Shown: positions 1 through 64,000 of the stretch, in pieces
Numbering within the stretch: position 1 is the stretch's first letter
How the letters are laid out: every line of letters starts with the position of its first letter
Assembly (NCBI RefSeq): GCF_949628265.1
Contig: NC_088790.1
Coordinates: 3,972,545-4,036,544, forward strand
From: Cloeon dipterum
Taxonomy: Eukaryota > Arthropoda > Insecta > Ephemeroptera > Baetidae
DNA: 64,000 nt
Direction of reading: 5' to 3'
The notes under the pieces: generated by a model
Database searches by the model: none
Seen by the model: the letters and a program-made list of their open reading frames with translations, nothing else
Told to the model about the DNA's origin: nothing
Translations under genes and position numbers: made by a program

Positions 1-1077
1 GGATGCGGACGTCCGCAAGTGCCTTTTGTATCGCTTGTTGCTCACGGAACAACTGTCCCACAAGACGAGCTGCATTTGTATCCGTGGCATGCTCTTGTTG
101 AGGCTAACTATTACAACGACGAATTAAAAGTCATTAATCATTATTGCGGGGGAACGATAATTTCTGAAACAGTCATAGTTACAGGTGAGAATAAAGGAAA
201 TTTAATTTTCCAACGGAAAATGCATCTAAATTCTTCCAGCCGCCCACTGTCTCCTGTCCGAAAGCTCAGTCGCAGGATCAGTGACTCGCTACGATCCGCA
301 TGAAGTCAGGGTTCATGGGGGAGTCTTCAAAAGGTCTAATACGAAGGAAGTGTTAAAACAAGAAAAGGACTCAAGGCAGTCGAGAGAAGTCATTTTTTAT
401 ATAATAAATGTCGTATGTGCTCAAACTGATTTTCCCAAATTAGGTAAAACAAATTATCACACACCCCGAGTACGTACTTAATGCAAACACTGACGACATT
501 GCCTTAATCATCGTCAAAAAGGCATTCGACACGTCGTCGATACACGTAAAGCCCGCTTGTTTATGGAATTCAAACGCATCACCAGATGTGATTGTTGATG
601 CGTACGGATTGGTAAATTTTTTATGTTACTTTTATACTTAAATAATCATTCTAAATAGGTTGTCGGCTGGGGTTTGGAGGAAACTTTCAAGATAAACGAC
701 ACTTTAAGAGTTGCCGACATCCCTGTAATCGATCATAAAAAATGTTTCTCTGCGGACAGGGAGTTTTACAATAATCGCCTTTGGTATGGATACAATTTTT
801 GCGCAGGAGTCCAAAACGGTAATAATTGTGATCATTATCACACGCCGTTAATTAACTCACATTTTCAGGAACTAGTGTTTGCAACGGCGACAGTGGCGGT
901 GGTTTCATCCTTTATAATGCTAGTGCACGCAGATATTACTTAAGAGGAATCGTCAGCACTGCTAAAGCACAAACGGTCGATGGGAAAGCGGTGTGTGATT
1001 ATTCTACCTACGCTCTCTTCACTGATGTTGCGAGATACGTTCCTTGGATTATGGAGCATGTTTTAAAAAATATTTGA
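1..1077 (+). CDS. Trypsin-fold serine protease, modular serine protease-like (5' end outside window)
   Basis: C-terminal catalytic domain of a secreted S1 peptidase; the N-terminal part lies upstream of the window. Inferred exons: 1-184, 240-388, 444-611, 659-818, 869-1077, with phases that join cleanly. The spliced reading has all three catalytic residues: His in TAAHC (start of the second exon), Asp in TDDIALI (third exon) and Ser in GDSGGG (fifth exon). The domain starts with CGRP then PWHALVE, where an activation linker and N-terminal half-strand would sit. The S1-pocket position (six before the catalytic Ser, in TSVCNGDS) is Ser, not the Asp of true trypsins, so tryptic cleavage is not expected. 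The TSVCNGDSGGG pattern recalls insect modular serine proteases that start the Toll/prophenoloxidase cascade; this is inference from family memory. Other chymotrypsin-like clan members are possible. The donor of the second intron is weak, so that boundary is less sure. Confidence 0.82.
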
Positions 1078-1137
1078 ATAGCAAAATGGTTTAATACCAC
1101 TTGATGAAATAATATTAGCTGTTTTGCAAGAATTCCT

Positions 1138-1143
1138 AATAAA
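1138..1143 (+). terminator. Poly(A) signal of the protease gene
   Basis: AATAAA about 60 bp after the protease stop codon, a normal position for an insect 3' end. Confidence 0.6.
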
Positions 1144-2428
1144 GAATTTCATAAGTTTCGAGTCAAAAGTTTGTTGAATTGCACCTCTTGTTTTTTGTTT
1201 TCATTGATTGACGTAATTGATTTATGGAAATGTTATAAAAGGCTTAACAAAGTAATAACACCTGAAAGCACCCCTTTCAGCTGGTCAGGAGAGGTTGAGA
1301 AGAGTCAAACGGTGTGCAATTTTGCAATCCTGTTGGTTGCAAAACATGAAAATGTCAAAAAAATCAGGTTTTTAAGTGTAAATAATCTAAAACAAAAAAT
1401 CCATTCCCGAATTGACAAGAAAAATTTTCAAAATTCAAAAAAGTTAATTAGAATCCAAAATTTACAGTTGGAACCTTTTGACCTAGACCTAGGACATTAA
1501 ATTTGGTGTTAGTTCGATCGGGCTCAGCGTGAGGAATCCAATGGACACCTTATTTTTTAAATTGACATTTCGTCTGTCTCTATTAATTATTTTTTCCTTG
1601 TTGCATGAGGAATCACACATCATGCAAGACACACACGTTGTAAATTCCTGAATCAATTCCTAATTTTGTAAAAGGTGAATTTTAATTAATCTGGATGACC
1701 GCGCGCATTCATTCGTGCAGAGGAAGTTGTTTTCACACAACAAGCAATAGCAGATCCATTTCTCGCTCTTGGCAAATACCAAAAGACATCAAATTAATTT
1801 TCAAGGCGCGGCATATAATTATACAGGGTCTCTCATCCTTTTCGTCTACCGTCGTTAGATGAAGGTTGTGAGAAACCCGCTCTCCTTTTTTACGACGTAA
1901 TTAGCACTGTGCAAACACAGTTTTCTGGTTGTCCGCCGAAAATTCATAAACACGTTAGACATAATTTGTAAAGAAAATAAACATGTAGCCATAATCGTCA
2001 TGTTTGATTCTTTATTCTAATTAATCATATATATACATAATGTCAAGAACTTAAATATTAAATATTGCACTTTAAAGAGACATTGATAGGAGAACAAAAT
2101 TCTACAAATTAATTTTGTTGAGCTGGTGGTCGGAATTGTGACCGTTGATGACTAGATTATCTGATTTGTGAGAATTTCCGCATTAAGTGCGTTGGCCATA
2201 AGTCCTGATGCACCGGTTGGTGTTAACATTTGGCGTCATAGTTGCTGGACAACATTGCTTTTGTTACCAGGGTTCGCAAAAACCGCATTTTGTATTTGGA
2301 AATGCAGCAAATTATATACACAAATGTAATTGAACATTAATTATGTTAAGTAATTGATTCGAGATTAAAAAAAAATTAATTTAGAAAAATGCGGAAACCC
2401 TAAAATGTTTTTCCGGCTATTTTTTATA
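1144..2428. other. Spacer between the protease and the PDZ gene
   Basis: No supportable gene. AT-rich sequence with a diverged fragment near 1283-1375 of the dispersed element also seen at 6.55 kb and 57.9 kb (shared GAGGTTGAG and ACGGTGTGCA blocks). The open frame at 1171-1500 has no family features and sits on this repeat. Confidence 0.5.
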
Positions 2429-2434
2429 TTTATT
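2429..2434 (-). terminator. Poly(A) signal of the PDZ gene
   Basis: TTTATT on the plus strand, i.e. AATAAA on the minus strand, about 32 bp after the PDZ gene stop codon. Confidence 0.5.
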
Positions 2435-2465
2435 TGCGCATTGCAAAATTGTCGAACCCTTTTTC

Positions 2466-5400
2466 TTAAATTGAAGTTCTTGGTCCTCTGCGCGTGATTC
2501 TCAAGCATATCTCTCCGCTCTTCACTTTCTTGAACAGACCGATCGCTTCTGCGTGAGAGAGGCCGCTAACGAGCTCACCATTTACAGACAAAATCTCGTC
2601 ACCTGAAAGCAGACAAAATATATTTTAGTTACTTCACAGATAATTTAATTAATATTAAATTAACAAATTAATTAATAGTTTTAATGTAACATGTTTTACT
2701 TGAAACAAGATATAAAAATGAGAAAATATTTTCAGCGTGCCGTTTAAATATTTCGAAAATCGGCTGAAAGTTTTCATGCTAATCAATCGGAGAGGACTGT
2801 TCTTTACTGTAAAATCACGATTTATTTCCCAATTTAGGGAAATTTGCCTCAAATTTCGCAAACCATTGGATAGATCGCAACGAGAGGGAACAAAATCAAG
2901 CGAAAAATCATTGAGAAATTAAGAAATATCTGAAATTTAACGGTTCCTTGGTCCCGATTTGAGAGATTAACTGTTGCTAAAAATTTAACAAACTACTTGC
3001 TATAGTCAACAAAGCCATTGTCCTTAATTGTTGGCCTGTAAAGCTCTACTTAAATAAACACAATGGAAACAACATGGGGTGTGATGCAATTTGTAAGAAT
3101 GGCAAACACAAACAAAATCGATCTCATTGATTCAGCTATGCAGGTCTGCCTCTTCTCTGTTTAAACTTCATTTGTGTAATGGATAGGTGTGGACACGCCC
3201 TAATCGCGTTAATGGGGGTTGGAAATCACCCTCGAGCGTCACCACGCCACAGTTATTTTCTCCCCCGAGGGAATCAATGACCAAATTATTTCGGAGAGAG
3301 AAAGAGCCTGCCTGCCTGCCCCGACGGGCGGCGGACGAGAAATAATATTGAATTACTCGGCGCAGCGGCCGCCAGGAGGACTTTTATGGCCGCTCACGCG
3401 ACGAATAATATTTTTAGGCTCTTTCTTATGTCACTTCTTACAAGGCGACAAGGACATTATGCAAAACGAAATTATTGCAAGAACCATGTTCTGAGGTTAA
3501 TGTCCTGTTTGCACCTCTGATATACATTTGTTAGATTTTCCGCTCTGATAAATAATTTTTTATTTTGTCCTCGTGTGGGTGGCCGGCCAGGTCTATTTTA
3601 TATTTTAAGGCTCGAGTGGGCACGCAGAAAGACACCTTTCAACGAGAAACTATTTTCAAGGCCTCTATCAAATTATAATGTAGCTTTTGCACCTGCATGT
3701 GTGTGGCCCGCGCGCGATCTGACAAGGGGAACGCAAAGATTAATCCGAAAAATATGGGGCTATTTCGATAAAATTATAGATAAAAGACTTTTCCAAGTTT
3801 ACATTCGGAATAAATATTGATTTTGTAAATATCAGAAATTTAACGGATCAAGGTAGTTTTATTTTTTTTTTTAAAAAAAAAGTTCAGTTTCATTAAATCA
3901 AGCTCAATTTCCGATTTTCAACGTTTTAATCAACATTTCAAACGGATTTTCCGGGAAACTCGGCAGAGGAAAATATTTTTCATCGTTAGTAAAAAGTTGA
4001 ATATTTAATCATCTTTCCGAAATTCAACAGATTTTTTATCTAGAACGCGTAGCAGCAAAATTATAAAGCCCAACTCGTACCTATTATATTATTTTCAAGA
4101 TTTTTCACTTAATCTAACAGCTATTACAGCCGTAGAAAGTTTTGTAATTTCGAGCTGTAAACGTCCATAACTTGAAAACCGCAAAATCATTTTTTTTTCG
4201 GATCAATAGGTGTGTTCTCCTTATGTGAGGAAAAAATACAAAATCAACGCGCCACTGCCTTTGCACACTCGCTTCCACAGGTGAATCACCGCGGAAGATA
4301 ACCAAAACAAACTCGCGTTTATCTCCAGGGACTATCAAAACTCGCGGAATATATAAATTCTCACGCGTGCGTGCTGCATTTAATTCGAAATTCAACTTCT
4401 GTCAACTTCCGGAGCGGCTATATTGTGAAAAGTGCAGGACGATGTAAATAATTATGATTATTTTTAAACGCTGTCGAGACAGACGAGATTGCAAAGGTGG
4501 AAAGAGGGTCGTTGCCTTTGGCTAATCGCGCGCGGGTTGTAAAAAGTCGATTTTTTTCAGCAAAAATTCGCGAAACGACCGCAATTATTCCTCGACTTCG
4601 CAATTAAACAGTCGTTTTTACGGCCGCATGTATTTTACCGCCGAAATTAAGGCCCATTAATACCTTCCAGCAGTTTGTGGTTCTCGGCCGCCTGGCCGTC
4701 TGGGAAGACACTCTTCACGAACACCCCGATGTCACCCTTGGGCGAGTCCCTGCCCCCGACGATGCTGAAGCCTAGGCTCTTGTGTCCCTGGCCTTTCTGG
4801 AACTTGACGTCCAGCAGCGAGGTGGTAAATTGGCTGTGGATTGAGGTCATGCTCGTCGCTGTGGTCAGGGTTGGACGGTGCGTCGTCACGGGGGTGGACG
4901 CGGAGGAAGCAGTCGGGGTGTAGGAGGAGGTCCTTGAGATCACCAGCTCAACCTGAAATGATTGAAACTTTGTGATTTTTGTTAATTTAAAATTAAATAC
5001 AAAAATGTCCAAATATTTAATTTTTCGAGCCAGTTTTTTGACCAGATAATATAAATTACATATAAACTATGTAGAATGGGTAGAAAGTGTCCAAAATAAG
5101 AAAATCCGCGAATAATGGAAAATTTCAAACAGTAGTGAATACTAAAAAATTCATTTTTTCGGAAAAATAGGTGGTCTTTCCTTGGGAAAACGGTCAAAGG
5201 GGAATAAATTTGAATTATTTTCAATTCTCACCTTGGTAGAGCTAGTATCGGCGAGAATGCGCTGCACATCGGTAACGGGCAGACCGCGCAAAACGGCGCC
5301 GTTGACGCTGACGATTTCGTCTCCAATCATGAGTCGTCCGTCATTCTTGGCCACGCTGCCATAGTCCAGCGCTTTCACGAAGAAGCCGTCGCCGACTGCG

Positions 5401-8400
5401 ACCTCGGACGAGACCTGCAGCAGCCGCCGCGGCGCCGCGTGGATGCCGAGCGGCCGCATCCCTGACGCACGCTGCAACCTGATCATCTTCAACTCGGGTC
5501 CGTTTGGCGGGCGGCACGGCACCCTGTAGCTGCCGAAGCGTGGAGCGCAGCGCTCGATGACGCGCGGCTCGCACAAGGAAGCGCGGCTCCGGCCGCCAGA
5601 GTTCGAGTTGCTCTCCTCGCTGCTCGGTCTGTCGCTGTCGTAGCCAGACTCGGTGGATGGCACCTGAAGCATGTCAATAATGAATTATTTTTATTTGTTT
5701 TCTTCCAACAAATACATCAGATTTGACTTTAAGCTTGTTTACAATCACTTTAACGCTGAATTCAAAATAAATGTGTCAGTGAATTTTTTGCCTGATTTCA
5801 ATTAATTCCTCTTGTCTCTTGTCCTGTCTCCAAAATAAGTAAATTCCCTAAATTTTGAAATATTCGTGATTTTACAGTAGGGAGACAATGCTTGATTAGC
5901 ATAAAGTTTTTCAGCCGATTTTCTCAGAGAATTAAAAGGCAACCTGGGAATTTTTTGCTCTTTCCCATTTTCAAAAATAATTTAAAGAAGGGTAAAATGA
6001 TGTTTCATAATATTTATCCACAGCTTTATTTTAAGCCGATTTGAAAATCCTCCTCATTGCAATTCTCACAAAGGGATATTAAAAATTCTTTCCTATTTTG
6101 TCACACCTAGATTTTCCTTCTTGTAGAGTATTTATTTTTGTTAACACTTTATGCAATATGACAAACAGTGACCCTCAATTGTTCCCCTTTACATCGAGAA
6201 AAGGCTGAATTGCGTGTCCGTGAATTGGTTGCGCTAGGATTAACGAACAAACATCGCAGAGTTTGGTGTTATGCGATTCGTCGAACGATTGGCTTGATCG
6301 ATTTCGAACGGCAAGTCTTTTGACCGCGCTTCCGCTACTTCCTGCCAGTCTATTTATATAATGTGAAACACCTCAAACACGCTTAAAAATAAACCATTCA
6401 AGGTAAAATAAAACTAGCTAATAATTTATTCGTTGGCACCGAGAAATTATTACAATAATCGAAATAGTCTTTTTGGAACCGGTACAGTTTAACCTAATTC
6501 GAGTTGATGAATTAATATGCATTATTGTTGCTATTTTAGATGGCTATCTAGGGGAGGTCATTTCAAGTCGAACGGTGTGCAGTTTTTGTAAATCTGACGC
6601 TTAGAAGCCGAGATTTGTTGAAAAACGTCTTTGTCTTACAAAGGTCGTTATTATATTAAAAAAACGGTGCGTCAACAAAATCTTCTAGGAGATCAATTTA
6701 CAAAAACTGCATATCAATCAACTCGTATTCACATGCTGAAATAAGATGAAGTGGTTTCAAAGGGATAAACGATCAACCCTGTTTCTCAATGAGGTGCAAA
6801 CAACAAAAAATATCCAAATTTTCCGTTTTTTAGGGAGAAAAAAGGGAGTTGAAGGATTGGCGCCCTTGAAATGCTTCTGCTATGTAGGGGAGATTAATAC
6901 TAGTCTAGCGGTGTGAGGTTTTTGAAAATCCAGCCAATAGAAACTGAGATTTGGGCATGTATATATTTCTCAAAAGCAGTAAAAATGGGAATTTTAGGGG
7001 AATGCTCAATGAATGGGGAAAATTCTTAAAAAAAATGCTCGATCCCAGGCCAGAACTTTGTTGGCAGATGTTAATAAATGCAGAAGCACATGAGGTTTTC
7101 ATAAGTCTTCATTGTAAAACGTCAAAATTTAAGGCAGCTTCTTGGGTGTTAAGCAAACAATTGATTTCGACGGAATTTTCCTGCTGAACTAGTTTCGGCT
7201 CTACACAGGACAAGCATTTTTTCCTTCAAAAGTGACGAATCTCACTTCGCAGCAGGGTGTTTCTCCTTTTGTGCTTTTTCAAAAGAGATCTAGTTCATTT
7301 AAAAAAAGTAGCCTGCCATACAAGACCATTTATTTCCATCCCCCGCCCTACGCTTGCCTTTGGAAACCTAACAAGCTTTAAAACGTTTCTCTCCCTCCTC
7401 CACGCAGAGAGAAAAATCATAAATCACGGCAACACAATGCTCTCTGGAGCTTAATGGACCTGGAAAATTAGTCTCACGCACCTCAAAGGAAGTGATGGAA
7501 TGGGGCCGGCACCTAGGAAACTGTCTCATTCCAGGCTCCTCAGGAAGAGCTGCGAGCTTGGAAGAGCGCAAGAAGGCGTAGGGGAAGCGGCGGCCGATCT
7601 GCGACAGGTTGTCGCAGCTCAGGGTTTTCGACGGCGTGGTCAGCGGCGGCGGCTGGAAGAGGTCCTCGGCGGGGTCTTCACCCCTCACGTAGCTCAACTG
7701 CGAGGTCGAGCAGCTGCGCATGAGCTGGGTGGGTGGCGCGCCGTTCGCTGACCGGCCTGAAGGGGTTTCTGGCCGCCGAAGCAGCTCCAGCTTGCGGCCC
7801 ACGCGACGTCCCCACGTGCTCAGCATCGTACCTGCGAAAACGCACGGCGCGCGGCGCGCGGCTCGATTAATTCACGAGAAGCAGTGGGTAGCGGCAAAGA
7901 AGGGCCGAGCTTTGAATTCGATATTCAAATGCTGCTTTTCTTCCCGCAGTGTCGATTTCCGAGGGGCTTTGCCCTGGGAATTTTCTCAAGCAAATCGTAT
8001 GAATCATAACTAGATTTAAAGATAATAATTTCCGTCGCAATGACGCTGTCAGATGTGGATAATTTTCATATTGTCACGCGGTTTCACTTTGTTTTTGCTT
8101 GGATGCACAAGTCGCTGAAAAGTGTGAAATTTAAGAAAGTTTATAATTTAATTCGAATTTTGCTGTGGTAAATTTCTAATTTTTTTCCGGAACATCTGAT
8201 CGATTTTTTTTTAATTTAAAGGTGTCTACAAACCATAATTAAGCAAAAACTGTATTTTTTAAATCAATTTTGAAATACTGGGCCATTTTAAAACTCTCGA
8301 AAAATCGATAAAATCATCGAATGAACAGTTTTCCAGTTTTCCACCACTTCACATCAGGAAAGAGTTTTCTTGTTAAGTTTAACACAGTTTTTGGCTTTTC

Positions 8401-8748
8401 TTTAAAGTGAAACTGTTGAACCTAAGAGTGTCTTTATGTGCCAAAATTTAAAAAGATGTAATTGCGCGAAATGAGGCTGATCGAATAATTACAAGGTAAT
8501 CTGGAAATCACCAATTTGGGTCAGTTGGCTCTTCACACAGCCAAACTGCTGAGATTTTGCCAACAAAGTGCAGTTATGTGCTGGTCTGGTAAGCAATGCA
8601 TGCAGTCGCTCGCTGGCTCACCTTTTTTCTGAGGAGACGGGTCTTCAAGGACGAACGCGGGCACCGCCTTCACCATTTGCCAGTTATCCTGCTCCTTGTC
8701 CGAACTGGACAGCGAGGCTTCCGAGTGACGCCTCCCGAAGAACCGCAT
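2466..8748 (-). CDS. Two-PDZ-domain scaffold protein (PDZD2/IL-16/big bang-like)
   Basis: Predicted cytoplasmic scaffold of 444 aa. Inferred coding exons on the minus strand: 8748-8622, 7831-7482, 5663-5232, 4952-4664, 2602-2466; phases fit and splice sites are good (for example GAG|GTGCGT at 7482). The N-terminal 160 residues are basic and Ser-rich, starting [23 protein letters not shown]1 spans about residues 217-308, with PLGI as carboxylate loop and [10 protein letters not shown] Ser/Thr linker follows. PDZ2 spans about 351-438, with [20 protein letters not shown] and [20 protein letters not shown], and its second half is encoded by the last exon 2 kb away. PDZ2 resembles the last PDZ domains of PDZD2, IL-16 and fly big bang; orthology is not settled. 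The tail ends in TSI, a class I PDZ ligand pattern. An acceptor just upstream of the ATG (about 8752) means there is at least one further 5' UTR exon. Confidence 0.85.
2650..3060 (+). repeat. Dispersed repeat family A, near-complete copy in a PDZ gene intron
   Basis: Shares an ordered series of blocks with 25150-25560 and 59340-59620: TTTTACTTGAAAC, GAAAATCGGCTGAAAG, CATGCTAATCAA, TAAAATCACGATTTATTTC, GGATAGATCGCAACGAGAG, and the end block TTGTTGGCCTGTAAAGCTCT. No coding capacity. Confidence 0.7.
3061..4663. other. Rest of the large PDZ-gene intron
   Basis: Intron sequence between the last two coding exons. Slightly GC-rich patches occur near 3190-3430 and 4230-4600. The small open frames here show no family features. 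Confidence 0.5.
5840..5990 (-). repeat. Dispersed repeat family A, partial reverse copy
   Basis: Reverse-strand match to family A: GTGATTTTACAGTAGGGAGA, GCTTGATTAGCATAAAG and GCCGATTTTCTCAGAGAA appear as reverse complements of the core blocks at 2750-2850. Confidence 0.6.
6560..6735. repeat. Foldback element (family C)
   Basis: Imperfect inverted repeat: TGCAGTTTTTGTAAAT near 6577 is matched by ATTTACAAAAACTGCA near 6696, with similarity continuing outward to CGAACGG and CAACTCG. Same family as 57840-58010. Lies in an intron of the PDZ gene. Confidence 0.55.
6885..6965 (+). repeat. Fragment of family C
   Basis: Single arm resembling 57920-58000: TAGGGGAGATTAAT, GCGGTGTGAGGTTTTTG and GAAACTGAGATTTG. 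Confidence 0.4.
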
Positions 8749-9889
8749 TCTTCTGTATAAACATAGATAGAAAAAGTGAAATTTTACAGCATGTGCGGTG
8801 CTCGTTCAATTGCATTGCCGGGTGACGCAAAAAATAGCAGAAATTTCTTGCTCGATTTCAGTTTACAATTTCGCGGGTGATTTTTCTTGCTCAACCGTTC
8901 ACTTGGCTGAAGACATGACACAAATTTAAACGGTTTCTCCCAAGAAAGAAAGAATTAAAGAAATCGGTGTGCTGAATGCGGAAGACGTGCGAAAATCTGG
9001 AGTTTGTCCAATGCGACTGACAGCCGCGCGGAGAACTTTAAATAAATAAACCCCACCGGGATTCGGAGAACTGCATTCGAATCGATTCTCCTCCGTGCGC
9101 TGCATAGTCTCTGTGCTCTGAGTCTGACTCTAATTCTTTCCTCGCGGCGGTGGCTGGGAATAAAATTAAGCACGATTCACTCTCGTAGATTTGGGTTAGC
9201 AGGGGACCGGCCAGGAAAGCGTGAACAATTGTCAACATGCAGAGCGGAAAATTGAGCGGCGCGGCGTTTGCGCGAGGAGCCCACAAACAACTCAGGTGTG
9301 CGACACACAAACGAGACGCGAATAGTAATTAAAGGAGGAGGAGAAGCGCAGAGGTTTGCCGCAGACGAATAACAATCACAATGTGTCGCGTATCTTTTTT
9401 GTCTTTATTCAATGCACATCCGCAATCGAGCAGTGCACATCAAGATAGAGAAGAATTGATTTTACGGAGGCTGATTCGGAGCGGCTTTCATTGTGCAGAC
9501 GCGAAGACAGATGCTTCAACAAAGTTCAAACGGACGACTCTTTATTGGCATTTGCAAATTGAACATAGACTCGTTTACTATTTTATTGTTACTCGGAAGA
9601 GAAATCTGACAAAAGATTTTTTTGCAAATCACGACTTTCTGTTTACTATACTAACTGGGCATTGAGGCGCATTAAAAGGAAAAAGGCTTTTCATGATTTC
9701 CATTGCCCTCGTTGTAAATTACGCCTCTGTTACTTAGAAAACGTATTCACACGCTCGAGTTTTGTGTGCGGTAAGAAACGCACCTTCTAACAAGAGAAAA
9801 TCGATTCCTGAGGGTTGAATTAGATAAGACAATCAGTTACGCGGACGAAAATTCAACAAAGTAGGTGAAATTTTAAATCTCGAAACTAG

Positions 9890-10240
9890 CAAAAAGTGCA
9901 TCAAGAAAGTCAGCGACCAATCAGGGTGCGGTTCTATGATAGACTCACAGCTAGATCGAGACTACAGCGACACATTGGCAGCAAACTCAATTAAGCTGCT
10001 GACAGATCTGCATTGTCGCCAATCAGAGATCGTCATTCACTTTTCTTCTTGAGGCACTATTTGGCTTTTTGCTTGGTTCAAACGGTTTCTACACGTCCTC
10101 AAATCATCTTGTCGAACTGTTGACCGAGTAATTCGGCTGCCTAATCTAATCCGATCCTCAAGTATCAATTTTGGCACTGTCAAAAATAAAATGCGTCATT
10201 ATAGGTTGGACCAACTAACTATCATTATTTGCAGTTGTGT
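9890..10240. repeat. Dispersed element D, copy 1
   Basis: Contains GAGTAATTCGGCTGCCTAAT and TTTTGGCACTGTCAAAAATA. Related blocks occur at 13230-13330 (TTCGACTGCCTCACCTAATT, TTTTGGCGCTGTCAAAAATG) and 31280-31340 (AGTAGTTTGGCTGCCTGACC). Confidence 0.45.
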
Positions 10241-11017
10241 GTGCGTGAGAAAGGTTTTGTGCAGATTAAATCTCCGGTGAAATTGGCGTACGTGCTCATT
10301 CCTTATTTTTTCTGATCAGAAGAGAACGATTCTTCCCAACCAGCATAGTGGATAATTGCAGAAAATTGGCGGTCATCAGGCGGCGCTTTCCAAAAAATGC
10401 GAATGCCAGTCACGTCGTGCAATTTTTTATTCGCAATATTCAATACACAAAATGAATTTAAATTACCATATAGCCGAGCGTGCGGAATTTGCATTTGTTA
10501 ATGGCGGAGGAGATGAATTATTTGCTTGTCATAGTCGCGTAAAATATGGCCCTGAAAACTATCGCTTTTCGAGAATGCAACCGTTCTGAATATTTAAAGA
10601 CACAAGCAAAAGGTCTCGTTGCGCGCATTCATTAGATAAAAGCTGCTCATTTGATTTAAATCACCAACAAAGTGGGACGCGGCGGAATGCTGGCCGCGCG
10701 CGGCATTACCATAGGAATGGAGGTGAATGAAAAGCACAAATGTCCTTAAGAGGATTAAAAGCAGAGGCGAGGCCGTGACTAAAATTGGATAATTGCAGTG
10801 GGCTGCTTTGCCTGCTTTGCGAGAGTCAAGATCAAAATAGAGGAGAAAAACAACTTGATTGTCCACTTGCACTTTCCCAACGACAGCTGCCGCGTACGGT
10901 GTGAACTGAGCAGCAATTCTCGGATAAACACACCGCGCACCGAGAGCGCACTGTTGAGTGAGCGTCGGTTTCACTTTCACCGCGCGGCACCTGTCGTCGC
11001 CCGCGGCCCTTCGCGAG

Positions 11018-11040
11018 CACACACACACACACACACACAC
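11018..11040. repeat. CA microsatellite
   Basis: About eleven uninterrupted CA dinucleotides inside a CpG-rich patch. Confidence 0.95.
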
Positions 11041-13224
11041 CGCGCGGGGACCACTCACGGTCCAAGGCGATCGCACGCGGCCGGGCACCCCTGCTCTCAA
11101 GAACATTACGTTAGAAGTAGAAGCACCGGCCAATCAAGCCTGAGCAGTTAATCTAACGATTGACTCTTAATAACACGAGTGCATTTCTGCTCGAGTTGTT
11201 GTGTTTATTGATCTTCTCGGACGCCCTTTAGCTAAACAATGGAATTGTACGCTGCGTACCTTGTCAATTAGTAATGGAATTATAATGTCAAATGGATTTA
11301 TTTGCTAGCGCCTCTGACGTTGTTTATTAATACCCAGCTGCTATGTCGATTCACGACATAAAAATATTTTTTTCCAATATATTACGTACACATAATTTTT
11401 GTTACGTTTGGACTGCAACGAAGCAACGCGCAACTAGTTGTGATGATATGCATCTCTCAAGGTTACGCAACTCCACAAAAATTGAACTACTTTCTGAGCA
11501 TGGAGAAATTTACCTTTACGAATAAATGCTGGCTCAGCCTACATAAAATCCATAAAATGAATAATACTGACTGAGAATCGATTATTTTTTTCTATGACCT
11601 CTATGATGTTCAGATAGGACAATTAAATGAGTTAGTTTTAAATATTATTACGCATTTTGAAAAGTAATTATTTTGGAAAAATCAGTAAATCGATTTTAAG
11701 CTGAAATTTTAAGTTAAAACGTCATATTATACGATTTTTCCTGCGTTTTGCAACACTTGTAATGCCTTTTTTTATTAATTTTCTCGGGAACCCCGCTCCT
11801 ATTTCAAATTTCCTGTTCTGTCCGTGGTTGCTGTCCACAGAGAATCCGGTAGACGAGTTTTTCGATATAAAAAATGCAAAAAAAAAAAACAACCTAATTC
11901 GTGGACATCAATTAGTCATGGTACTAAGTGGAAAAGAAACAAAACCTTGAACGTTTGACACTGATTACTCTCCTCAAAAACATTTTCTAAACATATTTTT
12001 TGTGCTAAGAACTGAATTAAATATTTTCATATTCCCATGGCCAACTAATATTGCAATTTAATCCCTTAAAACTGTTATCCATTTCTCAAGCATTTATTAA
12101 ATCCATTTAGACAATTCGCACTGAGCTAAACCATATTACGTTAAGATTATATTTCTAAAAAATTCTTAAGTGGTATATATTTTTTATCCTGTTTTTGTTT
12201 ATGTACACTAGTTCATTAAGTGTCGGCCAACGACTTTTACTACCTAAATAATTTTTACAGTTTGCTGAGCGAGCAACCAAGACAAGGCTTTTGTTTTTCC
12301 ACGGGGAAAAGCAATTAGGAATCAAATAAAGTGCTATGGTTATCTGTCTCTATTCAAATAAAACTCTTTTTGGGTATCAAACAAACAAATAAATAAATGT
12401 AAAATACTCCCACGCTGATGGCAATTAGCATGAAAAAATCCACGCCAAAAGGTCACGGCCATTGTTGGCGAATCACGTGGGAATGAAAAGCGCAGAAAAC
12501 CAAACACGCACATGTGCAGATAAAATTCACTCTTGCTGCGGTTTTGCAACTCGAGTCAGCCAGCCGAGTAGATCTTCTGAGTATGGCGTTTTTTTATATC
12601 AAGTGCTATATTGCGGCTAAACACGAGTCGCTGCGATCTCGATTTGCTCACGTGCTGCTCAGCAATTTTTTCACTTAAATGCACTCTTCTTCTGTTTCCG
12701 AGCCGCCACGTTTTGTTTCACCGAGCTTTTTTCACTCGTCTCGTTCGTGATCTGCAGATTATGTACCAACCGATCCAGATATTTTTCCAGGGTTTTGCCT
12801 ATTAATACATGCTTCTCTGGTTTCTCTTTTCTTCTTCGCTTACCTCCAGACCGCGAAAATTGATTTGTAGCATTCTGGTGCTTTCTCTCTGCCAAGATCG
12901 TTTTTAATCTGCACGACCGTTTTGTGCACTCAAGAACAATGCCATTTTGTGTTCGGTCAGGCAGAAAAATTAAATTTCTTTTTCGTCTCATTCAGAAAAT
13001 TCATCATGAAATCTTCATCAGAAGCATGCAACCACCGGCGTCAACAGTTTTCTACCAAAAATTTTAGGTGCAGTGATTAATAATTGTTGCACGGTGATTT
13101 TTCCTAATTTTTCACTTCATTATGTAAAGTTGATTTATGAAATAGTAATTTTATTTTATGAAAGTACTTAAAGGAGTAAACGCATGTTCTCTTAAAAAAG
13201 AAATTACTAAACGAACTGTTACAA

Positions 13225-13335
13225 ACAGGTCTGGCATTATAGATTATTCGACTGCCTCACCTAATTTGATCATTAGAAATTTTGGCGCTGTCAAAAATGA
13301 AATAATAAATGACAAAATGACAAAATGAAAAGGGC
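13225..13335. repeat. Dispersed element D, copy 2
   Basis: Shares TTCGACTGCCTCACCTAATT and TTTTGGCGCTGTCAAAAATG-type blocks with 10.1 kb. A following block, GGAGCTGGAACATGTCGAGA, recurs near 44597 as GGAGCCGAAACATGTCGAGA. Confidence 0.4.
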
Positions 13336-13887
13336 GTTAATTGGAGCTGGAACATGTCGAGATGAACTAAGTTTCAACTTCATATCAACAAAGACAGCAG
13401 AGGTCCGGTTAATTATTCTGCATAAAAATAGTTATTGTTATTTTTTTTAAATAATTTTTCTGACTGAGATGATAGTTTGGTAGTTTTAGTGCCCTGAAAA
13501 AATGTTCCTCATTCGAAAATAAGATTTGCTTGTTGGGCATAAGCCATAACCTCTCACCGGCATTTTTGCGGCTGCTGCCACAAACGCAATTAAGCGATTC
13601 GCAGAACGAAGCGAGCACTCAACAATATTGCGTTTTAATGTTACAATTTTCTATCGCGTCTCGACCTTTGGCTCCAGATAGACGCGCGGCGGCAAGAGTG
13701 ACCGCGCAGCACGGCTGAGGGGCCAAAGATGAAATCGAAGCGGCACGGCACTACAACTGTGGGGAAATTATCGCTCATCTCGCAGCCCGGCGCGTAATCC
13801 CAGAACACATCTCTCGCAGCTCCGCACGTTAAATTATTAGGATATAAAATATATTTCTCATCTCCTCTCTTGCGGTCGTGGCGCGCG

Positions 13888-13912
13888 GAGAGAAGAGAAG
13901 AGAGAGAGAGAG
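13888..13912. repeat. AG-rich simple repeat
   Basis: GAGAGAAGAGAAG followed by an uninterrupted AG run, beside a CpG-rich patch. Confidence 0.85.
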
Positions 13913-15462
13913 CATCAACGCGCGCGACACAAAAAACTAACTATCCGCCAGGAATGAAGGATGAATACATCGCGGCCAGTTGAGGCGTGAAGGGCAACTT
14001 TTCCTCATGATATACACATTTTTTCCTGACACCTGATGAGCCTCACAATAATCACAGTTGCATCCGACACAGGAGTTTTTCTGTCTACCTCATTCAAATA
14101 AATGTTAGAAAAACCGGCTCTTTTTTAATCTCTGACTATTTCAGCAGGAAAATCTGGTTTTTAGCACGTTCAAATCATGGCTGAAACCACAAATCATATG
14201 ACGCTGGAAACAGGAAACGAAACCTGACCGAAAACTGATTAGATTGTAAGGCTAAAAAAAGAAATCCCTTATGCTAAAAGGCAAAATTGTTGTTTGCAAA
14301 AGAACTACAAGGCTGGCCATTTGCATTCTTAATTCTATCCGGCCGAATCATTGCCTTGATGATGAGAGAGCCAGTTCAGTGAACCAAAATTAAAACATTC
14401 CTGCAGAAGCAGCCAAGCGTGCGCTTGGATGAAAAGAGCGACTATTCAAACGCTAAGAAGCAATTAAACATGTCCCAATAATCAATTACTTTGCCTCTAT
14501 TTTGCACGCTCACGTGAATCGCTGTAGCAGATTTTTGGTCTGCTGAACTTCTAGTGGCGCTGGCTAATTAGAAAAGTAAGCCTTGTATAAACAAGCATCC
14601 CTTTGACTCTTGCACGAGAGGACACGACGCTCTGGTGAAATAAAATAAGAGCGTGTGGCGCGGCGGCGAGAAAAGAAAATCTGTTCGCAAATTATATGTA
14701 CGATTGTAAAACTAAAAAAATCTTTCCTGACCATTAAGAGAGCCGATGCTGTGCGTCTTGGCTCATTTTATTTGACCAAAAACAGCACCTGGCCACTTCC
14801 CGGCCATCATAAAACCGGCATCTCATTTGTTTGGGCACACCCCACCTTGGCTGGCCATTCGAAGATGAAAGAATAATTTACAGTAATGCGTGAGTGTGTG
14901 TTTTTGCCTCTCTCTTTCTCGTCAATCGATTTTTTTCACTGGTGCATTTGCGTGTCTGCTCCATTCGTAAGGCTTCCGAATCACGAAAGCAACGTAAACG
15001 CTGGCTGCACGCTCCGTTGAAGCTGCATGGCGAAGCTCGTCTCCAAAGTAAATAATACGAAAACGTGTCTGTTTTGTATTCGGAAATTGTGAGAGTGTGC
15101 GCTATGGCATAGGCGAAACGAGCCGCTTGATGCACGATAATCATCTCTTTTCACACCTGACCAACCTCCATGGCTTCTGATTGTTTTACATTTTGGTTAA
15201 GAAGAAGTTACTAATTCTAGGCATCTTCTACGGTGATGAAAATCTCCTTGGTTGCTTCTCTGGTCCTACGGTATCTTTGAAAAATCATTTTCAGGAAAGA
15301 TTTAAAAAATATTTTTTAATATTTCACCGGTTTGAAGTCGCCAATACAAGGCGTCAGCTGTTACTTTTGATTTTAAAGTGCTCCCACTGCGATTTCAGAC
15401 TCAATCCTGCCACCAAAGCATTCTTCACTTTAAATTATTCCTTTAGATGCGCTAAAACAAAA

Positions 15463-15559
15463 AATCAGTCGAGCCAATCACCGTAGAAACGTTGGAAAAT
15501 ATTTTTTACTTCAAAAATATGCTGTTCTCACGACTCTACGCCAATTGGCTCGACCGATT
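15463..15559. repeat. Short inverted-repeat hairpin
   Basis: Arms at 15463-15487 and 15535-15559 are imperfect reverse complements: left AATCAGTCGAGCCAATCACC, right GCCAATTGGCTCGACCGATT. The loop is about 47 bp. Possibly a tiny foldback element. Confidence 0.6.
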
Positions 15560-18010
15560 TCGGTTTTCAGATCGTCTAAAGAAAACATTTTAGGTGAAGA
15601 GATGCACGGCAGCAGGATTTAGTCAGAAATTGCAGCGAAATGTCTTTAAAACTAAAGTAACCGAAGAATATAAAGGACTTAAGCAACTGTATTTGTGTAA
15701 AAAAATGGAACATTACCGTGTTGCAATACACCTCTGCCTCTCCCTAATATTCACCCTAAATCAAATCAGGTTATTTAAGAACAATTGGACAAAAATAAAC
15801 ACCGGTGCGTAGAAGATCTGATTGGGTGATAAGTTTGCGTGAATTCCTCGTGTGCACCTGTTCCGCAATCATGAGAGGATAATTTGTATAATTGAGGGCC
15901 TGCTATATAAAATTTTAACACGTATTTTGCCGCTCGAATTAAATTACAGATATTTTGATACGGGAGCCATGCTGGTTATAAATTTGGGTTAATTTCTAGT
16001 CAGAAAACGCGTGCTCAGATGCTAGATCCAGTCCAGATGAGGCATTTTTAACGGGTTTCATCGCATTAACAGCCTCCTCGGGTCGTCTCAGCGCTACTAA
16101 TTACCAACAATCCAAAAAACCGCTCCAATTAAATTAAAAGGCAGAGTGCTCCAGTTTTCGCTGCTTTGAGTGGAATCATCTAATGACTTTTCATCAGTCT
16201 CTCTGTCAACCTTTCAAGCCAATTAAATGCAGAATATTTTCCTCCTTTTTTGCGATCGCGCGCATTCTTGAGAGCTCCTTGCCAGCCTCTCTCTGGGTAC
16301 GAAGGAATGCAATTTCGTGGCCGGAATCCGTGCAAGTGCTGCGCGAATATTTGAAGAGATGGCCTGAGTATGCGTAAAATCTGTGCTGTGCAAACGAAGC
16401 GGCGGGCAACGCTGGCCAGGTGCGTCATCTGCTCTTAGCACTTTCACGGCTCACTGGCTTTTCGTTTCAAAGTCAAGGGCTGCCACTTTTCTCATTCGCA
16501 GGCCAGCAAGCCTCCACAAACAAACAACTTTTAAATGCCATCAGTCCCACACTCAATTTCATTAATGCAACGCGTAAAACTTCACGCAGCGAGAGCAAAA
16601 TATACGTAATGTTCATTCCAACCGGCAGCCTACACATTTAATTTAGAATTATCCATTTGCAAGAAAGAAATATATATATGCCGCGTCTCGTGTCTCTGCC
16701 ATTGAATTTATGGAATTTATTAATTGCGCAGGATGTTTACTTCCCTCAATGAAATAGCTAAAAATTGTTAGCCCTGCGTGGAGCAGTAGTGGACAATAAC
16801 ATTCCAGTTTCCAAAGAACCTCCGCAAACAAAACAACTCTGCTCGCTTGTACCGCGCTGACAGAGACGCAAACAGTTTACAGTCCGTCAGATGCGGGCAA
16901 AAGACTTTATTTAGTCCGAGTTGAGAAGCATCACTGATCACTCCTGTTTGCATTTTGCAATTTAAAACTCGTGCAATTAACTTTGGGAAAATTTCACGCT
17001 CCTCGGCTTCCATTTAATTTAATTGCAGGCGTTTCTGAACTCACGGCAGTAAAATGAATGTGTATTTAAAAAGCACGCTCGCGTTTTTAATTACCATTTT
17101 GCATCTCTTATCCGAGAAATCAGGAGCTCGGCGTCCTCGGAATCATTCACTGACGCAACCACGAGCTCATCTCTCTTGCATTGCAAAAGCAGAGCACACA
17201 CACACCAATCACGTAAATATAATAATGAAGTTGTGCATCGATGTCGGCCAAAAAAATCACGGTCCGCCGCGGCTGAAGGTCACGCGTAGTAGGGTCGGGC
17301 CTCGATACACAGTATCTTACTTTTTACAATACACAACACACTCACGTTCGGCCGGGCGGCACACAAACATTTTGTCCACAGACGCAAAAAAAGCCGCAGT
17401 TTGCGGTCAAAGCGAGTGTTTTGCTTATAAAAAACAGTTTTAATGGTCAAGGGAGGAGTGTCATTGATCCAGTAGCCGGCGCGCGATTATCAGGCGCCAA
17501 CACGCGAAAATAGAAGTGTCTATTCGATTTTGTCGCGAGATTAAATTATATAAATAAAAGGAGATTGAAGAGTGAAATGGGGCTTTGGACGCACCTGTCT
17601 GTTGAGTTCGAGGGTTGAACGAACGGGTTGTGGCCGCGATTCTGTCCGTCCCTAGAGCGAAGCACTTGGCTGCTAACAACGCTGCGCCCGCGACTGGTTG
17701 CCACAGAGACCGGGCACACACTGAAGCACAACACGGTCGGAGGGAGCAGCCGCTGCCGCTCCGTGGCCAGGGAAAACTGCGCTATAGGCCGCGCACTCTA
17801 TGTTTCGACGACAAAAGCGACGAAGCTGCTTTTGTTGTTAGTTTTCAGGGTTTGACAAAATTGTAGACTAATAACTGCCCTTTTTTGCATTTTTTTAATG
17901 CATGAAAATTAAACCCCGACTTTTTTAATTGTAATATTAAATGAATTAAATCCATTCCAATTTAAATTAAGCCTGGAAAATTTTCCAAAAAAGAGTTCAG
18001 AACCTTTTAG

Positions 18011-18486
18011 GGCTGTTATCTTTAAACGTTTTTTTTACAGCAAAATAGTAGATTGTATTTTTAGCAATTTAGTCGGTTTTAGACGGGATTTCAATTAAGA
18101 CACCGTTTCAGCCCAATTAACACGTGTTTACTGACAAAATTTAGCATTTTTATGTCTACATTTTAAAGTTCGTTTAGAATGGAAATAGATATATATTACA
18201 TATTTTGGACTAAACAATTCCAATAAAAACGAAACCATGAGAAAAATATCCGGGACGAAAAGGAAAAATATATACCTTTTTTCATTGATTTTTTGCCAAT
18301 TTAGAGAGTTTTGGGCTATATTTGAATGCCTCATGGACACTTTTAGATGGTTTTGGCAATTTTAGTACAGTTCAAATTGTTCAAATAAATGGCTTAAAAC
18401 CGCATGGTTCGTGCTCATTTGATAGTCTCGCAACGATTATGATGCTCACAATCAGAAAAAAAGTCGCTCATCTAAAATTCACAGCC
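18011..18486. mobile_element. Probable MITE, family B (diverged)
   Basis: Begins GGCTGTTATC and ends CATCTAAAATTCACAGCC, matching the right terminus of the intact element at 52239-52680. The left arm is diverged and no coding sequence is present. About 476 bp. Confidence 0.45.
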
Positions 18487-19858
18487 CTTAAATTTTAGTT
18501 TTGAAATCGATCAACGTTGAGAATTTGTGTGTTTATAGAGTGTTCTAGCTCAAAGTTTATCAATCTTTAACATTTTAATTTGCTAGAAAGGTAAATAAAT
18601 AAATTTAAAAATTAAATTTTCAATTATTTACAAATATAGAGTTGTACACTTTACAGCTTTTGACCTTCAATTCATCGATGATTTGCCATGAATTTTAGCT
18701 AATATTGTCAAAACCAAACATTCCTCTCGTATTTTCTAGAAAAATCAGCCACGGACGTAGCTTGTGTTGCTGCCAAGTGCGAGCGACCTTTTTTCTATTA
18801 TGCGATTTTATATACCTGCTCTATATCAACAACAAAAGGGTGCTGAGGAATTCTGCTACATGGGGGGCTGAAATGGAAAAAAATATGCTGCGAGTGACCT
18901 CTCCTCTCCCACTGATACAATAATTCTTTTAACAAAAGGCGCCTTACAGGTATTTGAAATATAGTCTTGTGTCCACATGCTTCATTTACCTTATTTCGTC
19001 GCATTGTAACTATGCTTCTTTTTTGAATGAAACTTTATCAAAAGCGCTGCATGAGGAGACAAAAATGCTGCCGCTTTCTTAATCCCTGGGGGTTCATTTT
19101 CCCCAATGTTTTCTAGGATATATTTTTTCATTCTCCTCGGGTTGGAACGCACTATTTTGATTTGAGCAATCTTTTGTCCGTTTTTGCCCTTGACTAACAT
19201 CCGAAAATTCTTTTACAGGATTATTTTGGTCCAAAACAAGAATTTTAAGCTCAAACGAATATATATAAAGATGGCCCTGGGAGCAGGCCAGCATGCTTGT
19301 GCTTTTCGCCGAGTGGCGCGCGCGCTTTATGCGCGCTTTTTTACCGTGTGGATTTTTTGCTCTGCTACCTCGGCTATACACAGTTCAGTAATATCAAGTG
19401 AATCCATCGAATCAAACGCATTTAGCTGCGAACAATCACTTTTTTATTCGCATCTTTCATCCTACACGCAGAGTCAAAAGAGCTCTCCCAATCGGTTTTT
19501 GTGTTGCGATCAAGCGAAAGCGTGGGCTAGCCAATTTACTTTCGTGATGAGAAAAAAAGAGGCGTGATTAATGTGAGACAAACGAAGTCGTTTTGATTGA
19601 AATGGAAGCTGATCGAGTTAACACTGCTGCTGTTGTTAAGTGAAATTTTTTCGTGAGAACACATCCGACAACTATATATACTAATGTGCAGCGGAGCAGC
19701 AAATATACGTGTTCGACCCTATGCATTGGAGCAAAAATACTCGCTGACACCACTGTGTCGAACAAGTTTTGAATAACAACTTACAACTTTTAGCAATTAT
19801 GACATCTCTATTTTAGCACAATGTTATTCATCCAGTCAATATGAGTTTATTTCCATAT
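18487..19858. other. Spacer with no supportable gene
   Basis: AT-rich. The overlapping frames at 19094-19567 on both strands show no domain, signal peptide or splice logic. Confidence 0.45.
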
Positions 19859-22279
19859 TCATGAGCACACGCCATCGCAATTTTGACTTTTCTGCTTGAT
19901 CAGCTCTGAAAGTTGGCGTCCTCCTGGAGCCTGCTCTGCGTAGGCGAGCAAAAGATGGTGCATCAGGGGCAAGTGCCGGCCCAGGGTTTGCCTCATTTCT
20001 TCCTTTTCCGTCTCCATCACGGCCCACTCGGCTTCCAATTGCTCCAATCCGGCTTCGATTTTCCCGCCCTGTTCCCTGATCAAGTCCGGCAAACGCTGCA
20101 CCATCTCGACGACTCCTTTTTCCTCTTCAGCCCGCAGATTTTTGCTCAAAATCGTGCCGACGTAGAGATAGAGATACGGTCGGATGACGAAAGGCGCCGG
20201 CTCGAGGGGTTTTTCTGCTTCTGTGTCGCTCTCGCCTGCAGCCCCCGTTCCGAGGGCTGACGTCATTTCGACACTTTGGCCCGCCGCTATCTTTTCGCAG
20301 CTCTGGTCCCGCTCCTCCGTGCATTCGGTGATGCTCAAAGTAAACTTTGGCTCTGCTCGCGCTCCCTTTCCTCCGGGTCCAGCCTGGCCGTCGGCGCCTC
20401 TCTTCGATTCAACTCGCACTTTCTTCGATTCCCCCGTGCTGGTGTAAATTAAAACCGATCCGGCGAAGCCTCCGTGTCCGCCGACCCCACCTGCCCCTGC
20501 AGCTATGGGTTCGAACACGGACTCGCTTATCTCCAGTTGAGTTTTTCCTGAGAAGGATGAAATATTTAAATATTCCACTGTCTTTTCTAATTGCTGACTT
20601 CCTTGCGCGGCAGGGCCCCCTTCTTGGCCCATGCCCCCGACCCCGCCTTGGGATCGAATGGAAAGCCTTTCGGCGTTGACCAGTTTCGTGCAGAAAATTA
20701 GCAAATTTCCGGAATTCCCGCCAGGGCCGCCTGCCTGTCCGTCGCCGCGCAGTGGTGCGTCCACCCTGGTCCAGCCGACCTGCCCAATTAATTCAATTGT
20801 GACATTTTTATTCACCACCTGCACTTCCGGGGCGATCATGATCAAGTCCTCGCCGTTCTGCAGAGAGATATTTTGGTCGAGGAAAATGATTTGCGACGCC
20901 ATCATAACGATCGGCTTGTGTCTGCCCTCGTACTTTTTCACCACTTCGCTCAGCAGTACGAACGGGGCGGCCGCAACGATTCCATTCTCCACGCTCCAGT
21001 CGTCGAATTTGAGCGTTTCGCTGAAGACCGCGTCCAGGTCGTGCTTCATCCAGTCCAGAAGCGGCAGCCCCAGCAGCCGAGGCCGCGGCTGTAAATCAAG
21101 GGCGGCCAGCGACATAACGAAACTGTCAAACGTCGTGAAATCCTGGAGCAGCTCGTCGGCAAAGTGCTTTCGGTTCTTCAGGTATTTGTGCTCCTGCAGA
21201 GTGGCTCGAGTGTCGTTCAGGAATTCGTAGAATCGGCGCAATTTATCAAATTCCTTAATTACTCTCCCCAAGGTCGAATTAATCTCATCTCGTGGGATTT
21301 TTATCTCGATACCGGTGTCGTGCATCCAGTCGAGTTGTTTTGCAAGTGAATCGAATCGCTCGCTACTGGCGTTGAAATCTTTCAGTGATGCAACCACCTC
21401 TGAATAATTTAAAGATTGCAGCGCGCTCATTCTTGCAGCCAGCGCGACCGATGCATTGTGCCTATTTGTCGCACTCTCGACCGATTGCAGGCCGTTGACT
21501 CTTGCCTCCTCCATTAAATTGGCGAATGCAGCCGTAATCTCTGTCGAAACCTCGGAAAATAAATTACGTAAAAAACACGACATTCTTTCACTGGCGTTAA
21601 GTTTCAGCTCTCTAAATTCGACGTATGATAAAATTTTTCTTATCGACTGTGTGGTTTCTTGCAACGTATTTAAAGGGCTGCCGGGCCGGAACGGTCGAGG
21701 AAATTCCACCACCTGAGCGTTGACCTTTTTGGCGTAAACCGTGCCTAGAATGTCACTTTTCGCCGCCACGACCGCGGCCACGTCGCCGAAACGCGCGATC
21801 AGCTTTTTAATCCGCACCAATCCCTCTCTGTCTCCACCCTCGAGGAAACTGTACACGTTTTCGACCACCAAAACCTTCACTTTGGGCACCAACGAGACAG
21901 TTCTCATGACGGCGTATTCCGCCGCTGCCACTTCTTCCTCCGGCTCTGCTGGCGAGGGGCAGTCGACCAAAACCACCCCTGACTCGTCATCCCGCATGAA
22001 ATGCGGCAGAAATGTCGGTTTGCCGATTTTCCGCCCGCCATCGGAGAGGAGCAAACCACTCGGCGATCGTTCCGTCCGCAAAGAAGGGTCGGACGCGAGC
22101 AGCATGGCCAGCGAAGTTTTTCCCGTGCCGGAGCCGCCTACCAGAAGGACGGCCTCGGACACGTTCCGAAAGTTGGCCGCCAAGTGGCCGTCGACCTCGT
22201 CCACGAGCGGCCAAAAGCGGTCCGAAAATTTCGCATCAGCGCCGCCGAGAAAGGCGAGCAACGCGAGCAAGAGGAGCAT
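19859..22279 (-). CDS. Secreted/lumenal P-loop protein with Gly-rich repeats (uncharacterised)
   Basis: Single coding exon of 806 aa. I start at the ATG at 22279 because it gives a clean signal peptide (MLLLLALLAFLGGADA) and because an acceptor-like TTTTCATTTTCAG lies upstream at about 22333; the frame stays open to 22432, but that part is probably an upstream intron. Residues 48-55 are a Walker A motif (GGSGTGKT). A hydrophobic strand ending in Asp (VVLVDCPS, about 102-109) fits Walker B/G3, and AKSD (173-176) sits where a GTPase G4 motif would be. Residues about 200-460 look helical. From about 530, Gly-rich stretches (GGPGGNSGN, GAGGVGGHGGFAG, GPGGKGAR) alternate with beta-like segments such as LLIFCTKL and SVLIYTST. 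A Glu/Lys-rich helix ends the protein. I do not recognise a named family. Predicted to enter the secretory pathway; whether it binds nucleotide is untested. Confidence 0.78.
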   Translation of the reverse strand: MLLLLALLAFLGGADAKFSDRFWPLVDEVDGHLAANFRNVSEAVLLVGGSGTGKTSLAMLLASDPSLRTERSPSGLLLSDGGRKIGKPTFLPHFMRDDESGVVLVDCPSPAEPEEEVAAAEYAVMRTVSLVPKVKVLVVENVYSFLEGGDREGLVRIKKLIARFGDVAAVVAAKSDILGTVYAKKVNAQVVEFPRPFRPGSPLNTLQETTQSIRKILSYVEFRELKLNASERMSCFLRNLFSEVSTEITAAFANLMEEARVNGLQSVESATNRHNASVALAARMSALQSLNYSEVVASLKDFNASSERFDSLAKQLDWMHDTGIEIKIPRDEINSTLGRVIKEFDKLRRFYEFLNDTRATLQEHKYLKNRKHFADELLQDFTTFDSFVMSLAALDLQPRPRLLGLPLLDWMKHDLDAVFSETLKFDDWSVENGIVAAAPFVLLSEVVKKYEGRHKPIVMMASQIIFLDQNISLQNGEDLIMIAPEVQVVNKNVTIELIGQVGWTRVDAPLRGDGQAGGPGGNSGNLLIFCTKLVNAERLSIRSQGGVGGMGQEGGPAAQGSQQLEKTVEYLNISSFSGKTQLEISESVFEPIAAGAGGVGGHGGFAGSVLIYTSTGESKKVRVESKRGADGQAGPGGKGARAEPKFTLSITECTEERDQSCEKIAAGQSVEMTSALGTGAAGESDTEAEKPLEPAPFVIRPYLYLYVGTILSKNLRAEEEKGVVEMVQRLPDLIREQGGKIEAGLEQLEAEWAVMETEKEEMRQTLGRHLPLMHHLLLAYAEQAPGGRQLSELIKQKSQNCDGVCS

Positions 22280-22517
22280 TTCGGTGCGTACGTGTGCTTC
22301 ACCCACGGGCTGCTCCAACACTGTTGCTGTCTGAAAATGAAAAAAATTCGGAGGAGCGTAGACGGCCTTGGACAGTTGAGTGACCCGGTCCAGCGTGAAG
22401 ACGCCGCAGGACTTTCGCTGCGAGAACGGCACGCGTCACTGGCCCGTGTCAAAAACAGTGATTTTGGTGTAAAGAGGCGCCGCTCGCTTTCACTGTTTCC
22501 AGCTGAATGGCCGCCCC

Positions 22518-22553
22518 TATAAGAGTGGCCACGACCGGCCAACGGGCCACAGT
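22518..22553 (+). promoter_or_regulatory. Candidate core promoter of the Gly/His-rich gene
   Basis: TATAAG at 22518-22523 with an initiator-like ACAGTC about 31 bp downstream. It would give a very short 5' UTR before the ATG at 22566. Confidence 0.5.
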
Positions 22554-22565
22554 CAACCGGCAGCC

Positions 22566-24505
22566 ATGAGGAAGCCTATGGTGATCTATTGGTGCTGACA
22601 AAGCTCGCAAATCGTAATCCAAACATGTTTGTGTTTTATTGCAGGTCGCGATGGCGCTTATAGCGCTGGTGGTGGCCGTCGCTGAAGCCGGCTACTATGG
22701 TTCATACAGTGGTGAGTGACAAATTTGGTCCATATTAAATTTCAACGAGTCAATTCCAGGCGGAGGAGGTTATGGGGGTGGAGGAGATCATGGAGGCGGC
22801 GGAGGTGGTCACGGGGGCGGCGGGGGAGGACATGGCGGGTACGGCGGCGGTGGAGGAGGCCACGGTAAATTCTTACTGAAAATTTGTGACAATTATTTTT
22901 ACCTAAATTCAAACACTACTATCTAAAATTTCGGAGAAAGCTTAAAAATTCCCGGGTGACGTTTAATATTTTGAGAAAATTGTCTAATCAAGCGGCGAGC
23001 ATTGTCTTCTTATTCAAAATATAAATCATGATTTATTTTCGCCAGATGGTATATTTAGCTTATAATTTGCACACCATTGGGTAGACCGCGACAAGAGAGA
23101 TCGAAATGAAGCGAAAAAATCGCGAAATTTGTCAAGATCTGAAATTTAACTGTTCCTGATTTCACTATTGCACATTGTAAGGATGACAAACATTCAACTC
23201 CATTTATGGTGAAAATTAGGAAACAATTTTTATTGCAAGCAGAAGGCTGTTACGCAATAATTAGCAAACCTCGAATTGATTTTTAAGTAAAAAATCATAA
23301 ATATTTAATCATTTATTGGCGAATTATTTAAAACAAACTGGAAATTAATCGTTGTATTTTAAGGAGGAGGCGGTGGCGGTCATGGCGGCGGTGGAGGTGG
23401 ACACGGAGGCGGTGGAGGAGGTCACGGAGGTGGTGGCCACGGAGGCGGCGGTCATGGAGGAGGAGGCGGTGATCACGGAGGTGGCGGTGGTGGTCACGGA
23501 GGTATGTTCTAATTTATTTGGAACCAATAAATGTAGTGTTTTATACGACAATAATGAAACTAAATGCCATTTAATAATTATATTTTAAGGCGGCGGCGGT
23601 GGACACGGTGGAGGTGGCGGAAAAAGTGGTGGCGGAGGAGGAGGAGGTGATCACGGAGGCGGCGGCGGAGGTCATGGAGGTGGTGGCGGAGGTCACGGAG
23701 GCACGTTTTAATTTATTTTGTAGCAATTAAGTGTTTCATTCAAAAATAATTAAACTAAAAACGCCATATTTTCAGGCGGTGGCGGTGGACATGGTGGTTA
23801 CGGCGGTGGCGGCGGAAAAAGTGGTGGCGGAGGAGGTGGTGGTCACGGAGGCGGCGGCGGAGGTCATGGAGGTGGAGGACACGGAGGTACGTTTTAATTT
23901 ATTTAAAAGCAAATTAGTGTTTCAATACTAAATTAACTGAACTAACAAATGACATTGTATGAATATATTTAAAGGCGGCGGCGGTGGACATGGTGGGTAC
24001 GGCGGTGGCGGCGGCGGAAAAAGTGGGGGCGGAGGAGGAGGAGGTGAGTTTAGTTCATCAATATTTTTTTAATGAAATTAATTTGATTTACATCATGATA
24101 ATGGCAATGCTACTGCTTCTAATTTCAGGCAAAGGAGGTGGAGGAGGAGGACATGGTAATTAAAAATATAACAATCTATCTGGCCAATTTAATTTAAAAC
24201 AATTTTCTTTAGGCAAAGGAGGCGGCGGCGGAGGAGGATATGGTAAATAATTAAAAACCAAGCTAAAATAATTTTCTTAAAATGTTTTTGTTTTCAAAGG
24301 CGGAGGTGGTCACGGTGGTGGAGGCGGAGGACACGGAGGCGGCGGCGGAGGGCACGGAGGCGGAGGGGGTGGACATGGCGGTGGAGGTGGTGGTCATGGA
24401 GGCGGCGGCGGAGGCCACGGGGGCGGCGGCGGCAAAAGTGGAGGCGGCGGATGCAAATGCACGTGCTACCATGGTGGCGGAGGCGGTGGAGGCGGCAAGC
24501 ACTGA
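22566..24505 (+). CDS. Glycine/histidine-rich secreted structural protein, ten exons
   Basis: Predicted 292 aa. Inferred exons: 22566-22580, 22645-22711, 22760-22864, 23364-23501, 23590-23700, 23776-23886, 23975-24043, 24129-24155, 24213-24242, 24300-24505. The first two exons give a signal peptide (MRKPMVAMALIALVVAVAEA). The rest is nearly all GGGGH/GGGGGH repeats, with Tyr early (GYYGSYSG, GGYG) and GGKSGGGG motifs later, ending CKCTCYHGGGGGGGGKH. Every internal exon from the third to the ninth is a multiple of three and bounded by phase-1 introns (G|GN), so exons can be skipped or duplicated without a frameshift. The fourth intron begins GC instead of GT. Such proteins are typical of cuticle, silk, glue or eggshell; His-rich repeats may bind metal or take part in cross-linking. 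The exact role is unknown. The first donor (GTGATC) is weak. Confidence 0.85.
22925..23200 (+). repeat. Dispersed repeat family A copy in a Gly/His-rich gene intron
   Basis: Matches family A blocks: GAGAAAATTGTCTAATCAAG, AAATCATGATTTATTTTCGC, TTGGGTAGACCGCGACAAGA, GAAATTTAACTGTTCCTGAT. It accounts for the unusual length of this intron compared with its neighbours. Confidence 0.65.
23502..24043 (+). repeat. Tandem exon-plus-intron duplications
   Basis: Three consecutive units, each an intron of about 75-90 bp plus a Gly-rich exon with a GGKSGGGG motif. The introns are alike (GTAYGTTTTAATTTATTT start, then GTGTTTCA, then AAACTAA), so each unit was copied with its intron. Confidence 0.75.
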
Positions 24506-24575
24506 TCAGACTGACTGAGGGCATCCTACCGCCCATTGTTGACTTGTTAATATTGTTGATTTTGAGTTGTGAAGA

Positions 24576-24581
24576 AATAAA
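24576..24581 (+). terminator. Poly(A) signal of the Gly/His-rich gene
   Basis: AATAAA 71 bp after the stop codon. Confidence 0.7.
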
Positions 24582-24605
24582 AAGCAAACACACATTATTT
24601 AACTG

Positions 24606-26401
24606 AATTAAAACACTGCTTTTATCTTCTGTGTGCGATTCCTAATTGCAACTCAATTCAAGTAGCGAGTTGCGCGCAATTACTTGTGTTTAACAGAAAT
24701 AATGACAGTCATTTAATTGTGAAAAAAGTCGTCGCCGCCGTCGTCGTCGTCCGTCCGGCCGGCTGCCTGAACAGAAGCGCAGCGAGCGTTGACCGCGCGC
24801 GACGCCGGACCAGTCTCCATTAACAATGCAGTTTTGACATTCGCTTTTTATTCGCCTGCTGCAATCGCGCTGCGGCTGCTGTGCGATGACAATTGAATTT
24901 AATGCTCAGTCAAACCCGAGTTGCATTGTGATTGACGAAAGTCGCGTTTGCAGCCATAAATGGTCGCTTCTCGCGCGGCGTTTTTTTGTTCAAAGCACGC
25001 TACATTTGGTAGTTCTTTTAAAAGGCAACGCAAACCTGCTGCAAAGTTCAAAGCAATAAAAATCAATAAATACTGAGGCGTGTACAATTTAGAAATTTAG
25101 ATGAGCAATGCCTGCAGTTAATTTGAAAAAGAAGGTTTAATGAAGCTTATAACAGAAAATTTGTGTAAAACGTTTTATACCTTTACTTGAAACATTTTTG
25201 AAAAATAGGAAACAGCTAAATATTTTCCAGGTTGATTGCTATTTACATTTTTGAGAAAATCGGGTCAAAGTTTGCATGCTAATCAAGCAATTGTAAAATC
25301 ACGTTTAATTTCACAATTTAGCGAATTTTTCTTCTTAATTCGCACACTTTGATAGATCGTGACAAGAGCGAAAATTCATTGAGAATCTAGGAAAAATTAA
25401 TATGTATTTATGTAACAGTTCCTCGATCCTGATTTCATTATCATTGTAAAATTTCACAAACAATAAACTCAATGAACTACTTTTGCTAAAGTCAACAAAA
25501 CAAAATGTTCTTAATTGTTGGTCTGTAAAGCTCTACTTTGTAGCATGATTATAAATACAGCCGCGGTATCGAGTTTTGTTGTAATTACTTTTTCTACTCT
25601 ACTGACTCTCTTTATGGTCAGAATAAAAAATATCGCAATAAAATAATAATTAAAAATCCGATGTGTCCCTCTGTACGAATTTCAATTGTTACATTCGTCT
25701 GTAAATTACGACGTAGTACGTGAATGATGTAGTGATCAACACTGCCGCTTTTTCTCGAAAACGAAAACAACTTGTCACAGGATTCCGAGTCACAACCCTT
25801 TCCCACGAAAAATGTCTGTGTGCGAGGCTGCAACTCCTGTAATATTAGGTCTGCTTTTTGTCACAGCAACTCGTCAGACCTGCTCTCTATTCCAACTTAG
25901 GCCAGCGACCCGCTGCTGTGGACGAGCAAAAAAACAGCCCTCGCGCGTTCGCACGCAGCCGAAAACGTCCGGCGGGTAATTGCATTGCAGACTAATTATA
26001 GCATTTTGGCATTCGGCAATGACGGCAACGTAATCATCTCGTCTGCAGCAAAAAATGTCATTATGACATTTTTCTGCGACGTGAATGTGCAAAACGATTT
26101 CCGCGAATTGAACAACTCAATAAAATTGTGTCTAAATTATACACGGGCGAAAAACTGTTCATGCATCATCTGTACGAGTCCCGCGAGAGCATGAATGCGT
26201 TGGCAAATGAGCAGAGATAATCGCCGCTCGCGACGTGCGATTTAAATAATTCATAGCGTAGCAGGGAGTGCTCGCGCCCAACCTAGGAAGGCCAGCTAAC
26301 TGATGCTCAGGTGAGTCACAATCAAAGGTGGGCGGTCAGGGTACTGACACCGGCGCGTTTGCTTTGGTGCTCAGTTCGCTTCAGTCAAGCGTTGGCACAA
26401 A
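24606..26401. other. Spacer upstream of the lectin gene
   Basis: No gene seen. Holds a GC-rich CGTCG-type tract near 24728-24765 and a family A repeat at 25150-25560. Close to the lectin start, GCTCAGTTCGC at about 26370 could be an initiator. Confidence 0.5.
25150..25560 (+). repeat. Dispersed repeat family A, near-complete copy
   Basis: Shares ACAGAAAATTTGTG and CCTTTACTTGAAA with 63870-63920, and the core and TTGTTGGTCTGTAAAGCTCT end with 2650-3060. Confidence 0.7.
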
Positions 26402-28329
26402 ATGCTGAGAACAACGGTGCTCTTTCTGCTTCTCTCGCTGGCCGCAATCCAGGTATTTCAGTTTTTTGTTTACCTCGCTCATATTTAAATGTCAAATTGA
26501 CAGGCCAAAGATGATTTGGACTGTGAAACTGCAAAGGAGTCGCTACAACGCAGTTTTGACGTGTTGAGCATCAGTACCAGGGAGCTCGGCCGACAATGTC
26601 GCGAGGAAAAGCGAGAATGCGACAAGAAAATGAGAGAATTCGCCAAATTACAAGATGATTTTGATACTTGTGAAATCGATAAGAGTAATATGGGAAATGA
26701 AATTGTAAATTACGCAGCGGTACGTTAAGAAATTTTAATTTTCAGTTTTAAACAGTTTTATTTTATATAGAGCATAGACGAAATCAGTTCAGCACTTTAC
26801 AGATGCAACATGAAACTGGAAGAGGAAGAGACGGTAACTCAAAATTCAGACATCTTGGAGTTTGAAGAGAATACAACGAGGGAAAATGAAGCGTTGACTG
26901 CAGCATTGGAGTCCGCACGGCACGAAGCAAGCGAGCTGCAGCAAAAGCTGGAAAACGAGATCGCTAGCAAAGACGGTTTGCTAGAGCAAATAAATGCGTT
27001 GAATGAAAGCAAGACGAATTTGGAAGCACTGCTTCAAGGAGAAAAGGAAAGTAAGGAGAATTTACAAGTCCAGTTAGACGCAGAAAAGGCTTCCGTCGAT
27101 GCAATGCGCAAAGAGCTGCATTCTTTGAAGGAGGAAAAAATGCAATTGCAGCAGCTCTCTGCCGACTACATTGCAAACTACACCGACACTAGAACAGAAA
27201 TTAACGAGTTGAAGATACATGTTGCGAAGCTGGAAAAAGAAAATAAAAATGTGGTAAGGATCTATATAGATGCATCCAATGTTGAAATTATGTTTTATTT
27301 TTAGTTGAAAAAACTTGCCATATGCAACGAGCTCCGTGCTCAAGCGATAGACGACGCCACCGACGCGAATAACCAGCAAAACGAAATTGAAATTAACAAG
27401 AATGGAACTGAAAAGTGCGGCAGAATAGGTTTGATAATTTATTCTAATCAAAACTGTTTGGTTAATTTAATACTTTCTATACAGGTAGAGGCCTTGATTT
27501 GACAAGAACGCCTTCCGGGGTTTACTATTTCAATCATAAAACTGCTGTAAGTACACAAAACACGCATTTTAACTGTACACCTTTCACGAATCGTAAAAAA
27601 TTAGTTGCCTTGGGTGTCAGCGAACGACTTTTGCCGCTCCCGTGGACTCGACTTGGCATCTGCCGAAACAGAAGAAGAGATTTTGGAAGTGGGCAGAGTG
27701 CGCTCTCTCGGCTACCGTGAGTGTTGCATGCAAATTTGTAATTTAGATTAGCAGCGATTCCAGTAATTAGAATACGGCTAGTTGTATGTCACTTTGAGCA
27801 ATCGTTGGAATTTCAAGGCTGAACGCCCACACACCTATATTTACGCAGTACATTAAGGTTATAACCATAGGAGAAAACGCTGTTGAATCCAAAAATTATG
27901 GTGTCTTTTTTCTACCGGTAAAAAAGATGGCAATATTCCACAGGATCAACCGGCTTTTTCGGGAAATCAGAGGCCAGAGGACATTTGTCAAAAATTGCAA
28001 ATTAATTCAGCTTTCCGAAATTGCCATCAATTTTTTTTAATAGGCAGAACAAAAGAAAGATCAAGTCGTGAATTCATTCTATTTGAATTGCAGACATTGC
28101 ATTTTGGACAGCAGCGTCTGACAGAGGCCATCCGGCAGGTCAATTCCACTGGCCCAGTGGCAGGAAGGTGGCGTCCTCCCTTTGGTTCCCGGGACAGCCA
28201 GATCAGGCGTCGCAAGGCAGAGAGGATTGCGCCTACGTGTACGGCTCAAAACTGAAAGATTCACCGTGCTCAGCTTCGTTTTACTTCGCGTGTCAAGTGC
28301 CAAGAGAATGCATACCTCATTTAAACTAA
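26402..28329 (+). CDS. Secreted coiled-coil C-type lectin
   Basis: Predicted 427 aa from exons 26402-26452, 26504-26719, 26771-27253, 27305-27428, 27485-27546, 27605-27716, 28094-28329; phases fit throughout. The first exon is a signal peptide (MLRTTVLFLLLSLAAIQ). Residues about 20-260 are charged and heptad-like, predicted coiled coil with several Cys in the first part, so the protein may oligomerise. The last three exons make a C-type lectin domain: GVYYFNHKTALPWVSANDFC, RGLDLASAETEEE, FWTAASDRG, FHWPSG, then SLWFPGQPDQ, EDCAYVYGSK and FYFACQ. The sugar-site motif is QPD-type, usually linked to galactose, not EPN; the second calcium motif (WND) is absent, with LKDSPC at that place, so calcium or sugar binding may be weak. 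It resembles insect humoral lectins used in microbe recognition or agglutination. The coiled-coil-plus-lectin layout recalls collectin-like oligomers, without collagen repeats. Confidence 0.87.
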
Positions 28330-28427
28330 AAAAAGCTCAGTTGCCATTTAACCATTGTGTACAATTAATAACTTATTAAAGTATATTTTCATCAAAATTA
28401 AAACGTGTATCACTTTTATTCAGATTC

Positions 28428-28433
28428 AATAAA
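28428..28433 (+). terminator. Poly(A) signal of the lectin gene
   Basis: AATAAA 99 bp after the lectin stop codon, in the 237-bp gap to the convergent transporter gene. Confidence 0.65.
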
Positions 28434-28565
28434 CAATTGTTTAAAAGGACGTAACAAACTATGATAATGCAGTTGAGAGAAAAATTACAACACCTTTGTG
28501 CACAAAATGAATTGTCCCCCAGGTAATCAGTCTTCCTCCTCGCTCTAATTTGAAAGTCTTCAATA

Positions 28566-31500
28566 TCATCTACGCCGCTGGTAGTATTTTACAATCAACT
28601 CCACCGCCCAAGCGAAAGAGGCGGCTAACAGGAGGCCGGACTGAACATGTACGCACAAGTTGTAGCTGCCAGACGCATCTCTCAGCCAGCCTATATTTAT
28701 AAAAAAATGAATTTAATACTTGAAACGGCGTTAATTGATGATACTTGCCAAGAAGAGGCCCGATGGTGAGAATTACGACTCCTTTGGCTACCATATTGAT
28801 GCCCAGAGCGGCGGGCAGAGTCTCATTGCAGCAATGCTCTGCAACCGCAAGATTCAGGTTCAGGATGGCCGCCCCTCGAACAAGTCCAGCAATCACGGAG
28901 ACGACCACAAATTCTTCCAGTTTGCTCTGCATGGCCAGGACTGAAAGATCAGATGATAATTGTCACCAAGACAATTAAATTTAATTTGCAACTTTGCAAA
29001 GAAAAAAATGGTCCTGCGATTGTTCGATAACTTTTTTGTTGATTTATAGTAGATTGAAACAGGGGTTACAATTCAAATTAATTTGAGTTGTTGACTACAG
29101 TTAGCAGTTGATTAAATTTTTACATTTCAGATTTTGCCTGATTTCTCAAAAAATAATGGTTTATGTTAATGACTTCGATTCATCTAATCGCGATTTATCT
29201 AACGGTGTGTGAGTTATGAGGGAAATTCCCTAATTTGTGAAGTAAATCATGATTTTTACACTCGCCGCTTGTTTAGCTTACAACTCAAGAGCCGATTTTC
29301 TTAGAAATTTAAACGACAACCTGGGCAATTTTCTTAAAATATTTTAAGGTAGATAGATGTAAAATTACTTTTCAGAATTTTGCAGTAAAAAAATCCACAG
29401 AAGAAAAAATACAAATTATGTTTACAATTCAACTATTTATCTTCGTATATGTATGTGAAACAATGAAACGATCTCCTTTAATTGCAACCTTGAAATGCGC
29501 GTCAGGTAAAACCGGCTCCATAGCTCAAATGACTTTGAATGAGGCTATGCAACGTGAATCTCACGGATGCAAAGCAAGTTGCATAGCATAGGTTTCGTTC
29601 AGATTTATTTTCTGTGGAACAATAATATCCAGGAAAGGATTATACTCACGAGATCGCGTAAACGCCAGGGCGACCATAGCCACCATCAGCGAGTTCCTGG
29701 CGCTCATGTGCTTCACTTTTATGAAAGGCACAAGAAGGCGCGCCACAATATCAGAAGCGGCAGTCACACTCATGCAAAGTGCAGCTTCCGGTCTCGTGAG
29801 GCCGTGGTCCATCAGCAGAAAGGGAAGCACCATTGAAAAATTAATGTTTGCCACATTAAACGTAGCGAGACCAGCCACGATGTTGACAAACGACGGGTCT
29901 CGAAAGAGCCGCAAATTCCACGCAGCAGCTAAGCGGCCAGTACAAGTTTGAGCTGAGAATTTGAAGAAATTAGATGGTTTTTAATTAGGACAGCAAATCT
30001 AAAATGCAAAAATCACCGGGAGAGTAAAATCCACATTGTTCAATATCTAAAAGTGGATAATTAATATTTTCAATTTGTTAATTTTTGCTGAGTTAATTTC
30101 ACAATATTAAAAAATAGTTTTAACCCTTCACTGTAAACTCTTTTTCTTTAGTAACAATGTTAATCATCATGTTGTTCATTTTAGTCTTCCGTTATCGTTT
30201 TCGTGTTCTGTGCGTGACTCGTTGTGAGTCATAGAAACTGTGAGATCGTCCTTTAGTTACATATATACGCAATGGATTTCTTTGATTTATCCGACACTTT
30301 TCGTCAAAGGATGCCCCCCTATATATTTCACTGTTGATTTGGTAATTATTTTCATGTGAATTGATTTGTTTCTTCTCAGGATTGCCTTCACTTTTTCAAA
30401 ACGAACAAAAGGAAAGAAAATCATCTATAATTTTAATTGAAAAGATAATATTATACATGATTATGTGATTTCTTCTGCAAAAAACACGCAGGCATTGAAA
30501 AAACAAGCTGAATTGTAAATTCAATGTTATTTCTTCAAGAATTGCAAACAAAAAGTCATCATCAGAGGCATGTAGCTTTTTTTCTTACCTTCTAGATCGC
30601 ATTCTTTGACTTTTTTCACTTCATCTTCGCGCACCTCTGCCGCTATGACCTCCATGCCAAGTTCGTTGTTCATTTCCGCATTGGAGATGCGGCGCAAGGA
30701 CCTGAGTTCTGGTTCTTCCACGGGTTTGGATTTGGAAGGCGCTTCCAGAGGTCTGTAGAGCCACGCTGCGAACACAGCGTGCAAGCTGATGGCGGAGAGC
30801 AGCAGCATCGCGCCGGGAAAATCGTACCATTCGAGGAAGAAACGGACAACTTGAGGCATCAGCATTTGTCCTATCCCGGTGCCAACGAGGGCCAGCCCAA
30901 CTGCACGGCCTCTTTTCGTGTCGAAATAGGTCGAAAGCGCCACAAACGAGGAAGGGCCGGTCAGCCCTAGCCCAAGACCTGGCGCAAATTGGAATTTCAT
31001 TTTTGACAGTGCTAAAATCGATTCCTGAAGGTCGAAATAGGTAAGGCGGACCAAAATTTAATATGGCGAAAACGTAAAAACATTTTTTTTGCCGATTTTT
31101 AGCCTGAACCTTTTGAAAAAAAATGACACACCAATAAGACAAATTAGAGATTTATTGTGCTTAATTGTCGCTGTGGCGCTGCTGTCTCGATCTGGCAAAT
31201 CAGAGAGAACCATACTCTCTTTTCTGATTGGGTCGCCGGTGTTCTTGTGGCACTAAAAAACCCGCCAAATTAATTAAAAAAATTATTTTCCACGGATTTT
31301 CGAGTAGTTTGGCTGCCTGACCTAATTTGACCATCAGCTATGGATTTCTTATAACGTACCACTCAAGATGCTGTATGTTAGTATAAGGTGAGTAATGTTT
31401 GTGGCCATGCTAGACAGGAGGAGGCCCATGGAAAACAATGCAGCACCAATTAATGCCACTTGTCGGTAGGATAGCAATTTCATAATTGGGCCGGTGATCA

Positions 31501-32715
31501 AGCCTGACAGATTGGTGGTGGCACTCATGAAGTTCATCACCAAAGCGGCTCCCGTGGTCGCCTGGCCCATATCGTGCAGTGCTTGTCCGAAAAGAAGTCC
31601 AAAGGTTGAGACCAGAGATTGAGTTGTCATCTATTAAAATCATTTATTTCTTGTAAAAACATCAATGAAAAATATGCATGAATTTAATTAATAATATTTG
31701 CAATTTTTTGGACTTATAAAAAATGCATTACGCGACTTTGAAAAATTATGATTTTTAGTGCCAGAGATATCCAACAGTTATTCGTATACGCAGGTGGATT
31801 TTTTTTATCATTTTTTCTCTCTGTTTACTCGAGTTCAGTGACGCGACTTGAGCGCGAGTATAATCATGTGTTTGTGTATTTATGTGCCAATTCATCGCAA
31901 GTATATTATTTGTTCATACAATGACTTTGGCCATTTGGCTTACTTAGCATGAATCAGCCCCAGCTCTTGGCGGTGCTTTTATTAGTTAACCTATGTTAAA
32001 CACAACAAATCACTCGCAAACAAACATACATGCCAAACAGGCCAAAGTCGAAAAGTATAAGAAGTGGAACAACCGCGTTCGGTTTCAAACAAGGAAAAAG
32101 CAGCTCTAAATCCGTAGGAATAAAATAAAATCTGTTTATTAACTAACGGCATTCATGCTAAATCTTTGGGGATTCCACACCTGCAAATTGGCAAAGATTA
32201 CATCAGCAGAAAAGCTGGTTCGGTAGAAGCAGTTTTAACCAATCCAAACCGCATCATAGTAATAGAGGATTATCAAATTTAAATTAACGGATGGATAAGT
32301 TCCGCGAGGATTTACTAATAATGAATTTTGATAAGAATAAAATCAAATTACAAAGCCATTCGATAATTTAATTTTTTTAAAAAAATACCTGCACGTCGTG
32401 TTTAAAATTCAAATAATTTTTAAGACAAATTAACTTAAGTAACCATATTTTTAGTTTTGAGCAAGCAGAGAAAATCGCAAACGGATAACCGTGGGGTCGG
32501 TGCCAAAAGAGGCGTCAAAGCGAAAAGAATTTTAGAGTGGCTGTGTGTGTATGTATATCACTGATAAAAAGGTGCTTGAGAGCGCGCCACTCCTGATAAC
32601 GGGTACTCACGTTGGCCAACGCCACCCCGAGCACCACCATCCATCCCCAACCGCCATCGGGGGCGAGCGGCTTGCACAGGGCCGGCACCGCTGGAGGCCG
32701 CTGCTTCTGCGTCAT
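28566..32715 (-). CDS. Monocarboxylate transporter-like protein (SLC16/MCT family, MFS)
   Basis: Predicted 461-aa plasma-membrane carrier of the major facilitator superfamily, in a family that moves lactate, pyruvate and related monocarboxylates with protons. Inferred minus-strand exons: 32715-32611, 31630-31360, 30978-30589, 29952-29650, 28940-28749, 28690-28566. The MCT signature is in the first helix (PDGGWGWMVV, residues about 19-28). The second conserved stretch spans the second/third exon junction (SGLGLGLTGPSSFVALSTYF, then KRGRAVGLA). A long charged loop between helices 6 and 7 lies around residues 195-250. The C-terminal half includes FNVANINFSMVLPF and PAALGINMVAKG, and there is a short basic tail (YYQRRR). 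The fifth intron starts GCAAGT, a GC-AG intron. The main ATG overlaps the stop of a seven-codon upstream ORF. Substrate cannot be told; several insect MCT-like genes have other cargo. Confidence 0.9.
29120..29340 (-). repeat. Dispersed repeat family A, reverse copy in a transporter intron
   Basis: Reverse match to the family: CTAACGGTGTGTGAGTTATG, TAAATCATGATTTTTACACT, GAGCCGATTTTCTTAGAAAT and AACGACAACCTGGGCAATTT, parallel to 45630-45760. Confidence 0.6.
31140..31345. repeat. Dispersed element D, copy 3 in a transporter intron
   Basis: Contains AGTAGTTTGGCTGCCTGACC and a TCTGATTGGGTCGCC block resembling, in reverse, the CGACCAATCAGGG and TCGCCAATCAGAGA blocks near 9.91-10.03 kb. Confidence 0.4.
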
Positions 32716-32735
32716 TGTGACTGGCGCTGACGCAT
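32712..32735 (-). promoter_or_regulatory. Upstream ORF overlapping the transporter start codon
   Basis: ATG at 32735 opens a seven-codon frame (MRQRQSQ) whose TGA overlaps the main ATG at 32715 as ATGA. Such an arrangement could reduce initiation or allow reinitiation at the main start. It matters only if the transcript begins upstream of 32735. Confidence 0.45.
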
Positions 32736-32859
32736 CTCCGTCGGGCGCTGCGCCAAGCCGCGGATGACAACGTCGACGGTGGCGCCTCTGCACTCGCCCC
32801 ACTACCCCGCGGCTCCCTCTCAGACGGGCCGCTAGTAAATTTCCTCTAATCAATCAACA

Positions 32860-34842
32860 TAGGACAAACTCAACAAAGACACTGGGGAAAAAACCTCATT
32901 GATAAAAAGTGCTAGATTTTATTCCTTTAATTTAAAATTATTTTATTTATATAACAATAAGAGCCTACTCAGATAATTCCTCGCAATTGGCTGGATAATC
33001 GAACTAAATTGTGTTCGACCATTATTTTTTTAACTCGTTCAAAAAGTGTTAAAGATCCTCAAATAAAAAAAATTAATTTTGATTGCTCCTGCATTCTGAT
33101 CTCATTTAGACCATTATCTTTTAAATCAAAGTTCAATGAGGCCTGTCTCTTAGAGGGCCTTTACAGTTGATAATTAAATTCACTGCAGCTCTGAGTTACA
33201 TCTGTCTGGTAAGGAGTTGCATCATTCATAGCAGTAGATGCAGCGCAAGAATAATTTTTGAAGTACACGGCATGAGTGTTCAAATGCGCTGTCCCGTTAG
33301 TGCTATGCAAGTTCATTACTTGATTGATTGTCACTTTTACATTACAAAATTACTATGACTAAGAGCATTGAATCATTTTTTAGAATATTCCTCCGACCTT
33401 TCATTTAATTAATCCGTACAAGTCGTGCATTAAGCTAATTCAGTTTGAGATTATTTTATTTACTTTAAGACTAAGTAACGAGTTTGATGGACAGGCATCA
33501 GTTTCTCTCTTGTAATGAATTTCATAACAATGAGCTCCACGTGCTCTTATTGAATAAGCCGTCACCTGCATGCACAGTATTTTATAACAGCCGCAATAGC
33601 CTCTAAAAGTGTTGCAAGGGATTTTCATTTCATTTCAATCAAACAACCTGTGCATCAAGAACGGCAGGCAGACAGGCAGAGGATCAATTTTCATTACCAC
33701 TGGTTTGCAAATCAAATGGAATAAGGAATTAAAATATCAAGAGATTGTGAATAATATGCTGCTCTTATTCTTGTTGAGAAATAAAACAGAAAATTCCCTT
33801 GGTCTATTCAAATAAAATTAATTGAAATTTTAGTAAAATAAAAGTTTTAGTTGGATTTTCCTCGTCTGATTTTTATTTTTTGAACATGCATCACATGAAC
33901 TTTGACTTTTGGATGAGAAAAAAACTTAACATCAAACAAAGTGTTGGACAGACTAAATATTTATTTGTTTTCGCTTACTTAAGAGTCTTAAGGCGCATTT
34001 TTACTGTTTTTTCTGATTGTATTAAAATATTCAATTAAAATTAAATATCGTAAAGTTAAGCCTATTTTATGCAAAGGAACGAAAATTCAGCTCACTCTAT
34101 ACGTGAGCACATTTATTAAATTAGCTCATGGTTTTTTTTGGGGGGGGGGGGGTCATTTTATTCTTCTAATGATGGGTCAGTTTCACCTTCTGATATTGTT
34201 TGAAATTCAATAAACTTAACAGTTTAGGAATCTGCTCTGCGAGATGAAACGAAAGATTTATGTCACTTTAATACTTTTGGTAAAATTCGGGAATTTTCCA
34301 AAATTTTCCAACAGAACGTTCCAAGAAAAAATTTAAAGCCTTGTAGCAGAGTTAAATTTTTTTCTGAGTTAGTTTTCATCTCTATTTTTTGCTATTTCTT
34401 TTTGTTGGGAGTTGTATTAGCTTTTGTGGCTTTTGTAATAAACTGTAAATAATACGATAAATAATTAATTTCGAAACGTCTTTAAAGTGAGAAAAGTTAA
34501 TTTTTTCTCTTCAATTGGAGCGCTCTGCCTGTGAGAGTGACTGTTATTTCCGGCGATGTGCGTTGAATTAGTCGCACATCGCACATCAATTTACGTTCAT
34601 GAGGTTATTCATGCTCACAGGTGGAGAACGAATGGAATGAATTCGATTACACGCACGAATCCCGCCAAAAAGATACGTATTTTGTATAGGTGATGGTGCT
34701 GCCGCTAGAGGAGACTCCGATTACTGCGCTGTCGCTTTGCAGCCGGTTACGTTCGTTTTCGTTCACGAGTTCACGTTCACGTTTCACAACACCACAGATA
34801 CATGCTGAGCGCATTTATAAACAAAGGTTGTCGACGCCGAAT
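32860..34842. other. Spacer between transporter and TAF5L genes
   Basis: Divergent intergenic region with no gene seen. Contains a 13-G run at 34140-34152 and, just upstream of TAF5L, a cluster of GTTCACG/CGTTCG motifs at about 34742-34785. Confidence 0.5.
34140..34152. repeat. Poly(G) run after a poly(T) run
   Basis: Eight T then about thirteen G; rare in AT-rich insect DNA and prone to length errors in sequencing. Confidence 0.9.
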
Positions 34843-37800
34843 ATGAGTAAGGTCGACCTGCAGGGCATTCGACAGGTCGTGTGCTCATACTTGCGACGGC
34901 GCAACTACACGGTCAGCGTCTTTAATCTTGGTGTGACAATCAGATTCTTGAATTTTGATGATTTTTAGTCGGCCCATGAAGAAGGGACCTTCGAAGTTAG
35001 TGCTGAAGTCAGCGTCGATGAGATGGTGAAACGAGCCGAATTGTCGGCCCGACTTAGTCAGAGCCACGTTCTTACAGTTAACAACGCGCCTCCTGACCTT
35101 GCTGCTTACGACCAGCAGTTTTCCAGGTGAGGAAAACGTCAAACTTAAATTATTAAACAAATTAACTCTTGAATTTTTTGCAGATTTAAAAATTGGGTTA
35201 GCAAATTGTCAGATGACAGAGCAAGGACGGAGCTCGGTCAACTGCTGCCGTTAGTTTTGAGCCACATGTACCTGGATCTCGTTGGCGCCTCCTCAGGGAG
35301 CAGAGTCAACAACTACAAATTCCTCAAAAGACACTACACAGGGAACATTTCAAACAGCAATCTCATCGAAGACCTATTAGCTCTCGGCACGTGTTCAGAT
35401 CTACTAGGTAGACCCTCTGTGGAGCTGTTCAGGTATGTGTATCTGTGAAGTTGCACTGATAACAACTCATGTTTATTGTTTAGGAGTGAAAAGAGTGAGG
35501 TTAGTTTAGCAAGAGAAACGCTCAACCAGCTCAGGGCTTATCTCATATCCTGCGAATCGGCTCAATTGCTTCAAGTAAGTAAACAAATAATAAAGAATGG
35601 GAAAAGTGCAAATTTTTTTGGTGTAGGGGTATTATTAATTTTTAGATCTAGCTTCATTATTCTGTTTAGAAAAAAAACAATATAAAGATACATTACTCCG
35701 AGCATTTTCTTCGTTAAGCTAGCACTGAGTTAACTTTTCGGACTCACCGTGCTAGATTTTGGCGTAATCTTTCCTGGTGTGAACCACATACAGATTCGAC
35801 ATCATTTTTAATTCTCAAGTAAATGTATTTCCTTAGTAACGAAAATGGAGCTCAATGACGCAGTAGAAAGCTCAAAAACATCATCTCGAACCGTTTATGA
35901 GCCATTAGCCGATTTCCCGACTATAGTTTAAAAATTAGGAAAGACAATATTTACCTACCAATTGATTCCCCTTGTCAAAACGAGTCCACTAACAATTATC
36001 ACCACGATTGAATGAAAACTGGCTTCAAAATTCAATTTAAAAAAATTTCCCATGTTAAATCCCAGTTTTAAAACTCATATTAAAATATTTCCACTTAAAG
36101 TTAACGTTTCTTGTGGCTCCATTTCAGGTAATTGGTCAGTGGATTTGCCTGCCAGACCCCTCAATCAGCGGAATGACAGCGGAAGTTGACTCCGACAACG
36201 AGGAAGGCAATATGTCAAAACAAAATTCTGAAACCCTCCCTGAGCCACCAGAAGAAGCGAACGCTGCCAAGGACTTGGCTGCTGCTCTCGCCACGGTCAA
36301 GGAGTCCCCTGTTCAACCAATGCCCATGCAAGCTTTCTTTGTTGCCAACTCTCAAACAAATCCGTAATATTCTACAGTTTAATTATTTTTTATTATTCAT
36401 TCTAAAGTTATTTTAATAGTGTTGCATGCGCATCTTTGGACGACGATGCCTCTGTTGTCGCTGCGGGACTTGAAAGCGGTCTTTGTGAAGTTTGGAGCCT
36501 AACGCCAGACACTCTGGCCACTGGAAATTCGTGAGTAATTTTTTAGCTGCTGTTTTAAAAGAACTGAATAACTGAAACAAAAAGCTAGGGAAGAATCCAT
36601 CAATTTTTGCACATTTCTTCACTAATTAACAAAAATTAATTTAATCCTGGTTGCATTTAAAAAACAGTTTTTCCCCTCGAACCTACATGGACGACAGTGT
36701 TTGAAATATACACTCTGTTGGCATTAAATTTTCTAGAGGTGGTTTTAAAATTTTAAAATATTCGTTGCCCAACAGAAAAAAATCTGTTATACCTAGTAAA
36801 TAAAATTTTGAAAATCCGAAACAGTCAGAATGTGCCCCATTCACGTGGCAACATTATCAAAAACGTATTTTTGCACCTTAAAAATTGAGATAATCTTCAG
36901 TAAGACAAGGGCCACTTGCCTCCGCACCGAGGACTGCATTGAAACGCTAGACATTCGTCCCGTGAAGCCAAATCACGCATGCTGGAAAGGTGCAAACCAG
37001 CAAGTAGCCAGTCGGCGCTGGTGCGCCTCCCAGCCCGTTGAGCAATTTGAGCATTTCGAGTCACTAAACTAACCACTTTTTGCCGTCTCTGACATTTGGT
37101 AGCCAGTATTAGATCTCCAACCTACTCAAATACCTCCCATTGCTTTGACACTCCTGAGAATGCCTTAACAATGCGAGCCAACAGGCTGGTTCTGGACTTA
37201 GTTTCATGGTTTCTCACTCCCTTTCCCTTTGTCATTCAAATTTGATTTTTGTACCGCTGTGTAATACAAATAAAGGAAATTAAAATTTAATCCTGAAAGT
37301 ATTAGCTGTAAAAATGTGTTAAATCTGTCAGTTAATGCGTGGTAAAAGGAAATTGTTACAGCTATAAATAATTTACATAATCTAAACATACATATTAATC
37401 CAACATTTGAGTGATGGTTGTTTTTTTAACCATATTTAAAAAAAAACAATTATTCCGAATTTATGGCACCTAATCCAAATTTCTATTTAAATTCCAGGCA
37501 TCAGACACTAATCGGCCACTGTGGACCGGTTCGCGCACTCGCTTGGTACCTGGACAGGGCATTGTTATCTTCCTCTGTTGACCACACAATCAGGCTCTGG
37601 CCGAACGATACGCTAAACTGCAAGGCAGTTTACAGGTATAAATTAAAAAAAGCAATTCTAAAAACTGCATTAATAAAATGGCACACTATTTTAGAGGGCA
37701 CAATGGCGTGGTGCATGCGCTGAGCATCTGCCGACAAAACCTCTACTTCAGCAGTGCCTCCGATGACTTGACCCTGAAACTGTGGTCGCCAGAGTGCTGC

Positions 37801-38728
37801 CATCCCATCAGAACGTTTGTCGGGCACATGAGGGCGCCGACTGCCTTGCAGTTTCACAGTAACGGCCTTTACTTGGCCAGTGGCGGGCAAGACAACACTG
37901 TCAGAATGTGGGACGTCAGCGTTGGCAAACCTGTCCGACTTCTCATCGGCCACGAAGGCACCGTTAGGTCGGTGGCCTTCCACCCTGATGGTCGGACGCT
38001 GGTTACTGCTGGCAATGACTTGCAGGTTAGTCGAATTTTTGGGTGTGTATGATATAAATTTGTTGAGAATTTGATGGTTTAGAATTTTTTTAAATAAAGG
38101 ATGTGTATAAATTAAAAATGGAATATTTACTAAGAGAAATTAAATAAAATTAAGGCTATTGCCAATACGAACACAACCTCGAGTGGTTTAAAATGAATAT
38201 TTTAACTGTTTTTTATATTTTAATCTGTATATTTTGCCGGGAAATTTGTAAATAGCTCTTTAATGGTTAGAGACTTCGTTTTCAAACCTTTAGAGCTCAC
38301 TGCCAGTTCATGTAGCTCCACATTTGTCACTAAAGAAAATAGTTAATTTTCTAATTTTTACTAATTTTCAAATACATATTAAATTAGTTACATTCTGTAC
38401 TTGTCCTGTAGGATGTAATTTTATTTTAGTTGAAATAATAATCAGTACTTCACCATTTTTGTCTATGTCGCAGGTGCGTCTATGGGACGTAGGTGAAGGA
38501 CTGTGTCGAGCCCAACTGAACTTCGGTCCAGGAGGAGCATCTCACTTGGCGTGGAGCAAGGATGGACGTTGCCTGGCAGCCGCCTCGTCGAGCGGCCTTG
38601 TGAAAGTTTGGGACCTGGGTCTAGGGGAGGCTGTGTTAGTGAACTCGACGCGCCTGCAGACAACTGCTCTCTTGCACATAAGGTACCGTCTCAATCATTC
38701 GCTGTACGTGGTTGGTGCTATTCCGTGA
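34843..38728 (+). CDS. wda: TAF5L/Will decrease acetylation (SAGA-complex WD40 subunit)
   Basis: Predicted 545-aa nuclear protein, the TAF5-like scaffold of the SAGA histone acetyltransferase. Inferred exons: 34843-34911, 34969-35126, 35184-35432, 35484-35574, 36128-36363, 36420-36530, 37498-37635, 37695-38025, 38474-38728; all phases agree. The N-terminus (VDLQGIRQVVCSYLRRRNYT) matches the TAF5L start. The NTD2-type helical domain spans about residues 65-190 (QQFSRFKNWVSKL, LPLVLSHMYLDLV). An acidic linker follows. WD40 repeats fill about 265-545, with LIGHCGPVRALAW, GHNGVVHALSI, DNTVRMWD, GHEGTVRSVAFHPDGRTLV, LVKVWDLG. It fits TAF5L better than TAF5: it is short, and has a terminal LYVVGAI like the LLVTGI near the end of the human protein. 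The first donor (GTCAGC) is weak. The sixth intron (36531-37497) carries a repeat. Confidence 0.88.
36880..37200 (+). repeat. Dispersed element E, copy in a TAF5L intron
   Basis: Shares ordered blocks with 62460-62770: TTGAAACGCTAGACATT, GGTGCAAACCAGCAAGTAGC, GAGCAATTTGAGCATTTCGA, GCCGTCTCTGACATTTGGTA, GCCAGTATTAGATC. Confidence 0.7.
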
Positions 38729-38860
38729 GACTAGACTCGATTGAAAACCGTTAGTGGCATTATTTATTACCAGAAGAAGATACTTAAAAACTGCAATCGA
38801 TTCATGTGATAGCTCAGCGGTTTGGCGTTTTGTAATGTACCTTTTTTAACAAGTCAGCGA

Positions 38861-38866
38861 AATAAA
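38861..38866 (+). terminator. Poly(A) signal of TAF5L
   Basis: AATAAA 132 bp after the stop codon; the expected cleavage point falls next to the Hsc70 poly(A) signal on the other strand. Confidence 0.65.
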
Positions 38867-38891
38867 AGTCAATTTTGCTGCAATGCAATAT

Positions 38892-38897
38892 TTTATT
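38892..38897 (-). terminator. Poly(A) signal of Hsc70
   Basis: TTTATT on the plus strand (AATAAA on minus) only about 26 bp after the Hsc70 stop, giving a very short 3' UTR. Confidence 0.6.
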
Positions 38898-38922
38898 GGT
38901 CCACGTTTCCACGAAAAGCAGT

Positions 38923-41166
<2,244 letters not shown>

Positions 41167-41463
41167 TTTTTCACAACCTCACTCTGCAGATCAATTTCCA
41201 TTTCAATTAAAGTTGAATACACAATGCAAAAAACTTTCTACAGGTCTTTTTCAATCGAAAATTATCAGTGCATGCCACATTGGTTCATTAATATGCCGCG
41301 TCAATGTGGGTGTTATAATTGACCTGAATCTATGCACATAATCGAACGTGTGTTGCAAGTGCTCAAAGCGATTCATTTGTGAGGCTGGATAAATTGCAAT
41401 AACGAAATACTAAAAGCGAGACTTCACCTCTCTCACCTCGTGCGACGGAGAAGCGTACGTGCA

Positions 41464-41528
41464 ACTGAGAATGGCCGTCTGGCTCGGCGGAGATGCGGGC
41501 TCGAAATGGACCACTAGAAGTTTCTTTC
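41464..41528 (-). promoter_or_regulatory. Candidate Hsc70 core promoter: initiator and heat shock element
   Basis: On the minus strand, TTCTCAGTTGC at about 41472-41462 is an arthropod-type initiator (TCAGT). About 50 bp upstream lies GGAAAGAAACTTCTAG, which holds a GAA-NN-TTC heat shock factor half-site pair. A donor CGAG|GTGAGA at 41437 starts the 5' UTR intron that ends just before the ATG exon. No TATA box seen. Confidence 0.5.
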
Positions 41529-41529
41529 C

Positions 41530-42200
41530 AGACCAAAATAGCCGGGTGCGTAGGGAGGGCTAAATTTAAAGTGCCGGCCGCCACGAGGGGGTCAAACCGC
41601 ACTCTTGAGTGTGTATCGCTCAGGCGGAGACTTTATCTTGACGGGGATTATAAACAGCTGCACGGCGCTAAATTTTGCAACTGCCGCGGTGTCTTAATTA
41701 GACTTTCTCGAGTCTTCTTTTGCAGACAAATACAAACCGGATGTTCTGCGTGGTGTAGGCAAAATATGAAACCAAACCGGTTTGCCTTATTCATTTATTA
41801 CGCGTTTCATGAAAGAAAACTTTATTTTTGTATTAATTAAAAGAGATGATGATTTACGGCCGTGAAAATCAATAGATGCGCACGTCTCGAGAGGAATAAA
41901 TGCAGACAAAAACAATAGGCATTTAATTTAAATCTTGTTAACGTTTAATGCTTAAATAATGTTTACATGCATCGCCGCGGCAGCTCTTGCTGCTTACACA
42001 ATAATAGTCATTATTTAGTTTTGCAAATGAGAGAGTTTACACAATAAAATTACAAATCCTACACAACTCGTTCCCATATTAATGAGCTCTCGCAAATGGA
42101 GAGGCAAGTCACTCGCGCGCCAAGTTGAAAAGCACACCGCACGAATCGTTTTCTGTACAAATTTTCATACAAAAGTTAGTCTTGGGGGTCCGCGCGCACT
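41530..42200. other. Spacer between Hsc70 and serpin genes
   Basis: No gene seen. Both neighbours are minus-strand, so this holds the serpin 3' UTR and distal Hsc70 promoter. ATTAAA-like minus-strand signal near 41946. Confidence 0.4.
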
Positions 42201-45200
42201 TTACAGCTGCTGCAGTTCGCGGGGGTTCCTGAAGATGCCGGCGAACAGGATGGTGCCGCCGCCCAATTTGTCCACGATCAGGAACACGAACGGGTGGTTG
42301 CACACGAACTGCTCGGGTTCGAGCGGCCGTGACGACCTGAAGGAGAAGAGGGCCGTCGAAGCGGCCGCCACCGAGCCCTTTTCGTCCAGCTCGAGACGAG
42401 CCTTGTGGATGGCGCCGTCCAGGTGGATGGTCGCGTTTGCGTCCTCGCTGAAGCCGCTCAGGTCGGCTCCGGATTTGAAAATCTCGCCCAGACCCATTTT
42501 CTCCAGAACCTAAAATTAGTAATAAATGTTTTGTCAGTATTTATCTTAATGGATCAAAGTTATTTTGATCATTTTAATTTTCTTTTAATCCTACCGGGAC
42601 AAGTTCCAATGAGTGGTCAATGCTGAATTTGGGTATGGCGACCTCGACTTGTCTGGCGGCCATGCTTCCAGGCTCCATGGCCTCCTGAAGGGCTTCAGGG
42701 GTCAAGCGTGCGAGAAGTTGTTGCAGACCGCCGTCAGGTTGGTTCAGATAGGGGGGCAGCAGGATCACCATGGACACTTCATTGCCCTTGTAAGGCAGTT
42801 CGAGCAAATGGGCTCCAAGCGACTGGGAAACGGCTAAAAATAAAAAATTATATTATAAGCAAACATATTTTTAAAAAAAATTTTAATGAATTACCGTGGT
42901 TGAAGCTTCCCTTCTGACGCATCATATCGACTAGGGTGTTTTCGGTGGAGGACATGTGGAAGACGGATTTCTTGGTGTTTTCCGGCTGGAACTGCGATTG
43001 CCAAAAGCCCTTGAAGTAACCGGCATTTACGAGGACGGTGTTGGTGTCTGGCGTGATAATGCCCGAGGGCAAAAGGTCAGTGATGCGGTTCTTGGTCTGA
43101 TTGGCCACCCAAGCGTTGATCTTCTCGCGACCCTCGTCGGGGTTGTTTACAAAGTCCATCTTCTCGATTTCGTCCTTGAAGAACTCAGAGATGCATTTCT
43201 TCAGGTTCAAGTGGTCGCTGAAATACAGCCGGTTGGCCGAGTTCAGTTCGTAGTTCGAGGGGTCGGATTTGCCCGCCCTGGTGCCCTGAAAAAATAATTT
43301 ATTAAGGTTATGTTTTAGAATTTAAATTCTAAAATTACCTGGAAGAACCGCTCCATCTGATAAGCCTCCATGACACGTTCCTTCTCGACGTTGTCAAGGT
43401 GGAGGCCGCGTTGGAGCACCTCCTCGGTATTGTTAGCCGCGCCAAAGTAGGCCAGCAGCAGGGCCATGTAGGTGCTGTAGGGTGAGAAGAACAGGTTGCT
43501 GCCGAGGCCAGTGGCGCTCTCGTCGCGGCTGCCCAGGTGACGCAGCATTTCGGCGCTGAAGGCCCGCTGGGCGTTGGGCAAGGCCTGTGGGTCCAGCCTG
43601 TTGGTCTTGGCCATGGTCGTTTTCGCGCTCAGGCATTGTGATTGCACGCCGCTCACGGCTGCGAGAATCGCTATCGACGCCCAAAGCAACCTGCAAGAAA
43701 ACGGCACACATTTCAAATTAAAAATGCGTCGCATGGTTGACAATTTCGCTGGCAAAGCTAGCGGATTCTAAATTACACTATTGTCGGTCAGGGCCGCCGA
43801 GTAAGAAGCGTACAATGTCACTGCCAGAGAGTTTTACTCTGGGCAGGATGCACTTTTGTATAAAAACTGCCTTCATTTCATACGAGTCCGCCCATATAAC
43901 TCTTTTCCAAGGTAAAAACACGTCAGCACTTGTTACGATATGTGCGTGAGAAATTCCGCTCCGAATTTAGAGCTGTGGCTGAGTCATGCGTGCGTACGTT
44001 TTTCGTTTTCGCCAACTGCTGCTGCTGCTGCAGTGCGAGAGAAACTTCGTGGAAAGCCGCGAAGAAAGGACGCTTTACACTAATTGAAATGTAGCGGCCC
44101 TCGACGGGTTGAGCACCGCGCTCGCGAGTGTGACGTCAGAAAAAGGCACAATGAATGCCGGCCGTCTTCGCAGGGAATTCCCTCGCTGGCTGCACCGCAT
44201 AAATAATAATTTCACTTCTGAGAACGCTCTCAGATGGGAGTAGCTGCGGCGATGCGTTGACTAATATGAAAATGAGCATGCATACACACACGCATGGCAC
44301 TTTTTTTATATATATATTCATCCTCGGTCGGTCAGACGAGTATGCGTGTCTTTGAAGCGGTCACGAAGTGGACGCGGATGCGACTGTCGTGATGACGAAA
44401 CCAGATCTCCGCTTGTGTATTATTGACACTCACAGCCACTCGCAATAAGTGCACGCGATTATTTATTAGTCGGACAGTTGAGCCAGCGATTCAAACCGTT
44501 TTAGATCAGCTGAGAGCAAATAATAAGAACGCTAGACTGAGATTTGCAAAAATTATCAATAATATTTATTCATAGCATTAATCTCTCTTGAATTGGAGCC
44601 GAAACATGTCGAGAAAAATAAGGTCTCCATTTTTCAATTATGATCGAAGCTAATTTTAAATTCAATAAATTATCACAACAGATAATTGCTCTTGTGCGCT
44701 GCTAATTACTAACTGTTAGATTGGTGACTCATCCGCAGCATTGTTGTTCTCGCTGCGGTGATCCGTTATTCGTTTCAGGCAATCTGCCTTTCAAACGCAC
44801 TTAATGAGATCATGACCCGTTGGTATACAAAATCAAGCCCGTATTGTATTTGTTGCCGAAAAAGTACTCAAAATTAACAACATCCGCGTCTGTCTGTCAC
44901 ACTATCTTCTTTTTTCCTTGTTCCGATAACGTGCGTGGAAACTTGGAGGTCGAGGTTAAAGGTCCGTAAAGCGGACTTTCCTCACTCATCGCAAGTTCTC
45001 GTGAAATATTCGCATTTATTAGCAACAGGATGGATTTCTCCTAATATAGGCGCTGAGCTAACAACATGCAGCAAAAATCATGCGGGTTTACAATCTCATT
45101 TGCGATGCACAATTGTACAACGTGCTCAGGGCCGAATCGTTCATGTAATATAATAACATTATAATTGAGAAGGTGGCGCGTCCTTCGGGTTTCAATGTTG

Positions 45201-46366
45201 CGTGCGAGGCAGGCACACACTGCTTGAAATTATCAGCAGCTAACACCCAGAAGAGCAATTTTCTCGAGGTGACATTGACGCCCCGACAAGCCATTAAAGG
45301 CACTATACTTGTTCAGGGATTCCTCAACAGGAATTCACAGACCGCGCGCTGCGTGACTAAAGGAAATTTCACCCGGTAAAAACCAAATTAACTGCCGCAA
45401 TTTGCTGATTTTTTTCCCAGTCCTATAGGAAGAGGGAAAGTTGTGTCTGGTTTCTATAAATAGATAGGATTTCTTATTGAAAAGTTTTTCTTTTTTGCTT
45501 GATCACGAATATTAGATAATTGCAGGCCAACATTTAAGAACATTTTGCATTGTGAAATTAAGATAATTAGAGTTTTGTAATAAAATCAGGACCGAGGAAC
45601 TTAACTTATTTTTCGCTTGATTTCGATCCAATGGTGTGAGGGAAGATCCCTTAATTTGTGGAATAAATCGGGATTTTACAGTTTGGAGGCGATGTTTGAT
45701 TAGCATGCATACTTTTTGAGCCAATTTTCTAAAAAATTTAAATGACAATTCGGGGAATTTAAGCATTTGTCCCCATTTTTAGATAGTTTCGGAATAAAGG
45801 TAAACCTTCACTCTAATGAACATGTTATCATTCTAGAAGATTTACTTTAACAATCAAATAACGGAGCAGTTAACACATCACATAAATTAATTAACCGTCT
45901 AATTGTTTTGCTTACTCTTTAGGATTAATTCCTAATCAAATAATTGGTTTTCTCATTCTCATTCATAAAAATAAAAAAAAAATACTTTTTTAACTAGTAA
46001 TCAATTGAACGGTACACAAATTTTTGCCACAAATAGATAGATTTCTCTTCCAACAATAATTTCTATCTTTGTCAATTTCTCTGCGCATGTAGCTAGTAAC
46101 ATCCTTGAAACGATTTACACCGCCTGCTTCACGTGAGAGACATTGGGTGAAAAATGAAAGCGGCATTGACTTATTCACTTTCTTACAGCGAGTGAGAGTT
46201 TTTTTTACCAGCCACTCCTTATGCTCGAGCAGACAATTTCAATTAACGTCATTTATCGCTCTAAATATAACGACAACCACCACAACGCGTGCCTGTTGGA
46301 CCCATTTAAATTCACAACACGTACCATACGTTTTACAAATAATAACAAAGAATAACAAACTTACAT
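42201..46366 (-). CDS. Secreted inhibitory serpin
   Basis: Predicted 430-aa extracellular serine protease inhibitor. Coding exons: 46366-46365, 43690-43339, 43285-42895, 42833-42595, 42509-42201. The first coding exon carries only AT of the start codon; joined to the G opening the next exon across a 2.67-kb intron it gives a signal peptide (MLLWASIAILAAVSGVQS). The serpin fold is complete: NLFFSPYSTYMALLLAYFGA, VNAGYFKGFW, ELPYKGNEVSMVILLP, and the C-terminal FVCNHPFVFLIVD. The reactive loop hinge is the inhibitory type (DEKGSVAAASTALFSF), followed by RSSRPLEPEQF. The scissile bond is probably Arg-Ser or Ser-Ser within FRSS; an Arg P1 would target trypsin-like proteases such as those of Toll or melanization cascades. 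The target is unknown. If the start is instead read in the single-exon frame, the N-terminus gains residues but loses the neat signal peptide. Confidence 0.87.
43691..46364 (-). other. Large first intron of the serpin gene
   Basis: Intron that splits the serpin start codon. Contains a short CTG run near 44012-44031, a TA-rich tract near 44308, a block shared with element D near 44590, and a family A repeat at 45480-45790. No other gene seen. Confidence 0.6.
45480..45790 (-). repeat. Dispersed repeat family A, reverse copy
   Basis: Reverse match: CCAATGGTGTGAGGGAAGAT, AAATCGGGATTTTACAGTTT, TGATTAGCATGCATACTTTT, GACAATTCGGGGAATTT. Confidence 0.65.
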
Positions 46367-46441
46367 TATGCCTCTGGTGAGGAGATTTGTGACGGACTAG
46401 CAGCGGACGATGCGTTGGTTCTCTCTCGAGCGTGAGTGTGC

Positions 46442-46479
46442 ACTGAGTGAGGCCACTTTCTCCTGCGCCAGGTATAATA
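46442..46479 (-). promoter_or_regulatory. Core promoter of the serpin gene
   Basis: Minus-strand TATTATA at 46479-46473 and a perfect TCAGT initiator at 46446-46442, with about 35 bp between the TATA start and the initiator A. The 5' exon then runs to the donor at 46365. Confidence 0.65.
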
Positions 46480-47619
46480 CCTCCTGAACCTGAGCACGCC
46501 GGCGGATCCCCCCACTCCAATCCCCGCCCGCAGGGCTTCCCGGCGCGCTTCATGTGGGTGGCGTGAAATGTTCTCATCAAGAGTAAATAGAGCTGCGATG
46601 TGGCGGTTGTGACGACACAAACAGGAACAAACCGAACCCAAATAAAACAATAATTGCTTCTTCGCGAGGCTCATCCTCAACTCACGCAATATTTGCGCCT
46701 CGTTCTGTTATATCACACACCACTGACGTCAATGTGTATTTTTTTCTTTCCACGCTTCCTCTTGATAAAATTAATAATTTACGAATGAGGTTTAGTACGC
46801 AGATTGTGCTCTTTTTGCATTGCCAACTCGGAATTTTTCATGTCACTTTGTTGCTGCAATGCTATCATTCTTGAGACAGATTAAAAAAATACGAATAACG
46901 CGTAGGCGTTTTCCTGCTTGTGAAATAAGGATAATAAAATTCGTACTATGGTCTTCTCACGAAGGGGGACGCACCATTTAATACGAAAATTATGGTTTAA
47001 TAGGTCCACGCCTCCGTAGTTTCAAAATCAAAATTAAAGGGAGAATTTCAAAACGTTTTCTGATTTCAATTAACTTTATATATTTAGAATCTGCTCAGCG
47101 AGACGAATTGAATTATGTATTATTTAAAATTATATTTTCGTGCATTTAGAAAAGTTGCGGGCAACGCGGCTGTCGTCGCATATAAGAGCGAGAAAGGTGG
47201 CTCCTACAAATTTCGTGATTTTTCTTAAATTTTCCGACGAAAAAGTGCTCTCTGGGAAAATCAGGTGCAGAAATGTAGCGGATATTGTTGTGTTTTAATT
47301 TTTAAAATAGATATTTTACAAAAAACCAATCTTTAATTTGACTGTATATACTTCTAAATACATTTGCGGATAGTTTGTGTTGCATAGCTTTCCTGTAAAT
47401 TTTTAAAATGGCGAGAAATCTGGGAAAAGAAAAATTAATTTTTAGTGCATAGAGCTTTCCGAATTCGCCATGAATTTTCTCAAGCACTCATAGCCGCTGA
47501 TTTTCATTCATCAATTTGATTTTAAATTAATGAAATAATTATACAGGTGCATTTTCCTTGAGTTTTAAAACATTTGAAACCAATTCTGCTTTATATAAAT
47601 TATGGTGTCATCTAAATAC

Positions 47620-47720
47620 GACTTTCTGATGATTCACGAGTGTACATAAGACTTTTCTCGCATTAGTTAGACCAACTCGGCTAAATTTAGATGTGCGATC
47701 TTCCTTTCTGATATATATGC
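47620..47720 (+). repeat. Duplicated promoter segment (relic)
   Basis: Shares TACGACTTTCTGAT, GTACATAAGACTT and GCATTAGT...CTAAATTTA with 48745-48845, directly upstream of the first NlpC/LRAT-like gene. No start exon follows here. Confidence 0.55.
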
Positions 47721-47757
47721 AATAGTGAATCGCATTATTTCTTTGCCAGATTTTTAG

Positions 47758-48117
47758 GGATGTGCAACTTAGACGATTGACTATTTTTTGAAGCAATTTC
47801 ACTTAATACCACCTAAAGCATTTTAAAACCTCTAAATCAGCCCAAAATTATGAAAAACTCTTATTTTTGCTTCTTGTTAGGAATTATTTAACACGATTTC
47901 CCTTTATTGGGAGTTGTGATTTTGTATGTCAAATTAAATCAGAAAAACGCATGATTTTTTTCTTCAAAAATATTTATTTCAGAAGTAAAAACGTGCTAAC
48001 TAGGCTAAACTGAAGTCTTGCAAGACCGTCTAAACCTAATTAATTTGCACTGAGAAACAGTTTAAACATATTCGACTATTTCCCGAAAAAAACTGTAAAA
48101 TTCACAACCTCACAGCC
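47758..48117. mobile_element. Probable MITE, family B (diverged)
   Basis: Left part AGACGATTGACTATTTTTTG matches 60140-60160; right end AAAATTCACAACCTCACAGCC resembles the AAAATTCACAGCC terminus of the intact element. About 360 bp, non-coding. Confidence 0.45.
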
Positions 48118-48955
48118 TTGTTTTAAAACACTGATTGTTAAAAAGTACGTGTTTTTATTTCTTACGTGAGAGAAATTGTTATTACACAATAAAATAATAT
48201 AAACCCATATGATTTTGGATTTTTAATTTTATCTGCTTCCTCTAGTGCGTAGTTTTACCTCACAGTTGGAATCTGGGCCATTCGAAACGAATAATTTATA
48301 ATTGTTATGAAAAAGAGAGCATCCATTCAACTCTACGCCGCGTTTTATTGCACAGCAACATCCGGTTGGCTGCTGGGCGAGTACGTGACTGTGGCCAGGA
48401 CGATGCGACCGAGATGCATTTGATTCAGGGTGGTTGACCTGACGTGGCGCCGCCAGCAGCCTGCATTGCTGCCTCAGCGCATTTAATTTCATTGTATTTG
48501 TGCACATTATACCTTCCACTCTTTATCTCTCTCCGCTGCGCTTCTGTAGCATTTATCATGCTGGTTTCGGTTGACGAAATGAGAACGCTCAACTTTAAAA
48601 CGTTGATGAGGATTTAGTTCACCACATCATGCGGTGCTTCTAGAATTTTCTTTCGCAGCTTTTATCGATCGTACTAAAAGAATAAAAATATTTAATTTTA
48701 GCATCGTGAGCAAAATAAAGTCTTTCTTGTTATCTGAAAATGAAATGCAATTACGACTTTCTGATGCCCTTTAGTTTGCACGTACATAAGACTTATTGAG
48801 AATTCTTGCTGGCATTAGTCTAACTTGACTATATTTAAATTTGCTCTCGCTCGCTTGTGCATTTAGTGGATCTCTTTCCGCTTCGACAAGCTCACTCGAG
48901 CCCATTGCGACTGTTAGATTCAAAGGTTGACAAAAGATAATTGCCCTGAAGAAAC

Positions 48956-50668
48956 ATGGATGGACTGAGGAATTTTGTAAGTATATGCGTGTAAATTTGT
49001 ACAATTTTGAAAAATTTCATTTTGCTAAACATCACATTTTAATTAATGAAATTTAAAAAAGCTTAACTTGCACTGAGTGAATGCTCAAAAGGAGCATAAT
49101 ATATATTATATTTTCTTCACTTACAATCTCGAAAATGCTTAAGCTTTTTGGCATTTGATGGAGGGAAGTAGTAGGAATCATGTAGCAATGCAAATTATGG
49201 GACCGAATTAACTAGCATATTGAAACCAATAAAAATAGTCGAGATTACACTATTTTAGATGAACACTTTAAGTTTACAACAGATAAAATAAATATAAATT
49301 TCATAAATTTACACCTGATTTTTCTTTATTTTGGAAGAGCTCATGTTCATTCTGCTTGACGTGCGTAATTGTTTACAATATTTTCTTTCAGACGAGCGAT
49401 TCGATTTCCTCCAGTAAAAACAAAGACAGAGATACTCCCTACCCTGACTATGAGCCTGATAATGTGCGACGTGAAGGAGAAGTTTATATTGTGAGGAGAG
49501 GTGTCGGAAACAAGAGCGACAAGGAAACCGTGTTGCATCACTGGGCTATCGCTGTTAAATTCGATAATGGGAAATGGGTTACGATCGAAGGTAGGAAAAT
49601 AATATATTTTGTTTATCTGAACCTCATAAGCAAGCCCTTTTTCTTGGCTTCCTTATAGGAATCAACGAGGATGCATTGCTGTCACCTGGATATTGCTATT
49701 CGTCTTCCGCACCAGACGGCACCATCATTGATATTAAAAATTCCCCAGCACCTGATCCAGAAGATGAAAATCTATTAAAGTATATTGCCACTATCACGCA
49801 ATTCATTAAGTCTATCTCGTTTGAGATCGTACGCCGCATAGAGGCTTCTCCTCGGGATCTGCACGCGCTTGCTGGCAGCATCCCAATCAAGCCGTACTGT
49901 CTTGGCGTGAACGACTGCCAAACTTGGTTTTTGGACGCCCTGCGGAAACTCCAGTTCTTCGAAATTGGAACCAAGAGCACGAGCGATTGTGCTTTTGACA
50001 CTCTGAGAGCTCCCTTGAAGACTGTCACTAACACGGGCTTCAAAGCAGTATCCACGGTCACCAATACTGGACTCGAAGCTTTTAACACCGTAGGGAGGGT
50101 TATCAGTGGTGAAGAGAATCCAGCCACGGCCCTCGTGGATGGCGTTGGGAAAACGACTAATCACGTCATCACTGGCGTGTCCGGCACTGCCGCTGGAGCT
50201 GTGGATGGCGTCGCCGGCTTTGCAGTGAATGCAATTGGGATGGCAACCGGCGGAGGGTGCGCCACGAAGAAAGGCCTGTGCGCGGACATCAAGAGTCTGC
50301 AGGAAGAGGTTCGATCTGGCCGTATGAGCGCTGGTAAAGCCACGGCCCAGACGCTCGGAAAAGCTGCTGGAAACGTTGTCTACGGGGTCGCTAACACCAC
50401 TACGAACGTTGTCGGCGGCGTCGCTGAAACTGCCACCGGCTTGGTGTCTGGAGTGGCTGGAACCGTCGCGGCCCCATTCAAAGCTGTGGATTCACTCGCG
50501 GAAGATATCGCCAGGGGTGAGATCAATCCAGTTCTTGGAGTTGTGGCAGCTCCGGTCGTGGTTGTCGGGGCTGTCGCAGAGGGCGTAGGAAAGACCGTTG
50601 TAAATGTCGGTGCTGGTGTTTGTAAAACTGTGGGTGGTATTTTCAAAGGATTGGGGAGTATTTTTTAA
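48956..50668 (+). CDS. NlpC/LRAT-like domain protein with Gly/Ala/Val-rich repetitive tail, copy 1 (intact)
   Basis: Predicted 409 aa from exons 48956-48976, 49392-49590 and 49659-50668. The first exon codes only MDGLRNF. There is no signal peptide, so the protein is probably cytosolic or membrane-associated. Residues about 34-74 read GEVYIVRRGVG, then HHWAIAVKFDNGKWVTIEG; residues 153-164 read YCLGVNDCQTWF. A His (56/57) followed by WAI, and a later Asn-x-Cys (Cys160), is the layout of permuted papain-fold enzymes (LRAT, HRASLS, NlpC/P60-like), so His and Cys160 are candidate catalytic residues. This assignment is inference; I know no named family. From about 186 to the end the sequence is Gly/Ala/Val/Thr-rich with repeated motifs (VTNTGFKAVSTVTNTGLEAF, AVDGVAGFAVNAIG, VVGGVAETATGLVSGVAGTV, GVCKTVGGIFKGLGSIF). 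It is broken by a charged, Cys-containing stretch at about 255-290. The pattern resembles glycine zippers or perilipin/synuclein-type amphipathic repeats. Confidence 0.82.
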
Positions 50669-51951
50669 TCATTGTTAAAAAATCAATTATGTGAAACAAT
50701 ATTAGTTAGTCTTATAGCTTTTAGCAAACTGAGAGCAAGTAAAAAATGTGCCTTACCAAAATGAAGCATTCTCAAATTTTTTAAAATCTTTATTACTTTG
50801 TCAGGCCCTAGATGGGACAGAAAGCTCAAGAATTAGTGCTGCAAGTAGAAACGCCGAATCTTTTAACAGCTCTGTAGAAATACGTACAAATAAAAAGTTA
50901 TTTTTGCTACACACCCAAAAAGCTGCTCTGACAATTTATGACAACCTCGCAACATAATTAATTTAATAACCTATATAAATGACATGACAACCTTTTGGTT
51001 AAATATTTTGTTTTTTGTATCCATGCAGTTTTCTGCTAGTCAATTTTTCCTTTGTTCGTGTGATTTGAATAATCATATTTTTTCAACTGTAGTCGTAATA
51101 GCTATAAGCAACAATAAATACATATATAAACTACTTATATTTTCGAACAAAGTGTTAAAACGGGTTGGAGTCGCACCGTCACCAACTAGCCACTTTTGCT
51201 GGTGTTCCCTACTTTCCAGCACATTATTTAGGGGCGGCGTAAGAAGAGGTGAAAGATGAGCCCAAGACCCAAGCTCCTCTTCCGCGGCCGCTCGACGGTT
51301 TTATTGTGACCGGTGAGCTATCATAGCTCATTGGATGTGCTGGGTGGAGGTTAAATTTACCCATCTTTTAAGACTGTAATTATTAAGACTTCCTGATGGT
51401 TAAAAGAAGCCTTCCATTATAGTTGCACAAAGTTAAGACTTTTCAAAATAGGCAGTGTCTAACCAAATAAAGTCCAACCTGATCCTATTCGCTCGCTCTC
51501 TGGTGTTTCTAGTATTTTCTTTTTCTCTGATACCCAATTACGTTATGCCAGGAGAATTAATAATTCGGTTGATATAAATTGCAAAAGTTTTAAATTTGTA
51601 ACATATTTTGATGTACACATTACACACACATCATCACAAATTTAAAGTGAGAATAAAGAACTACAATAAAAGTCGTTATCTGTTTTCAATGTCAATAAAA
51701 AGTCTTTCTATCAAAAACAAAAAATATAATTTTACAGCATTAAATAAATGGTTTTACGTAAGACTTTATGAGAAGAATCATCACCAGAAGGTGTTAATCG
51801 GACGATAAAGTCTAGCTTTTCTCAGCATGCGATTAAAATAGCTCATTGCTCTCGCTGGTGGATTTGGTGAATCTAACGCACCGCATTGACAGGCTGAGCA
51901 GGAGCCAGTTAACTTCTAAAATTGTTCAAAATCATTACTTAAAGTGACAAG
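50669..51951. other. Spacer between the two NlpC/LRAT-like copies
   Basis: Holds the 3' UTR of copy 1 (AATAAA near 50889) and the promoter of copy 2. GTAAGACTTTATGAG at about 51756 and GCTCATTGCTCTCGCTGG at about 51841 echo the upstream region of copy 1. No other gene seen. Confidence 0.45.
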
Positions 51952-54043
51952 ATGGACGGTTTTAGAACATTCGTAAGTTTTAAATATGGATTATATCTAA
52001 TAGATACATTGATTAGAAAAAAATGTGAAGGAAATAAGTCGCATTTACGTTGGTAAACTACATATTAATTGAAATATTAGTTTATATAACTTTCAAGGGC
52101 TCTTTCCCCTACTAAATAAAGAGCGTTTTCTGCTCTCCCCATCGCTAATATATAGAACAGTAAAATTTTTTGTCAGGTAATGGGGATAAGAGGAGAGCTT
52201 TTGGTTTTACCCGCACAATGTGTTCATATTATTTTTAAGGCTGTGAATTTTAGACGATTTATTGGCCAAAATATTCGACTATTTTTTTACTGTTTCTAAG
52301 AGCAAATTATTCGGTTTTATTCAAATTAAGACTGTTTTAGACGATTTATTTTTCATTGTTCACTTCGCATTTTATTTGTATATATATATTTTATACAAAT
52401 TCATGTTCAACTTATATGTGTATTCTATTATGTATTTTTCAGAGCCAATTTAAAGATGAATTTAGTTTGACAATTAATTGAAAAGGAGAATCACTAGTAG
52501 TTTTTAGTTAAATCGAGTAGTTTCATTAGAAAAATAATGATATAATGATCCATTTGGACGGGATTTAAGACATTGATAATTTGCAGTGTTGTTAATTGAT
52601 AAATTTTATTTAAGTATGGAGAAATTGCAGATTTTGAGGCCCGGCAGAGGGTGCGTTCCAATCGTCTAAAATTCACAGCCATAAATATTTTTAAAACAAA
52701 TAGCTTACATTGCTTAGTCGAATTATTCAAAATTTGATAGCAATTTAGCCAACCAGAAATTATTCAAGTATTTTCACTGTATGGCTAAAATAGACAAGAA
52801 AAATGGTCCATGAACTGCAAGCGAATAAAACATAGCAAACTCTAAATTAGAGGAGATATTTAAGAGGAGTAAAATATATATCAAAAGAAATTAAAATTTA
52901 AAGAGCATTAAACTTTTTGGGATACAAAAATTGATAAATTTTTACTCTGTAATTGATAGATAAATACTAATAACATTTTATTTCAGGGCCTTTCCTTCAA
53001 ACTCTCAAAGAGTGAGAAGACTAACATTTCCAACATTTCAAGTGACAAATACAAATCTGGAGACAATCGCTACCCTATATTTGAGGATGATGATAAGCAG
53101 CGCAACGGCAAAGTATTTGTTGTGGTTAGAGGAGTGGGTGACAAGAGCGACAATGAAACCTTGTTGCATCATTGGGCCATCGCTGTTAAATTTTATGATG
53201 GAAAATGGGTTACAATTGAAGGTAAAAGACAATGAATAAATTTAATCCAACGAACTCTGTCTGATTGCTAGAAAAGATTATAACTCAGTAACACAAATAA
53301 ATCGTAATTTGTTGCAGGAGTGATCGATCGTGGATTGTTGGTTCCTGCATACTCCTCCTCGTATTCCAAACCGAGTGGCACTATCATTGATATTGAAAAA
53401 TCTCCATCAGCTTGTATAAAAGACAACCAGGTCCTGAAGTATTTGTTGTTATTTACGCAGGCGATGAAATCAGTCTCGTTTGAGAGCGTCCGTTTCATTA
53501 GGGCTTCCCCGCGCGATCTGCACAGGCTTGCTTGCGGTATCCCTAAAAAACCGTACTGTCTTGGCGTGAACGACTGCCAAACTTGGTTTTTGGATGCCCT
53601 ACGGAAGCTCCAGTTCTTCGAAATTGGAACCAAGAGCACGTGCGCGTGCGCTTTTGACTTAATACGAGCTCCTGTGAAAACTGTGACTTACTCGGGCTTC
53701 AAAGCAATGTCCACCGTCACCAATACTGGACTCGAAGCTTTAAACACCGTAGGGAGGGTTATTAGTCTGAAAGAGAATCCAGTTACGGCCCTCGTGGATG
53801 GCGTCGGAAAAGCGGCCAATCACATCATCACCGGCGTGTACGACACTGCCGCTGGAGCAGTGGACGGCGTGGCCGGCTTTGCAGTGAATGCAATTGGACT
53901 GGTTACTGGCGGAGGATGCGCCACGAAGAATGGTCTTGACGCGGATATGAAGAGTCTGCAGGAAGAGGTGGATTCTGGCCGGATGAGCTTGCGTAAAGCC
54001 AAGTTACAAAAGTGTGGAAAAGTTGCTGGTAGCGTTGTCTACA
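51952..54043 (+). pseudogene. NlpC/LRAT-like domain protein, copy 2 (3' end broken by insertion)
   Basis: Tandem paralogue with the same three-exon plan: 51952-51972 (MDGFRTF), 52987-53221, and 53318 onward. The catalytic-like motifs are kept (HHWAIAVKFYDGKWVTIEG; YCLGVNDCQTWF), as is most of the tail up to about SVVY, encoded near 54040. There the similarity to copy 1 stops and AT-rich repeat-like DNA begins (ATTCAATTCAATTCAATTCG). The frame runs on to a stop at 54115-54117, adding about 24 unrelated residues, so a truncated protein could still be made. The missing C-terminal piece lies downstream at 55880-56058. The first intron holds an intact MITE (52239-52680). It may be a pseudogene or a shortened functional gene. 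A cryptic donor (G|GTAGCG, about 54031) could in principle skip the insert, but I saw no proof. Confidence 0.7.
52239..52680. mobile_element. MITE with perfect 21-bp terminal inverted repeats (family B)
   Basis: Left terminus 52239-52259 and right terminus 52660-52680 are exact reverse complements; the left starts GGCTGTGAATTTTAGACGAT. It is 442 bp with no ORF of note and lies in the first intron of copy 2. No clear target-site duplication seen by eye. Confidence 0.8.
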
Positions 54044-55870
54044 AGATTCAATTCAATTCAATTCGTTTTTATTTCTCCAAACAAGTCATATTATGTTACA
54101 AACATTTAAAGTCATGAAAATCACGAAAGGAGAAATAAGGCATTTGTAGTGCTAGCAAACAACCCGCTGAAACTCGTGAATAAAATAGTAGCAAAATTTA
54201 CCACTACTTTAAGGAGGAATGATAGTGGATTTCCCCGCAAAATCCTTTAACACACATACAGATTGGGTCCTAAAAATCATGTACAGTTAAAAAAATACAT
54301 AAGCAGCACTGTAAATTTTCGAGAAAATCGGCCTCAAACTTAGCATTGTTTTAAATGGAGAATTTTCAACGGAATTGTGTAATCGCGATTTTCTCTGAAA
54401 TTCCGCATTTCCCCAAAAAAAGGCTCTGGCTGTCCGATAGATCTCGATGAGAGGAATTCCAAATCATGTGAGAAAACATAGTGCAGCACTGTAAATTTCG
54501 GAGAAAATTGGCAAAAACAATCTGATTGGTCAGCGCCCAGCGCTGCTGGCCAAGAGAGGGGGGCGTTTCACGCCGTCGCTTCTGGTTGCATTACAGAAGG
54601 TGGCCGGTGCGCAACTCAATTATCATTTTAATTACGTTTTCATTATCAGAAAAATTTGAAATTTTCGCACATGGTAACCAATAAATCTGTCCTTGAAAAT
54701 CAATAAAAAATTTATTTATACTATACGCAGTCTATGATAGCCATAAGGGTCCGAGTTTGCCTCTGAAAATCATTAAAATTATTAAAATGAAAGAAACATT
54801 TTTTCTGAGTTGATTCTTGAATAAATTAACTTAATTTTGGGTATTTTGATTTTTCCCCAAAAAATTTTAAACGTTTTTTAACGGACATCTGAAATTTTCA
54901 GCCGAATTTTTTTCGAAAATTTTGCTGAGTGGGGAAAAACTGGAAATTTAATCAGCTTTCTGAATTTAGGCAGTATTTAACGCTACTATGAACAGGTGAA
55001 TTTTAATGAAGCCAAACACAGACCCCTTTTGAAAATCTGCAATTTTTGAAAAAATAAAAAATATATTTCAAGACTCAAAAGCACTATTTTTTATCTTCTC
55101 ACAATTAAATTTTCATAATTTTTCTCACCCCGGAAGCAATTAATTTCCTATGCTAAAAAAAGAGGGCGTAACCGGTAAAATTCGAAAAATTGGATTTTGG
55201 GGCACTTTTGGTCAGATGTACATGGAAAAAATAGGTCGGTTAGGGTTGACTTTACATGAAATTTCATTTTTTAAAATAAAAAAATCACTATCATTCCACT
55301 TTAAACACTCGCCACACTACAGCCTATAAGATCTCAAACTCCGTCACGAACGCTCTAGCCATGCAATACACTTGGATTTTTTTAATTATTTGAACCTTCC
55401 TTTTTGACTCATTTTCAAAGTTTTTGGAACCATAATAAAAAAAGTAAAAAATTAACATCTTTTTGAATAAATTACGTGCTTAACCAAGACTCAAGCCAAT
55501 TAACCTCTATATACAACGTTAAATTTTTTAAAAGCTAATTTATCTAATTCCAATTCGTTAAATAAATAGAAAAATATTGGAGAAAAGTACCTCCACAAAC
55601 TTTAGTTTCCATATAAAATATTAATATTTTGTCGAAACATCTGCAAAAACTGTTTCTTTCCGGAAAAAAACAATTTTTTTGCGAATCCCGATCCCAAAAA
55701 CCGGAATCCGGTGTTTCACACGGAACCGGAATTATTTTAACCGGAACAGGACCGGACAGGATTTTCTCCAAATAGTTAAAAGAAGAACCGGAAACAACCG
55801 GAATAATTGTTTCCGGAACTGGAAAGACAGGATTGGAAAATCTGTTCTTGTATACGCTCTACTCTCGTGT
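54044..55870. mobile_element. Insertion of about 1.8 kb in copy 2 (unclassified repeat-like DNA)
   Basis: Interrupts the homology between the two paralogues. Begins with three ATTCA units. Has an internal direct repeat, GCAGCACTGTAAATTTTCGA near 54304 and GCAGCACTGTAAATTTCGGA near 54483. Ends near a CCGGAA-rich tract (about 55695-55820). No transposase-like ORF. It could be a non-autonomous element or a composite of several. Confidence 0.45.
55695..55820. repeat. CCGGAA-rich tract
   Basis: About seven CCGGAA/TTCCGG or near-identical copies in 125 bp, irregularly spaced, inside the insertion. A degenerate simple repeat is likely. Confidence 0.7.
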
Positions 55871-55879
55871 ACACTCCAC

Positions 55880-56058
55880 TTAAATGCGTAGAATCGTTTG
55901 CGGAAAATATCACCATAGTGGTAATAACACCAGTCGTGATTGTCGGGGCTGTCACAGAAGGCGTCGTCAAGACCGTGGTGAATGTTGGTGCTGGTGTTGT
56001 TAACATAATGTGGAAGGCATATTCAAAGGATTGGGGAGCATTTTTTTATTCAGCTTGA
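55880..56058 (+). pseudogene. Displaced C-terminal remnant of NlpC/LRAT-like copy 2
   Basis: Reads VESFAENITIVVITPVVIVG then AVTEGVVKTVVNVGAGV, then a diverged end and stop. It aligns with the last 60 or so residues of copy 1 (VDSLAEDIARGEINPVLGVV, KTVVNVGAGVCKTVGG). Some codons have been lost around INPVLGVVAA. It follows the insertion directly, so it is the severed 3' end of the same gene. Confidence 0.75.
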
Positions 56059-56442
56059 ATTTGTAGATCACTTCAATAGCAGCCATACATAACATATTTT
56101 TGCAATAGTCTTATGGTGATTTTTCTAGCCTAGAAATATAGCCGTATGTGGCTGTAAAATTAAAGATATATATTACTGCGGGCTAATGTTTATTGTTAAT
56201 AGCACTAATAAATAAAAAAGGCATATTCCCATACACGTTTCTCTATACTTTTCTTGCACGCAAAATATCCTTTATTAATATTGCATGCAATCAATTGCCT
56301 GCATTGTATCAATGTATTTTTAGAGATCATCTTTGACCAAAAAAATTGCTAAATATACTTTTTGGCTAGTTATTGAAAATCTAGAAAAATCTGCTTAATA
56401 TATTCGTCTCAATGTAAGTTTATTAAAGATTATTCGGAAACA

Positions 56443-57354
56443 CTAAACTCGAAGCAATAATCCCAGAGCTAAAATGATGACACTGTAAAAAGGAACCATC
56501 ATAAGCGCTCCATTGCATTCGTCTGGTTTTGCTCCAGTGTCCGGATTTTTTATTAGCGAGCAGATGGCTGCTTTAAAATCCATCACAGCCAAGTCTTGAA
56601 GATCTTGATCAAAGGTCTAAAAAATAAAAATTTATTACTTTGTTGTTTTTCTAATTTTTCGTCAACTCACCCCATTGAAGTCGATTGTGGGGTATGACGT
56701 TATTTCAGGCACGTGTTCCCTCGTTCTTGCCGCATTAGCTGCCAGGTGGATTGAACCTTCGATTTCATTCACACAGTGTTGAATGGGAAGAAAGTCGAGG
56801 CGGAATTTTTCGGCACACTGTAAAATACAATTTTTTAAACGAACTCAAGAAAATAAATCAGATTTACGTCCGCAATATCATCAAAGAACTTATCGTCCCT
56901 CCAAAGAGTGCAATTGACAAAATTGGCAACTTCCTCTGGGTATCTGGCCTTGTAGATCCAATTTGCGCATGTGTGCCACTTGTTGGCGACGCACTCGTCT
57001 GGTCCATTTTCGCAGTCAAATTCGAAGTTTCCTTCGTCTTTGTGCTGTTTCAATAATTAGATGGTTGAAAATTAAAATGAAAACTTCTTGCCGTTGAGTT
57101 TCCAAACGGGATCAGGTCAAGATCAATCCAGGACTTGAACCTTTCATAGTACGGTCCGAATTTCGCAGTGAAAAATGCTCTGCAGTTGTCACAATACACG
57201 GAATAATAAACAGAAATTTTCACAGGCTTGAACGTCTCCTGAAATTTAAATTAGGAAAGACTTCTAAAGATTCGGTTATTTTTCTAGGGCGTACCTGCGC
57301 TGAACAGAAGACTCCAAAGGTGCACAGAAGAAGTAAAATTTGCAAGGACTTCAT
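56443..57354 (-). CDS. GILT-type thiol reductase, CXXC form with hydrophobic C-terminal tail
   Basis: Predicted 234 aa; exons 57354-57295, 57238-57092, 57044-56868, 56817-56671, 56616-56443. GILT proteins reduce disulfides in lysosomes or outside the cell. The signal peptide is MKSLQILLLLCTFGVFCSAQ. The active site is CDNC (Cys36, Cys39) in a thioredoxin-like strand context (VKISVYYSVYCDNC). The GILT signature is present as CENGPDECVANKWHTC, with EN in place of the usual QH. The C-terminal exon has TFDQDLQDL, then a Cys, and ends with about 18 hydrophobic residues (MMVPFYSVIILALGLLLRV) after DECNGA. That end looks like a GPI-attachment signal or a membrane anchor, absent from the two neighbouring paralogues. 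The second intron starts GCAAGA (GC-AG type). An initiator-like TCAGT lies about 17-21 bp upstream of the ATG. Confidence 0.88.
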
Positions 57355-57379
57355 TTTGTCAACCTTCAGAACTGAGCGC

Positions 57380-58585
57380 GAGCAATTTTACTCCTTTTGA
57401 CTTGGTATCTTTTTTTCAGATTAGGTACATCTAATCCACACGTTGCCTTTTTGATTATGCTTTTAATTGTTCGGCAGCGTCACTATTGAATTTATCGATT
57501 CCTGATATCATCAAGGCTCACTCTCAACCTTATCAGAAAAATCATTCCCTATCGCCGTGCATAACTCGTGCTAAAGCCATTCTGCCTCTCATCAGTAGAG
57601 CAAAATTACATTTATAGCGTATGATGTTATGCAACTTGTAGGCGCACGGCGTAGAGCAGGTTGCATAATTTTGTTTAAATGATGTTCAGATTCTAATTTT
57701 TGCCACAAAGAAATTTACGGACATTTAATAACAACAAAAAATTATAAAACTTATGATTTATTGAACTGAATAACCAAACACAATGATTAAGCCTTGGCAG
57801 TATTGCAAAAATGACAAAAATTAAAACTTTCCATTTTTGCCAACAAATCTCGGGTTTTAGCCATCAGAATCAAAAAGAGTACACACCGTTCAACTCGTCT
57901 TAGCCTCCCCTAGGCTATATAGGGGAGGTTGAGATGAGTTGAATTTTGTGCAGTTTTTGTAATTCTGACGGTTAGAGCCTGAAATTCGGTGCTGACAATA
58001 TTGGCAAAAAAATAAGGCCGCCTTCTATACAAAGTTGTAATTTTTCCATTTGTGTATACATATAGTTGTACGCCATTGGCGTTTAATAAATAAAAAAATC
58101 AATAAATCAATCAATATTGGCAAAATAGAACTACTCGTCGAGATGTTTGGCAACGAACTGCATTTGCTTGGAAAAAGGGGGAAATGTTGCTAGGATTTGG
58201 TTGCCAAAATACTAGATTGACATAGTATATAATTTTAAACATGTAAAATATGAAAAATAGCCTTCGTTGTTTTTTTTTCAAATACTGCCTGAACAATATG
58301 AGATTCCATTTATCTCAACAATCTATTCCCAAACAAATCTTGAAAAATAAAAAAATTTGTTCCAAATGCTGCATTTCCTAGTAAATCTTTTGCCAACTTA
58401 AATGTAAGTTAGATTTTAGTGAATATTTCAGGTTATATATAATATATCTTCAAATATTTATTTGAAAATGATACAATGTTGACAAATAATTAATTAATTA
58501 ATTACATAAACAAGGTTAATTATTATTCTGAAAAATCAATTTTAATCCAATTAAATCATATCTGGACCAATAATTATCGCATCAG
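57380..58585. other. Spacer between GILT genes
   Basis: AT-rich. Contains the foldback element at 57840-58010 and a low-complexity AATTAATTAATTAATTA stretch near 58490. No gene seen. Confidence 0.5.
57840..58010. mobile_element. Foldback/palindromic element (family C)
   Basis: Two arms of about 70 bp meet near 57917-57923 (TAGCCTCCCCTAGGCTATAT, then AGGGGAGGTTGAGATGAGTT) and are roughly 75% complementary outward, to AATCTCGGGTTTTAGCCATC on the left and ACGGTTAGAGCCTGAAATTC on the right. It can fold into one long hairpin. Confidence 0.7.
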
Positions 58586-61256
58586 TTAAGCGCAGCCAGC
58601 TGGTTTGGGGTCGGGGAGGTGACGGCAAACAACTCCGCGGAAGTTGTACAAAGACTCATTTTGGTCATCCTGGTCAAATACCTGGAAGCGAGCACCGAAA
58701 TCAGATTATGGAAATTTGCATCAATTTGAGTGTTGCTTTTACATCGTCGTAGATGATGGTCGGCACAAAGGAGAGGATGGAGCCGAGGGCATGGGTCCTT
58801 TCCCCGTACGCGACCAAAGCTTCATCGCCCTCGGCGCTTGCAATACAGCTGGAAATCGCAGAGTAGTCCGCCACTCCTCCAACACTTGTGGCGCACTGTG
58901 AAAATTCATTGTTGAATCGATTGTTTTGCTTGCATAAATTAAAACGGAATATAGTTACCGCTTGGCCGGCGTCGGGAGGATAGGAGTTGGACATGACGCA
59001 ATGGGCGTACGCCTCCTGCAGATCAGGCGAGGTGATGTATTTCAGGCCGCACGCTTGCACCTTATTCCCGCGGCATTCTTCGGCGCCGTGCTGACACTGG
59101 AAGCTCCACTGCCCGTTTGCATCTTGAGTGTGCTTTGGCATACAAATGTGATTACTTAATTGTTATTGATCTCAGTGCAGCACATAAAATGATCATAAAT
59201 GGCTCAATAATTTATTTCGCAAAATTTCGTGCAGTTCCTGATTGTCATTTTTTAATTATATATCAAATTTAATTAATCTTCACACATCTAGAATAATAAC
59301 ATATGTTAATTAAAGTGAAAGCTTACAGGACATTTGAGAAATATTCCTTTTTAGCTTTAATTGAACGAAATATAATCTAAAATATTGGACAAATATCCTA
59401 GGTTAATATCATTTAAATTTTTTAGTAAATTGGCTCCATGAGTTTGCATGCTAATATCAAGCATTGTCTCCCTACTGCAAAATCAAGATATATTTCATAA
59501 TTTAGAGCATTTGGATAGATTGCGACGAGATAAACTGTTGCTAAATTGCACGAACAATGCAAAATGTTATCTTAATCGTTGGCCTGTAGAGCTCTGCTTA
59601 TTTTTTTAAGCCGACGTGTATGAATATCAGGGCTTACGAAAAATTTTAATTTAATACCGCTGAAGAGCTTAATGTTATCTGATGTAAATTATATTAGCTG
59701 ACTCAGAGGCTTTCAATTCTTATCTTTGAATCCTTTTTTATATTAATTATTTTGGAAGAGTTTCTGATTAAGTGCTTAAGATAAAGATTAGAATGCCCCA
59801 CATGCATGAAATTTCTTTTGAACTAATGTTTTTAAATAAATCTATTTAATTAAGGATTTTGAAAATATTGTTGTTCATACATTATACTCTTAATTTATAT
59901 TGCTGGGCTGAAGATTATCCACCGACTTTAATTAGTTATATCCAATTATGTGTACATATTTTTGCTATATATGAAATGCAGTGTGTGTTGAATTGTTCTC
60001 CACCGCAGAAATATCTGTTTTTATACGCATATAGAATGATCCAGTATAAAAAGGAAAGGAAATACGTTTCTGAAATTTAACACAAATATACAGCAGAAGG
60101 CTGTAATTTTAACAAGGAAATTTTCACGGCTGCGATTTTGAGACGATTGACTATTTTTCTGAGCCTGCAATCGTTTTTGGGACGATTAAATAAGCGCAAA
60201 GCCACTTATTTTAAGCTATTTAGACCACTTTCAACCGTCGAAACCTGCAAGAACTGTCAAAAGCGTCTAAAATAAGTTTAAAACCACTTAGAGCCTGAGG
60301 TATAGTGCATAATTAATGTTTGACGCTGGAAATTTTTGGTTGAAATTATTATTTTTCACAAGCGAAAATCAGATTGGTTTATATATTTAGACGTATATAT
60401 TTCTGTTTTTTTCCGGCTAAAAATCCATTGTTTCATAGAATTCACACATCTTTCTCACAATAAAAAAGCTAATTTATTTCTCAGTTTAATTTTAAAAATA
60501 TAATTTGACCGGTTATTGGACAAATAAAAATCAAATGAAAAGTGATATCTTATCAATATTTTGACAAAAACTATATTTTTCGGGAAAAGCCATTTTAATA
60601 AATTAGTGCTTCGTCAAAATTATCTTTAACCATCTTAATCGTCTCAAAAACGGTCTACATTCCCGGAAAAAGAATCGGAAATTTACAGCCCTAGGATTTC
60701 GTAAAAGTCTTTAGAGCACAATGAATCATGAAATAGCGCGTGATTTTGACTTGTTATTCAACTGAAGTGTTTTTATCTATCACGTATAACAAATTAACAT
60801 GTTATATAGACATCTTTATCTAGAAATATGTAAAGCACACAAGTTTAAATTTAAGTTTTACTGACATATGTCAATTATAGATAAGTCTTGCATTAAATTA
60901 AATCGATAACTGTGTGCCTTGAGAAGATTTTGTATTTTTCGCATGTTCTTCCTCATGCTGGGGATCTTTTAAATCGTGCAGCACGATTTGAACAGGATTT
61001 AGTATTTACCGTGGCTTTTCCATAGGGAAGGAAATCGACGGTGATAGCATCCGAGCCTAAAAGTTGGTAGGTAGCGTGGAACTGATTCGAAAAGAAGCGC
61101 ATGCTGTCAGGGCAGAGTGACTCGTAGTACACGGACACTTTGACTGCCTGTTGAAACAGAAAAATGTAACCAGTGCTTCCGTATATAGATTTTTGATATT
61201 ACCTGGGCAGCAGAAAGGAAAGCAAGACACAGAACCGCAATTACTTTGATCTCCAT
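58586..61256 (-). CDS. GILT-type protein with CXXS active site, copy 1
   Basis: Predicted 204 aa; exons 61256-61203, 61147-61010, 59132-58959, 58895-58743, 58681-58586. The signal peptide is MEIKVIAVLCLAFLSAAQ. The motif at the thiol-reductase site is CPDS (Cys30, Ser33), so the second Cys is replaced by Ser; such a protein could form mixed disulfides or isomerise but should reduce poorly. The GILT signature is exact: CQHGAEECRGNKVQAC (residues 77-92). The rest includes CVMSNSYPPDAG, then FVPTIIYDD and a short Cys-containing end (VVCRHLPDPKPAGCA). The 1.87-kb second intron holds a family A repeat and a MITE-like element, which hides the first two exons far from the rest. It is about 80% like the next gene by eye, so a recent tandem duplicate. 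Confidence 0.88.
59340..59620 (+). repeat. Dispersed repeat family A copy in a GILT intron
   Basis: Shares GAGTTTGCATGCTAAT, CAAGCATTGTCTCCCTACTG, GGATAGATTGCGACGAGA and GTTGGCCTGTAGAGCTCTGC with other copies. Confidence 0.65.
60128..60690. mobile_element. Probable MITE, family B (diverged)
   Basis: Left end GGCTGCGATTTTGAGACGAT, right end GGAAATTTACAGCC, with an inner TTAATCGTCTCAAAAACG. It resembles 52239-52680 and, internally, 47770-47800 (GACGATTGACTATTTTT). About 563 bp, non-coding, in a GILT intron. Confidence 0.55.
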
Positions 61257-61465
61257 TTTTAATGCTGCTGCCTTCAGCGCTAGTGAGTCACTACAGAGAG
61301 CTGTTTTATTTATTTGTTGCCAACTGGCACGATATGATTAAATCTAATCAAGAGAGTCAGCAGCAGAAACCTTTTATGGAAATCCTAAATAATCATGTTG
61401 CAGTTGACAAAATATTGTAAGGTTTAGAAACGATAAACACAAATTAAAATTTCCAATTATTAAGT

Positions 61466-61471
61466 TTTATT
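61466..61471 (-). terminator. Poly(A) signal of the last GILT gene
   Basis: TTTATT on the plus strand (AATAAA on minus), about 17 bp after the stop codon. Confidence 0.5.
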
Positions 61472-61487
61472 AAATCAAAATTTTGCT

Positions 61488-63599
61488 TCAAGGGCAGGCA
61501 GATGGTTTGGGGGAAGAGAGGTGGCGGCAAACGACTCCAAGGAAGTTGTACAGGGACTCATTCTGTTCGCTCTGGTTGAACACCTGGAAGCAAGCAGCGA
61601 AATTAGATCACGCGAAATTTGCCGTAAATTGAATGCTCACATCGTCGTAGATGATGGTCGGCACAAAGGAGAGAATGGAGCCGAGGGCATGAGTCCTGTC
61701 TCCGTACGCGACCAGGGCATTATCGCCCTCGGCGCTGGAAATGCAGCTGGAAATCGCAGAGTAGTCGGACACTCCTCCAACACTTGTGGCGCACTATGAG
61801 GAATCAATCAAAAATAATTGTTAATTACTAGAAATTTTCCGAGTCTTTTTGTAAAATACGCACCGACTGTCCGGCATCAGGAGGATAGGAGGAGGTCATA
61901 ACGCAATGGACGTAAGCTTCCTGCAGGTCAGGGTTGGTGATGTATTTCAGGCCACAGGCTTGCACCTTGTTGCCGCGGCATTCTTCAGGGCCGTGCTGGC
62001 AATCAAAATTCCAATTTCCGTTCCCATCCTGGGTGTGCTAAAATTTAAAAAATAAAAATAAAAATGTCGGTTCCGATTTAATCTAAATCTATATACAAGT
62101 GTAGATTCTTGAGATTGCGTGGTGCACGTGAATTATTATAATGTTTTAATTTGAATTCAACTGAAGTGTTTTTATCTATCACGTAGGAAATATTGACATA
62201 TATTAGACTTTTTTATCTTGTAAAATATGGAGCACACTTTTAATTTTAGATTTCGCAATAGAGAGATTTTCGATTAATATGTCAAGTATAGATAATGACA
62301 TTCACGAAAACTGCTGTGTATAGATAGTATCAGCCGTTGATGTAAGTGTACTGGATAGATTAGGGTATTTTTACTTTAATTTAAGCTTGTCAATCATGTC
62401 AATTCTTTAATTTATCATGTTCAATTCAATTTGCTTTATTTTTGGAACCACTGCTCAGCACATCCCGTGGTCTCGAGTGGTCGCAGAGGAGCTTGAGCAC
62501 AATCGTGGCCATTCTTTCGCCTCTCTGAACCAAGGTCTTTTGTTGAAACGCCAGACATTTGTCTCTAAAGCCGCTAGAAAGGTGCGAAAACCAGCAAGTG
62601 GCGCGTCTCTCACAATCAGCCCACTGTGAGAGCTATTTGAGCTTTTGAGTCAATAATGGCCCACCTTTTGCCATCTCTGACATAAGGTAGCCAGTAAAAG
62701 ATCACAGAAAAATACTTAAAATGTATCACAATGCCTTTACAATGCAATTATTGCAATTTAAAATTTTGGAATGTATTGCTTTTTGGCCAGAAAAAGTAAG
62801 TTATCCGTGGTTTTATAGAACCTTTTCGTGAACCAGCTGAAATTTAAGCAAAATAAGAATCGGTTCTCTTTGTAATGTGATTCTATAGGCTTAAAATTAG
62901 TGAACTCAAATTTCCTTTAAAAAAAAACTTAAAAAATTGAACAGTATTGACTTTGAAAGAAAGAAATAAAAGTTATTAGAAATTAAAAAAATAAGATTTC
63001 AGACCCTAAATGCTAATTTAAAAATTATTTCTAGCATAAATATGAAATTTGTGCATACTGGAAATGTTTTTTTTTCGGATTAATTAACTAAATTAGATAA
63101 AAACTGTGATTTATTAATTTAAAAAAATGAGTTGTCCAAGAGAATTAAAGTAAGTGACAATGCAAGCGTCAGGTACTTGTCAAATTCAAAGGTTTAAGTA
63201 AAAAATCGTTTAATTTCTAATATTTTTAAGTCTTTAAAAATTCCAAAAGGGAATCTCTCACGTGAAAAATATTATTTATCTCATAAATTTTAAATAGTTC
63301 AAATTACTCATTTTCCTAAAAAATATCAGAACTTGAACCAATTAAATACCGTGGCTTTTCCATAGGGCAGGAAATCAACTGTGATGGAGGATGAGCCCAA
63401 CTGCTGGTAGGTTGAGTGGTACTGGTCGCGAATGAATGCGATGCTGTCAGGGCAGAGTGACTCGTAGTACACGGACACTTTCACAGCCTGTCAACAAGAA
63501 ACCAACATTATTCAGTCAAGAGCGATTTTGTTCAAAAAGGTTTACCTGAGTGGCTGAAACGAGAGCAAGGCACAGAATCGCAGCGACTTTGAACTCCAT
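61488..63599 (-). CDS. GILT-type protein with CXXS active site, copy 2
   Basis: Predicted 204 aa; exons 63599-63546, 63487-63350, 62037-61864, 61793-61641, 61583-61488, exactly the same sizes as those of the neighbouring copy. The signal peptide is MEFKVAAILCLALVSATQ. The active-site motif is again CPDS (YYESLCPDSIAFIRDQY). The GILT signature is CQHGPEECRGNKVQAC. The end is VFNQSEQNESLYNFLGVVCR then HLSSPKPSACP. Differences from copy 1 are mostly conservative and cluster in the segment after CPDS. The second intron (about 1.3 kb) carries dispersed element E. It probably acts in lysosomes or is secreted. As in copy 1, loss of the second active-site Cys makes classical reductase activity doubtful; chaperone or isomerase-like function is possible. 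Confidence 0.88.
62460..62770 (+). repeat. Dispersed element E, copy in a GILT intron
   Basis: Shares TTGAAACGCCAGACATT, GGTGCGAAAACCAGCAAGTG, GAGCTATTTGAGC, GCCATCTCTGACATAAGGTA, GCCAGTAAAAGATC with 36880-37200. Confidence 0.7.
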
Positions 63600-63879
63600 C
63601 TTTCCTGTTTTCAGAGAGCGAGTGTGTCTCGAGTAAAGCTCCCTCACAGCTTTATTGCCGACCGCACGATTACAGTAATCTTATCAAAAGCTTGTGCTGC
63701 TAAAATTAAAATATAATATATAACGCACATGTGCCTTTCTCGTGGGGAAAACCTATTTACTATGCAGGTACCAGGCTGGCATGACTAAATTTGATATCAA
63801 ATAATTAAATATAGTTATTGATAAGTATTGCTGCGAACTGACATGAATATCATCCTCAATGTATAAGTGTAAAAGCCTT

Positions 63880-64000
63880 ACAGAAAATTTGTGAAAAAAA
63901 ACCTTTACTTGAAATATACTCCCTAAAAATAGGGAAAAGCTTTTAATTTCCATTTTTGAGAGGATTTTTGGCTTAAAAATTTGAATTCTAATCAAGTGGC
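63880..64000 (+). repeat. Dispersed repeat family A, copy cut by window end
   Basis: Starts like 25150-25270: ACAGAAAATTTGTGAAAAAA, CCTTTACTTGAAATA, TTTTTGAGAGGATTTTTGGC, TTCTAATCAAGTGG. Confidence 0.6.

What the first reader, a model, noticed from the sequence alone, without database searches (positions are those of the whole stretch)
48956..56058. Undescribed tandem gene family: NlpC/LRAT-like domain joined to a long amphipathic-looking repetitive tail
Both copies carry a HHWAI...WVTIEG block and a YCLGVNDCQTWF block, with a candidate His and Cys in the order seen in permuted papain-fold enzymes (LRAT, HRASLS phospholipase/acyltransferases, NlpC/P60-like). They then have over 200 residues of Gly/Ala/Val/Thr-rich repeats that look like glycine zippers or perilipin/synuclein-type membrane-binding repeats. 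A lipid-modifying enzyme tethered to membranes or lipid droplets by its own tail would make sense. I know of no named protein with this layout.
Basis: partly seen in the sequence, partly recalled or inferred. Interest (0 to 1): 0.75.

Follow-up and report, generated by a model that had tools for sequence, protein, structure and literature searches.

The report
Predicted enzyme with perilipin-like helical tail
An animal gene family that no library searched here names joins what is probably a papain-type enzyme domain to a long tail built like the helices that coat fat droplets, and the same genome also carries each half as a separate gene.

Summary
Copy 2 (51952 to about 54042) is 67% identical over 329 residues, but only the first part of its tail stays in frame; a separated, frame-shifted remnant lies beyond sequence holding a high-copy repeat. 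Two further relatives were found in the genome, on other contigs: one encodes only the N-domain, one only part of the tail. The parts are therefore modular.

The tail is clearly a repeated amphipathic helix: 11-residue period, hydrophobic moment peaking at 98 degrees, composition close to perilipin 4 and alpha-synuclein. GxxxG is not enriched, so it is not a glycine zipper.

The papain-like reading of the N-domain is plausible but unproven. The motif order His57, Cys160 fits permuted papain folds. Two of four weak Pfam leads are families that a 2023 survey calls papain-like, but chance hits score as well. Both halves align in order to DUF2145 better than nearly all shuffles. LRAT membership is not met, and the structure prediction failed (pLDDT 33).

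Best reading: a cytosolic cysteine hydrolase or acyltransferase held on lipid droplets or membranes by its tail. Fold, localisation and substrate are inferred, not shown.

The parts
48956..48976 (+). copy 1 exon 1 (MDGLRNF), 7 codons, phase 0 donor GTAAGT
   Evidence: splice sites read from sequence, no transcript data
49392..49590 (+). copy 1 exon 2: start of N-domain with LHHWAIAVKF and WVTIEG (His57, Glu73)
49659..50668 (+). copy 1 exon 3: rest of N-domain with GVNDCQTWF (Cys160), whole tail, stop
49985..50665 (+). copy 1 tail (227 residues): 11-residue amphipathic repeats, five predicted helices
51952..51972 (+). copy 2 exon 1 (MDGFRTF)
52987..53221 (+). copy 2 exon 2: N-domain with the HHWAIAVKF and WVTIEG block
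53318..54042 (+). copy 2 exon 3 as far as it follows copy 1: NDCQTWF block and first part of the tail; the open frame then runs into unrelated sequence to a stop at 54115-54117
54208..55305 (.). interspersed high-copy repeat lying between the two parts of the copy 2 tail
   Evidence: 39 other places at 90-98% identity among 40 scored candidates of 1680
55888..56055 (+). copy 2 tail remnant, frame-shifted before the conserved C-terminal end

Best explanation
Copy 1 encodes a cytosolic two-part protein. Part one (about residues 30-182) is probably a circularly permuted papain-like domain with Cys160 as nucleophile, His57 as base and Glu73 as the likely third residue. Part two (183-409) is a weakly hydrophobic, 11-residue-repeat amphipathic helix, broken into about five segments, three of the breaks at short SGEEN / SGRMS / RGEIN motifs. 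It should fold on contact with a lipid surface, most likely lipid droplets, otherwise an organelle membrane. Mechanism: the tail spreads the protein along the lipid surface by many weak contacts and so concentrates the cysteine enzyme there, where it cleaves or transfers an acyl, amide or similar bond through a thioester. Shown: gene anatomy, split paralogues, tail periodicity. Inferred: fold, catalytic residues, absence of a signal peptide (by eye), lipid-surface binding, substrate.
For: Tail: lag-11 identity z 5.7 and 22-residue hydrophobic moment peaking at 98 degrees (z 8.9); the tail-only paralogue gives z 6.0 and 5.2, the copy 2 tail part 4.1 and 4.3, the N-domain as negative control 0.4 and 0.2. 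Composition: hydrophobic 0.44, aromatic 0.035, charged 0.145, mean moment 0.31; a published table gives Plin4 0.35/0.002/0.15/0.257 and alpha-synuclein 0.47/0.02/0.24/0.30 (PMC5889406, section 6 read). AlphaFold2 makes the tail all helix (mean pLDDT 60). N-domain: 3 of 3 members keep HHWAIAVKF, the IEG Glu and NDCQTWF. Weak Pfam leads include DUF6540 (E 0.052 and 0.25) and, for hand-made consensus queries, DUF2145 (E 0.11-0.12), both called papain-like in PMC10318531. hhalign to DUF2145: N-half 4 of 300 and C-half 0 of 300 column shuffles reach the observed score, with His57 on its His column and Cys160 on its Cys/Ser column. Parts occur alone in the genome. Analogy: the C-terminal hydrophobic part of HRASLS3 is needed for membrane binding and activity (PMC4624172, passages).
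Against: No Pfam, NCBIfam, PHROGs or PDB match reaches significance; the N-domain profile's best PDB matches are phenolic acid decarboxylases (E 0.45-0.76), not papain-like, and other stray Pfam leads are DUF5818 (E 0.021) and Phage_fiber_C (E 0.098). AlphaFold2 on the N-domain failed (pLDDT 33). hhalign probabilities are only 0.4-4.5%. With plain hmmsearch, copies 2 and 1 rank 17 and 18 of 840 for DUF2145, and copies 1 and 2 rank 55 and 111 for LRAT; the third member is not listed for either. Three of 10 shuffled sequences drew a sub-threshold Pfam hit with better E-values (0.010-0.015), though to no family that I know as papain-like. The second catalytic His of LRAT/HRASLS is absent. Nothing here shows lipid binding.
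Confidence: 0.5

Rival explanations
1. Papain-like domain acting on proteins (deSUMOylase, peptidase or transglutaminase type), with the tail only placing it at a membrane; no lipid substrate.
For: PMC10318531 groups lipid, peptide and SUMO enzymes together in its cluster II (passages). The N-domain-only paralogue has no tail.
Against: The tail type is typical of lipid-surface proteins, and membrane-held HRASLS enzymes act on lipids. No sequence feature here decides the substrate.
Confidence: 0.25
2. The N-domain is not papain-like: a lineage-specific fold that only shares an H...C motif order. The tail is still a lipid-binding helix.
For: No significant profile match, low hhalign probabilities, weak hmmsearch ranks, failed model, and chance sub-threshold hits are common.
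Against: Both halves align collinearly to DUF2145, with His on the conserved His column and Cys on the Cys/Ser column, above nearly all shuffles; among 72 target families the C-half ranks DUF2145 first.
Confidence: 0.25
3. The tail is not an anchor for the enzyme but a protective or pore-forming helix (late-embryogenesis-abundant-like, antifreeze-like or alpha-pore-forming), so the protein works in stress or defence.
For: LEA group 3 and type I antifreeze proteins also use 11-residue repeats (recalled). Foldseek lists alpha-pore-forming toxins and a type I antifreeze among its hits. A tail-only gene exists.
Against: 0 of 262 Foldseek matches reach E 0.001; the best is E 0.64. The tail is hydrophobic on balance (mean Kyte-Doolittle 0.46), whereas LEA proteins are very hydrophilic (recalled). 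No signal peptide is seen by eye.
Confidence: 0.12

Closest known systems
Perilipin 4 / alpha-synuclein 11-residue amphipathic helices
   Same: 11-residue period, 98-degree moment, rich in Thr, Gly, Val and Ala, poor in aromatics, weak moment
   Different: No perilipin or synuclein family listed by Pfam; repeats much less exact than the Plin4 33-mers; joined to another domain; broken into about five predicted helices
DUF2145 (PF09916)
   Same: Collinear weak match: a His conserved in 24 of 24 ungapped rows and, 90 residues later in the row measured, a column of Cys (16), Ser (6) or other (2) leading into a helix-like block
   Different: Found here in proteobacteria (26 of 249 genomes); match far below cut-off (12.3-12.5 bits against 25); whether its members have a tail was not examined, as only stretches of about 220 residues were taken
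LRAT / HRASLS (PF04970)
   Same: H...C order with similar spacing, Y-x-L-x-x-N-x-C pattern, membrane-binding C-terminus in most HRASLS
   Different: No PF04970 match; NCEHFV replaced by NDCQTW; second His not found; tail is a repeated helix rather than one transmembrane span
DUF6540 (PF20174)
   Same: Best named lead from single members (E 0.052 and 0.25), covering the C-terminal part of the profile; called a CHH papain-like family in PMC10318531
   Different: Half the curated cut-off score (14.3 against 27 bits); no member sequences could be fetched for comparison

Membership tests
LRAT/HRASLS (PF04970) | profile match above the curated cut-off | tested here: not met
   No PF04970 listed up to E 10 for copies 1 and 2 and the N-only paralogue; genome search best 17.6 bits against a cut-off of 24.3, at an unrelated place on another contig
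LRAT/HRASLS (PF04970) | NCEHFV active-site motif | tested here: not met
   The three members have NDCQTW
LRAT/HRASLS (PF04970) | Cys-His-His triad, or Asn for the second His in HRASLS1 | tested here: inconclusive
   His57 and Cys160 present; no second His at the expected place by eye, with Glu73 as candidate
permuted papain-like superfamily | His strand before, Cys at the N-terminus of the core helix | tested here: inconclusive
   Order and spacing fit; the model of the copy 2 N-domain puts a strand at 57-70 over the His block (His61/62) and a helix at 194-207 starting just before Cys197, but its pLDDT of 33 is too low to count
DUF2145 (PF09916) | profile match above cut-off | tested here: not met
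   12.3-12.5 bits, and for hand-made consensus queries only; cut-off 25
DUF6540 (PF20174) | profile match above cut-off | tested here: not met
   14.3 bits at best for a single member, cut-off 27
perilipin/synuclein-type 11-mer helix | 11-residue amphipathic periodicity | tested here: met
perilipin/synuclein-type 11-mer helix | folds on and binds lipid surfaces | not testable with these tools
   needs experiment
perilipin (by descent) | Pfam perilipin match | tested here: not met
   no perilipin family listed for the tail or the tail-only protein up to E 10
glycine zipper | excess of GxxxG spacing | tested here: not met
   6 observed, 5.9 expected from shuffles; tail-only paralogue 6 against 5.3

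The most novel reading that the evidence does not exclude
An unnamed animal family in which a new branch of permuted papain-like enzymes is fused to its own perilipin-like coat helix, and in which evolution has also released enzyme-only and coat-only genes in the same genome: a self-targeting lipid-surface enzyme with separable partners.
Probability: 0.4. Interest if true: 0.65.

Novelty: new variant of a known kind. Interest (0 to 1): 0.48.

Why it matters
Enzymes that work at lipid surfaces are usually described with short anchors or with partner coat proteins (general knowledge). A single chain with a long 11-residue-repeat coat helix and a cysteine-enzyme domain, plus genes for each half alone, would let one test directly what such a helix adds to catalysis. 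It would also add a branch to the papain-like superfamily that no model in the libraries searched here picks up.

Tried and rejected
Glycine zipper: rejected, no excess of GxxxG.

LRAT membership: not met. hhalign of the whole N-domain against 71 bacterial LRAT domains scored 19.63; shuffles reaching that score were 1 of 100, 3 of 150 and 2 of 300. The alignment puts Cys on Cys but does not reach the His. The LRAT N-half score comes from an 8-column stray match, and the LRAT C-half is ordinary (63 of 300).

Relatives outside the genome: none significant in genome contigs, viral contigs, phages or plasmids (the first two start from short motif patterns, the last two gave only matches at E 0.9 or worse). 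No eukaryote collection or metagenome scan was open to me, so distribution in other animals is unknown.

Structure: two jobs. The N-domain model failed. The tail model is helical but matches nothing significantly.

A more distant genomic hit on C4 (E 0.003) I judged spurious: a stop falls inside and the motif is lost. Of 11 exact matches to the HHWAI codon pattern, 3 are family members and 8 look like chance.

DUF6540 sequences for a profile comparison: none usable in the own genome, in 8 genomes or in 396 genomes.

An NlpC/P60 set was fetched but not used.

Full report
What is there. Copy 1 is a clean three-exon gene on the + strand: 48956-48976, 49392-49590 and 49659-50668, giving 409 residues. 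Copy 2 has the same layout (51952-51972, 52987-53221, 53318 onward), with both introns at matching codons. The copies are 67% identical over 329 residues. Copy 2 stops following copy 1 at about 54042. A tail remnant appears at 55888-56055 and is frame-shifted before the conserved end. Between them, 54208-55305 matches 39 other places in this genome at 90-98% identity (40 of 1680 candidates scored), so copy 2 has lost an intact tail. The finding's statement that both copies continue for over 200 tail residues is therefore right for copy 1 only. dN and dS between the copies are 0.26 and 0.81 in the N-domain, 0.15 and 0.39 in the shared tail, which suggests purifying selection over most of their history. 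Splice sites are read from sequence and homology; no transcripts were available.

The family in the genome. The window lies in a 190-megabase genome of 10 contigs. The species is not given; the five contigs whose lengths I saw (33-43 megabases) make me think of a mayfly, which is recall and guesswork. Searches with copy 1, the N-domain and the tail found two further relatives and one weak hit that I rejected. On contig C3 a two-exon gene (L017 3797-4412) encodes only the N-domain, 49% identical to copy 1, with the intron at the same codon, and stops right after the domain. On contig C2 a two-exon gene (L018, minus strand, 5171 down to 4454) encodes only the second part of the tail in 142 residues, 52% identical, again after a 7-codon first exon and ending GGVFKGLGSIF like copy 1's GGIFKGLGSIF. 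Enzyme-like domain and tail are thus separable units.

The tail. Shuffle controls on the 227-residue tail of copy 1 give an excess of identities at lag 11 (z 5.7) and 22 (z 4.8), and a hydrophobic moment that peaks at 98 degrees (z 8.9), the angle of a 3-11 helix. The tail-only paralogue gives z 6.0 and 5.2 for lag 11 and moment, the copy 2 tail part 4.1 and 4.3, and the N-domain 0.4 and 0.2. Inside the longer predicted helices the 11-residue units line up by eye without gaps. Composition and moment (0.44 hydrophobic, 0.035 aromatic, 0.145 charged, moment 0.31) lie near the published values for perilipin 4 (0.35, 0.002, 0.15, 0.257) and alpha-synuclein (0.47, 0.02, 0.24, 0.30) (PMC5889406, section 6 read in full). 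I computed the moment with my own script, not Heliquest, so the match is approximate. AlphaFold2 on the single sequence gives five helices broken at SGEEN, GCATK, SGRMS and RGEIN (mean pLDDT 60, pTM 0.42); helix is the only secondary structure it predicts. Foldseek finds no significant PDB match (0 of 262 at E 0.001, best E 0.64). GxxxG is not enriched.

The N-domain. All three members share LHHWAIAVKF or FHHWAIAVKF, W-V-x-I-E-G and NDCQTWFL. No library match reaches significance; NCBIfam was tried with copy 1 only, and the N-domain profile's best PDB matches are phenolic acid decarboxylases at E 0.45-0.76. From the members themselves the weak Pfam leads are DUF6540 (2 of 3 members, best E 0.052) and DUF5818 (1 of 3, E 0.021); two further stray matches fall in tails. 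Hand-made consensus strings add DUF2145 (E 0.11-0.12) for the His half, keep DUF6540 (E 0.066-0.17) for the Cys half, and also give Phage_fiber_C (E 0.098). A survey of papain-like enzymes places DUF6540 beside LRAT as Cys-His-His families and lists DUF2145 as papain-like with Ser for Cys (PMC10318531, passages and section 13 seen). Ten shuffled controls gave three hits (E 0.010-0.015), none in a family that I know as papain-like. The E-values themselves therefore prove nothing; what counts is that two of four distinct N-domain leads in Pfam fall in one superfamily.

Profile comparison. I built alignments of 71 bacterial LRAT domains (of 120 pattern-bearing ORFs) and 28 DUF2145 stretches and aligned the three-member family to each, with column-shuffled controls. 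DUF2145: N-half 18.08, 4 of 300 shuffles as high, with His57 on the conserved His; C-half 20.20, 0 of 300, with Cys160 on the column that is Cys or Ser; whole domain 4 of 300. In that alignment 4 of 28 rows are gapped at these columns; in the other 24 the His column is His in 24, and the nucleophile column is Cys in 16, Ser in 6 and another residue in 2, so Cys is commoner here than the survey's wording suggests. LRAT: whole domain 2 of 300 with Cys on Cys; C-half 63 of 300; N-half 3 of 300 but on a stray 8-column match. Against 72 target families (70 decoys built from genes near the LRAT loci, plus these two), DUF2145 ranks 1 for the C-half, 4 for the N-half and 3 for the whole; LRAT ranks 8, 2 and 1. 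Against this, hhalign probabilities are only 0.4-4.5%, and plain hmmsearch ranks copies 2 and 1 17th and 18th of 840 for DUF2145 and copies 1 and 2 55th and 111th for LRAT, with the third member not listed. I put the papain-like reading at about 0.7. The DUF2145 column four after its Trp/Tyr is Asn in 17, His in 6 and Gln in 1 of the 24 rows; Glu73 sits four after Trp69 here, so Cys160-His57-Glu73 is my candidate triad. That last placement is by eye: the hhalign match ends before it.

How it most likely works. No signal peptide is visible by eye, so the protein is probably cytosolic. The tail would lie along a lipid surface through many weak contacts, as described for perilipin 4, where 132 residues mark only a fraction of lipid droplets and longer constructs do better (PMC5889406); 227 residues with a slightly higher moment may well suffice. 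The enzyme domain would thereby be held at the interface. The analogy is HRASLS3, whose C-terminal hydrophobic part is needed for both membrane binding and phospholipase activity (PMC4624172, passages). A lipid substrate is likely by that analogy but not shown; a protein substrate is a fair rival. The tail-only protein may act as a plain coat or as a competitor for the surface; the N-domain-only protein may be a soluble form.

Novelty. No library model catches the N-domain or the tail at threshold. Seven literature searches (open-licence papers only) listed nothing that by title or abstract describes this layout; of those, only asked for the combination. Relatives in other animals could not be searched. 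I therefore file it as a new variant of a known kind: known parts, an apparently new combination, and possibly a new papain-like branch.

Noticed in passing
window 54208-55305: Interspersed repeat of about 1.1 kb with 39 other matches at 90-98% identity in the genome (best 98% on C3; 40 of 1680 first-look candidates scored), probably a recently active non-autonomous element.
   Followed up: partly
window 58704-59162 (-) and about 56450-57360 (-): GILT (gamma-interferon-inducible thiol reductase) exon at the first place (Pfam E 4e-12); the second place looks like another GILT-type secreted protein by eye.
   Followed up: partly
window 39648-40043 (-), 42854-43321 (-), 30530-31057 (-), 37642-38049 (+): Exons of Hsp70, serpin, major-facilitator transporter and WD40 genes: ordinary neighbours.
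   Followed up: no
window 19862-22435 (-): Open frame of 858 codons with a GSGTGKTS motif in its first part and no Pfam family at E 0.001: an unidentified long protein, possibly a P-loop NTPase.
   Followed up: no
L018 6199-6816 (-): Coiled-coil-like open frame made of near-identical units of about 35 residues, next to the tail-only gene.
   Followed up: no
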